Assembly: GCA_001786765.1 (NCBI GenBank)
Contig: MFTH01000013.1
Location: 83,974-125,899 of the forward strand
Direction of reading: 5' to 3'
DNA: 41,926 bases
Origin: Candidatus Nomurabacteria bacterium RIFCSPHIGHO2_01_FULL_37_25
GTDB lineage: Bacteria; Patescibacteriota; Minisyncoccia; Phycocordibacterales; UBA9973
In this document: one piece after another, positions 1 to 41,926 of the stretch
How the letters are laid out: the number at the start of each line of letters is the position of its first letter
Numbering within the stretch: position 1 is the stretch's first letter
Notes under the pieces: generated by a model
The model's input: only the letters and a program-made list of their open reading frames with translations
The model's database searches: none
Told to the model about the DNA's origin: nothing
Program-made: the position numbers and the translations under genes

Positions 1-1185
1 AAAGTCTGAAAGAAGCGGAGGCTCTATGTTTGTAAAATCTGATTCCGGAGTGATGTCTTTGATGGCATAAGTTTCTGAAATAGCTCTGTCCACCATCGAA
101 TCTTCTTCGGGGGTGAGCCCTCCTAACATCAATCGAAAAAGTCCGACTAGATTAATAATATTTGACCGCAAGACATCTTCTGTTGTTTCGTCTTCACGCG
201 GTATCGGCAGGTCAAAAGGGTTCATATGATGGCTTGAAGAAAGAGAAATATTAAAATATCGTCCACCGACAGTTTCAGCCAAGAATTCATATTCTCTCTC
301 CGGGTCTATTACGATGACATCAATGTCAAACATTAAAGACCTTAAAACTTCCAATTTTGAGGCGTATGATTTTCCTGAACCGGATTTAGCAAATGTTACC
401 GAGTTATAATTCTCAAGAGAAAATCTGTCAAAAATTACTAAACTTGAATTATGCCTGTTTTGGCCGTAGAGAATTCCTTTATCGGAAGTTAGGTCTAAAG
501 ATATAAATGGGAAGACACTTGAAAGGGATTCAGAATTTAATTTTTGGTGGATATCCAACAAGTCCGTATTTGTCGGTATAACGCTCTTGAAACCATCTTC
601 TTGTTGGAAAAACGCTGGTTTGATGTATATCAATTTTGACTCCAACATTGACTTTATTTCATTTTCAATTTTAAAGAGTTCAAAATCATTCTCAGCGTAA
701 ATCGTAATATAAATACCAGCATTAAACATTTTTTCTTGCGCCTGTATCAAGCTGTCGCGAAGCTCTTCCAGGTCTTGATAAGAGGTATCAAGCATCGGGT
801 CGCGCACCATACCCTTCGCCTCTCGTGTATTTATCTGGCTTTGCACTTCAGCCACTTTTTTCTGGAATTGTCGTAATATTAAAGATGTGTCTATGGGGTG
901 AACAAAAATTGAAATATCAAAAACCCTGTCTAAATTTATTATTGGGGAAAACCAATTGTCAGTCAAAAATCTCGGGTAAGATATTACAAAAAACGTACGG
1001 GCGATTTTATCACCCAAATTTATGTATTTTGGTTCAATTTTCAGCACCGACGGCGCTATGACATCTTGGAGCTCTAGACTAGCTGACTCATAGATTTGTT
1101 CTGGCGCTACCGCCTCTATAGAGGCTCGCGCTTCATAATTATTAGAATTTATTTTATTTTTTGTAAATATGTTGAATATATTCAT
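1..1185 (-). CDS. virB4: VirB4-like T4SS ATPase (C-terminus beyond window edge)
   Basis: Open frame from ATG at 1185 running off position 1: MNIFNIFTKNKINSNNYEARASIEAVAPEQIYESASLELQDVIAPSVLKIEPKYINLGDKIART...; Walker A AKSGSGKSYASKLE, then VIVIDPEREYEFL. Absent from ORF track because it is truncated. Confidence 0.9.
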   Translation of the reverse strand, partial: MNIFNIFTKNKINSNNYEARASIEAVAPEQIYESASLELQDVIAPSVLKIEPKYINLGDKIARTFFVISYPRFLTDNWFSPIINLDRVFDISIFVHPIDTSLILRQFQKKVAEVQSQINTREAKGMVRDPMLDTSYQDLEELRDSLIQAQEKMFNAGIYITIYAENDFELFKIENEIKSMLESKLIYIKPAFFQQEDGFKSVIPTNTDLLDIHQKLNSESLSSVFPFISLDLTSDKGILYGQNRHNSSLVIFDRFSLENYNSVTFAKSGSGKSYASKLEVLRSLMFDIDVIVIDPEREYEFLAETVGGRYFNISLSSSHHMNPFDLPIPREDETTEDVLRSNIINLVGLFRLMLGGLTPEEDSMVDRAISETYAIKDITPESDFTNIEPPLLSDF

Positions 1186-1823
1186 TGTTCTAATTTGATT
1201 TTTCCTTCCACTTCTCCCGGATTGAAAACTTTATAAAACACCTCCACTACCTCTTCACTGCCCAGTTGAGCTGATTTTATGCCACAGCGACTGAGCCCTT
1301 GTTGTATCACGCCCACTCTTTCTTCTAGCTGGGACCTTTTTTCTTCAAAATCTTCTTCTTTTGCTAATTTCTCTTCTTCTTTATTTTTTCTCTTAAATAA
1401 CTTCTGCAATATTCCGGAATCTGATTTTAAAACAGTGTGAGTGTATGGAACTACAACAAAAAAGTTTTTTGTCATTATGTTTACATTTTCAGTGAAGTTT
1501 TTAATAAATTCAATATATTCTCTTGTTTGTAATTTTAGCAAGGGTTCGTTTTGCACCTTTTCTCTGTTTTCTAAAAGAAAAAGATAAGGTCGGATATCTA
1601 GTCTTCTTGATTGGATAGATATCTGGATGGAAAAATCAAGGGTGTTTAAAAAACTTTTGAATTGAAGAATTATAGCTTTTTGCTCGTCGTCTGATTTCAG
1701 TGATAAATTGACTGAACTAGCTAGCACAATTGCTCGCAAGTCGCCATTTTTCAGCACGATTATTCCATCGCGGATTTCCTGAATTGGCACAAAATCTTGA
1801 GTTGCTTTTGCTTTTAACGCCAT
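1182..1823 (-). CDS. VirB4/TraC N-terminal-domain-like protein
   Basis: VPIQEIRDGIIVLKNGDLRAIVLASSVNLSLKSDDEQKAIILQFKSFLNTLDFSIQI resembles the N-terminal region of VirB4/TraC; ATGA overlap with downstream virB4 start. Confidence 0.6.
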   Translation of the reverse strand: MALKAKATQDFVPIQEIRDGIIVLKNGDLRAIVLASSVNLSLKSDDEQKAIILQFKSFLNTLDFSIQISIQSRRLDIRPYLFLLENREKVQNEPLLKLQTREYIEFIKNFTENVNIMTKNFFVVVPYTHTVLKSDSGILQKLFKRKNKEEEKLAKEEDFEEKRSQLEERVGVIQQGLSRCGIKSAQLGSEEVVEVFYKVFNPGEVEGKIKLEQ

Positions 1824-1827
1824 TTGA

Positions 1828-2289
1828 TTAATTTTCTACATGTTTATTTAAATCTAATATATCTAAGCTCCAAGCTAAATCTCGCAACTTGCTTCCACCC
1901 AAACGAGCTGTATTCTCCATATTTTCTCTTCTTTCACCCGCGCTTGAAGCTTGATTTGTTTTGCCCACAGAACTACGACCTAGGGCTTGTGTGTTTTCAT
2001 TGATTTTATTTTCGCGTCTTTTCCAGATATACAGTTTATCTTGTATGAAATAAGTGAATCCTGCCTCAATCATATTGAGAAAAGGTTTGTTATTTGGTCG
2101 ATAGCGGGCAAGGGCTACCGCGAGCGCCGCCACAGCTAAAATAGGTATAGCGCCTAAATACCATCCCAGTAGCTTGTAAAGCACAAAACATAAACCGCCT
2201 CCGCCCGCCAAATACACAAATTCTTTGAAGGTGAATGGGCCAAAGATTTTGTCTTCTATGTCTAAAAATTGTGGTACTTTGAATTGCAT
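1828..2289 (-). CDS. PrgI family T4SS membrane protein
   Basis: MQFKVPQFLDIEDKIFGPFTFKEFVYLAGGGGLCFVLYKLLGWYLGAIPILAVAALAVALARYRPNNKPF; adjacent to VirB4. Confidence 0.8.
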   Translation of the reverse strand: MQFKVPQFLDIEDKIFGPFTFKEFVYLAGGGGLCFVLYKLLGWYLGAIPILAVAALAVALARYRPNNKPFLNMIEAGFTYFIQDKLYIWKRRENKINENTQALGRSSVGKTNQASSAGERRENMENTARLGGSKLRDLAWSLDILDLNKHVEN

Positions 2290-2411
2290 CCCGTTAGAGA
2301 TAGGAAATCTTTAGATTTCCGTTGAATTAATTATTTTTAATATTTTTTTTAAACCCATCATAATATTTTTTACTTTATTTATTATTTTTTAATATTGATC
2401 TCTAACGGGAT
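2288..2411. repeat. TIR element (ATCCCGTTAGAGAT), copy 1
   Basis: Perfect 14-bp inverted termini 2288-2301 and 2398-2411; shares TAGGAA..GATTTCCGT interior with 37599..37676. Confidence 0.8.
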
Positions 2412-2419
2412 GCATAATT

Positions 2420-3097
2420 TTATTCCGGAATCTCTCTATAAGGGTCAACTTTATTCTTTTGGACTGTTTCATTTTGCGCTGAAGGTTGGATGTTCGGCAA
2501 GGAGTATTCGGTTTTTATTATCGGAATCTGGACAGGGCTAGATAATTTTTGTGACAATATCATGGGCAGGTTAGGAATTGGCAATGTTTCTTTATTTTCT
2601 CCGCCTGCTCCCTGCCAGCTCTCTTTAGAGGGCAGGCTGGCCTGCCCTCCGGGAGGGCTGGTATGGATAATTTTTATACCAGCGGAATTTAATATTTTAG
2701 TATCGTTTGTATCTTTTGCTTTACTTGCCTCATTACTCATCTCATTTTTTTGGAATAATTTTTTTCTTTCAGTATTTTTTATAAATTCCTCCCGTATTTT
2801 TTTAAAAACCAAATCGTTCATTTCATTCATTAATTCATTTACAGCTGCAGGTGATATTCCCATTCTTTTTTCTAATTCTTTTGGATAATCCTCTGGACTG
2901 ACAAGTCCACAAAGCACTAATTCTGTCTCAAGCTCCAGGTCGCCTAATTGCTCAAAATTGTATCCATGCTTGTCTCTCATTCCTAAAATAGCCACTCTCC
3001 AATCAATAGCATTTATAGCGTTGAGAGTTTCTACTGGAAGTTCCCTTTTTGCTGTTTCTATTTTTATTTTTAGTAAATCTACTGTATCGTTATTCAT
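2420..3097 (-). CDS. small helical protein, paralog of 3129..3551; T4SS-operon associated
   Basis: Internal ATG (MNNDTVDLLKIKIETAKRELPVETLNAINAIDW) chosen because the longer ORF overlaps 3129..3551. C-terminal half includes a GC-rich repeat-coded stretch (TSPPGGQASLPSKESWQGAGGE). Confidence 0.6.
   Translation of the reverse strand: MNNDTVDLLKIKIETAKRELPVETLNAINAIDWRVAILGMRDKHGYNFEQLGDLELETELVLCGLVSPEDYPKELEKRMGISPAAVNELMNEMNDLVFKKIREEFIKNTERKKLFQKNEMSNEASKAKDTNDTKILNSAGIKIIHTSPPGGQASLPSKESWQGAGGENKETLPIPNLPMILSQKLSSPVQIPIIKTEYSLPNIQPSAQNETVQKNKVDPYREIPE
2601..2660. repeat. GC-rich palindromic repeat in 2420..3097 CDS
   Basis: CTGCTCCCTGCCAGCTCTCTTTAGAGGGCAGGCTGGCCTGCCCTCCGGGAGGGCTGG; GGGCAGGCTGGCCTGCCC is a near-perfect palindrome. 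Confidence 0.6.
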
Positions 3098-3128
3098 ATT
3101 TTTTTTTCTTATATTTCTAATTTGTCTT

Positions 3129-3551
3129 TTATGATTTATTCCTTTCTTCCATAAAAACCGAATAATCCCCGCCAGAAAGAATGAAATTAAGGTTTTGTTC
3201 TGCGTTCGGATTTCTGTTGGGCATATTTTTCTTGATATTTTCTTCAAAAGTGTTATTTATTGGTGTAAATATTTTTTGAAATATTTCTTCAGATATTTTT
3301 TTTGCTTCGTCCTTACTTGTTCCTACTTCGTCCTCAATATTGCCGGCGTACGCATCTTCATCAACCAGACCGAGCAAGAAAGAAGCCGTTTCTAATTGAA
3401 GAGTTTCTATTTCATTTTCATTAAGTAAATATTTTCTACCTATTTCTTCAGACATTTTCTCCCAATAAAAAGAATTTATCGCATCCCGCATTTCTTTTGG
3501 TAGACTCAACATTTCTTCTCCTATTAAATTTTTTGATTTTTCAGTTATCAT
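3129..3551 (-). CDS. small helical protein, paralog of 2420..3097
   Basis: LPKEMRDAINSFYW...LQLETASFLLGLVDEDAY...EDEVGTSKDEAKKISEEIFQKIFTPINNTFEENI aligns with the neighbour. Confidence 0.6.
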   Translation of the reverse strand: MITEKSKNLIGEEMLSLPKEMRDAINSFYWEKMSEEIGRKYLLNENEIETLQLETASFLLGLVDEDAYAGNIEDEVGTSKDEAKKISEEIFQKIFTPINNTFEENIKKNMPNRNPNAEQNLNFILSGGDYSVFMEERNKS

Positions 3552-3556
3552 AAGTT

Positions 3557-5845
3557 TTATTTTTTATCTTCTATTTTTGATTCCATTATTATTGCATGCG
3601 CAGCTTCTCTACTAGCGTTACTGCCTAAATCAAAACCATTCGTAATACCTAAAGTGCCCCACTTTGTAAGATTTTTTGACCAACGATTTATTTTATTTGT
3701 TCTATAAGCAAAAGCAACTCTTCGCCTTCTATTTTCGGTTTCTATGTCATGTTTTCTATCTCTAATTTCAATATCTTCCATATAGTCTATAGTTCTAGCA
3801 TGTTTTACTCCAGCTGAGTCAGTATAAGTTCCAACATTTACGCTTGCGTAATCTTTTTGATTAGTTGTTGTTGTTGCTCCAGTATTTATATCTATATCTC
3901 CGGCGTAATTTGCTCCAGTTTTTAGCGCTTTCTTTCTGTTCTTGTAGTTGTTTAAGTCGCGTCCAGCCTTTTCTGCTTGAGGAGAGTTTCCACCAAATTG
4001 TGCGTTCGCATCAGAAAGTGCTTGCCTTCTTACGGTGATTAATTTATCAAGATCTGACAACTCTTTAGAGTTTGCGTTTAACAATCCCTGTAAGTCTGCT
4101 TCTGTCTTATTTAATTTTTGTTTCAATCCCTCATCCGCTCGAACCCCAAGTTCGTCTGCTCTTTTCTTTTCTTTTTCTACCTTTTCTTTATTTTTTTGTT
4201 CAATACTACGAATTGGTCCTCCCATAGACATACCAGTTTTGGACGCAAAAGTTTTTCCAAGACCTGTTGCTCTAATATCAAAGCTACTCTGTTGGGTAGC
4301 CTTGCCAACACTTGTTAATCCACTAGCTAATTTATTAACCCCCAGTCTATTCCCCCACTTGCCCATTTTACTCCCAACCCAATTTGTTCCTGTCGCCGCT
4401 TTATTAGCAACAAACCCTCCAGCTCCACCAATAGCTCCTCGAGCAAGCAACGCCGTTCCACCCGTCGCCACGCCCAAGGCAACTCCCCCAGCTATCTTTG
4501 CGCCTGCTAACAGCACTTCCCCAAACTGCCCCCCTCCTTTCTTGGCGAACTGAGTTGCTTTAAGAAGCATAGACATGACTATTATCGCTGGTATTAAGAT
4601 GCCCAAGATAGCTCCTAATATTGTTGTTGTTGCCCCTCTAGAAAATATTGGTTTTACTCCCCCTCCATGTTCATATATGTGCGGTAACAACATAAATATG
4701 AGGTATATAAAGAACATAAAGATTGGCGCCATAAATGCTGTTGAAATCAAACGTTTAAACCAAGCATCCCAGCCTAGATATTCAATACTTGCAAACTTTG
4801 GCACAGTCCACGACATAAAAGCAAAAGGAGAGAATATGATCAATACCCAAAGTTCAAGTAATCTTCCTATAAACATTAGCCCAGAGACAAAAAAGGCGTA
4901 CGCGGCAAAAAGCATAATACCTCCAGCAAACAACATTATTCCAAGCGTTAAGGAAAAAGAGAGATTATTTTCTTCTGTAACTTTACCATCAACTATGTTT
5001 GTTTTTAGTAGTTTTATATTTTTGTCTGTTATTAATCGAGTGGCGTCAAAAGTTTTCCACATTGCGCCGGATATGTCTTTTCCCCCATTGAGCGCAGCGT
5101 CTGTCGGTACAGCTATTCCATCTGTGCTTGTTACCTCAACATCTACTCTATTATAAAAAATTAAAGCTAGAATATTTGAAGAATCAATAACTACTTTCGT
5201 GAAAAACATAGAGAAGTTTATAAGCAAAGCTATAATTATCACTTTAGCTATCATTTGTTTAACTTCATGTCCCCCTAGACCCAAAATGGTTCGAATAGCT
5301 ATATAAAGTAAGATAAGTATAAAGAAAATATTTGAAAGGTCTCTAATGACCGCCCAGGCCGCAGGGATGAAACCCGAATCACTTGTCACGGTGCTTTTTA
5401 TTCCAAGATCAATCATAACATCAAAAAACTGCGCTGATAACCACAGAAACAAGGAAGGAATTTGAAAAAAAAAGTTGTAAGAAATCTTTAATAAACATCC
5501 GTTAAACCAAGTAGGAGGCCAGTAGTCGCAATCAAGGTTATTAATTTGCCTTTCAAAGGGAGTACTACCTGCAGGTGTTGCCGCCGCCGCTGCTTCTTGA
5601 GCAGCTTTATCTCTCTCCGCTTCTGGGAGTGTTTCAAACCATCGCCCTCCTCCATTTGTGCAAGTACTGTTCTTAACTTCAGCAGCTATCTCTATTTTTT
5701 TTCCTCTTATAAAATTATAACTAGAAGTCACACAAAATCCTTTTAAGTCTTCTTGCGCATTCACCTGCGCCAGCGGACTAAAAAGTCCGACTAGGATGAT
5801 GAACATCAGGCAGTACGGGATTATTTTTTTGATTTGCTTGCTCAT
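3557..5845 (-). CDS. VirB6/TrbL-like polytopic membrane protein
   Basis: N-terminal signal, multiple TM segments (VIRDLSNIFFILILLYIAIRTILGLGG; LWVLIIFSPFAFMSWTVPKF), long basic/coiled C-terminus; T4SS operon context. Confidence 0.7.
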   Translation of the reverse strand: MSKQIKKIIPYCLMFIILVGLFSPLAQVNAQEDLKGFCVTSSYNFIRGKKIEIAAEVKNSTCTNGGGRWFETLPEAERDKAAQEAAAAATPAGSTPFERQINNLDCDYWPPTWFNGCLLKISYNFFFQIPSLFLWLSAQFFDVMIDLGIKSTVTSDSGFIPAAWAVIRDLSNIFFILILLYIAIRTILGLGGHEVKQMIAKVIIIALLINFSMFFTKVVIDSSNILALIFYNRVDVEVTSTDGIAVPTDAALNGGKDISGAMWKTFDATRLITDKNIKLLKTNIVDGKVTEENNLSFSLTLGIMLFAGGIMLFAAYAFFVSGLMFIGRLLELWVLIIFSPFAFMSWTVPKFASIEYLGWDAWFKRLISTAFMAPIFMFFIYLIFMLLPHIYEHGGGVKPIFSRGATTTILGAILGILIPAIIVMSMLLKATQFAKKGGGQFGEVLLAGAKIAGGVALGVATGGTALLARGAIGGAGGFVANKAATGTNWVGSKMGKWGNRLGVNKLASGLTSVGKATQQSSFDIRATGLGKTFASKTGMSMGGPIRSIEQKNKEKVEKEKKRADELGVRADEGLKQKLNKTEADLQGLLNANSKELSDLDKLITVRRQALSDANAQFGGNSPQAEKAGRDLNNYKNRKKALKTGANYAGDIDINTGATTTTNQKDYASVNVGTYTDSAGVKHARTIDYMEDIEIRDRKHDIETENRRRRVAFAYRTNKINRWSKNLTKWGTLGITNGFDLGSNASREAAHAIIMESKIEDKK

Positions 5846-5901
5846 TCTTAATTTATTTTACCTTTTCTACCCAACAACGAATTCATTTACTGCCAAACTT
5901 T

Positions 5902-8106
5902 CTAGTCTCTAACTATAATATTGATAGTAACAGTTGCAGAGGGCGTAGCCGAATCGTTTATTTCAACCCAAGTATTACGATTTTCATTTGCGGCAGTGAT
6001 GGTAAAAGTATTACCGGTAAGCTTTGATGATTTTAGTTTATGAAAGTCACCTGCCCTAAGTCCTAGCGTATAAGGTTCCGTGCCGCCTGATATGGTCACG
6101 CTCGCCGTCTGGTTTTCATGAATAGAAATATAGCTTGACGGACTAACTACCAAGGTCGTCGGCGCGTCAGTTACTGTAATTGTGGCGCTTGCTTGTTTTT
6201 CTGGTGTGGATGAATCTTTGATAATCACTCCCATTTGTTCATTACTTGTGACTCCAGTAATTATTAATTGTGATGAATCAGTTTCAGAAATTTTTACAGT
6301 TGCTCCCACGCCTGATACATTTTCTATAGAATAAGGTCTTGTTCCGCCGTCTATGATTACAGTTTTCTCTTCTCCGACAGCGACGGAAATATCTTGTTGG
6401 ATATTTAATTCTTCTTGGCTTGTTATTCTAATATCAACTCTTTTTTCTTCACCTAGAGAATCTTTTATTATGACAAAAGTTTCACCTTCATTAACACCGC
6501 TTATTACTAAAGAATTAGAAGCAAAGGTTGCTATCGCGATGTTTTGATTAGGATATGCGCTTATGTTATAAGGTCCCGTTCCCCCATCTATTCTTGCGCT
6601 GAAGATATTACTGACGCTGGTTGATATACAAGCATTATCGACATCAATCGTTGATGTACAGTTTGTTGGGATTATTGCCAGCGCTCCGATAGCATTTACT
6701 TCAATTCTAATTGAAGCTGTGATTTCTGAATCAGAGGAATCTTCGATTGTGACTTCGGTGGTGCCTGGAGCGACGCCTGTAACTGAAAGTTTTGTTCCAG
6801 AGGCGCCAGAAGAATCAATTTTAGCGGTTGCTATTCCCGAGTCTGGCGCAGTTTTTATATTATAATCTCCAGAGCCACCAGATATAGGCGCGCTAGTTGT
6901 TTGCCCGACTCTTATAGAAACATTTGTTGGGATGTTTAAGGTTGCCGGCGCGTCGCTGGGGTAGTCGTCTAGTGTTACTGGGTCGCCTAGAGGGTCGTCA
7001 TAGCTCCAATTGTCGCTTCCTCTACCGCCTTCACCACCTCCACTGAATGCATCTGAAAGTGAATTCAAGCCTACTTCTAAGAACTTACCTAATAGCGCGT
7101 CAAAAATAGCCGCCAAGCTGTTGCCTATAGCGCCGTCAAGCGCAGTTTGCAGAAAAGGAGTTTCTAACGCGCTGAATACTTGGTTTGCCGCCACAGATCC
7201 GGGGGTGGTGTTTACTAAACGCGGACAATAATTTTCCTTTTCCCATTCTTCGGCTGCTTTATTATATCTATTCATGAAATCATCGTTAGATTCGCCTGGG
7301 TCCATGGTTGGTCCTTTGAATTTTGGTCTTACAAATTCGTTTATGCCATTGTTATATTTTGGATTGTCCGGACATGTTTGTGGCGACAAAAAGCCCATTC
7401 CTTGCTGTAATGCGTCGCGCACTTTCTCCGCCGGCGCTTGGAATACCCCTTCTAGTCGGCTTGCCAGATTTTCTTGTACTATCATCTGGAATCCTAAATA
7501 ATTATTTTGCGGATATTGGGTATTTATCAAAAATCCATTCCATCCTCCGTAATTGAAATCGTTCCTGTATCTAACCAATAAATCAGGGTCATTTATGACT
7601 TTACTTAAAGTGTATTGGCTATTTTCATAAAGTTGGCTTTTATAACTGTCTATTACACCTAGCGCGGTTTCTCGGCCGAAAGGAAAGTGAAAAGTGTCAT
7701 AGCCTATCATATCCACTAAATTCCTAACTTCATTTTTTGCTATGTCTTTAAAGAAAGAGTCTGGGTTTTCTAGGAAAAGGGGCGCTCCGTGAAAACCAGA
7801 GTTTATCCAGTTTATTGTGGATTGAGTCATTTCCGCTAAAAGTCTTTTTGCTATCATTTTAAGAATTTGTTCAAGAACTGTTTGCGCCCAGTCTTTGAGA
7901 GTAGTAGCGGTATTTGTGAGTGTTGAAGCCAGGTTCAGTTTTTCAAGAGCTGCAGTTAAAGCAGTTTTGATTCTAACAACAATATCATCCACTAGTACCC
8001 CCTGCGCTTCCGCTTGTTTGGGTCTAGAAAGTAAAACATTCGGCAACAATATTGAGATTATCAATATAAAGGAGATAAGTTTTGTTGTTTTGTTTTCTTT
8101 ACTCAT
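5902..8106 (-). CDS. Secreted T4SS-associated protein: helical N-terminus plus four Ig-like repeats
   Basis: Signal peptide LISFILIISILLPNVLLSRPKQAEAQ; repeats with GG(S/T)xxPY/DYNI ... GxTxVxIxDS... Confidence 0.7.
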   Translation of the reverse strand: MSKENKTTKLISFILIISILLPNVLLSRPKQAEAQGVLVDDIVVRIKTALTAALEKLNLASTLTNTATTLKDWAQTVLEQILKMIAKRLLAEMTQSTINWINSGFHGAPLFLENPDSFFKDIAKNEVRNLVDMIGYDTFHFPFGRETALGVIDSYKSQLYENSQYTLSKVINDPDLLVRYRNDFNYGGWNGFLINTQYPQNNYLGFQMIVQENLASRLEGVFQAPAEKVRDALQQGMGFLSPQTCPDNPKYNNGINEFVRPKFKGPTMDPGESNDDFMNRYNKAAEEWEKENYCPRLVNTTPGSVAANQVFSALETPFLQTALDGAIGNSLAAIFDALLGKFLEVGLNSLSDAFSGGGEGGRGSDNWSYDDPLGDPVTLDDYPSDAPATLNIPTNVSIRVGQTTSAPISGGSGDYNIKTAPDSGIATAKIDSSGASGTKLSVTGVAPGTTEVTIEDSSDSEITASIRIEVNAIGALAIIPTNCTSTIDVDNACISTSVSNIFSARIDGGTGPYNISAYPNQNIAIATFASNSLVISGVNEGETFVIIKDSLGEEKRVDIRITSQEELNIQQDISVAVGEEKTVIIDGGTRPYSIENVSGVGATVKISETDSSQLIITGVTSNEQMGVIIKDSSTPEKQASATITVTDAPTTLVVSPSSYISIHENQTASVTISGGTEPYTLGLRAGDFHKLKSSKLTGNTFTITAANENRNTWVEINDSATPSATVTINIIVRD

Positions 8107-8156
8107 TTTTATTAGTTATTATACCTTTTTCTGCGTGGCAATAAAACCTTTTTCTG

Positions 8157-9005
8157 TTATTGGGATAATTTTTGACTAACTGCTGTGAATAAATTACCCA
8201 AAGATGACTCTAGTTGATTTACATTTTTTTGATAATTGCTTATTCCGCCTAATGTCATTATAGGATCGCTATCATATAATCTGATATCGCTTAGATTTTC
8301 TATTATTCTTTCGTGTGAATTTATTACCTTTAAGTGTAAATCTGAAATAGATTGTGGCACTCTTGTTTTTATCAATTCTTCCATTACTTTATTCATGTTT
8401 TTAATGATAGGATCAAGTTTTGCTAAAACGCTGGCATCAACATTGTCTTCATCAACGATAAATTCTTGAAGCACATCAAGCACAGTATAATTTATTCCTG
8501 AATTTTTTGTATAAATACTATTCAAAGCATCGTTATAATTTTTAAAAGCCTGAACAGTATCGTTGTTTACCACTTTTACATCAAAAATTGAAAATACTTT
8601 TCTAGGTGGAGAATTTTGCACTTTCTCTGCCAAGGAGCTGGTTAATTTTTCTATTGAGGCTTCGTTCACAGCTCCATTTTGGCTAGCTGACACGATAGTC
8701 GCAAAAAGTTCTCTGGAGAATCTTTCAGTCGCTGTCAGGTTTTCCGTGTCTGAATTTATTTTTTCTATTGTTCCTGCCAGGTCTGCTTTTGTATCTTTTA
8801 ATTTTTCTATCGCCACACTGTCCGGTGTTCCGGGTGTGGTTTCTTTTTTCGTTGGGTCAAGCCCAAACAAACCTTCTTGCCAATCCGGCACTTTGTCGCC
8901 ATCAGCATCTTTAGTTACTAAATCTTCCAGAGTCAAATCGCCATAAATCAATCCACTTTCTTTATTATTTTTTTGATATGTTTCGGTATTTTCAAATGTC
9001 GGCAT
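8157..9005 (-). CDS. Ca-binding-motif (TSP3/EF-hand-like) protein
   Basis: KDADGDKVPDWQEGLFGLDPTKKETTPGTPD; an open frame with a predicted TM helix continues upstream of the ATG to about 9092. Confidence 0.6.
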   Translation of the reverse strand: MPTFENTETYQKNNKESGLIYGDLTLEDLVTKDADGDKVPDWQEGLFGLDPTKKETTPGTPDSVAIEKLKDTKADLAGTIEKINSDTENLTATERFSRELFATIVSASQNGAVNEASIEKLTSSLAEKVQNSPPRKVFSIFDVKVVNNDTVQAFKNYNDALNSIYTKNSGINYTVLDVLQEFIVDEDNVDASVLAKLDPIIKNMNKVMEELIKTRVPQSISDLHLKVINSHERIIENLSDIRLYDSDPIMTLGGISNYQKNVNQLESSLGNLFTAVSQKLSQ

Positions 9006-9253
9006 TATTTTTAGGAAAAAAAGCGCAGTAAGAAAAAGTACCGCCAGAACGATCCAAAGTGTCTTTTTATGTTTTAACCAAATATTCTTAATTATGGTTT
9101 AATTATATCATTAATAATATGTCAAACGCTAGGTCGTTCAGACTCCCTCGGGGCTGAGGACTCGGGACGAACGCCTGAGGTCTTCAGACTCGATGAGTTT
9201 TTGTGTTGATATTTTTATGAGTTTTGTGATTTTCTATATGTTATAATCTAGCA

Positions 9254-10531
9254 ATGAAACGACTTTACCCACTTTTTCTTGTTGTATTTTTATTTTCTTT
9301 CAAGACTGTTTTTGCAGTTTCTGTAAATATTTCCGATTGCGCTATTACTTCTACATTAAGATTGGGTTCTAGAGGTTCTGAAGTTATGTGTCTACAAGAC
9401 AAGCTAAAGCTTTCTTCTGTGGATGGTATATTTGGTCCACTGACCAAAATAGCAGTTAAAGCTTTTCAATCAAGTAAAGGACTAGTAGTTGATGGAATAG
9501 TTGGACCTCTCTCTAGCAAGGCGCTTGGTGTTGCTGTGAAAAACAGCGTAAATTATCCAGTAGGTTGCACTTCTACTACAGGGTACAGTCCGACAACTGG
9601 CATAAAGTGTGACGGTAGTTCTAATCTAACAATTTCAAATCCTGGAACAAACAACTCTGATTCGTCTGCTAATAACGAAGTTAAGGTGATTATTCCCAAA
9701 GTTCAACCCCCGAAGGTTTTTAGCGTTTCTCCAGAAAAAGTGCGATCCGGAGATATTGTAAAAATTTACGGTGAGAATTTTTCACTTACTGGCAATACTG
9801 TCCGTCTTAGATATGGACATATCGAGGCTAGGTTTGAAAATTTATCTTCTAGTGATGGAAAAGTTATATCATTTGTGTTTCAACCGCCAGAAGTGAAAAC
9901 TATGAATAAAGAAGAATTGTTGGATTTGCCCTCCACGGCTTTGAATAAAATTTTGGATCCAATAAAAGCAGCTGGTGGTTCTATTGATGATATTTTGATT
10001 CCTTATAGAAATATGAAAAACGAAGATGACTTACGACAATTTTTAAATAATAATGGTCACAATTTTGATGAATTATACGGTAAGTTTTATGTGACAATTG
10101 AAAATGTGTACGGTCAGGGTTCTTCGGATAAGGCAATTTTGGCGGGGTTGCGAAAACTATCATTTGGTTCTAATTTAGTAATTTCAGAACAGAAAAATTT
10201 TTTGAAAAAGATTTTTTCTTTGCTTGAAGTTTTTGCGCCGAGAAAAGCTTATGCGCTGTTAGGGCAGGGAGGCGTGAATAGTGGCATTATTACGGAGTGT
10301 ACTTGTGGACCAGGATATATAACATTTATGACTGATAATCGTGGAGTAGGGACTAATTTTTATTGGTGGGCTCCTGGATATGTTCCCAGGACTGGAAATC
10401 CTGTGCTTCCTGGACCTAACCAACTCGGTTGGTTTATTCCAAATGTTGCCCAATGTTGGATGGAGGCTGGACCCATTTGTTTTCCCATCGTGGCCAATGT
10501 CGTTGGTATTCAATGGGGTCAATGGCCTTAG
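9254..10531 (+). CDS. Secreted peptidoglycan-binding (PG_binding_1) + IPT/TIG-domain protein
   Basis: Signal peptide; LRLGSRGSEVMCLQDKLKLSSVDGIFGPLTKIAVKAFQSSKGLVVDGIVGPLS; VFSVSPEKVRSGDIVKIYGENFS. Confidence 0.75.
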   Translation: MKRLYPLFLVVFLFSFKTVFAVSVNISDCAITSTLRLGSRGSEVMCLQDKLKLSSVDGIFGPLTKIAVKAFQSSKGLVVDGIVGPLSSKALGVAVKNSVNYPVGCTSTTGYSPTTGIKCDGSSNLTISNPGTNNSDSSANNEVKVIIPKVQPPKVFSVSPEKVRSGDIVKIYGENFSLTGNTVRLRYGHIEARFENLSSSDGKVISFVFQPPEVKTMNKEELLDLPSTALNKILDPIKAAGGSIDDILIPYRNMKNEDDLRQFLNNNGHNFDELYGKFYVTIENVYGQGSSDKAILAGLRKLSFGSNLVISEQKNFLKKIFSLLEVFAPRKAYALLGQGGVNSGIITECTCGPGYITFMTDNRGVGTNFYWWAPGYVPRTGNPVLPGPNQLGWFIPNVAQCWMEAGPICFPIVANVVGIQWGQWP

Positions 10532-10564
10532 TTTTAATAGTTGTTGAATTGAATTACTAGGTCT

Positions 10565-10602
10565 AAGCTGTGAGATTTTGTTTAATAATTTCTTACAGTT
10601 TA
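10565..10602. terminator. weak bidirectional hairpin between convergent genes
   Basis: AAGCTGTGAGA...TCTTACAGTTT imperfect stem between 9254..10531(+) and rsmA(-). Confidence 0.3.
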
Positions 10603-11564
10603 GTCAGCGTAATCCAGTCTACCAAAGTTAAATCTTCCGCCCTTTTATTCCCCAATTCTGTCAAATATGTCAAAGTGTCTCTTTGACATACGCTTTTTAG
10701 GTTACTGGAGAGTTTTTTTCTTTTATGCGCAAAGCCAGCTTTTACTATTTTCCAGAATTTTTCTTCAAAATCTTGACTGTTCCAAGTTTTATCTTGAACA
10801 GTCGTTTTGCCTCCCTCTCCTTTATAAGGAGAGGGCTGGGGTGAGGTAAATATTTTTCGTGAGATGTTTTTTATAGCGATTATTGCTGAATTTACTTTTG
10901 GCGCCGGAGAAAAATATCTTTTATCAACTTTGGCGATCATTTTTACTTCTCCATATGCTTTGACTGAAATAGATAAGATGCTTTCTTTCTTGCCCGCCGA
11001 AGCTTTAGCGGAGGAGGGGCTATTTCCCAATATTCTTTGAGCCACTTCGTGTTGAACCATCAATACCATGCTTTCGGGTTGATTTAATCCTCCCAAAAAT
11101 TTTTTCAAAATCGCGCCGGTGATGTTGTAAGGGATATTAGCGATAATTTTATAGGTACTAGGCTTCAGGCCGTAGGCATTAGTATTAAAATCTAAAATAT
11201 CTCCGCATACTAGTATGAGAGTATTTAATTTTATCTGTTCAGCAAATTTGTTCTGCAAAATTTCATAAAGTTCTTTATCTTTCTCTATCGCTAGAACCTT
11301 GCACCTAGTCCCTAACAACTTTTCTGTCAGCGCTCCTTTACCGGGACCTATTTCTAGTATTATATCGTTCTGTTTTATTTCTCCCGCTTCAACAATCTTG
11401 CGGAGCGCTGTTTCAGATTTTAAAAAATTCTGCCCCAAAATTTTTCTTGGCACGAACTTTTTCTGGGTACGGATTTTTTGAAGCTTAAAAAATCCTGAAA
11501 TTGGCTCGCCGTCGCTCGCCAAACCCCCTCCAAAAGTTGTGCCTGCGACAAATTTTCTTTTCAT
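10593..11564 (-). CDS. rsmA: 16S rRNA dimethyladenosine transferase RsmA/KsgA
   Basis: PRKILGQNFLKSETALRKIVEAGEIKQNDIILEIGPGKGALTEKLL; ANIPYNITGAIL. N-terminal extension and two internal repeat-coded insertions. A GTG at VPRKILGQNFL is an alternative start. Confidence 0.95.
   Translation of the reverse strand: MKRKFVAGTTFGGGLASDGEPISGFFKLQKIRTQKKFVPRKILGQNFLKSETALRKIVEAGEIKQNDIILEIGPGKGALTEKLLGTRCKVLAIEKDKELYEILQNKFAEQIKLNTLILVCGDILDFNTNAYGLKPSTYKIIANIPYNITGAILKKFLGGLNQPESMVLMVQHEVAQRILGNSPSSAKASAGKKESILSISVKAYGEVKMIAKVDKRYFSPAPKVNSAIIAIKNISRKIFTSPQPSPYKGEGGKTTVQDKTWNSQDFEEKFWKIVKAGFAHKRKKLSSNLKSVCQRDTLTYLTELGNKRAEDLTLVDWITLTKL
10810..10846. repeat. CCCTCTCCTTTATAAGGAGAGGG palindrome in rsmA (TSPQPSPYKGEGG)
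   Basis: 10-bp perfect stem with 3-nt loop; in frame. Confidence 0.7.
10990..11020. repeat. GC-rich palindrome in rsmA (SPSSAKASAGKK)
   Basis: TTGCCCGCCGAAGCTTTAGCGGAGGAGGGGC. Confidence 0.6.
11437..11562 (+). repeat. composite palindromic element, copy B (62-bp core 11466..11527)
   Basis: Core GGTACGGATTTTTTGAAGCTTAAAAAATCCTGAAATTGGCTCGCCGTCGCTCGCCAAACCCC with partially complementary flanks. Confidence 0.75.
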
Positions 11565-13726
11565 ATATAAATCGTCTTTATTCTATCTTTTTCTCCTTCT
11601 TTTTCTAATAAATCTGCTGGAATGTCGCTGATAAACTCTGATGGAGCATTAATATTGCGAGCTCCAAAAATGGTGCGAAAATTCGCAAATGATAAAAACA
11701 ATTTTTCTTTAGCGCGGGTGATTGCCACATAAAAAAGCCTGCGTTCTTCTTCCTGCGCCTCGCCGTAGCCTTGCGCGGAGGTGGAGCTATCTTCATTATG
11801 ACGCTCATGCGGGAAAAGTCCGTCTTCTAGTCCTGTGATAAAAACATGTTTAAATTCAAGCCCTTTTGAAGCGTGCACAGTCATTAACTTGACCGCATTT
11901 ATTTTTTCTTTTTTATCTTCATTAATTATTAGTGAATCTTGGTCTGAAGCTAGTGAAGCGTCTTCCAGAAGTTTTTCTATTCCACGACCGTTTTCTAGGT
12001 TGTCATATTTAAGAGCCAATGTTGCCAACTCTTTTATGTTTTCCAGTCTTTCTTTGTCTTCTTCTGTGCCAGAGGAAAGTTCATTTTCAATGCCGGACTT
12101 TTTTACCACAAATTTGATTACTTCAGATGTTTTTACTTGCTCTATTTTTTCTTTTATCTCTTCCAGTATTTTGTAAAAATTATCAATTTTAATTTTCATT
12201 TTTATGGGCAGGTTTTCGATATCATTGGCCCAGCCTTCGCCGAGGCTTCGGCGGGGCGAAGCAAAAATTTTGATTAAAGTAACTTTGCCTATGCCTCGCG
12301 CGGGGAAATTTATTATTCTTTTTATGTCTCCTAGACTATTTCTGTTTAAGGCTGCGCGCAAATATGCTAAAGTGTCTTTTATTTCTTTTCTTTCAAAAAA
12401 TTTAATTCCCAAAACTTGATACGGAATATTGTATCGTAGCATCGCTTCTTCTAAGGCTCTGGATTGGAAGTTTGCTCGATACAGAATGGCAATTTCGGAG
12501 AGAATGTTCTTTTTTTCATAAACGGAGCTGTCAGCAGGATCATCTTTTGTGGGGTCGCTGTCTCCGCGTGCTCGCGGAGCGCTGCCTCTCGGCTCGTCAG
12601 CCTGCGAGACACCCCAAAAAGATGATCCTGCTTCAGCTATTTCTAAAATCTTTGTGGCCACGAAGTCGGCTTCGTCATTTTCATCTAGCGCTTCATACAG
12701 TCCTATCTTTTCTCCCAGATCATTTTTTGTAAATAAATTCTTGTCCGGTCTGTATTTATTTTTTTTAATTACCACATTCGCCGCCTCCAAGATGTTTTGT
12801 GTTGAGCGATAATTCTCTTCTAGTAGAATTATTTTTGCATTCGGATAATCCTTCTCGAAATTTAAAATATTTTTCAAATTCGCTCCCCGCCACGAATATA
12901 TATTTTGATCTACATCACCAACTACACAAATATTTTTATTATTTTCTGCCAGCATTTTGGCCATCAAATACTGTACTTCGTTGGTGTCTTGATATTCATC
13001 TATGTGGACATATTTCCATTTTTCTTGATAAATTTTTCTAATTTGTTCATTTTCCTTCAACAATTTTGCCGCTTTTAAAAGCAAGTCGTCGAAATCCAAC
13101 GAATTTTCTTTTATTTTCTTTTTTTCATATAAATTCCAAACTTGCGCCACGATTCTCCCGAAAGAATTCGCGCTATTTATTTCTTCATAATCCGCCAAAT
13201 GCGTGAATTTTCCCTTCTCCCGCGAGATGACATTTTTTATTTTCTTCGGGTCATATTGCTTCGGGTCAATAGCAAGCTCTTTTTCCGCTTCTTTTATCAA
13301 ACTCGTGGCGTCATTCTCGTCTAGAATAGTGAAATATTTTGTCAGCCCTAAAATCCGCGCATTTTCTTTTATTATGTAAACTCCGAGAGAATGAAAAGTA
13401 GAAATAAAAGGTTCGCGATATTGCGTTCTGTCACCACGAAAATTTTCTACTGAAAATTTTCTCTGTCCGTCGTCGCCACTCCTCCCAAGGGTTCCATAAC
13501 GCAATATCGCTTTCTCTATCCGTTCGCGCATTTCTTTGGCGGCTTTATTGGTAAATGTTACAGCCAAAATATGCTCTGGCGACACGCCATTTTTTATCAG
13601 ATTTACTATTTTATGCGTTATAGTTTTAGTTTTCCCCGCTCCCGCGCCAGCTATAATAAGCAGTGGACCATCTATATGTTCCGCCGCTTCTCTTTGTTTT
13701 TTATTCAAGCCTGCCAGATGTTGCAC
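11561..13726 (-). CDS. UvrD/PcrA/Rep-family DNA helicase
   Basis: LNKKQREAAEHIDGPLLIIAGAGAGKTKTITHKI; VHIDEYQDTNEVQY; ENYRSTQNIL; LMTVHASKGLEFKHVFITGLEDGLFPH. Carries palindromic in-frame insertions. GTG start. Confidence 0.95.
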   Translation of the reverse strand: MQHLAGLNKKQREAAEHIDGPLLIIAGAGAGKTKTITHKIVNLIKNGVSPEHILAVTFTNKAAKEMRERIEKAILRYGTLGRSGDDGQRKFSVENFRGDRTQYREPFISTFHSLGVYIIKENARILGLTKYFTILDENDATSLIKEAEKELAIDPKQYDPKKIKNVISREKGKFTHLADYEEINSANSFGRIVAQVWNLYEKKKIKENSLDFDDLLLKAAKLLKENEQIRKIYQEKWKYVHIDEYQDTNEVQYLMAKMLAENNKNICVVGDVDQNIYSWRGANLKNILNFEKDYPNAKIILLEENYRSTQNILEAANVVIKKNKYRPDKNLFTKNDLGEKIGLYEALDENDEADFVATKILEIAEAGSSFWGVSQADEPRGSAPRARGDSDPTKDDPADSSVYEKKNILSEIAILYRANFQSRALEEAMLRYNIPYQVLGIKFFERKEIKDTLAYLRAALNRNSLGDIKRIINFPARGIGKVTLIKIFASPRRSLGEGWANDIENLPIKMKIKIDNFYKILEEIKEKIEQVKTSEVIKFVVKKSGIENELSSGTEEDKERLENIKELATLALKYDNLENGRGIEKLLEDASLASDQDSLIINEDKKEKINAVKLMTVHASKGLEFKHVFITGLEDGLFPHERHNEDSSTSAQGYGEAQEEERRLFYVAITRAKEKLFLSFANFRTIFGARNINAPSEFISDIPADLLEKEGEKDRIKTIYI
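12227..12262. repeat. small GC-rich palindrome in the uvrD-family gene (SPRRSLGEGW)
   Basis: GCCCAGCCTTCGCCGAGGCTTCGGCGGGGCGAAGC; related to 31645..31676. Confidence 0.6.
12534..12631. repeat. 98-bp palindromic insertion inside the uvrD-family gene
   Basis: Inverted ends GCAGGATCATCTTTT / AAAAGATGATCCTGC; internal CTCCGCGTGCTCGCGGAG hairpin and TCTCGGCTCGTCAGCCTG block. Confidence 0.8.
13415..13510. repeat. 96-bp palindromic insertion inside the uvrD-family gene
   Basis: Perfect 13-bp inverted ends GCGATATTGCGTT / AACGCAATATCGC; GAAAATTTTC-TACT-GAAAATTTTC inside. Confidence 0.8.
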
Positions 13727-13761
13727 TTATCAAATATAACACAAGTATCCAAATATGATTA

Positions 13762-14058
13762 CTATTTAGTTAAACTAGATCTTAAATCTTCAATTTTTAT
13801 CTTTTCCGCAAGAATTTTTTTAGCTTTATCTATTTGGCTTATAGCATCCAAGCCTTGCTTTTGTATTTCCGCTATATCTTTTACACCTTTTGTTTCGTCC
13901 ATCAACGCTTCTTCAAAAAACGCAAAAGTTAATTTGTCTTGCATTTCTTTTGGGAATTTTTGCAAATTATTAATTAAAAAAATTCGAGCGCCTTCCTCGT
14001 CATTTTTTTCTACAAAAGTTAGAAATTCATTGTATAATTCTGAAAATGTATTGTTCAT
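13762..14058 (-). CDS. small helical hypothetical protein
   Basis: 98-aa ORF (MNNTFSELYNEFLTFVEKNDEEGARIFL...) following 14074..15135. Confidence 0.5.
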   Translation of the reverse strand: MNNTFSELYNEFLTFVEKNDEEGARIFLINNLQKFPKEMQDKLTFAFFEEALMDETKGVKDIAEIQKQGLDAISQIDKAKKILAEKIKIEDLRSSLTK

Positions 14059-14073
14059 AATTGATTATTTTTA

Positions 14074-15135
14074 TTAGCTTAATGTATTTCTCTTGTCATT
14101 AATGTTTCCTTCAAGCCATGCCGCAAAAATGCTAGCCCAAAATCCTTTGTTTTTCTTATTTTTTTCTTCATATTTTGTCTTTTGTTCAGCAATAAACATA
14201 TCTTTAACAATATCTTGTTCAAGCGTATTTTTCCCCGCATAGTCAGAGCTTGTTTTATATCTTTCCCAGTCTTCATTGAATTCCTTTTCGTCTAAAGTAG
14301 TTTCCTTTTTTGCATCAAGGAATCCAGTCTTTTTTTCTGTTGCCACCGGCGCGCTTTCTGATAGTAATTCTTTAGACAGAGCATCTCTCATATCATCATT
14401 ACCGCTAACACTAGCAAATAGAATAGAACCAATATCGCTCTTATATTTATCTAATTCGGCATAAGAATCTTCAAGTGAACGGGCGGCAGTATTCAAATTA
14501 TTTAAAAGATCTTTATTAAGCCTATTCCACCAAAGCCCCCCATACTTTTTTGCTAGTTGCTTTATCGCTTCCTTCTTTTCAATAGGATCTTTTATTGCCA
14601 GAGTGTCTAAATATTCCTGCGAAGTAATACCATTATCATTCAATAATTTGTCAACTTTATCACTCGTTTCTTTGTCTTTTCCATTCTTAAAACTATCATG
14701 TATATCTATTGGCTTGGCAATTGCATCAAAGCTATCTTCATCATTAAAGCATATTTCTTTCAGCTGGTTGCGTATTACTTTTAAGGCTTTTTTAGGAGTA
14801 AGACTATCAAGTATTTTTGCAAAATCGGGATGCTTGCGCGCAATTTCAATTATGTTTTCTTCGGTCAGTAAATTTTCAATCCTTTCCGATTGAGCGATTT
14901 TTTTTGAAAATTCTACCCTGTATTCGCTAAGAAGTTCAAGATCATCTTTTTCAAGTTTTCCTTCCCTGATTCTTTGCCCCAGATCTTGTTGCCCATCTTT
15001 TTCAAGCAGTTTACCAAAAAGGTCAGACTTGTTTTTATCTTGCAATATTTCCGCTACAGTATGACCTACTGGAGGTGGCGTAGTATGTACTTTATTATCT
15101 TCTTTACTTTTTCTAAAATCGTCCATTATTCCCAT
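14074..15135 (-). CDS. hypothetical helical protein, hydrophobic C-terminal tail
   Basis: 353-aa ORF; C-terminal KNKGFWASIFAAWLEGNINDKRNTLS. Confidence 0.55.
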   Translation of the reverse strand: MGIMDDFRKSKEDNKVHTTPPPVGHTVAEILQDKNKSDLFGKLLEKDGQQDLGQRIREGKLEKDDLELLSEYRVEFSKKIAQSERIENLLTEENIIEIARKHPDFAKILDSLTPKKALKVIRNQLKEICFNDEDSFDAIAKPIDIHDSFKNGKDKETSDKVDKLLNDNGITSQEYLDTLAIKDPIEKKEAIKQLAKKYGGLWWNRLNKDLLNNLNTAARSLEDSYAELDKYKSDIGSILFASVSGNDDMRDALSKELLSESAPVATEKKTGFLDAKKETTLDEKEFNEDWERYKTSSDYAGKNTLEQDIVKDMFIAEQKTKYEEKNKKNKGFWASIFAAWLEGNINDKRNTLS

Positions 15136-15299
15136 ATATTTATCATAAAACTTTTAATCTTAATAAGCTATTTGTAACTAAAGGCTCTCAATATTATATA
15201 AATTAATATTTTTTCTGTCAATTTTCCGTTATATTACTTGATAATTTTCAAATTATATTATACTATTTTTATCTTTTCCTCAAGAATTTTTCTAGAATT

Positions 15300-15626
15300 T
15301 TATTTAATCTGTTCGAGAACAGACAATGATTCATTTCTGAAATTTTCTGATTCTTCTCCAATAATATTCAAAAATCCAGGAACTTTTTCAAAGAAAAAAT
15401 CAAGAACCACATCTGGCATAGCGTTACTTTCTATTAATTTTTCATACTCTTCTAGGTCATTTTTTTCTAAAAGGGGCAGAACCCTGGTCAATACTGATTG
15501 GAAAATTATTTTTCCAATTCGAGATATCATTTCTTCTTGTTTATCCTCAGGTAATTTGTTGATTCCAAACAAAGTTATAATATTTTTACGAACTTCTTCT
15601 TGCGCTACTAGTGTATTTGTATTCAT
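15300..15626 (-). CDS. small helical protein, possibly DUF5663-like (from memory)
   Basis: LFGINKLPEDKQEEMISRIGKIIFQSVLTRVLPLLEKNDLEEYEKLI...FFFEKVPGFLNIIGEESENF. Confidence 0.5.
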   Translation of the reverse strand: MNTNTLVAQEEVRKNIITLFGINKLPEDKQEEMISRIGKIIFQSVLTRVLPLLEKNDLEEYEKLIESNAMPDVVLDFFFEKVPGFLNIIGEESENFRNESLSVLEQIK

Positions 15627-15656
15627 ATTTTTAATTTCATTATTAATAATTTTATA

Positions 15657-18600
15657 TTAGACTTTTATAATATAGTTTTTTACTTCATCTAATTTTCCCA
15701 TTTCAGCCGCTTTTTGCAAGGCTCGAGCAATGTAGTGTTCTGTATTTTCTTTTTTCCAGAAAAAGCTATCAGTTGGTCTAAGACCGGTGTATTCTTGAAG
15801 TTTGTGAATGTATACAAGAAAATGATTTTCCGGATCTTCTTGTTTTAGTAAATTTCCAACATTAGAATATCTTATTTTTTGCCATTCATTTATTTTCTCA
15901 CCAGAGAAAATTCCTTTCAGAATTTCTTGATGAGTTTGATAAACCCCTATTAACCCTTCCCCGCTTAAATGAAAAGGATTTCCAATAATAAATTCAGGAT
16001 GTTCCTCTAATAAACGACTTTGTTCCATAGAAATATCTGAAAAAAGTTGGCCCCGATTTATACTGAATCCAAATGTATTATCATTTTGCCCAGCGTTTCT
16101 TTGTATACCAATTCTTCCTATTTCCTCAGGTATTTCAGCATACTTTTTTAGTGTATTAGCTCTTGCTGTCTCTATGGGAGAATTATTTTTATGTTCAGGA
16201 TTAACTTTTTCAATATTATCTGAATCAAACATTGCCCCAGTGTATTTTTCTACATCTTGTCCAATTTTTGCATCATGAAAAATTATTTTCCCAGTTGTTT
16301 CATCGTACTTTAGACTTGATCCTTTCATAATGTATGCGCTTTCTGCAGTGTTGTTGGGGTCATAGAAACCTAAGTCTATCGCTTGTCTAGTAGCGTTCGT
16401 GTCTTTCAAAAATTCTTGGATATTTTTTGGTAAAACTGTAATATCTGGATATTTAGCTCTAAGATCTGCCTTGAAATCAATCAACCCTTGTATACCACCC
16501 TTTCCTTTGTCAAAAACATAACTTCCTTCTGGTGTTGTTTCTTGTGTTTCAATAGTAGATGTGTTAAAAGACGCTGGGATAACAGTTGGTGTTGTATGGT
16601 CAGAAGAAGCCCCTGGCTCATGTGTTTTTGATGGTGTAGTTGTGGGTGTTTTTGATCCTGATTCAATACCTAAAGCTTGAGCTGCATTTTTCGGTAAAGT
16701 TTCGCTTCTTTCAAATCCTCCATTTGCATTATATATATTATATGTTCCATCAGGAAATATTTTATACTTAGCTCCTCCCGATCTTTCTGCGTATATTATT
16801 TTTTTTCCATTTTCATAAGTTTCCCGTAATTTTGTTATATTTGGATCTACTTTTTTCAGTTGTGTAAGTTTTTCATCGAGAGTCTTTGTTGGGTTTTTAG
16901 CTTCAGCTGTTTCTGTCGTTTTGTCTTCAGACTCTATTTTTTCTTCTGCAGGTTTTTGACCACTAGGAGTATCTATTTCAGGTTTTGGTGGAGTTTCTGG
17001 TTCTAATTTAATACCCAAAACACTTTTCATATTATCTGCTATAGTTCCTTTGTCATAAAGTATTTTCTGGTTATTATAAGACTCATATTTTCCATCAGGA
17101 AATATTTTATGCGTATATCCATTATCAGATTTTAAAATAAAGGTTTTTTCTCCTCTTCCATTGACTCCCCCCTGTAACTCTTTTATAAATGGAAATATTT
17201 TTTTCACCTCTGTAAGTGTTTCTAGTTCTTCAGGAGACATGCTTGTTTCAGTTGAAACCGGTGGTTGTTCTGTTCTTTCTTGCTCTTGTATTGGCTGGGG
17301 TGGTTGTAAAGCTTTTTCCATTTTTGGTGGAAGGGAATCTCCTTTAGTAAATAATTTTCCATCTATATCATAAAGTTCATAAGAATTTTTATCAGGAAAT
17401 ATTTTATATATGTATTCGCTTTTTGGGTTTTTTGCAAAAAATACTTCCTCCCCGTTCTCTTCAATTTTCTGTACTTCTGTTATAAATGGATCGAATGGTT
17501 TCAATTTTGTAAGTACTTCATTTTCTTCGGGAGACATATCTCCAGTAAATACAGACTGGTCTAATGCATTAGTTTTTGTTGGCGATTCAACATTTGGTAG
17601 TTGAGTTCCTTGCCGTAATCTATTAAAGGGTGAGTTCTCAAATGCTTGATGATTTGCGTTTATTGCAGTCATTGTGCCGAGACCAACTCCAATCGTTAAA
17701 GCTCCACCAAGAATATTTTTTGCCCATTGGTATCTTTTTAATTTTTTTCCTATATCATTGTTATATGTGTTTTCATATGTATTCAAAATATCAGCTAAGT
17801 TAGTTTCATTAAAAGCATCTGAGCTGATTAAAGGACTCATTTCGTGTTTATTAGATATTTTTTCTTTTAAATCTTTTATTTTTTTATCGATAAAATAATT
17901 TAATGCTCTTCTTCCAGCAAACCCCCCAGCTGCAACACCAGCCACTATACACCCACCAAATAAAAAGGAAATACTAGTTCCTCCAAGCATTGCAAGATTT
18001 TGAATAGTGAAAATCTTATTTTTTTTGTTTTCATCCCCCTTCTTTTTAAATGACTTTAGGTGTTCTATGAGTTCCGAACCTGTTTTTGAAGTTAGTGCCA
18101 TATTCAACCCTACAGCAGCGCTCACTCGAGCACCCAATCTAGCTGAAACCATAAGCGCTGATGATGAACCAATGCCGAGAAGCGCCGCAGAAGCTAATGT
18201 TGCTCCCCCAATCAAGGCAGTACTAGAAAAAACCTTGAACGCTTTTCCTTTTTTAGTTTTTTCTAAATTAGCCCACCATTTATTGGTTTTAGCGAGAGGT
18301 CTTTCTAGAAGACCAGTTTTAGCGATAGCTTCAGCATCAAAATCTTCTTTTGCTTTTAAGAATAGTTCTCGCGCTAATTCTTCTTTTTTTTCTGTGGAAA
18401 GACCAGGTTGTTTATTTAATTCTTCTTTGATCCTTTGCGCTATAGCTACTGTGTCCATCTTTGATACTGGTTTTATAACAGGATCTGTTTCATCAATTTC
18501 TGACTTACTCTTTTTTGTTCTAGCTTTTTCAAGAGAAGCTTTTAATTTTTCAATGTCTTCTGCTCTTTTACGTCTCTTTTCTTTTAATTCCTCAAGAGCT

Positions 18601-18710
18601 TTTTCTTCTGGATCTGTTTCATCAATTTCTGGCGCACCTTCTTTTTCTGCTCTTTTTAATGCTTCTTTTTCTCTTTCTGCTTTTTTTAATGCGTCGTATG
18701 TTTTTGACAT
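15657..18710 (-). CDS. large membrane-associated repeat protein (1017 aa)
   Basis: N-terminal MSKTYDALKKAEREKEALK; Gly/Ala-rich TM segments; three about-60-aa YKIFPDG repeats; unique C-terminal domain. Confidence 0.65.
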   Translation of the reverse strand: MSKTYDALKKAEREKEALKRAEKEGAPEIDETDPEEKALEELKEKRRKRAEDIEKLKASLEKARTKKSKSEIDETDPVIKPVSKMDTVAIAQRIKEELNKQPGLSTEKKEELARELFLKAKEDFDAEAIAKTGLLERPLAKTNKWWANLEKTKKGKAFKVFSSTALIGGATLASAALLGIGSSSALMVSARLGARVSAAVGLNMALTSKTGSELIEHLKSFKKKGDENKKNKIFTIQNLAMLGGTSISFLFGGCIVAGVAAGGFAGRRALNYFIDKKIKDLKEKISNKHEMSPLISSDAFNETNLADILNTYENTYNNDIGKKLKRYQWAKNILGGALTIGVGLGTMTAINANHQAFENSPFNRLRQGTQLPNVESPTKTNALDQSVFTGDMSPEENEVLTKLKPFDPFITEVQKIEENGEEVFFAKNPKSEYIYKIFPDKNSYELYDIDGKLFTKGDSLPPKMEKALQPPQPIQEQERTEQPPVSTETSMSPEELETLTEVKKIFPFIKELQGGVNGRGEKTFILKSDNGYTHKIFPDGKYESYNNQKILYDKGTIADNMKSVLGIKLEPETPPKPEIDTPSGQKPAEEKIESEDKTTETAEAKNPTKTLDEKLTQLKKVDPNITKLRETYENGKKIIYAERSGGAKYKIFPDGTYNIYNANGGFERSETLPKNAAQALGIESGSKTPTTTPSKTHEPGASSDHTTPTVIPASFNTSTIETQETTPEGSYVFDKGKGGIQGLIDFKADLRAKYPDITVLPKNIQEFLKDTNATRQAIDLGFYDPNNTAESAYIMKGSSLKYDETTGKIIFHDAKIGQDVEKYTGAMFDSDNIEKVNPEHKNNSPIETARANTLKKYAEIPEEIGRIGIQRNAGQNDNTFGFSINRGQLFSDISMEQSRLLEEHPEFIIGNPFHLSGEGLIGVYQTHQEILKGIFSGEKINEWQKIRYSNVGNLLKQEDPENHFLVYIHKLQEYTGLRPTDSFFWKKENTEHYIARALQKAAEMGKLDEVKNYIIKV

Positions 18711-18720
18711 ATATGCTTAA

Positions 18721-18834
18721 TTATTTTTTCAATGCCTTTTGCATTAGAGCCAACTCAGGATTAGTCCTCGCAATAAGTTCTTTGTTGTCTCTGTCACTTT
18801 CGTCTAGTTTTTCAAGGGCTTCTTTAATTTTCAT
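18721..18834 (-). CDS. 37-aa small ORF between the two MSKTY proteins
   Basis: MKIKEALEKLDESDRDNKELIARTNPELALMQKALKK*; below the ORF-track cutoff; ends 10 nt before the next start on the minus strand. Confidence 0.4.
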   Translation of the reverse strand: MKIKEALEKLDESDRDNKELIARTNPELALMQKALKK

Positions 18835-18859
18835 CTTTTTTCTTTTTTAATAATTTCTT

Positions 18860-19366
18860 TTAACGTTTTCTTAGTTTTTCCACATTTTTTTTAATTTGCA
18901 TCTTTTTTTTAAGAGCTTCTTTTAACCTTTCCTCTAAAATCTTATCTTTCTCATCCTCTGCGATTTCTTTTCTAAGCCTTCTTTCTATTTCAGCAATCCC
19001 ACCTACTTTTTCTGGGTCTGCTTCTTCATCAGCCATTTTCCAACCCTCATCTTCTTCCATTTCTTCTAAAAATATATTTCTTTTTTCTTTTAAAGATTTT
19101 ACAGGTGTAGCCGTTTCTTCTTCTGGCGCTTCTGCCGCTGCCGTTTTTACAGGTGCAGGTGCAGATGTAAGTGCGAATGTTGCTTCAGGTTCAGTTGATA
19201 CTTTTCCTTCAGCTTCTGCTAAAGCCACCAGTGCACGCCGTAAATCTTCTCTAGTTTTATTGTCGCTTTCTTCTATCTCTGCGTCTCTTTTTCCAATATC
19301 TCTGAGAGTTTTTTCAATTTCCTGTTCTCTTTCTACTCTTTTTAATGCCTCATAAGTTTTTGACAT
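18860..19366 (-). CDS. coiled-coil protein with MSKTYEALKR N-terminus
   Basis: MSKTYEALKRVEREQEIEKTLRDIG shares its N-terminal motif with the 1017-aa protein; LRRALVALAEAEGKV resembles the 957-aa neighbour. Confidence 0.55.
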   Translation of the reverse strand: MSKTYEALKRVEREQEIEKTLRDIGKRDAEIEESDNKTREDLRRALVALAEAEGKVSTEPEATFALTSAPAPVKTAAAEAPEEETATPVKSLKEKRNIFLEEMEEDEGWKMADEEADPEKVGGIAEIERRLRKEIAEDEKDKILEERLKEALKKKMQIKKNVEKLRKR

Positions 19367-19399
19367 ACATTTATATTATATAATAATTTAAACTTTATG

Positions 19400-22273
19400 T
19401 TATTTTTCTAATCCTGCTAAGAGTCTATCATATCTGGCGTTGATTGCCTTTATTTCATCGATTGTTGTTTCGAGTCTTTTCAAGTAAGAATCTTCTCCTG
19501 ATAATAGTTCTTTGGAATAGTTTAATTTTTCTGTGTAATATTCCAATGGTGAAGTCCTTATGGCTTCCAAATCTTCATCAATTTTCTGTTCTTTCCAGAG
19601 TGGGAGTGGTCCTGATCTAAGCGTCTCTGTTTTATCTTTTATATCTAACACAATCATCTCGATACTATTTATTCGTTCTTTCCTTTTTCTTTCTAAAAAT
19701 CCTCTTTTCTCCCCCACTGTCTTAAGAGATTCCATTTCTCTTATTTCCATTTCAAAATCAAATTGATCGAGCTGTTGTGTTTGATATTCTTCTGCTTTTT
19801 TATAGAGTAAATCATTTCCTGTTTCAAAATCAAGGTCATCTGCTTCCAAACTACCGTCTGGGCGATAAAGTTCAAATTTTGATTTTGGATTTCCAAGTTC
19901 TATTACACCCATTGCATCTCTTGGGGTTTCTTTTATATTTTTGAGTCTCAAATAAAATCCGTTTGAAGAAAAATTAGTGGCATTATTTGTGTAGTCTTCT
20001 ATATACTTATACAAATTCCAAAATTTCAAATCTTTACCATCCTGTGGCATCGCATTATTAATACTTTTGAGTGTTTCTAAATTAAGTTTTTCTTTGTTCG
20101 TATCAAATAAAATTTCAAAATTTATCGGGTGTAATTTACCTATTAAGTAATATGTGAAAGGATTTTCTTTCCTGTGTTCCAATATAGCTATTTGCTCTTT
20201 CAAATTCTTACGCTTGAACGGTCTAATTTTAGAAGTTTTTTCTAGTTCTGATCTGAGTAAAGCTAATCTGGATTCAAGCTCGTCTAAATCAGGAATTGGT
20301 CTTATTGGATTTTGATTTTCTGATGGTGTTGCTATTTCTGGAGGTTTTTTTCCCTTAAGTTCTGCCAACTCTCTAAGCAAAGCTTCTCTTTTGACTCTAT
20401 TTTCTTCTCTTTCAACCCTATTTCTTTCAAGTTTTATCTGCGCAGTTGCTATCGTTTCGTTTAGTTTTGCTATTGCAACAGCTTTTGCGTCTGCTTCTGT
20501 CTTTATCGGCTCTGAAACGGCTGGTTCAGCCGTTTCTTCAGCTGCTGCCAAAGTCGCCAATGCTTCTGCATTACTTCTTTTCGCTTCTGCTATAATCCTT
20601 CTAAGTTGTTCTGCTCTTATTTCGTCGTCTGTTTTCTGACTTTCAAATAAAGCTAGTTGTTTCTTTTGATATTCTTCTGCTCTCTGTCTCATTAATCTTT
20701 GCCCCTCTTCATAACTTAGCGAATCTTCCCCAGTAAAATATTCCCAATTTGGATTCACCAATTTATATTTTGCTCTTGGGCTACTTGTAAATATTCCTTT
20801 TTTGCCATCTTCTCCCTTACCTCGTACTTCCTCCACATTTTGCAATTGTAAAGTAAATCCGTTAGATGATAGTTCTACCGTATTACTTTTCCCTGGTAAA
20901 ATAAGTTTAGAAGTAAAAAATTTTACTTCTCGACCAGATTCTCCACAAGTTCTATTAATATCCTCGAGCGTAGCTTCTGCTTTTCCTTTTGAGAATAAAC
21001 ACCAAAAGGCTGCATCACTCATATTTTCTATTACAAAATATTTAAAAGGATTTTGTACTTTATCTTTCTCCAAAGCTTCCTTTGATGCCTGTTCGGGTGT
21101 GGCAGAAGCTGTGATTGACGCTTCTCCTGAATCTATTTTAGCTCGAGCAATCCTCCTTTCAATCTCTGCTAACTCTTGTGTAGCATCAGCTATAATTCCT
21201 TCATTTTTTACTATTGTCTCTCCAAGCGTTGCTTTTGCGTCTGCTTCTGCGTTCGGTCCTGGAGCAACTTCTGCCATTGATGTTTTAGATTCAGGTTCAG
21301 TTGTTTCTTCTTCTAATGGTTGTCTTTCATCTCCTTCTTTGATTAGTAGTTGTACCACATTCCCTGCAGTCTCTTGAGATTTTTTGATACGCTCTCGTTC
21401 TTTTAGGATTGTGAGAGCCTCTCTTGAATTTTTTATAAACTCGTTTATTCGTTCAGTTTGTGTGGAATTTGGGTCTACTTCATATCTAGTTTTTTCTATA
21501 TATATAATTTTTTTCTCTAAATATTCAATACCTGTAGGCAACATAGAATTTTTGAGATATTCATCAACCGACTCCCCAGTTTTTTTTAGAAACTCATCTT
21601 CCATTTTTTCTAGTTCACTTATTGGTATTGTTTCTCTCCTTATTATTGGTACTTCTTCTCTTGGTACCATTAGAACCTCCGGCTTTGCTTCTATCGGTAC
21701 TTCTTTCCTTGGTACTGATTTTACTGTTTCTATAAATGTTGATTTCACCTCTAGTCTTGTTGGCCCTCTTCCTAATCGTACTTCTTCCTCTACTGGTATT
21801 TGTGCCGGAATATCCTTTGATTCTACTTTTTCTAGCTCTGGGGGAAGATCCAAAGTCTCCATAGCTTCTTTTTTTAAAGTTCCTTTACCAAGTCGTTTTC
21901 CAGCTTCATCATAAAACTCATATCTTCCATTAGAAGATAGCCTATAATAATTTTTAGCTTTAGTTGTTGCAACAATTATTCTTTCTCCATTTTCACCAAT
22001 CTCTTCTTTTAGTTCGGTTATATTTCTATCTATTTTTTGAAACCTTTCAAGCCTTTCTTGTTCTGCTTGCGCTTTTATTAACCTTGCCTGCCTTTCTTTC
22101 ATTTTTTCTAATATACTTTTTTGTTTTGGTTGCGGAGCGTCTACAGACGGAACTGTTTTTTCAGCTTCTGCCAAAGCCGCCAGAGCTTCTTTGTTGTCTT
22201 TGTTCGCTTCTTCTATAACAGCTCTAAGTTTCTCTGCTCTTATTTCATCCGCTGTTTTTGATTTTTGTTCCAT
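19400..22273 (-). CDS. large coiled-coil protein with duplicated domain (957 aa)
   Basis: Two copies each of EIRAEKLRxxIxEAxxxNxEALAxLAxAE and a NPFxYxxI...AEEYQxxQL domain; one YKIFPDG-type repeat. Confidence 0.65.
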   Translation of the reverse strand: MEQKSKTADEIRAEKLRAVIEEANKDNKEALAALAEAEKTVPSVDAPQPKQKSILEKMKERQARLIKAQAEQERLERFQKIDRNITELKEEIGENGERIIVATTKAKNYYRLSSNGRYEFYDEAGKRLGKGTLKKEAMETLDLPPELEKVESKDIPAQIPVEEEVRLGRGPTRLEVKSTFIETVKSVPRKEVPIEAKPEVLMVPREEVPIIRRETIPISELEKMEDEFLKKTGESVDEYLKNSMLPTGIEYLEKKIIYIEKTRYEVDPNSTQTERINEFIKNSREALTILKERERIKKSQETAGNVVQLLIKEGDERQPLEEETTEPESKTSMAEVAPGPNAEADAKATLGETIVKNEGIIADATQELAEIERRIARAKIDSGEASITASATPEQASKEALEKDKVQNPFKYFVIENMSDAAFWCLFSKGKAEATLEDINRTCGESGREVKFFTSKLILPGKSNTVELSSNGFTLQLQNVEEVRGKGEDGKKGIFTSSPRAKYKLVNPNWEYFTGEDSLSYEEGQRLMRQRAEEYQKKQLALFESQKTDDEIRAEQLRRIIAEAKRSNAEALATLAAAEETAEPAVSEPIKTEADAKAVAIAKLNETIATAQIKLERNRVEREENRVKREALLRELAELKGKKPPEIATPSENQNPIRPIPDLDELESRLALLRSELEKTSKIRPFKRKNLKEQIAILEHRKENPFTYYLIGKLHPINFEILFDTNKEKLNLETLKSINNAMPQDGKDLKFWNLYKYIEDYTNNATNFSSNGFYLRLKNIKETPRDAMGVIELGNPKSKFELYRPDGSLEADDLDFETGNDLLYKKAEEYQTQQLDQFDFEMEIREMESLKTVGEKRGFLERKRKERINSIEMIVLDIKDKTETLRSGPLPLWKEQKIDEDLEAIRTSPLEYYTEKLNYSKELLSGEDSYLKRLETTIDEIKAINARYDRLLAGLEK

Positions 22274-22378
22274 AAAATAAAATTTATAAATTAATTTTTA
22301 CCTTTATATTATTTATTGAATGTAGTTCTTGCTAGTAGCATATCATATCTGGTATTAATTGCATTTATTTATTGCTCT

Positions 22379-24052
22379 TTATTTTGTGGGTTCTTTATGG
22401 GAAGCTGGGATTGACGCTTTCCCTAAATCTGTTCTAGTCTGAGCAATCCTCTTTTCAATCTCTTGTAATTCTTTTACAGCATCAGCTATAATTTTTTCAT
22501 TTTTTGCTATCCTTTCCCGAAGTTTTGCTATCTTTTCAGTTCGCTCTTCTGTTCCAGAATCAGCTCTCTCGTCTTTCTCGCCACCCTCCCCTTTCGTATC
22601 TCCTACGAGCTCTTTGGGTCTCTTGACAGATTCCAGTGATGCTTCTTGGGCAGCTTCTCTTTGAGCATACGTGCTATGTGTCGCTGTCAGGTCCTGTGAT
22701 ACTTCGGTCTCCGATCTCCTCGCCTTGAGAACTATTTTTGTGTATCTAGGACCTGGGGTACAACTTACCTCTTCAATAGTAATGGGTTCGCCGTCGACAG
22801 CCTGGGGGATGAGATCAATGCTGAATTCTACCAGATAACTTGCACCATCTTTAATTTCTACTGCTGGCCATAATGACTCGTCTTCTCCGAAGCCCCGTTC
22901 CACTTGCAGATAGAAAAAATTTGCATCGGTCTGCGAAGATTGGAGCACACTTTCAAGCTGAGCTGACAAGCCGAGCTTTCCAGCAATTTTTAGCACATCG
23001 TCTTTAGAGATGTTAATACGATCAAGATCGACACTCCGTACCAGTAATTTTCCTGATTCGTGCACTCCATTTAGGTGTCCATATGTTTCGTACCCTCGGG
23101 CGCTCTTTTTTTGGTTAGGGAACAATTCTACTAACGAATATTCATGTTGTTTCCGTGGCATCTCGCCAAATTCTAGTGGTTTTCTTTGCTCCGGTGGTTT
23201 TGCTATTTCTCTCACAAGGGCTATCGCCTCTTCTCCACTCATATTATAAAAACGGGGTTTTCTAGAATGATTTAGTAATTGTATAAGCTCCTTATATCTA
23301 GCCGTCTCTTCTTCCGGGAGACATCCCTTGCTAAACTTATTAAGTATCATTTGGAGACCATGAAGCACATTTGTCTTTTTTACTTTTTCGCTCACATGCC
23401 TTTCTTCGACAACCCCATCCACATCACGAAATCCGGTTGAATTCCAATCAAGCACCACCAAACGACCATTCTCCGGTATATAATAGAAATCATCAAGTTT
23501 TCTGTCGGTCGTTTGAAGATTCAAGGCAAAAACCACCTCAAGAATTTCCATGTACTGCCGCAGCACGTCCTTGGCTCTTTCTTGGTGACTCTGGAAAACT
23601 TTCTCCATCTCGCTACCCGACATGTGAGAGGATTCTTCCATAAACTCAAGCACGAGGGCGGGCTTTTCGTTTATTTCAATCAATCTGGCGGCAGGAAAAT
23701 GAGATGGAGTCCCGGGGAACATCTCCTCTTGTTTCGCCTGCAAAAGATGAATTACTTTCTCTTCATCAATGATGTGTGGCTCCCAACTCTCTTTCAGAGG
23801 AATCTTTACAGCAACAGGGAGCCGCATGCCATCACTCATAGTCAGATCTGCCTGTAATACCCTGCTCGTTGCTCCGAATCCGAGCTCATTATCACGCTCG
23901 TACTTGGCCTTTCTTATTTCGAGCGAAAATTTTACCCCCGGTTCCGCCCAAGATTTAGGTTGATCGGTTGTTTTAATAATAGGTTCTTTAAGTATTTTAT
24001 CGCCAGAAGCAATTACTGACGACTGATCTATTTTTGTAGGCCGTGGTTCCAT
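22379..24052 (-). CDS. divergent protein-kinase-fold protein with C-terminal coiled tail
   Basis: ERDNELGFGATSRVLQADL...LPVAVKIPL (Gly loop, VAxK), TTDRKLDDFYYIPENGRLVVLDWN (catalytic-loop and DFG-like positions). Confidence 0.5.
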   Translation of the reverse strand: MEPRPTKIDQSSVIASGDKILKEPIIKTTDQPKSWAEPGVKFSLEIRKAKYERDNELGFGATSRVLQADLTMSDGMRLPVAVKIPLKESWEPHIIDEEKVIHLLQAKQEEMFPGTPSHFPAARLIEINEKPALVLEFMEESSHMSGSEMEKVFQSHQERAKDVLRQYMEILEVVFALNLQTTDRKLDDFYYIPENGRLVVLDWNSTGFRDVDGVVEERHVSEKVKKTNVLHGLQMILNKFSKGCLPEEETARYKELIQLLNHSRKPRFYNMSGEEAIALVREIAKPPEQRKPLEFGEMPRKQHEYSLVELFPNQKKSARGYETYGHLNGVHESGKLLVRSVDLDRINISKDDVLKIAGKLGLSAQLESVLQSSQTDANFFYLQVERGFGEDESLWPAVEIKDGASYLVEFSIDLIPQAVDGEPITIEEVSCTPGPRYTKIVLKARRSETEVSQDLTATHSTYAQREAAQEASLESVKRPKELVGDTKGEGGEKDERADSGTEERTEKIAKLRERIAKNEKIIADAVKELQEIEKRIAQTRTDLGKASIPASHKEPTK

Positions 24053-24114
24053 TAATATATTTACATTATATATTCTTTACCCAAAATAGTTATCCCCACT
24101 TTGTTAGTTTTGGA

Positions 24115-24143
24115 TTGACTTTCGGCTTATTTTGGGCTAGCAT
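24115..24143 (+). promoter_or_regulatory. sigma70-type promoter for LysM-M23 gene
   Basis: TTGACT-17 bp-TAGCAT, about 65 nt upstream of ATG at 24208. Confidence 0.55.
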
Positions 24144-24207
24144 ATGGATGTACCTTTTAGGTAGTTATAGCGGAAAATGATTGAAATTCAGAGCCGATGG
24201 TACTATC

Positions 24208-25338
24208 ATGAGAACTTTATCTAAAATATTCAGGTCTATTCGGGCCTTTTCCTTATTGTTTGGGGCTTTTTTGTTGTTATTTGCCCCTTTACAAGCGCAA
24301 GCTGGGCTTCTTTCTTCGATTTTAGGCGATGAAGCCTATGCGGACACAGAAATCACCGAAGGAACTCAATCCAACTATAACTCACAGACTATGGGGCTTC
24401 TTCAAGCAAACGTTTCTTCTGCCTCAATTTTTGAAGATAAAAATGACAAAAAAGATAATATTATTGATGAAAATGCCAAAGTAAGCATTGTTTCTGACAA
24501 TGCCCTTATGCCCACAAGTAGTCCGATGGGTTTTTCCGATGGTAAAGGTGGCGCAGAATTTTCGCCGGAAGAGACAAGTGTGTATGTAGTAAGAAAAGGC
24601 GATTCTGTCTCTCAAATAGCTGAAATGTTTGGAGTTTCAGTCAATACTATATTGTCGGTTAATGATATGAAAAAAGGTGAAAAGCTTGCAGAAGGCGACG
24701 TTCTTTTTATATTGCCTATTTCTGGTATTGAACATACTGTGGCTAAAGGTCAAACTTTAGCCAGTATTGCAAAGCTTTATAAAGTGGATATAAACGACAT
24801 TGCTTTTTATAATGGTATTTCTGCGGACGCTAAGCTTTCTATAAACGATGAACTCATTATTCCTGGTGGCGATATGGTTCATGAAGGAGGCGATAAACCT
24901 GCTTCAAACCTAAGCTCTGCAATTTCTAGAGACCAAAACTATTATGCTACGCACCCAATCCAGAATCTTGTCGGATATTTTATAAATCCAGTGCCTATAG
25001 GACGCAAAACTCAAGGTCTTCATGGTCCGGGTAATCGAGGGATAGACATTGGCGCTCCAAAAGGTACGCCAATCTACGCTTCTGCTCCCGGAAAAGTACT
25101 TATAGCGAAGACAGGCTGGAGCGGAGGTTATGGAACTATGGTGATCATTGAACATCCTAATAACACAAAAACTCTTTATGCGCATATGACAAAGCTCGGC
25201 ACTCATTCTGGCGCGCAAGTATCTCGAGGAGAAGTTATTGGCTATGTCGGTTCAACAGGCCGTTCTACTGGTCCACATTTACATTTTGAAGTTTTCAACG
25301 CTAAAAATCCAGGCTCTGACTGGTCTTGGGCGAATTAA
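24208..25338 (+). CDS. LysM (x2) - M23 family metallopeptidase, secreted
   Basis: Signal peptide; VYVVRKGDSVSQIAEMFGVS..., EHTVAKGQTLASIAKLYKVD...; M23 motifs GNRGIDIGAPKGTPIYA, LYAHM, GPHLHFEVF. Confidence 0.9.
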   Translation: MRTLSKIFRSIRAFSLLFGAFLLLFAPLQAQAGLLSSILGDEAYADTEITEGTQSNYNSQTMGLLQANVSSASIFEDKNDKKDNIIDENAKVSIVSDNALMPTSSPMGFSDGKGGAEFSPEETSVYVVRKGDSVSQIAEMFGVSVNTILSVNDMKKGEKLAEGDVLFILPISGIEHTVAKGQTLASIAKLYKVDINDIAFYNGISADAKLSINDELIIPGGDMVHEGGDKPASNLSSAISRDQNYYATHPIQNLVGYFINPVPIGRKTQGLHGPGNRGIDIGAPKGTPIYASAPGKVLIAKTGWSGGYGTMVIIEHPNNTKTLYAHMTKLGTHSGAQVSRGEVIGYVGSTGRSTGPHLHFEVFNAKNPGSDWSWAN

Positions 25339-25367
25339 AGTAAGTTCTAAAACTGCAAAGAATTATG

Positions 25368-25438
25368 TGCGGGGTGGGGTAATCGAAACCCCGACCGCGG
25401 TTTGGAAAACCGCCGTTTTACCACTAAACTAACCCCGC
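25368..25438 (-). tRNA. tRNA-Gly(TCC), no encoded CCA
   Basis: GCGGGGTTAGTTTAGTGGTAAAACGGCGGTTTTCCAAACCGCGGTCGGGGTTTCGATTACCCCACCCCGCA; 7-bp acceptor stem. Confidence 0.95.
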
Positions 25439-25516
25439 GTATTTAAATTTATACTCCAAAAAATAGACAAAAACAAGACTTGTTTTATTTTTCATAACCA
25501 TCTTACTATTTTATTT

Positions 25517-26764
25517 TTATTTATTTCTTTGTTCCAATAATCTCTTTACTGTCTTCGGCCATTCAAATAATGTTTTATCAGTCAAAAGAGCAATTGCTTC
25601 CTGAGTTGAATATTTACCAACAGTTACTAATTTAACATAAGAATCAAACGCATCTTCAATAATTATTTCATATTCACTGACAAGCACCTTCTGTGCTGTT
25701 TTTTGATAAAGCGGATCATTTTCAAATTTTTTTAGTTTCCGTATGGGTCCAAGATAATCATATGGTCCTTTTTTACTAAAAAAAAGGTTCTCCAAATTAT
25801 TTTCATTAAAGATTGACAAGTCTCTAGTCTTTGTATAAGCAATGATTTCATCCCGCACTCTCTCTAAAGCAACTATTCTATTTTCAATAAAAAAATTCTC
25901 AAGAATTGTTGTTTTAATTTCTATGTCTTTTTCTGCTATGTAACCTTTAAGTTCTATCGGAGATTTTATATACCCAAAAACTTCCCCAAAGAGTCTATTT
26001 TTTTGGTGTTCGTGTTCGTGTTTTTTGGTTATTTCGCCAGTTGGGTCATCAGAGTTTTTTCTGAGCTTTTTATCTGTGTTTATTACTGTATAATAAATAT
26101 CATTTTTGATTACAGATTGTGAGGCAAACCCAGCGTATTTAAATATAACTGGTTTATCTGCTCTTTCATACAACCTTCCTGCATTAAATCCTTCAGTATA
26201 AATATCTATAGTCATTGGTCCAACTAAAATATCAATTTTTTCTTCTTCATCAATTTTTACTCCTGTTAATTCACTTATGAGTTCATAGTTATCCGGAAAT
26301 TGTTGTCTTATTTCTAGAACCTTTTGGTGATTTTCAAAATATTTGTTTATAAGTTTTTCTATGACCTGTTTTTGTTTAGAAGTAAAACCGTATTTAGCGC
26401 TAAATTTTTCAGTTAATGCAAGAAGTTTCTCTTTTGAAACATCGTGATTAAATTCTATATTTCGCTCAATAAAAACACGAAGAGTAGCTAATGCTTCGCG
26501 TTGTCTCGCTAAATTTTCTTTGAAAATTGCTAAAGCTTCCCTTTTCTGTTCCTTAGGCAGACTTTTTATTTTCTGTAACTCTTCTTCGGACGAAAATATT
26601 CCATTAATTGGTGTATTATTTTGTAATTTTTCCTCAAAATCAAAATCTAAAAGCTTCTCAAATTCTTCTTGTGTAAGTTGTCCAAGAAGTTCTTTTTCTT
26701 TTAATGTTTTATATTTATCAAAACTATTTTCCGGGTTAATTTCTAGTTTTTGAAAATTCTCCAT
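25517..26764 (-). CDS. putative HExxH metallopeptidase-like hypothetical protein
   Basis: TGEITKKHEHEHQKNRLFGEVFGYI contains H-E-H-E-H (HExxH); downstream RVRDEIIAYTKTRD. Confidence 0.45.
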   Translation of the reverse strand: MENFQKLEINPENSFDKYKTLKEKELLGQLTQEEFEKLLDFDFEEKLQNNTPINGIFSSEEELQKIKSLPKEQKREALAIFKENLARQREALATLRVFIERNIEFNHDVSKEKLLALTEKFSAKYGFTSKQKQVIEKLINKYFENHQKVLEIRQQFPDNYELISELTGVKIDEEEKIDILVGPMTIDIYTEGFNAGRLYERADKPVIFKYAGFASQSVIKNDIYYTVINTDKKLRKNSDDPTGEITKKHEHEHQKNRLFGEVFGYIKSPIELKGYIAEKDIEIKTTILENFFIENRIVALERVRDEIIAYTKTRDLSIFNENNLENLFFSKKGPYDYLGPIRKLKKFENDPLYQKTAQKVLVSEYEIIIEDAFDSYVKLVTVGKYSTQEAIALLTDKTLFEWPKTVKRLLEQRNK

Positions 26765-26812
26765 AAAATTTATAACATCAGCTTAATATTTATTTTTTAA
26801 AAATATCTGAAT

Positions 26813-26886
26813 TGGTCGGGCCGCTGGGAATTGAACCCAGTCTAAATGCTCCCAAAGCACTTGTACTACCGGTATACTACGGCCCG
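26813..26886 (-). tRNA. tRNA-Pro(TGG), CCA encoded
   Basis: CGGGCCGTAGTATACCGGTAGTACAAGTGCTTTGGGAGCATTTAGACTGGGTTCAATTCCCAGCGGCCCGACCA. Confidence 0.95.
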
Positions 26887-26953
26887 TCTTCGCGAGGCCA
26901 AAGCCTCGCTATGACGAGGCGGAGGCCCGATCCCCTAAAGTTAAATAACTATA

Positions 26954-27535
26954 TCATAAAATAATATCACTTACCACTTTTACTCTAGCGTTTTTGTCCT
27001 TTAGATTTAAAAATACAACTAACAGATCTACTTGCCATTCCTTTTCATCAAGATTTTTTGACAAAAGATAAGTTTGAATTGTACGCGCCATTCTTTTAAG
27101 TTTCCACGGATGCATATTGTCTTCGGGTTTATATTCATCTAATGTTCCCGTCTGCTCCCTATTTGAGAGGGCGGGCAGGTCACGATTAACACTACTTAAT
27201 GTTTCACGCGCAACAGATTTTACTTCAATAAAGTATAGTTTATTAGATTTTTCAGCAATAATATCTATCTCTCCCCATTTTTTTGTGTAATTTCTATCTA
27301 ATATTAAAAAATTATGTTTCATGAGAAACTTTACAGCCACATTTTCCCCTATCTCTCCTATTTTTTGTGTTTCTGAAGTAAAGACTTTAGGCATATTTGT
27401 CTTGTCTAAGCTTTGGTAATCGTGAATTACGAAACTCGTCGAAGGCATGTCTTTTTTAGGGGGTTTCGAGGCTGTCGAGCCGAGAACTTCAGGATTTTTC
27501 AAGCTTCGAAAAATCCGTACCCTAGAAAAAGACAT
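26954..27535 (-). CDS. YraN/UPF0102 family nuclease-like protein (true start may be Met at 27394)
   Basis: KIGEIGENVAVKFLMKHNFLILDRNYTKKWGEIDIIAEKSNKLYFIEVKS; N-terminal about 47 codons fall largely in a palindromic repeat. Confidence 0.85.
   Translation of the reverse strand: MSFSRVRIFRSLKNPEVLGSTASKPPKKDMPSTSFVIHDYQSLDKTNMPKVFTSETQKIGEIGENVAVKFLMKHNFLILDRNYTKKWGEIDIIAEKSNKLYFIEVKSVARETLSSVNRDLPALSNREQTGTLDEYKPEDNMHPWKLKRMARTIQTYLLSKNLDEKEWQVDLLVVFLNLKDKNARVKVVSDIIL
27148..27180. repeat. GC-rich repeat in yraN (RDLPALSNREQTG)
   Basis: CCCGTCTGCTCCCTATTTGAGAGGGCGGGCAGG; resembles 2601..2660. Confidence 0.5.
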
Positions 27536-27553
27536 GCCTAGAAAGAGTTTCGG
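27431..27553 (-). repeat. composite palindromic element, copy A (62-bp core 27460..27521)
   Basis: Core on minus strand GGTACGGATTTTTCGAAGCTTGAAAAATCCTGAAGTTCTCGGCTCGACAGCCTCGAAACCCC; arms AGGCATGTCTTTTT inverted. Confidence 0.85.
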
Positions 27554-27612
27554 AATTTAAAGTTGGTAAAAGCTTGTTACTATCAAAGTTTCACGAGTAA
27601 CACAATAATATA

Positions 27613-27628
27613 TGTTTCACGTGAAATC
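27613..27628. promoter_or_regulatory. parS-like site
   Basis: TGTTTCACGTGAAATC, 14/16 to TGTTTCACGTGAAACA. Confidence 0.55.
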
Positions 27629-27816
27629 TATATATAAATTTAATGTCTTTTATTAAAATATCTTTATTTTACAATATATTCTTGACAAAATAATTCTTTA
27701 GGACAATCTTGTAATATGTCCTTTATAAACATTATTAACATAGTTATCCACAGATTTTCTATAAATTAGCTTTGTTTTACTTAATGATAAAAAATTCTTT
27801 AGGTCACTAAACTTTT

Positions 27817-27890
27817 TGGTGCGGCCAAGGGGAATCGAACCCCTATCTCAATCTTGGCAAGATCGTATTTTACCACTAAATTATGGCCGC
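27817..27890 (-). tRNA. tRNA-Gly(GCC), CCA encoded
   Basis: GCGGCCATAATTTAGTGGTAAAATACGATCTTGCCAAGATTGAGATAGGGGTTCGATTCCCCTTGGCCGCACCA. Confidence 0.95.
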
Positions 27891-28022
27891 ATTTTTAAAA
27901 CACTGTTTTTATTATAATATTTTATTTTAAATAATGCAATTATAAAATTAGCTTGTAAAATAAGCATTATTTACTAATTTTATAAAAAATAGTATAATAC
28001 AGTGATATTATAAAATAATTTT

Positions 28023-28094
28023 GCACCCGTAGTGAAATGGATATCATATCCGCCTTCGAAGCGGTCGTTGGGGGTTCGAATCCCTCCGGGTGCA
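28023..28094 (+). tRNA. tRNA-Arg(TCG), no encoded CCA
   Basis: GCACCCGTAGTGAAATGGATATCATATCCGCCTTCGAAGCGGTCGTTGGGGGTTCGAATCCCTCCGGGTGCA. Confidence 0.95.
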
Positions 28095-28104
28095 CTAAGT
28101 AATA

Positions 28105-29661
28105 GTGGAACAAGATACTAAAAATTTAATATCAAAAATACCAAAAGAAGTTTCATATGTAACAGACACGCTTGAAAAGGCTGGTTTTGAAGCGTATTTA
28201 GTGGGTGGTTGTGTGCGAGATCTTTTGATGGAGATAGAACCTAAAGATTGGGACATTACAACAAATGCTAAACCCGAAGAGATTATGAGTCTTTTTGAGA
28301 AAACTATTTATGAAAATACTTTTGGAACTGTAGGGGTATGCCTGCCCGCCAAAGTAAAAGAGGGTGTTTTACGTGAAACAGTTAATATTAATGTTTCACA
28401 AGAAACATCTAAGAGTAATGTTACTCATGAAACAGCAGAATACATGATTATTGAGGTTACGCCTTATAGAATTGAAGCAAAATATAGTGATTTTAGACAT
28501 CCAGATAAGCTAAAATTTAGCAACAAGCTCTCTGATGACCTAAAAAGACGAGATTTTACAGTGAATGCTATAGTACTTAATTCTAAAGGACATATAACGG
28601 ACATGTTTGATGGTCTAAAGGACATAAAGGACAAAACTTTACGGACAGTAGGGGAGCCAGATCATAGATTTCAGGAAGATGCTTTGAGGATGCTGAGAGC
28701 TGTTCGTTTTTCTACGCAATTAAATTTCTCAATTTCTCATGAAACGATGGAAAGTATTATAAAAAATTCTGAACTAATAAAAAAAATTTCAGCAGAAAGA
28801 ATTCGTGATGAGTTTGTAAAAATACTTATGTCAGAAAACCCAACAAGCGGGGTCATAATGTTACAAAAATTTGGTTTGCTTAAAAATATTATTCCAGAGC
28901 TTGAAGAGGGGATAGGGTGTGAACAAGGCGGAGCCCATTTATACAATGTGTTTGAGCATTTATTGCTTGCTTTACAACACTCAGTTGAAAAAAAATGGTC
29001 TTTAATAATAAGACTTTCTGCGCTCTTTCATGATATTGGGAAACCGAGAACTAGACGTCCCGGAGAAAAAAAAGCATATACTTTTTATGGTCATGAAGTT
29101 GTCGGAGCGAGAATGGTAAAAAAAATAATGGAGAGATTAAAATTCCCAAGCAAAGAAATTGAGTTAGTGGAAAAACTTGTCGGTAATCATATGTTTTTTT
29201 CTGACACCAACCTCATCACGCTTTCAGCAGTACGCAGAATTATTGCTAAGATGGGCAAAGAGAATATTTGGACTCTGATGAATGTCCGAGAGTGCGACCG
29301 AGTGGGAATGAAAAAAAAAGAAGCGCCTTATCGATTAAGAAAATATTTTGCAATGATAGAAGAAGCCTTAAGAGATCCGATATCTGTCAGCCAGCTAAAA
29401 ATCAACGGGGAATTTATGATTAAAGAGCTCGGCATCAAACCAGGTCCTCGGATGGGGTGGATTCTTCATGCGCTTTTAGAAGAAGTTCTTGATGCGCCAG
29501 AGAAAAACACAGTTGAACACTTGAGTGAACTTGTTAAATCGTTAAACACGCTCAATGATAGTGAACTTAGGGTTTTAGGAGAAAGAGGAAAAGAAAAAAA
29601 AGAGGAATTAGAAGAAGGAGAAATAGAAAAACTTCACACTAAACACGGAGTTAGGAAGTAA
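28105..29661 (+). CDS. cca: CCA-adding enzyme / poly(A) polymerase family with HD domain
   Basis: AYLVGGCVRDLLMEIEPKDWDITTNAKPEEI; RRDFTVNAIVLN; EDALRMLRAVRF; LSALFHDIGKPRTR. GTG start. Confidence 0.95.
   Translation: MEQDTKNLISKIPKEVSYVTDTLEKAGFEAYLVGGCVRDLLMEIEPKDWDITTNAKPEEIMSLFEKTIYENTFGTVGVCLPAKVKEGVLRETVNINVSQETSKSNVTHETAEYMIIEVTPYRIEAKYSDFRHPDKLKFSNKLSDDLKRRDFTVNAIVLNSKGHITDMFDGLKDIKDKTLRTVGEPDHRFQEDALRMLRAVRFSTQLNFSISHETMESIIKNSELIKKISAERIRDEFVKILMSENPTSGVIMLQKFGLLKNIIPELEEGIGCEQGGAHLYNVFEHLLLALQHSVEKKWSLIIRLSALFHDIGKPRTRRPGEKKAYTFYGHEVVGARMVKKIMERLKFPSKEIELVEKLVGNHMFFSDTNLITLSAVRRIIAKMGKENIWTLMNVRECDRVGMKKKEAPYRLRKYFAMIEEALRDPISVSQLKINGEFMIKELGIKPGPRMGWILHALLEEVLDAPEKNTVEHLSELVKSLNTLNDSELRVLGERGKEKKEELEEGEIEKLHTKHGVRK
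28365..28434. promoter_or_regulatory. three parS-like sites at exactly 27-bp spacing inside cca
   Basis: 28365 TGTTTTACGTGAAACA (15/16), 28392 TGTTTCACAAGAAACA (14/16), 28419 TGTTACTCATGAAACA (13/16). Confidence 0.55.
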
Positions 29662-29768
29662 CTGATTGGATATATTTTACTTTACTAAACTAAAGTAATT
29701 AATAAACTTCCTGCTGGTAGCAACTTTCATAGTAAACCACTTCTGGACTGTTTGGGGATTGTGAAATT

Positions 29769-30785
29769 CTACCATTTTGTTTTTCCAGTATTAATAATTA
29801 AAATTTTCTTGTCTTTGGAAATTTTGTCTTTTATTTGTAGAAGCAAACCTAGCCCAGCAATCCCAGATGGTTCGCAATTTATTTTCTGTTCGTTTGCGAT
29901 TTTAATTGCTTCATCTAAATACTTCTCTTCCAAATTATAAACTTGGCTCATTTCTCCAGTGAGACCAGTGAATCTATAAAACTTAATCCATTGTTTTGAA
30001 TAGTTAGCAAATGGTAAAAATGGCGCATATAATTTGTCCATTTTGCTTTTTGGATTTGTAGTCTTTGCTCCTAAAATAGATGTTTTTTTTAAAATTTTAA
30101 TACTTCCCTTAAATCTAGGGTCATTTATTTTATAATTCAGTTCTTTTTTAATTATATTCATTATATTTTCATAAAGTTGTCCTGTGCCAAAAGGTACGAA
30201 AATATAATCCGCATTGCTGTTTATGATTTCGTAACTTAACCAATCATAAAATCTAACCGTTGGGTCGTATGCTTCGTTTGAAGTAATATCAAAACCGTCT
30301 TCATTTTCAGTTAATCGTAAAATTTCCTTCCAATCAAATGTTTTTCTACTTAAATCTTCTAGGAAAATTCTACAACCTACTTTTTTAAGATTATCTGTAA
30401 TATTAGGATCAGTTTGAGAATCCACCAATACATGCAAATTCGGCAGCCCATATTTTTTAAGTTGTGTTTGTATTGCCAGGGCGGCAGAACCGGAACTTAA
30501 AATAGACAGGATGGGAAGTTTATCTATTTTGCCAATCTTTTTAGATTTGAGAAATTCTTTGTAGGTAACAATCATCTCCCAAGCCATTCTGTCTTTGTGT
30601 GTTCCGGTCTTGTTATGACTTTCGTCTTTCAGCCAAACATTAGAAAATCCAGGCACTTCAATTTTGTATGTTGGTGTAGCAGGGAATTTTGGGTCATCAG
30701 GAGGGAATTCAGGTTTGTCTGGATTATTTTCTGATGCCACTACGATAGAGTTTAAAATCGCCTCTTCTTTTTCAGTTAAAGCCAT
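29769..30785 (-). CDS. PLP-dependent enzyme, threonine synthase/cysteine synthase fold
   Basis: VWLKDESHNKTGTHKDRMAWEMIV (PLP lysine region), LSSGSAALAIQTQLKKYGLPNLHVLV. Confidence 0.8.
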   Translation of the reverse strand: MALTEKEEAILNSIVVASENNPDKPEFPPDDPKFPATPTYKIEVPGFSNVWLKDESHNKTGTHKDRMAWEMIVTYKEFLKSKKIGKIDKLPILSILSSGSAALAIQTQLKKYGLPNLHVLVDSQTDPNITDNLKKVGCRIFLEDLSRKTFDWKEILRLTENEDGFDITSNEAYDPTVRFYDWLSYEIINSNADYIFVPFGTGQLYENIMNIIKKELNYKINDPRFKGSIKILKKTSILGAKTTNPKSKMDKLYAPFLPFANYSKQWIKFYRFTGLTGEMSQVYNLEEKYLDEAIKIANEQKINCEPSGIAGLGLLLQIKDKISKDKKILIINTGKTKW

Positions 30786-30803
30786 ATTTTAATTTTAAAA
30801 AGT

Positions 30804-31436
30804 TTAGTTTTCAATTGGAGTAAATACTTTTAACATATTCTCAAAAAGTTGAGTGCTATACGATGAAAGATTAAAAATTACCGCCAAGGTAAGTAAAGTA
30901 AGTGAGGTGGGTATATTCCAAAAACAAATCGCTATGGCAATAATAGCAAAAACGACGGGTACTAATGTGCGGATGGTACTGCCACGGATTTCCTTTTTAC
31001 TGATTTCTGGATTTTTAATGTGTTCTGAATAAAGCACATATCTGCGCATCCAATATAAAGACAAACCAATTAGAATAATGTGTGTGGCAAATATTACGAT
31101 GGACAACTCATTTTTTGGAAAGTCGCCAAGAACTCTGGCGGAAAAAGGAATAAGAGATACTAACATGAAAAATAGCGCGTTTATATTAGTGAGCATACTG
31201 TCCACATTTTTTGCATAAACAGAAACGAAAAAGTGATGCGCTCTCCAATAAGTGAAAAGAAGAGAAAAAGACAATAAATAACTTAAGAATAATGGAAGTA
31301 AGTTCTCGACTTCAAGCCAGAGGTCGTGATTGTTCACGGGTTCAAAAATAATTGGTACTTTTATTTCAAAAACCAAAATTGTCATTACAATAGCAAAAAT
31401 CCCGTCTGATAACTGGTCTAATCTTGTGTGGCTCAT
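30804..31436 (-). CDS. TMEM175/DUF1211-like potassium channel family membrane protein
   Basis: MSHTRLDQLSDGIFAIVMTILVFEIKVP signature; several TM helices. Start set to the internal Met preceded by TATTAT-7 nt. Confidence 0.85.
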   Translation of the reverse strand: MSHTRLDQLSDGIFAIVMTILVFEIKVPIIFEPVNNHDLWLEVENLLPLFLSYLLSFSLLFTYWRAHHFFVSVYAKNVDSMLTNINALFFMLVSLIPFSARVLGDFPKNELSIVIFATHIILIGLSLYWMRRYVLYSEHIKNPEISKKEIRGSTIRTLVPVVFAIIAIAICFWNIPTSLTLLTLAVIFNLSSYSTQLFENMLKVFTPIEN

Positions 31437-31448
31437 GCTAGAAATAAT

Positions 31449-31580
31449 AGCACAAAACTCTTTTTTGGTATAGTTTTTGCTAGACACACATAAAAATCTG
31501 CTGATTTTTTGCTATGCTCGGCCCGTCCGGCCTGCGCAATGTCTCTCAAAAACTACACCTGCGACGAGTTTTGTAATTCC
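31449..31580 (+). repeat. diverged composite palindromic element, copy D
   Basis: Left ACAAAACTCTTTTTTGGTATAGTTTTTGCTAGACA vs inverted right ACAAAACTCGTCGCAGGTGTAGTTTTTGAGAGACA; AAAAATCTGCTGATTTTT hairpin and GCTCGGCCCGTCCGGCCT. Confidence 0.6.
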
Positions 31581-32368
31581 AGCCAAATCGGACAATGGTC
31601 CGAACCCATATAGTTTTGTATCGTGCCTGCGTTTTTTATTCTTAGGCCACCTTCGCCATGCTTCGGCGAGCCAAGCATTAATTTTTTGTCAGCAAAAAAA
31701 TAGTCTATACGCCAGCCTACATTCCTAGCTCTAGCTCCTGTTTTCATATCCCAATAAGTATAAATGTCTTTTTTATTCGGATTTAATTCGCGCCAAACAT
31801 CTAGAAAATTATTTTTTATAACTTTAGTAATCCAAGCGCGCTCTATTGGCAAGAAACCGGTGTTTTCTTCATTTGCTTTTGGACGAGCTAGGTCTATAGC
31901 TGTATGGGCAGTATTTATGTCACCACAGAAAATCACATTTTCACCATTTTTCCTTAATTTTAAAATAAATTTTAAAAACGCTTCATAAAATTCTAATTTG
32001 TATTTTAATCTATGCGGACCTTGACCGCCATTTGGATAATAACCATTTATTAATGTGAAGTTTTTGAATTTTGCGCCGACTAATCTGCCTTCATCGTCAA
32101 ATTTTTTTATACCCATACCATAAAAAACTTCCCTCGGTTTTTCTTTGGAATAAATTGCCACTCCACTATAACCCTTTTTTTCTTTTGGATGTGAAAAAAA
32201 GGAATAATAATTTTTCACATTGCGCGCTTCCTCCGGCAATTGTTCTGGCGTGGCTTTTGTTTCCTGCAAGCAAACAATATCCGGCTTGTATTTTTCAAAA
32301 AGCGGACTGAAAAATCCTTGTTTTGCCGTCGCCCGCAGACCGTTTGTGTTCCAAGAAATTATTTTCAC
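31553..32368 (-). CDS. xth: Exodeoxyribonuclease III / AP endonuclease
   Basis: MKIISWNTNGLRA; CLQETKA; GDINTAHTAIDLARPKANE; WRIDYFFADKKL; MGSDHCPIWLEL. Confidence 0.95.
   Translation of the reverse strand: MKIISWNTNGLRATAKQGFFSPLFEKYKPDIVCLQETKATPEQLPEEARNVKNYYSFFSHPKEKKGYSGVAIYSKEKPREVFYGMGIKKFDDEGRLVGAKFKNFTLINGYYPNGGQGPHRLKYKLEFYEAFLKFILKLRKNGENVIFCGDINTAHTAIDLARPKANEENTGFLPIERAWITKVIKNNFLDVWRELNPNKKDIYTYWDMKTGARARNVGWRIDYFFADKKLMLGSPKHGEGGLRIKNAGTIQNYMGSDHCPIWLELQNSSQV
31645..31676. repeat. small GC-rich palindrome in xth (LGSPKHGEGGL)
   Basis: GGCCACCTTCGCCATGCTTCGGCGAGCCAAGC. Confidence 0.6.
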
Positions 32369-32396
32369 GATAAATAATCATAGCATATAAAACTCT

Positions 32397-33332
32397 TCAA
32401 CGAGTTTTATTTTTGCCATGATATTTCTTGTGCACATCTCTAAGGTGTTTATCGGTCACATGAGTATAAATCTGGGTAGTGCCGATATTGGCATGACCGA
32501 GCATGGCTTGGACAGAGCGTATATCTGCGCCGTTTGAAAGGAGGTCAGTGGCGAACATATGACGGATGACGTGTGGAGTCACCTTTTTTGATATACCAGC
32601 TTTTATGGCGTGTTCTTTTACGATACGCTCCACTGATCTTTTATTGAGATGAGTCAAGTCTTCAACTTTTTTATTCCTATCTTTTTGATTAGGTATGGCG
32701 ACGAAAAGCGCTTCACTCATGTCTTTGCGTGTAGCTAAATATTTTTTTACCGCTGTTTTCGCTTCTTCAGAAATAAAAACTACGCGTATTTTGCCACCTT
32801 TGCCACGGATGGAAAGTTCATCTGAATTTAAATCAATATCTCGAGGGAGAGAACATAATTCTGAAACGCGTAAGCCAGTGGAAAATAAAAGCTCAAGAAT
32901 GGCTTTATCCCTTAAGTCTTTGATGTCGGAGTTCTTAGGTGAGGATAAGAGACGACTTAATTCTTCGCCAGTGATGAGGTCAAGGGGGCGTTCGCTTACT
33001 TTTGCCAATTCTATTCTTTCAGCCGGCATAGATTTTACATCTTGTCGCGCCAGATATTTCAAAAATGCTCGAATAGAAATCAGATAATAATTTTGGGTTT
33101 TTCTGGTTAGAGTTTCTCTGCTTGTGGCTCTATGCACACCCGGTTGTCTGTTGAGCCAAAGGCGAAATTCACGAATATTTGCATCATTTATATTTTCTGG
33201 ATTGTCGGTCTTTATAAAATTTAAAAAACGATTAAGATAGTGATCATAATTTTCCACTGTTTTCTGCGACCTGCCTTTCTCTATTTCTATATATTCCAAA
33301 AATTGAGTTTTGAGTTGTTTCAGAGATGCCAT
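32397..33332 (-). CDS. xerD: Tyrosine recombinase XerC/XerD family
   Basis: LLFSTGLRVSELCSLPRDID; HVIRHMFATDLLSNGADIRSVQAMLGHANIGTTQIYTHV. Confidence 0.9.
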   Translation of the reverse strand: MASLKQLKTQFLEYIEIEKGRSQKTVENYDHYLNRFLNFIKTDNPENINDANIREFRLWLNRQPGVHRATSRETLTRKTQNYYLISIRAFLKYLARQDVKSMPAERIELAKVSERPLDLITGEELSRLLSSPKNSDIKDLRDKAILELLFSTGLRVSELCSLPRDIDLNSDELSIRGKGGKIRVVFISEEAKTAVKKYLATRKDMSEALFVAIPNQKDRNKKVEDLTHLNKRSVERIVKEHAIKAGISKKVTPHVIRHMFATDLLSNGADIRSVQAMLGHANIGTTQIYTHVTDKHLRDVHKKYHGKNKTR

Positions 33333-33421
33333 GTGTGTATTCTAACATGTCGCACAGCCTTTTATTTATTATGTAGAAATTGTAACTAAAAGGTCGAATA
33401 CAGGAACGGGGTCTAGACAGA

Positions 33422-33450
33422 TTGCATTTTTTGTTACTTTATGCTAGTAT
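33422..33450 (+). promoter_or_regulatory. rpsO promoter
   Basis: TTGCAT-17 bp-TAGTAT, -10 box ends 6 nt before ATG. Confidence 0.6.
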
Positions 33451-33456
33451 ATAGGT

Positions 33457-33717
33457 ATGTTAGCGACTAAGAAAAAGCAAACAATTATAAAAAAGAGCCA
33501 AATTCACGACAAGGATACAGGTTCCCCTGAGGTGCAAGTAGCTGTTATTTCCGCTTCCATTGATGAATTGGCGAAGCATTTAAAGAAACACAAAAAAGAC
33601 AATCATTCTAGAAGGGGATTAATCAAGATGGTGGCTGACAGACGCACTCATCTAAAATATCTAGAGCGAACAAACAAGACTCGCTACAACGCGCTCATAA
33701 AGAAAATTGATTTGTAA
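33457..33717 (+). CDS. rpsO: 30S ribosomal protein S15
   Basis: IHDKDTGSPEVQVAVISASIDELAKHLKKHKKDNHSRRGLIKMVADRRTHLKYL. Confidence 0.97.
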   Translation: MLATKKKQTIIKKSQIHDKDTGSPEVQVAVISASIDELAKHLKKHKKDNHSRRGLIKMVADRRTHLKYLERTNKTRYNALIKKIDL

Positions 33718-33760
33718 AACTACATCTGCAACACTTTTCAAAAAGTGCTATACTAAATAA

Positions 33761-34270
33761 ATGACAGTTATAAAACACAAAGAACAGAGGGTTGGGGTTT
33801 TTATTGATACTCAAAATCTATACCATAGCGCTCGCAATTTATATAAAATGCGGGTGAATTTCGGCGCAGTTTTGAAAGACGCTGTTTTTGGCAGGAAGCT
33901 TGTGCGAGCTGTAGCCTATGTCATTACCACTGAAGCGCATGATGAAAAGAATTTCTTTGAAGCTCTCACTAAACTTGGAATAGAAACCAAAACAAAAGAC
34001 CTGCAAATCTTTGCAGGTGGAGCAAAAAAAGCTGATTGGGATGTGGGGCTCGCAGTTGATGTTATTAAAATGGCGCCTCGACTTGATTCAGCGGTTATCA
34101 TATCTGGTGATGGCGACTTTATTCCGTTAGTGGAATATTTACAAAGTATTGGTGTGCAAGTGGAAGTAGTTTCATTTGGTAAATCAACTTCTGGAAAACT
34201 TCGCGAAGTGGTGGATGATTTTTTGGATCTTTCCGAGAATCCTAGAAAATATTTGATCGGAGCGAGATAG
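33761..34270 (+). CDS. NYN-domain (LabA/DUF88-like) putative ribonuclease
   Basis: RVGVFIDTQNLYHSARNLY; KKADWDVGLAVDVIKMAPRLDSAVIISGDGDFIPLVEYLQSIGVQVEVVSFG. Confidence 0.9.
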   Translation: MTVIKHKEQRVGVFIDTQNLYHSARNLYKMRVNFGAVLKDAVFGRKLVRAVAYVITTEAHDEKNFFEALTKLGIETKTKDLQIFAGGAKKADWDVGLAVDVIKMAPRLDSAVIISGDGDFIPLVEYLQSIGVQVEVVSFGKSTSGKLREVVDDFLDLSENPRKYLIGAR

Positions 34271-34276
34271 CTATCT

Positions 34277-35131
34277 ATGGAACCCTATTCTGATGAATAT
34301 AGCGAAGTACTCGATATTAAAAAAGTATTTTTTCAAATTCTCAAGAAAAAAATTAAAAACATTATTCTTGGAACTTTTCTATTATTAATTTGGAGTGTTC
34401 TTTGTATTATATTTTTAGTACCAAAAATTACTTCATCGGATTTTGGTTTTTTCCTCATTCTTTTTCCTTGGCTTCTTTTTTTAGGATGGCTTAGCATACT
34501 TTATTCAAAAGTTCGTGAAGCTTTTTGGAAACAGCTTGCTTTAAAATATGGTTGGGAATACACATCTACTAAAAATATATCTCAAGAAAAAGCCCTCTTA
34601 TTTAATATAGGTCATTCTAAATTCGCACCATATGGAATCATAGGTAGCTATAACAATCATCCTTTTCATATCTTTGAATATGAATATACTATCGGAAGTG
34701 GTAAACACAAAACAACGTATTCCTTTACAGTTTTTGAAGTAAAATTTACGGGGACATTTCCACATCTTTATTTAAATTATAAAAGTGATGGATATTCGAA
34801 TATGCCTTCGGTTTTTTCTTCTCTTGCAAAAATTTCTGTTCCATACGAATTTGAAGATAAATTCAAATTATATGCACCGAAAGAATATGAGACAGAAACA
34901 CTTGAAATTTTTACTCCTGACATTTTTGCACTCCTTATTGATTCAAAATGGAATCATGATATGGAATTTGTGGATGGCGAACTCATTATTTATAGAAATG
35001 AAAAGTTTAACAATTTTACAGACCTCGATGGAGAGTTTAATAAGATTAAAAAATTCATTAGTATTCTCTCTCCACGACTAAACAGACTCAAGCTTACTCA
35101 GATTGGAGATATAGCACCTCTGTTGCGTTAG
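34277..35131 (+). CDS. two-TM hypothetical membrane protein
   Basis: NIILGTFLLLIWSVLCIIFLVP and FGFFLILFPWLLFLGWLSIL helices, soluble C-terminal domain. Confidence 0.6.
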   Translation: MEPYSDEYSEVLDIKKVFFQILKKKIKNIILGTFLLLIWSVLCIIFLVPKITSSDFGFFLILFPWLLFLGWLSILYSKVREAFWKQLALKYGWEYTSTKNISQEKALLFNIGHSKFAPYGIIGSYNNHPFHIFEYEYTIGSGKHKTTYSFTVFEVKFTGTFPHLYLNYKSDGYSNMPSVFSSLAKISVPYEFEDKFKLYAPKEYETETLEIFTPDIFALLIDSKWNHDMEFVDGELIIYRNEKFNNFTDLDGEFNKIKKFISILSPRLNRLKLTQIGDIAPLLR

Positions 35132-35166
35132 AAACACCTAACATTTTTTTGAATAACATAAATTAC

Positions 35167-35194
35167 TTGCTTTTCAGCTCAAAAATGCTACTAT
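35167..35194 (+). promoter_or_regulatory. candidate pnp promoter
   Basis: TTGCTT-16 bp-TACTAT, followed by about 265 nt leader with hairpins. Confidence 0.45.
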
Positions 35195-35260
35195 AAAAAT
35201 TAGTTTATTAGTCCCGACGTAAAGTTGGGACCCTGATTTATAAAGCGTCGGGGTTAATCC

Positions 35261-35336
35261 GTTCGCGTCTAGACATAAAGTAGTGTTTCCCAGAAAAAAA
35301 TATTTGGTGAAACAACACTGTAGTCTGGATACGAAC
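35261..35336 (+). promoter_or_regulatory. long imperfect hairpin in pnp leader
   Basis: GTTCG..TCTAGAC..AGTGTTTCCC ... GGTGAAACAACACT..AGTCTGGA..CGAAC. Confidence 0.5.
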
Positions 35337-35344
35337 TTAGACAC

Positions 35345-35454
35345 ATTCATAAAATATAATTTTCTTTCGGTACGGATTTTTTGAAGCTTAAAAAATCCTG
35401 AAGTTCTCGGCTCGCCAGCCTCGAAACCCCTTCAGAAAATTATATTTTATGAAT
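35345..35454 (+). repeat. composite palindromic element, copy C (62-bp core 35369..35430)
   Basis: Same core; perfect 21-bp arms ATTCATAAAATATAATTTTCT. Confidence 0.85.
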
Positions 35455-35469
35455 CTATAAAAAAAATTC

Positions 35470-37608
35470 ATGCAAAAAAAAGAATATAGTGTGGAGATAG
35501 GCGGAAAAAATTTGACTGCTATTTTTACAGATTTAGCAGAGCAAGCTCATGGGTCAGTGATGTTAAAATATGGCGAGACTATAGTGCTCGCAACGGTTTG
35601 TATGTCAAAAGACAAACAAAATGGTCTAGGCTTTTTTAATTTAACAGTAGATTATGTAGAGAAATTTTATGCAACTGGAAAAATTCTAGGCTCTCGTTTT
35701 ATGAGAAGAGAAGGCAAGCCGTCAGAAGACGCGATACTCGCAAGTCGGGTGATTGACAGGACTCTTCGTCCGCTTTTTGACCAATCAATTCGTCATGCCG
35801 TGCAAGTTATCGTGACGGTTATTTCGGTTGACGATAATGACCCTGTTATTTTAGCAGTTAATGCTGCTTCGCTAGCTCTCGCAGTTTCAAATATTCCTTG
35901 GAACGGACCTATCGGTTGTGTGCGTATTGGTAAATATAATGATGAAAATTTAAAAATAAACCTTGCAAAACTACGTGACGAAGACTCTCTAAATGGGAAC
36001 CTTACAGGTGAAATGCAATATAAATTTGACCTGACCGTTTGTGGGAAAAATGGAAATATAAATATGATTGAAGCCTCTGCGCGCGAAGTTTCAGAAAAAG
36101 AACTGGAAAAAGCCTTAGAAGAGGCAAGTAAAGAAATAACCAAATTAGAAAATTTTCAAAAAAATATCGTAAAAGAAATCGGCAAAGAAAAAAGAGTTAT
36201 AGAAAAAGAAGAAATAGATTCTCAATCTGTAAAATTGTTTAATGAAAATATTTTGCCAAAGATGCCTCCTGCTATTTTTTCTGGAGCAGGGAAAGAAAAA
36301 ATAGATGAATTACACAATGTTTGGAATAAAATGGTTGCTGATAATTTTCCAGACAGGGAAGATTTTGCGCTAGAAGATAATTTATTTGATGACACAGAAA
36401 ACGATATCTTGCACCAAAAAGCGATTCAAGAAAATAAAAGAGCTGACGGCAGAGGGATGGATGAACTTCGTGATATTTATGCGCAAGCAGGAGGCGTCTC
36501 GGCAGTTTTACATGGTTCAGGAATTTTTTATCGTGGAGGAACACACGTCCTTTCAGTTCTTACACTGGGTGGTCCAGAAGATAGACATTCTATTGACGGC
36601 ATGCAGACAAAACTTGAAAAAAGATTTATGCATCATTACAATTTTCCACCTTATTCATCTGGAGAAACAGGACGAGCGGGATTTACAAATCGTCGAGAAG
36701 TTGGGCATGGCGCGTTAGCTGAAAAAGCGTTGGCTATGGTTTTACCACCTCTTTCCGAATTTCCATATACTATTCGTGTAGTTTCTGAATCAATGGCTTC
36801 AAATGGTTCTACTTCTCAAGCATCAATCTGCGCTTCCACTCTCGCGCTCATGGATGGTGGCGTGCCGATTTTAGCGCCTGTCGCAGGTATAGCTATGGGG
36901 CTTATGCATGAGACTGATGAAAAATATAAGATTTTAACTGACATTCAAGGACCAGAGGACCATCATGGAGATATGGATTTTAAGGTTGCTGGGACAAGGA
37001 AAGGTGTTACCGCTATACAATTAGACGTAAAAGTAGAAGGGGTGCCAATAAAAATATTAGGTGAAGCGATGGAGCAGGCAAAAAATGCCAGGATAATTAT
37101 TTTAGATAAAATTCAAAAAGAAATTAAGGCTCCACGCAAAGAGATATCTCCGAACGCTCCAAAGATACTTATTATTAAAATTAATACAGATATGATTGGC
37201 ATGGTTATAGGCGGTGGAGGCAAGACCATCAAGGAAATAAAAGAAAAAACTGGAGCGGAAATAACCATTGAGGATGATGGAACAGTTTATTTTACTGGCA
37301 AAGGCGATGGAGCAGAAAAAGCCAAGTCTATAGTTTTGGAAATGACGCATGAATATACAGTAGGAGAGGTCTTAAAAGGTGAGGTTGTAAAAATCGCTGA
37401 TTTTGGAGCTTTTGTCAAGTTGAATTCTTTTACCGATGGAATGGTGCATATCTCAGAGCTTGCGCCATTTCGCGTAGAGAGAGTTAGCGATATAATAAAG
37501 GAAGGTATGATTGTGCCAGTGAAAGTCATATCTATAGATAGAGAAAAAAGCAGGATTGGTCTGTCTATTCGTGAAGCTGATAAATATTTCTTCAATGGAT
37601 CCCGTTAG
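35470..37608 (+). CDS. pnp: Polyribonucleotide nucleotidyltransferase
   Basis: GSVMLKYGETIVLATVC; SRVIDRTLRPLF; C-terminal KH (MIGMVIGGGGKTIKEIKEKTGAEITIEDDG) and S1 (GEVVKIADFGAFVKL) domains. Confidence 0.97.
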   Translation: MQKKEYSVEIGGKNLTAIFTDLAEQAHGSVMLKYGETIVLATVCMSKDKQNGLGFFNLTVDYVEKFYATGKILGSRFMRREGKPSEDAILASRVIDRTLRPLFDQSIRHAVQVIVTVISVDDNDPVILAVNAASLALAVSNIPWNGPIGCVRIGKYNDENLKINLAKLRDEDSLNGNLTGEMQYKFDLTVCGKNGNINMIEASAREVSEKELEKALEEASKEITKLENFQKNIVKEIGKEKRVIEKEEIDSQSVKLFNENILPKMPPAIFSGAGKEKIDELHNVWNKMVADNFPDREDFALEDNLFDDTENDILHQKAIQENKRADGRGMDELRDIYAQAGGVSAVLHGSGIFYRGGTHVLSVLTLGGPEDRHSIDGMQTKLEKRFMHHYNFPPYSSGETGRAGFTNRREVGHGALAEKALAMVLPPLSEFPYTIRVVSESMASNGSTSQASICASTLALMDGGVPILAPVAGIAMGLMHETDEKYKILTDIQGPEDHHGDMDFKVAGTRKGVTAIQLDVKVEGVPIKILGEAMEQAKNARIIILDKIQKEIKAPRKEISPNAPKILIIKINTDMIGMVIGGGGKTIKEIKEKTGAEITIEDDGTVYFTGKGDGAEKAKSIVLEMTHEYTVGEVLKGEVVKIADFGAFVKLNSFTDGMVHISELAPFRVERVSDIIKEGMIVPVKVISIDREKSRIGLSIREADKYFFNGSR

Positions 37609-37676
37609 AAATAGGAAGCTGGAGATTTCCGTCAAACTAACAGGGTTCTTGTATTAGTATTAATTTCTAACGGGAT
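37599..37676. repeat. TIR element (ATCCCGTTAGAAAT), copy 2
   Basis: ATCCCGTTAGAAATAGGAAGCTGGAGATTTCCGTCAAAC...ATTTCTAACGGGAT. Confidence 0.8.
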
Positions 37677-38598
37677 GGAAAAAAATAGTGAAAAAATATT
37701 TGTTCGTAATGTTTCTCCAGTAGCCCGCAATAGATATGGTATTTCTGGCGAGCAAAGTGAAACAGACGGGAAAAATAAAATTATTGAAACTTATGCCGAA
37801 GATATGGCGAAGGTGCTTGAAGATGACAAAAGCGGGTTAATAAAAAAAATAATTCATGAAGAAGAAGAACACGAAATAGAGAAAAAGAATTTATCTCCCG
37901 AGTCAACAAAAAATAAACTTTTTATGCTGATAGGCGCATTATTTATTATATTTAGTTTTTCTACTTTGTTTTATCTTATATTTATGAGAGATGTCGCCAC
38001 TGTTTCTGTAGAAAAACAATTTAGGCCTCTGATTTTTCATGACACAAGTATTTTTATTGAAGTAAAAGATTTTAAAAAAGAAGAAATAGCTCAAGCCGTT
38101 TCAAATAAAGTAAATACAACGAAAGTTAAAAATAAAGGAGTAGAGGGGATTTATCTTACTTCTGATAAAAAAGTTATAGGCTTCACGAAGTTTATAGAAC
38201 TTATTAAAGGTAATTTTATTTTAAATGATATTGATCTCGTGGATGATAATTTTTTACTTGGTGTTGTAAATGGCGCAACGAAGGACTTTTTTATATTACT
38301 CAAGGCGCGCTCTATGGCTGATATTTTTGGCCCTTTGCGCGCTTGGGAAAACAAAATGTTTTTTGATTTCTATGGATTTTTTGGAAAAGAGATTTCCCCT
38401 GAAACAAAAGATCTCTTGACTGCAAATTTTGAAGACGGTGTTGTGGAAAATAAAAATGCGCGCATTCTTTACGATGAAGACAGAAAAATAGTAATGATGT
38501 ATATTTTTGCGAACGATACTTCGGTTATTATCACTAATACTGAAAATGCCGCGCAAGAGATAATGCTTCGTCTGGCTTCTAGCGGAGTAAAAAAATAA
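37675..38598 (+). CDS. single-TM hypothetical protein
   Basis: TM KLFMLIGALFIIFSFSTLFYLIFM; start codon lies in the terminal repeat of the 37599..37676 element. Confidence 0.6.
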   Translation: MEKNSEKIFVRNVSPVARNRYGISGEQSETDGKNKIIETYAEDMAKVLEDDKSGLIKKIIHEEEEHEIEKKNLSPESTKNKLFMLIGALFIIFSFSTLFYLIFMRDVATVSVEKQFRPLIFHDTSIFIEVKDFKKEEIAQAVSNKVNTTKVKNKGVEGIYLTSDKKVIGFTKFIELIKGNFILNDIDLVDDNFLLGVVNGATKDFFILLKARSMADIFGPLRAWENKMFFDFYGFFGKEISPETKDLLTANFEDGVVENKNARILYDEDRKIVMMYIFANDTSVIITNTENAAQEIMLRLASSGVKK

Positions 38599-38601
38599 AT
38601 A

Positions 38602-39666
38602 TTATTTTGTTTTCTTGATTTTTTCCCAAGGCAGATTTTCTTTGCCAAAATGACCATAAATGGCAGTTTGACTAAATATTGGATTGCGAAGTCCCAAGGT
38701 TTTAATAATTGCAAGGGGTTTAAAATCAAAATTCTTTCGAACAATTTTTGCCAAATCTTCGCCTTTTTCATTGATTGCTTCTATCATAAGCGGTTCTGCC
38801 ATGCCGATAGCGTAAGCGACAGATACAAGAACTTCTTTGCCATATCCGGAAGCCACCAAATTTTTAGCCACATATCGCGCCATATAAGCTCCAGAACGGT
38901 CCACTTTTGTCGCGTCTTTGCCAGAAAAACATCCTCCGCCGTGCGGAATTATTCCGCCATAAGTGTCTACCATTATTTTTCGTCCAGTCAGTCCAGTGTC
39001 AGCTTTGAAACCACCAGATACAAAATAGCCTGTCGGATTTATTAATATTTTTACTGACGCTCTTTCTTCTTTGGTAAGAAAAGGGAAGATAATTTTTTCT
39101 GTAATTTCTTTTTTTATTTCTTCTAATTTAACATCAGACGCATGTTGTGTGCTTATCAACACGGTCTCTAATTTTCCGTTAGTATAAGTGACTTGCGTTT
39201 TACCATCGGGACGAAGCCACTTAATTTCTTTATTTTTTCTTGCTTCTTCTAAACGTTTTGCTAATTTATGCGCCAGCACTACCCCTTTCGGCAAGAACTC
39301 TGGCGTCTCATCTGTGGCAAATCCGTACATTATTCCTTGATCGCCGGCTCCGCCAGTGTCTACTCCCATAGCTATATCCGGTGATTGAGTGACAATATGA
39401 GCGGATATATCTAGTTCGTCATCGTAGCCAATTTTTTTATAAACTTCGCGCGCAATTTTAATATAATCAATTTCTGCTTTTGAGGTTACTTCGCCGCCAA
39501 TGACAAGCTTGCCATGTCCGCCAAAAATTTCCACCGCTACCCGGCTTTCTGGGTCCTGTGTTAAGTATGCGTCTAAAATAGCGTCTGAAATTTGGTCACA
39601 AATTTTGTCCGGATGCCCGGAAGTCACGCTTTCAACTGTGTAATTGTTATTGTGTTTGTAGAACAT
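38602..39666 (-). CDS. metK: S-adenosylmethionine synthetase
   Basis: SVTSGHPDKICDQISDAILDAYL; GAGDQGIMYGFATDET; GGGCFSGKDATKVDRSGAYMARYVAKNLVASG. Confidence 0.97.
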   Translation of the reverse strand: MFYKHNNNYTVESVTSGHPDKICDQISDAILDAYLTQDPESRVAVEIFGGHGKLVIGGEVTSKAEIDYIKIAREVYKKIGYDDELDISAHIVTQSPDIAMGVDTGGAGDQGIMYGFATDETPEFLPKGVVLAHKLAKRLEEARKNKEIKWLRPDGKTQVTYTNGKLETVLISTQHASDVKLEEIKKEITEKIIFPFLTKEERASVKILINPTGYFVSGGFKADTGLTGRKIMVDTYGGIIPHGGGCFSGKDATKVDRSGAYMARYVAKNLVASGYGKEVLVSVAYAIGMAEPLMIEAINEKGEDLAKIVRKNFDFKPLAIIKTLGLRNPIFSQTAIYGHFGKENLPWEKIKKTK

Positions 39667-39696
39667 AAATATACGAGCCTATTATACTATAAAGAT

Positions 39697-40218
39697 TTAA
39701 TATTTTTTAAATAAATTTTTAACTTTTGCTAATCGTTCTTTTGGCGAACCGACTATCTTAATAAATGGAATCTTGTGTTTTTCTAAAACATTTCTAATTC
39801 GCGTATCTACAGCTCGCTGGAATTTTATATCAGTTGTTCGCGCGCCATCATCTTCAATAGCAAATTGTCCACTGGGTAAATATAACACTAAATCATAATT
39901 ATAAAATCTTGGCACCAATGTTTTGGTGGCAAATTCAATCAGGGTTGATTCTTTGGAAAACAAATGGTGTATATAAGCGAGCAAATCTATACAGGATCGG
40001 TCAGCCACCCATTTTTCATTTCCATCTTCTAACTCAATTTGTTTCGCTATTAGCCAAAGCTCTGTTTCTGTTGTGGCCGTTTGGTCAATATTGTATCTCA
40101 CTTCTTTTGCTAGTCGCGCCGCTTCAGGTAAAATTTTGAAATCAGGATATTCTTTACTAATTTGATTGGCTAGAGTAGTTTTACCTACTCCTTGAGCCCC
40201 AATAATTGCAATTTTCAT
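39697..40218 (-). CDS. AAA_28/NadR-like P-loop ATPase/kinase
   Basis: MKIAIIGAQGVGKTTLANQISKEYPDFKILPEAARLAKEV. Confidence 0.75.
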   Translation of the reverse strand: MKIAIIGAQGVGKTTLANQISKEYPDFKILPEAARLAKEVRYNIDQTATTETELWLIAKQIELEDGNEKWVADRSCIDLLAYIHHLFSKESTLIEFATKTLVPRFYNYDLVLYLPSGQFAIEDDGARTTDIKFQRAVDTRIRNVLEKHKIPFIKIVGSPKERLAKVKNLFKKY

Positions 40219-40229
40219 ATGTATATTTA

Positions 40230-41498
40230 TCAACGAGTTCCATCTCTCCATTCAGACATATATTTTTTTTGTCTTTTAGACAGGATATCAATCTTTGCGC
40301 CTAAACTTTTAAGTTTTAAAGTAGCGATTTTTCGGTCTAAAATTTCCGGTAAAATATGGACTGAGTTAGAGAGTTTATTTCTATTTTTAAGAATGAATTC
40401 CACAGCCAGAATTTGATTGGCAAAACTCATATCCATAACAGATGCAGGATGCCCTTCGGCGCTACTAAGGTTCACTAACCGTCCACCAGAGAGCACAAAT
40501 ACGGTTTTTTCATTTTTTCCATATTTTATTTTGTAACTTTCTACAAAATCACGCAGGACTTTTTTCGTTTTTGTAATTTTTTTAAGCGCGACTAGGTCAA
40601 TCTCAACATCAAAATGTCCGGAGTTTGAAATTATACATCCATTTTTAATGGTTTTGAATGTTTCCAGTCCAACAACATTTATATTGCCAGTAACTGTGCA
40701 AATAAAATCAGCAATTTGCCCAGCTTGCGCCATCGGCATAACACGAAATCCATCCATCAATGCTTCCAGCGCTTTTATTGAATCAATTTCTGTGACAATA
40801 ACATTTGCTCCCATTCCCCGCGCTCGCATTGCGAGTCCTTTTCCACACCATCCGTAACCAGCAACCACAAAAACAGAACCGGCTATTAATTTGTTAGTGG
40901 CGCGAATTATACCGTCTATCGTTGACTGTCCCGTGCCGTAGCGATTATCAAAAAAATGTTTAGTCATAGAATCATTCACCGCGATAATGGGAAAAAGCAA
41001 CACGCTTTCTTTCTCCATTGATTTTAAGCGAGAAACGCCAGTGGTAGTCTCTTCTGTACCGCCAATTATTTTTTTTGCCTGAACTTTTCGTGAAGAATGT
41101 AATTCTCCCACTAGATCCGCCCCGTCGTCCATCGTGATGGAGGGCTTCATATCAAGCACATTGCGCAAATGCGTAAAATATTCTTTTTTATTTTCACCCT
41201 TTTTAGCGAAAACGGGAATATTAAAATTTTTTACTAATGCCGCCGCGACATCATCTTGGGTGGAAAGCGGATTTGAAGCGCATAACGCGACATTCGCTCC
41301 GCCACCCTTGAGCGCAATTAGTAAGTTTGCCGTTTCGGCGGTGACATGAAGACAAGCTCCGATAGTGATATTTTTGAACGGCTTAGATTTTTTAAAATTA
41401 GAAGCTATACCAGCAAGTACGGGCATGTCCCTCTTAGCCCACTCTATTCTAGCCATTCCGGCTTTCGCCAGATTGATATCTTTAATAGCGTATTTCAT
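40230..41498 (-). CDS. ahcY: Adenosylhomocysteinase
   Basis: IGACLHVTAETANLLIALKGGGANVALCASNPLSTQDDVAAAL; FDNRYGTGQSTIDGIIRATNKLIAGSVFVVAGYGWCGKGLAMRARGMGANVIVTEID. Confidence 0.95.
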   Translation of the reverse strand: MKYAIKDINLAKAGMARIEWAKRDMPVLAGIASNFKKSKPFKNITIGACLHVTAETANLLIALKGGGANVALCASNPLSTQDDVAAALVKNFNIPVFAKKGENKKEYFTHLRNVLDMKPSITMDDGADLVGELHSSRKVQAKKIIGGTEETTTGVSRLKSMEKESVLLFPIIAVNDSMTKHFFDNRYGTGQSTIDGIIRATNKLIAGSVFVVAGYGWCGKGLAMRARGMGANVIVTEIDSIKALEALMDGFRVMPMAQAGQIADFICTVTGNINVVGLETFKTIKNGCIISNSGHFDVEIDLVALKKITKTKKVLRDFVESYKIKYGKNEKTVFVLSGGRLVNLSSAEGHPASVMDMSFANQILAVEFILKNRNKLSNSVHILPEILDRKIATLKLKSLGAKIDILSKRQKKYMSEWRDGTR

Positions 41499-41554
41499 GG
41501 TGTTCATTATAGCATTTAATAAATTTCTTAAATCGGCATGGACAAGACTCAAGG

Positions 41555-41582
41555 TTGCCTTTATTTTTTTCTAGTATATACT
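41555..41582 (+). promoter_or_regulatory. promoter upstream of 41624 CDS
   Basis: TTGCCT-16 bp-TATACT. Confidence 0.45.
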
Positions 41583-41623
41583 TTCGTTGACTATCATTAT
41601 TACTTAATCAACTGACTAAACAT

Positions 41624-41926
41624 ATGCGGACATCTATTTTTAGTACGTTTTTTAAAGATATTCTAGCTTCTTCTCTAATTCTAGCTTTTTTCATAGTGCC
41701 ATTGACACCGGTCTTTGCGCAAGAGACAACAGCAGATCCTATTGTCTCCTTGTCTGAAACAACTTCTCCAGATACTGTTACCACACCAACTCCAAATATT
41801 CCAGACACATCAAGTGATTCTACTTTAGATGTAGATAACTTAAATACAAATGAGAATACAGTCTTACCAGAAGAAATATCACCAACAGCACCTAAAGAAG
41901 AACAGATGATGGAAATGTCGTCTTTT
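41624..41926 (+). CDS. secreted Thr/Ser/Pro-rich protein, truncated at window end
   Basis: MRTSIFSTFFKDILASSLILAFFIVPLTPVFAQETTADPIVSLSETTSPDTVTTPTPNIPDTSSDSTLDVDNLNTNENTVLPEEIS..., open to the window end; signal peptide. Confidence 0.7.
   Translation, partial: MRTSIFSTFFKDILASSLILAFFIVPLTPVFAQETTADPIVSLSETTSPDTVTTPTPNIPDTSSDSTLDVDNLNTNENTVLPEEISPTAPKEEQMMEMSSF

What the first reader, a model, noticed from the sequence alone, without database searches (positions are those of the whole stretch)
13762..24052. Module-sharing cluster of coiled-coil/repeat proteins led by a kinase-like ORF: candidate undescribed system
Seen: eight co-directional minus-strand ORFs in about 10 kb (557-aa kinase-like, 957, 168, 37, 1017, 108, 353, 98 aa), mostly closely spaced. 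Adjacent products exchange modules: MSKTY(D/E)ALK N-termini, YKIFPDG repeats, EIRAEKLR..LAxAE segments, and a coiled tail shared by the kinase-like and 957-aa proteins. Apart from the kinase-like fold I recognise no characterised family. Inference: a co-evolving multi-protein assembly (scaffold, surface or secretion-linked) near the T4SS-like operon. Function unknown.
Basis: partly seen in the sequence, partly recalled or inferred. Interest (0 to 1): 0.8.

Follow-up and report, generated by a model that had tools for sequence, protein, structure and literature searches.

The report
Variable gene slot beside type IV secretion
In a group of tiny bacteria thought to live on other bacteria (Candidatus Nomurabacteria), a fixed chromosomal slot next to the type IV secretion genes holds a fast-changing set of large proteins that share a new tail domain, and this tail follows the secretion machinery around the genome, so these proteins are candidates for what that machine docks or delivers.

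Summary
In detail: eight co-directional minus-strand ORFs with exchanged modules at 13762-24052. No ORF passes a Pfam, NCBIfam, PADLOC or PHROG cut-off. Comparison with relatives changes the interpretation. The block fills a fixed slot between a divergent LysM/M23 peptidase gene and uvrD-ksgA-T4SS (PrgI, VirB4). Across Ca. Nomurabacteria the slot is 15 bp to 10.5 kb long; the window's is the longest. The gene set is not conserved. The core is: a large protein with a C-terminal ~104-aa helical domain (33 of 45 filled slots), plus an adjacent ~100-aa acidic DUF5663 protein. Kinase-like ORF, 957, 168, 353 and 98 aa products are rare or unique cargo. The key result is that the C-terminal domain tracks the T4SS. 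Where the M23|uvrD slot is empty (two other families), the domain's gene sits at the T4SS coupling-protein (VirD4-like) locus. In a third family coupling protein and domain share the slot. In Nomurabacteria the coupling-protein locus lacks it. Most likely the domain docks a variable protein on the T4SS with DUF5663 as chaperone (inferred, about 0.45). The kinase-like ORF has kinase motifs but no profile match. No PDB fold matches the C-domain. T4SS export is untested.

The parts
22379..24052 (-). 557-aa kinase-like ORF (G-loop/AxK at aa 58-83, DRKLDDF..LDWN at aa 183-204); orphan cargo, GC-rich relative to its surroundings
   Evidence: motifs vs shuffles; no profile hit; no homologue of the kinase domain in searched genomes; GC3 of aa 1-470 0.404 vs window genes 0.285 sd 0.052
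22427..22576 (-). coiled tail of the kinase-like ORF shared with the 957-aa ORF
   Evidence: HMM E 3e-24/3e-21; 80% DNA identity over 129 bp
19400..22273 (-). 957-aa repeat/coiled-coil protein with no predicted membrane segment; accessory
21131..21259 (-). copy of the coiled-tail module in the 957-aa ORF (aa 339-381)
20636..21073 (-). 957-aa ORF, repeat domain copy 1 (aa 401-546); domain found in 8 genus slots
19754..20185 (-). 957-aa ORF, repeat domain copy 2 (aa 697-840)
18860..19366 (-). 168-aa protein; MSKTYEALK N-terminal module shared with the 1017-aa ORF
   Evidence: E 3e-31
18721..18834 (-). 37-aa ORF, coding status unknown
   Evidence: sequence of the gap
15657..18710 (-). 1017-aa core protein of the slot (C-domain protein)
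   Evidence: partial homologues in 27 of 148 other relatives searched; core of 33 of 45 filled slots
17649..18371 (-). glycine/alanine-rich hydrophobic region (aa 114-354), present in 18 genus loci
16662..17597 (-). three FPDG beta-rich repeat units (aa 372-683)
   Evidence: most of each unit at pLDDT 70-94, with low-confidence linkers
16215..16586 (-). M module (aa 709-832), in 10 genus loci
15687..15983 (-). C-terminal ~104-aa helical domain (aa 910-1008), the conserved core that tracks T4SS genes
   Evidence: 39 proteins in 37 loci; pLDDT mostly 90-97; T4CP linkage
15300..15626 (-). 108-aa acidic DUF5663 protein, partner adjacent to the C-domain gene
   Evidence: all 27 aligned members match PF18908, best E 5e-11; pI of family 4.3-5.1, adjacency
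14074..15135 (-). 353-aa protein, accessory; paired with the 98-aa ORF
   Evidence: homologues in L110, L131, L099 only
13762..14058 (-). 98-aa protein, accessory
   Evidence: homologues in L110, L131
24181..25338 (+). LysM/M23 peptidase, divergent flank of the slot
   Evidence: Pfam E 1.6e-31 and 2.5e-21; match in 71 of 80 genus genomes
10593..13726 (-). uvrD and ksgA, downstream flank of the slot
   Evidence: identified from sequence; conserved order
1..9005 (-). T4SS operon (VirB4/TraG P-loop partial, PrgI, unassigned membrane or secreted proteins)
   Evidence: Pfam; same order in other Paceibacteria

Best explanation
The block is one filling of a hypervariable slot between the M23/LysM peptidase gene and uvrD-ksgA-T4SS. 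Its functional core is the C-domain protein (1017 aa here) with its DUF5663 partner (108 aa). I propose that the C-terminal ~104-aa domain docks the protein on the T4SS, probably through the VirD4-like coupling protein. The small acidic DUF5663 protein would keep it export-competent. The rapidly diversifying N-terminal and middle modules (coiled coils, glycine-rich membrane region, FPDG repeats) would then be presented at, or delivered into, the partner bacterium. The other slot genes would be accessory cargo of the same apparatus, gained, duplicated and spliced locally. Shown here: the slot, its variability, the C-domain/DUF5663 core, and its linkage to T4SS and coupling-protein genes. Inferred: physical docking, chaperoning, export and host contact.
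For: Slot at one place in 52 completely read loci, 15 bp to 10.5 kb. C-domain in 33 of 45 filled slots, last large gene before uvrD in 31 of 33. C-domain ends within 20 aa of the C-terminus in 36 of 39 proteins, and only 1 of 39 has an N-terminal hydrophobic segment, so Sec export by a signal peptide is unlikely. DUF5663 is in 23 filled slots, next to the C-domain gene in 15 of the 16 slots that have both, pI 4.3-5.1. Outside the genus: same slot in families f15 and f45. C-domain gene adjacent to or 1 gene from a T4SS coupling protein in f16 and f72, a few genes away in f62. In f16 and f72 the uvrD slot is empty or nearly so; in f64 coupling protein, C-domain gene and three DUF5663 genes all sit in the slot. 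In Nomurabacteria (8 of 8 looked at) the M24/coupling-protein neighbourhood, where f16 carries the C-domain gene, is without it. The coupling protein was found in all 60 genus genomes searched, as a full-length or partial match. Core evolves fast: 1017-aa median 32% identity vs UvrD 72%. Amidase_2 proteins occur in two slots. The T4SS of an epibiotic Patescibacterium is essential and proposed to export proteins (PMC10633639).
Against: No export, binding or host-contact evidence of any kind. At most two C-domain proteins were seen in a genome, unlike the many effectors per genome of known T4SS killers. The C-domain matches no T4SS signal family in Pfam and no PDB fold. 12 of 45 filled slots show no C-domain at the threshold used, and 7 of 52 slots are empty. 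Half of the C-domain proteins have internal hydrophobic segments, which fits a membrane-anchored component as well. The coupling protein was reported non-essential or not recognised in the one genetically tested Patescibacterium, which is of another class (PMC12102498, PMC10633639).
Confidence: 0.45

Rival explanations
1. The core is a T4SS-associated scaffold or regulator that stays in the cell: the C-domain and glycine-rich membrane region tether cytoplasmic coiled coils, kinase-like, PP2C and TPR proteins to the T4SS base and control its assembly or firing.
For: No signal peptides; the FPDG and N-terminal modules are shared between the 1017-aa protein and soluble partners; a true Pkinase in slot L108 and PP2C in slots L110 and L100 although such genes are rare in the genus; one copy per genome in nearly all.
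Against: Very fast evolution and complete turnover of the N-terminal parts fit an outward-facing role better; peptidoglycan amidases in some slots.
Confidence: 0.27
2. A generic integration hot spot: unrelated genes land between two stable blocks, with no joint function.
For: Cargo differs in almost every genome; some slots hold HepT/AbiEii-like or EamA genes; kinase part is compositionally foreign.
Against: C-domain core recurs in 33 of 45 filled slots in fixed position and moves with coupling-protein loci in other families; slot genes are nearly all co-directional with uvrD.
Confidence: 0.13
3. One reading: a self-contained multi-protein assembly of all eight products, surface or secretion linked.
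For: Shared modules among adjacent products.
Against: Products do not co-occur: kinase domain unique, 168 aa unique, 353+98 in 3-4 loci and there without the 957 and 1017 partners. Shared modules are explained by local duplication and splicing (77-80% DNA identity).
Confidence: 0.08
4. A polymorphic toxin/immunity locus: the C-domain protein is an antibacterial toxin and the DUF5663 protein its immunity partner.
For: Variable large gene next to a small gene; PG amidases in some slots.
Against: Here the tail is conserved and the front variable, the reverse of classical polymorphic toxins; DUF5663 is conserved while the front of its partner changes, which fits a shared chaperone better than a specific immunity protein; no toxin domain found.
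Confidence: 0.07

Closest known systems
XVIPCD effectors of the Xanthomonadales X-T4SS (PMC6536674)
   Same: Variable proteins joined to a conserved C-terminal domain of ~100-120 aa; partly encoded by T4SS genes; small adjacent partner gene.
   Different: No sequence match (Pfam); one or two per genome instead of many; no Q-rich tail noted; partner is a conserved DUF5663 protein, not a specific immunity protein; monoderm-type T4SS.
Surface adhesins PrgA/PrgB of Gram-positive (MPF-FATA) conjugation systems (own knowledge)
   Same: Large proteins encoded upstream of an MPF-FATA T4SS, thought to act in cell-cell contact.
   Different: Those carry Sec signal peptides and LPxTG anchors; the proteins here have neither a signal peptide (1 of 39 has an N-terminal hydrophobic segment) nor a recognised adhesin domain.
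Patescibacterial T4SS (PMC12102498)
   Same: Same virB4/PrgI operon with ksgA nearby and M23/LysM proteins; the window flank is this system.
   Different: The sections of that paper read here describe conserved T4SS parts found by profiles; the slot, the C-domain and its coupling-protein linkage are not mentioned in them.
Pfam PF18908 DUF5663
   Same: The 108-aa ORF family belongs here (27 of 27 members match).
   Different: Function unknown; no paper in the library names it.

Membership tests
XVIPCD-type T4SS effectors | C-terminal XVIPCD sequence family | tested here: not met
   no XVIPCD family listed among Pfam hits of 96 slot proteins
XVIPCD-type T4SS effectors | conserved domain at the extreme C-terminus, variable front part | tested here: met
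   36 of 39 end within 20 aa of the C-terminus
XVIPCD-type T4SS effectors | binds VirD4 and is secreted by the T4SS | not testable with these tools
   only genomic linkage to VirD4-like genes shown
Protein kinase (PF00069 superfamily) | profile match over cut-off | tested here: not met
   no Pfam kinase hit at E 0.1, genus kinase HMM no better than shuffles
Protein kinase (PF00069 superfamily) | G-loop, AxK lysine, catalytic D, metal-binding D in order with kinase spacing | tested here: met
   both motif blocks present, 4 and 11 of 200,000 shuffles, none with both; the patterns were written with the sequence in view
DUF5663 (PF18908) | profile match | tested here: met
   family-wide match, best E 5e-11; the window member alone is below the cut-off, E 0.007
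LPxTG/Sec surface adhesin | N-terminal signal peptide | tested here: not met
   1 of 39 C-domain proteins has an N-terminal hydrophobic segment
Anti-phage defence system | match to a PADLOC model | tested here: not met
   no hits
Prophage or phage island | match to PHROGs | tested here: not met
   no hits; kinase ORF not found in viral contigs
T4SS operon protein of 275 aa as a DUF5663 relative | profile-profile match between the 108-aa and 275-aa families | tested here: not met
   hhalign probability 2.7%

The most novel reading that the evidence does not exclude
The C-terminal ~104-aa domain is an unrecognised T4SS docking/translocation domain, and the C-domain proteins are the first known, hypervariable, substrate or tip-protein family of the Patescibacterial T4SS, with DUF5663 as their secretion chaperone.
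Probability: 0.35. Interest if true: 0.85.

Novelty: new variant of a known kind. Interest (0 to 1): 0.62.

Why it matters
The T4SS of Patescibacteria is widespread, essential in the one tested epibiont, and, as far as the papers read here say, without a known substrate (PMC10633639, PMC12102498). A gene family that stays with either its virB4 operon or its coupling protein, is one of the fastest-changing products of the region, and carries a constant tail gives concrete candidates and a testable docking domain. The slot may also serve as a marker of partner specificity in uncultured Patescibacteria.

Tried and rejected
(1) Kinase as leader of a system: kinase domain unique to this genome; tail shared with a neighbour by local duplication. 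(2) LysM identity of the M module (from memory): no Pfam LysM and no PDB fold match; dropped. (3) Homology of the 108-aa protein with the 275-aa T4SS-operon protein: 2.7%. (4) Defence island or prophage: no hits. (5) PDB fold search of the whole 1017-aa model and of its C-terminal part: nothing at E<=0.001; weak matches of the FPDG repeats to the TCP10 domain only. (6) C-domain alignment as query in the genome collection: too divergent for pattern search.

Full report
OBSERVATION. None passes a cut-off in Pfam, NCBIfam, PADLOC or PHROGs. The module exchanges are real: the N-terminus of 168 and 1017 aa (E 3e-31), FPDG units in 1017 (three) and 957 (one), the coiled tail in the kinase-like ORF, in 957 and in slot proteins of one relative (L063), and a duplicated domain inside 957. 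DNA identity of the clearest shared parts is 77-80% over 110-130 bp, so they arose by fairly recent local duplication or recombination.

ORGANISM. The genome (726 kb, 98% complete) falls in a group whose named members are Candidatus Nomurabacteria (contigs matched by exact length: MFTY01000021.1, CALRDL010000001.1, CALRAL010000004.1). Taylorbacteria, Kaiserbacteria, Zambryskibacteria and Wolfebacteria are more distant relatives.

A SLOT, NOT A FIXED CLUSTER. In nearly every relative read, the order is CCA/poly(A)-polymerase-like gene, UPF0102, M23/LysM peptidase (divergent), a variable stretch, then uvrD, ksgA, three operon proteins, PrgI and VirB4; one genome (L151, G051) has uvrD and the C-domain gene further from M23. 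In 52 loci with both flanks the stretch is 15 bp to 10,455 bp; seven are empty and the window is the longest. In more distant Paceibacteria the flanks persist and the slot is often empty. Slot genes are almost all co-directional with uvrD. The window gene set does not recur: the kinase-like domain was found nowhere else (149 relatives, 286 class and 380 phylum genomes, genome and viral contigs), 168 aa nowhere, 353+98 in 3-4 loci, the 957 domain in 8.

THE CONSERVED CORE. A C-terminal ~104-aa domain of the 1017-aa protein is found in 39 proteins of 37 loci. It is in 33 of 45 filled slots, in the last large gene before uvrD in 31 of 33, and ends within 20 aa of the C-terminus in 36 of 39. Only one of the 39 proteins has an N-terminal hydrophobic segment and 20 have a hydrophobic segment anywhere. 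Its neighbour is the 108-aa protein, a DUF5663 member (27 of 27 members match), ~100 aa, pI 4.3-5.1, found in 23 filled slots and adjacent to the C-domain gene in 15 of the 16 slots with both. AlphaFold gives the C-domain pLDDT mostly 90-97, yet no PDB structure matches. The front parts turn over almost completely between genomes.

THE LINK TO TYPE IV SECRETION. Searching the order with the C-domain alignment found it in other families. In f15 and f45 it is again in the M23|uvrD slot. In f16 and f72 it lies adjacent to, or one gene from, a full-length VirD4/TraD-like coupling protein (T4CP), and in f62 a few genes from a T4CP cut by the contig end. One f72 contig (L160) did not show a T4CP. 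For f16 (G104) and f72 (G225, G266, G354) I read the M23|uvrD junction too: it is empty or holds one small opposite-strand ORF. In f64 (G152) the T4CP itself, the C-domain gene and three DUF5663 genes all sit in the M23|uvrD slot, which is followed by uvrD, ksgA and T4SS genes. In eight Nomurabacteria genomes the T4CP locus has the same neighbours as in f16 (M24 peptidase beside T4CP) without the C-domain gene; in the window genome the M24-T4CP gap is 18 bp. Thus the gene occupies one of two T4SS-linked sites. If T4CP has about ten neighbours among roughly 800 genes, chance proximity is about 1% per lineage, so recurrence in four families is not chance (rough estimate, families taken as independent).

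THE KINASE-LIKE ORF. Motifs GFGATSRV...VAVK (aa 58-83) and DRKLDDFYYIPENGRLVVLDWN (aa 183-204) fit a kinase fold with the key residues kept; profile tests fail. The patterns were written with the sequence in view, and the spacing in the second was corrected once after a first try failed on it, so the shuffle counts overstate the case somewhat. The first 470 codons have GC3 0.404 against 0.285 (sd 0.052) for the window genes, the tail 0.295. This suggests an acquired domain joined to a local tail. Another slot (L108, genome G036) holds a true protein kinase, and two slots hold PP2C phosphatases (L110, which also has the 353+98 pair; the L100 assignment rests on its motif plus the family count). 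Only 4 of 80 genus genomes have a kinase over the cut-off, so signalling enzymes may be over-represented in slots, but numbers are small and the genome search missed the L110 PP2C.

HOW IT MOST LIKELY WORKS. Shown: slot, turnover, core, T4SS linkage. Inferred: the C-domain docks on the T4SS or its coupling protein; DUF5663 acts as chaperone; the variable modules act toward the partner cell; cargo genes are accessory. A non-exported scaffold or regulator of the T4SS is the main rival. Literature context: the T4SS is essential for epibiotic growth in Ca. Southlakia epibionticum, with export of proteins suggested (PMC10633639), and virB4 of Patescibacteria lies near ksgA (PMC12102498). In the parts of these papers read here the slot is not described.

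MEMBERSHIP AND NOVELTY. It works like a C-terminally tagged T4SS substrate family (compare XVIPCD effectors, PMC6536674), but is not a member: no XVIPCD match, one or two per genome. I rate it a new variant of a known kind.

LIMITS. Gene calls are simple longest-ORF calls. 'Filled' was set at 1500 bp; the full loci include one same-family genome (L046) outside the genus. Some loci are contig-broken in the slot. The 37-aa ORF may not be a gene. Hydrophobic-segment counts rest on a hydropathy window, not a dedicated predictor.

Noticed in passing
window 25517-26764: 415-aa AT-rich ORF (GC3 0.195) on the far side of the M23 gene, with only a sub-threshold Pfam hit; in relatives this place often holds an unrelated ~249-aa membrane protein.
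   Followed up: partly
window 9254-10531: Opposite-strand ORF with peptidoglycan-binding (PF01471) domain between ksgA and the T4SS operon; present in some relatives (L039, L042, L054) and absent in others, a second variable site.
   Followed up: no
window 25367-28095: Four tRNA genes (Gly, Pro, Gly, Arg) spread around the M23/UPF0102 region.
   Followed up: no
L129 (G045), slot genes of 536 and 344 aa: Two slot genes with GC 16-17 points above uvrD, likely recent imports.
   Followed up: no
G014 (several contigs): This Nomurabacteria genome has about six kinase-domain genes on small contigs, unlike its relatives; possible contamination or an expansion.
   Followed up: no
L104 13435-15522 and L112 13320-15494: Slot genes encoding N-acetylmuramoyl-L-alanine amidase (Amidase_2) domains in ~700-aa proteins.
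   Followed up: partly
L159/L275 (G152): About 17 kb slot carrying T4CP, C-domain gene and three DUF5663 genes, each DUF5663 gene next to a larger unknown gene (321, 654, 332 aa): possible repeated substrate/chaperone pairs.
   Followed up: partly

Follow-up and report, generated by a model that had tools for sequence, protein, structure and literature searches.

According to PMC12102498, the type IV secretion systems (T4SS) of Patescibacteria are chromosomal, mostly lack a relaxase, and are thought to have been co-opted for other functions. For Paceibacteria, the same paper reports VirB1-type proteins that carry M23/LysM in the vicinity of VirB4. In one cultured member, an epibiont, epibiotic growth requires envelope functions, among them the T4SS and adhesins (PMC10633639). 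What the T4SS does in Patescibacteria is not yet settled (PMC12102498, PMC10633639).

We analyzed a window of 41,926 nucleotides from Candidatus Nomurabacteria bacterium RIFCSPHIGHO2_01_FULL_37_25. Its T4SS markers are PrgI (PF12666), a TraG/VirB4-type P-loop protein (the VirB4 ATPase part), and a TrsD-like neighbor. A variable cassette lies between UvrD and an M23/LysM peptidase (Table 1). Like the modular envelope proteins near Patescibacteria T4SS, its genes adjoin PrgI, VirB4, VirB6-like, and M23/LysM proteins. In the available text of PMC12102498, there is no mention of the P0001 family, of its C-terminal domain (CTD), or of the repeat reported here, and the family is undescribed in the literature found. 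Syntenic loci follow the order divergent M23/LysM peptidase, one to six variable cassette genes, UvrD, KsgA, and T4SS cluster genes. The cassette spans 2.6–9.0 kb at 20 congener loci, and its main member is a P0001-family protein. The T4SS cluster of the window also contains an exported-looking protein (5902–8106). Its C-terminal half carries Ig-like repeats, it has a weak T2SS-T3SS_pil_N match, and its orthologues range from ~500 to 1600 aa.

Table 1. Features of the cassette and its flanks, in window positions.
Feature	Position	Strand	Residues and basis
UvrD	11561-13726		
Variable cassette, ~10.4 kb	13727..24180	.	between UvrD and M23/LysM peptidase
P0001, 1017-aa modular membrane protein with copies 1-3	15657..18710	-	ORF; genus relatives; synteny
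P0001 conserved helical CTD	15681..16001	-	residues 904-1010
P0001 GIQ middle module	16215..16520	-	residues 731-832; in 7 congener proteins
Repeat copy 3	16665..16859	-	P0001 residues 618-682; residues 612-686 used for folding
Repeat copy 2	17010..17207	-	P0001 residues 502-567
Repeat copy 1	17307..17504	-	P0001 residues 403-468
P0001 hydrophobic segment 3	17658..17717	-	residues 332-351; hydropathy
P0001 hydrophobic segment 2	17910..17999	-	residues 238-267; hydropathy
P0001 hydrophobic segment 1	18141..18233	-	residues 160-190; hydropathy
P0003, 168-aa protein	18860..19366	-	first 16 residues match P0001 start, 75%
P0002, 957-aa soluble protein with copy 4	19400..22273	-	ORF
P0002 M domain copy 2	19757..20188	-	residues 696-839
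P0002 M domain copy 1	20636..21076	-	residues 400-546; conserved in congener cassette proteins
Repeat copy 4	21845..22042	-	P0002 residues 78-143
P0004, 557-aa protein	22379..24052	-	C-terminal 43 residues (509-551) match P0002 348-390, 63%
M23/LysM peptidase	24181-25338		

Relatives of P0001 were present in 27 of the 80 genus genomes. The CTD occurred in all 25 family members (P0001 and 24 congener proteins), and that of P0001 was all-helical in the model (pLDDT ~75–93 by block). Outside the genus, the CTD was also found in two genomes (L105 and L106) of another family of the order, with the same gene order around it as across the genus. At weaker scores, it appeared off the UvrD locus in proteins of 1139–1774 aa from two other families (L103, L104, and L108). 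The module preceding the CTD was either GIQ (7 proteins) or KGEG (12 proteins), and hhalign linked these alternatives weakly (E 2.5e-4 to 1e-3). The membrane parts belonged to several unrelated types, as judged by reading the sequences. Across the family, the CTD is conserved, while the membrane part, the middle module, and the linker differ between members. The GIQ–CTD model had no structural neighbors, and no hydrolase domain was found in P0001.

The position of the repeats became clear from the three congeners with the same type of membrane part as P0001. In P0001, 380 aa separate the last hydrophobic segment from the conserved module that follows; the corresponding gap is 100 aa in L052, 73 aa in L057, and 107 aa in L059. 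The extra length is the stretch that contains three repeats, an insertion of ~280 aa. Since this stretch is missing from the relatives that share the membrane part of P0001, the three-repeat array is, on this comparison, a lineage-specific insertion in the P0001 family.

Another P0001-family protein (L058:5954-9127) had N-terminal TPR repeats before the membrane part (E 2.8e-13, assigned by reading the sequence), which is another lineage-specific insert. In the assemblies GW2011_GWB1_43_19 and UBA12134, a P0001-family gene was broken up into two frames that overlap (634 or 632 aa and 324 aa; L053:8044-10804 and L092:789-3543). The junction DNA was identical in these separately deposited assemblies, so the frame break is probably real, through decay, two proteins, or recoding. 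The L092 record, labelled Arenimonas sp., has Nomurabacteria-type genes as far as UvrD, after which it reads as GC-rich proteobacterial sequence; the contig appears chimeric, with the join inside UvrD. In the congener L060, a stretch (N-R-G-N-I) was considered as lysozyme-like, and this was not confirmed.

An earlier note on this DNA, made from the sequence alone, had claimed four copies of a repeat domain in the neighboring 1017-aa and 957-aa proteins, separated by low-complexity linkers. All four were found in place, letter for letter, and the linkers had a high content of P, T, S, and E. Searching with a profile built from the same copies would be circular, and each copy was therefore left out in turn. 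Profiles of the other three recovered held-out copies 1, 2, 3, and 4 at E 2.7e-11, 2.1e-9, 1.1e-13, and 1.1e-10, respectively (search size set to 2000). For comparison, the profile of copies 1–3 reached no better than E 0.015 among 524 congener ORFs. Pairwise identity between copies was 23–37%, and none of 2000 shuffles per pair reached the observed score. By these sequence comparisons, the four copies are homologous. The motif MSPEExExLT precedes the unit in both copies 1 and 2, so the duplicated unit comprises ~75 aa. No fifth copy was present in the 726-kb genome (17 contigs, 98% complete).

The earlier note had not recognized the domain, and had named a profile match to a Pfam domain as one outcome that would speak against it. 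No such match appeared: copies 1–4 stayed below threshold for every family of Pfam, NCBIfam, PHROGs, and PADLOC, and no solved chain among the PDB sequences matched. The repeat profile found only the window's own genome among the 80 genus genomes, leaving 79 other species without a relative, and the result was the same in 397 order, 384 class, and 380 phylum genomes (overlapping samples). One peptide pattern scanned over the genomes of 84,980 species gave no match, nor did searches of viral contigs and phage records with the repeat. Several candidates were rejected. The best genus match (L036, E 0.0047) falls in a protein with an LVIVD repeat. The phylum matches (E 4e-4 to 7e-4) comprised two PEGA-like proteins (L098 and L100), a short piece (L099), and a stretch with no open frame (L101). 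PDB sequence matches to designed beta-trefoils consisted of repeated chance pieces, each with an i-Evalue of ~40 or worse. A phage or plasmid origin was set aside, as phages and viral contigs gave no match and plasmids a single one at E 0.5. The same holds for a defense system, as PADLOC yielded only a weak match for a 98-aa ORF. Within the genomes, viral contigs, and phage records searched, the repeat appears restricted to this lineage.

To characterize the fold, a single unit was modeled with AlphaFold2 from a shallow, four-row alignment with 75 aa of copy 3 as the first row. The model (mean pLDDT 90.7, pTM 0.77) showed a helix at 2–10, strands at 14–22, 25–32, 37–40, 45–49, and 55–60, and a helix at 63–68. 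The predicted fold is a five-stranded beta meander flanked by two short helices, in agreement with the small beta-rich domain that had been suggested. Because a confident model was obtained from one unit alone, the units should be independent folds; the prediction gave no indication of dependent folding, and the earlier reading stood. Foldseek searches with this model returned no match at E ≤ 0.001, either among the solved structures of the PDB or among viral models. The repeat is a real domain, new at the sequence level and with no significant fold match.

The rest of the cassette points to exchange of modules. BLAST comparison of protein pieces revealed segments shared among P0001, P0002, P0003, and P0004 (Table 1), which indicates that modules have been exchanged between the cassette genes; the 43-residue stretch common to P0002 and P0004 is helical. 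Hydropathy revealed no hydrophobic segments in P0002 to P0006. The GC3 of P0004 was 0.387, about twice that of its neighbors (0.19–0.22 in P0001, P0002, and P0003). P0004, upstream of P0002, looked protein-kinase-like by eye (LGFGATSRV, AVKIP, and VLDWN), and no library confirms this. A DNMT1-RFD match in P0002 (E 0.0084) was below the cut-off and was not accepted.

With these results in hand, we tentatively favor, at close to an even chance, a lineage-specific spacer or binding module that gained copies in the stalk, probably an exported one, of a T4SS-neighbor envelope protein. A small self-folding domain would have arisen in this lineage, or diverged beyond recognition, and then been duplicated and moved between neighboring genes. 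Three copies on flexible linkers were inserted between the membrane part of P0001 and its conserved C-terminal modules. Most likely, the repeats would be beads of an extracytoplasmic stalk that holds the CTD further from the membrane, and the array may offer a repeated binding face to a partner protein or a host surface. No binding residue pattern was found in the repeat. Most congeners do not have the repeats, which therefore cannot be essential to the core role of the P0001 family.

We infer the export of the C-terminal part of P0001 from hydropathy and the positive-inside rule: three hydrophobic segments follow a positively charged flank, which would place the repeats, the GIQ module, and the CTD outside. 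LysM kinship of the middle modules does not back this orientation. The GIQ and KGEG modules had looked LysM-like by eye, and hhalign against 44 LysM copies from neighboring peptidases gave no alignment. Against the stalk reading, copy 4 lies in P0002, a protein with no hydrophobic segment by hydropathy and no visible signal peptide. Given this soluble location, the repeat domain is not limited to the cell exterior. Either it functions on both sides of the membrane, or P0001 has a cytoplasmic C-terminal half.

The latter option leads to a different explanation, in which the repeats are cytoplasmic docking domains. The copy in P0002 would then help cassette proteins to assemble at the membrane, through homotypic contacts or a shared partner. 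The occurrence of the same domain in a protein with neither a membrane segment nor a signal peptide fits this proposal, as do the modules common to P0001 through P0004. The number of membrane passes is also uncertain, since the hydrophobic segments of 30–31 residues could be hairpins. However, a count of three segments puts the C-terminus of P0001 outside, and the P/T/S-rich linkers look like extracytoplasmic ones. On balance, we consider cytoplasmic docking rather unlikely.

A further alternative, which we hold to be unlikely, is that the repeat belongs to a known beta-meander superfamily, such as MORN_2/YwqK, RHS/YD, or PEGA, from which it has diverged strongly, and involves no new biology. 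In its motif Y-x-[IF]-P-x-G-x-Y, it is similar to the hairpin turns of these repeats. Like MORN_2/YwqK (PF07661) and RHS/YD (PF05593), it occurs in tandem, with short strands, P-[DN]-G or D-x-G turns, and linkers to other modules. Unlike these 20–40 aa strand repeats, it spans ~66 aa with a helix on each side, and no copy matches either model; for MORN_2/YwqK, neither P0001 nor P0002 gave a match up to E 1. The congener L071, a P0001-family protein, carries a similar stretch before its membrane part, which was the best match of the profile of copies 1–3 among 524 congener ORFs (E 0.015). It showed a sub-threshold MORN_2 match (E 0.0069; 16.9 vs. the cut-off of 29.6 bits). In profile–profile comparison with MORN-like congener stretches, L071 beat all 60 shuffles, with a score of 24.6 against a shuffled maximum of 20.0, whereas the second candidate, L060, did not exceed them. 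MORN_2 kinship was thus borderline for L071 and not seen for L060. As to PEGA (PF08308), the weak phylum matches L098 and L100, which read like PEGA domains, share an N-Y-K-I-F-P-S-G-K-Y-E-V stretch. This likeness is confined to ~30 residues, and the Pfam PEGA profile had no match in the repeat copies. None of these families matches any of the four copies, and the lack of a significant fold match in the PDB or viral models also argues against such kinship.

More elaborate is the proposal that a domain family limited to one lineage serves as a matched docking pair, formed by an exported array in P0001 and the single copy in soluble P0002, which would be passed on to either the array or the secretion machine. 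The cassette would then be a fast-evolving host-specificity locus of Nomurabacteria-type epibionts. We regard this combination as very unlikely. Hardly probable is the view that the copies are a neutral turnover product of a fast-evolving locus, with no specific partner and with linker length or nothing of importance: the repeats occur in one species only, with congeners lacking them, and cassette lengths and modules vary freely, but the copies differ at 63–77% of residues and yet keep the foldable core, which suggests selection on the fold, and codon-position identities do not settle the matter.

The repeat domain proposed in the earlier note was borne out; the lineage-specific insertion, the conserved CTD, and the T4SS-side cassette lay beyond its view. 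The repeat is best classed as a lineage-specific module of the P0001 family, whose members are modular envelope proteins that change fast and may be linked to the T4SS. The repeat itself is one more orphan domain, and the locus may matter more. It occupies a conserved place beside the T4SS cluster, where the main protein always ends in one helical domain and the rest is exchanged between species. The CTD provides a handle for finding the locus in other genomes. The bacterium is tiny and probably host-dependent, and should bacteria of this type be epibionts, such a locus is where one would look for host-specific parts of the surface or of effector handling.
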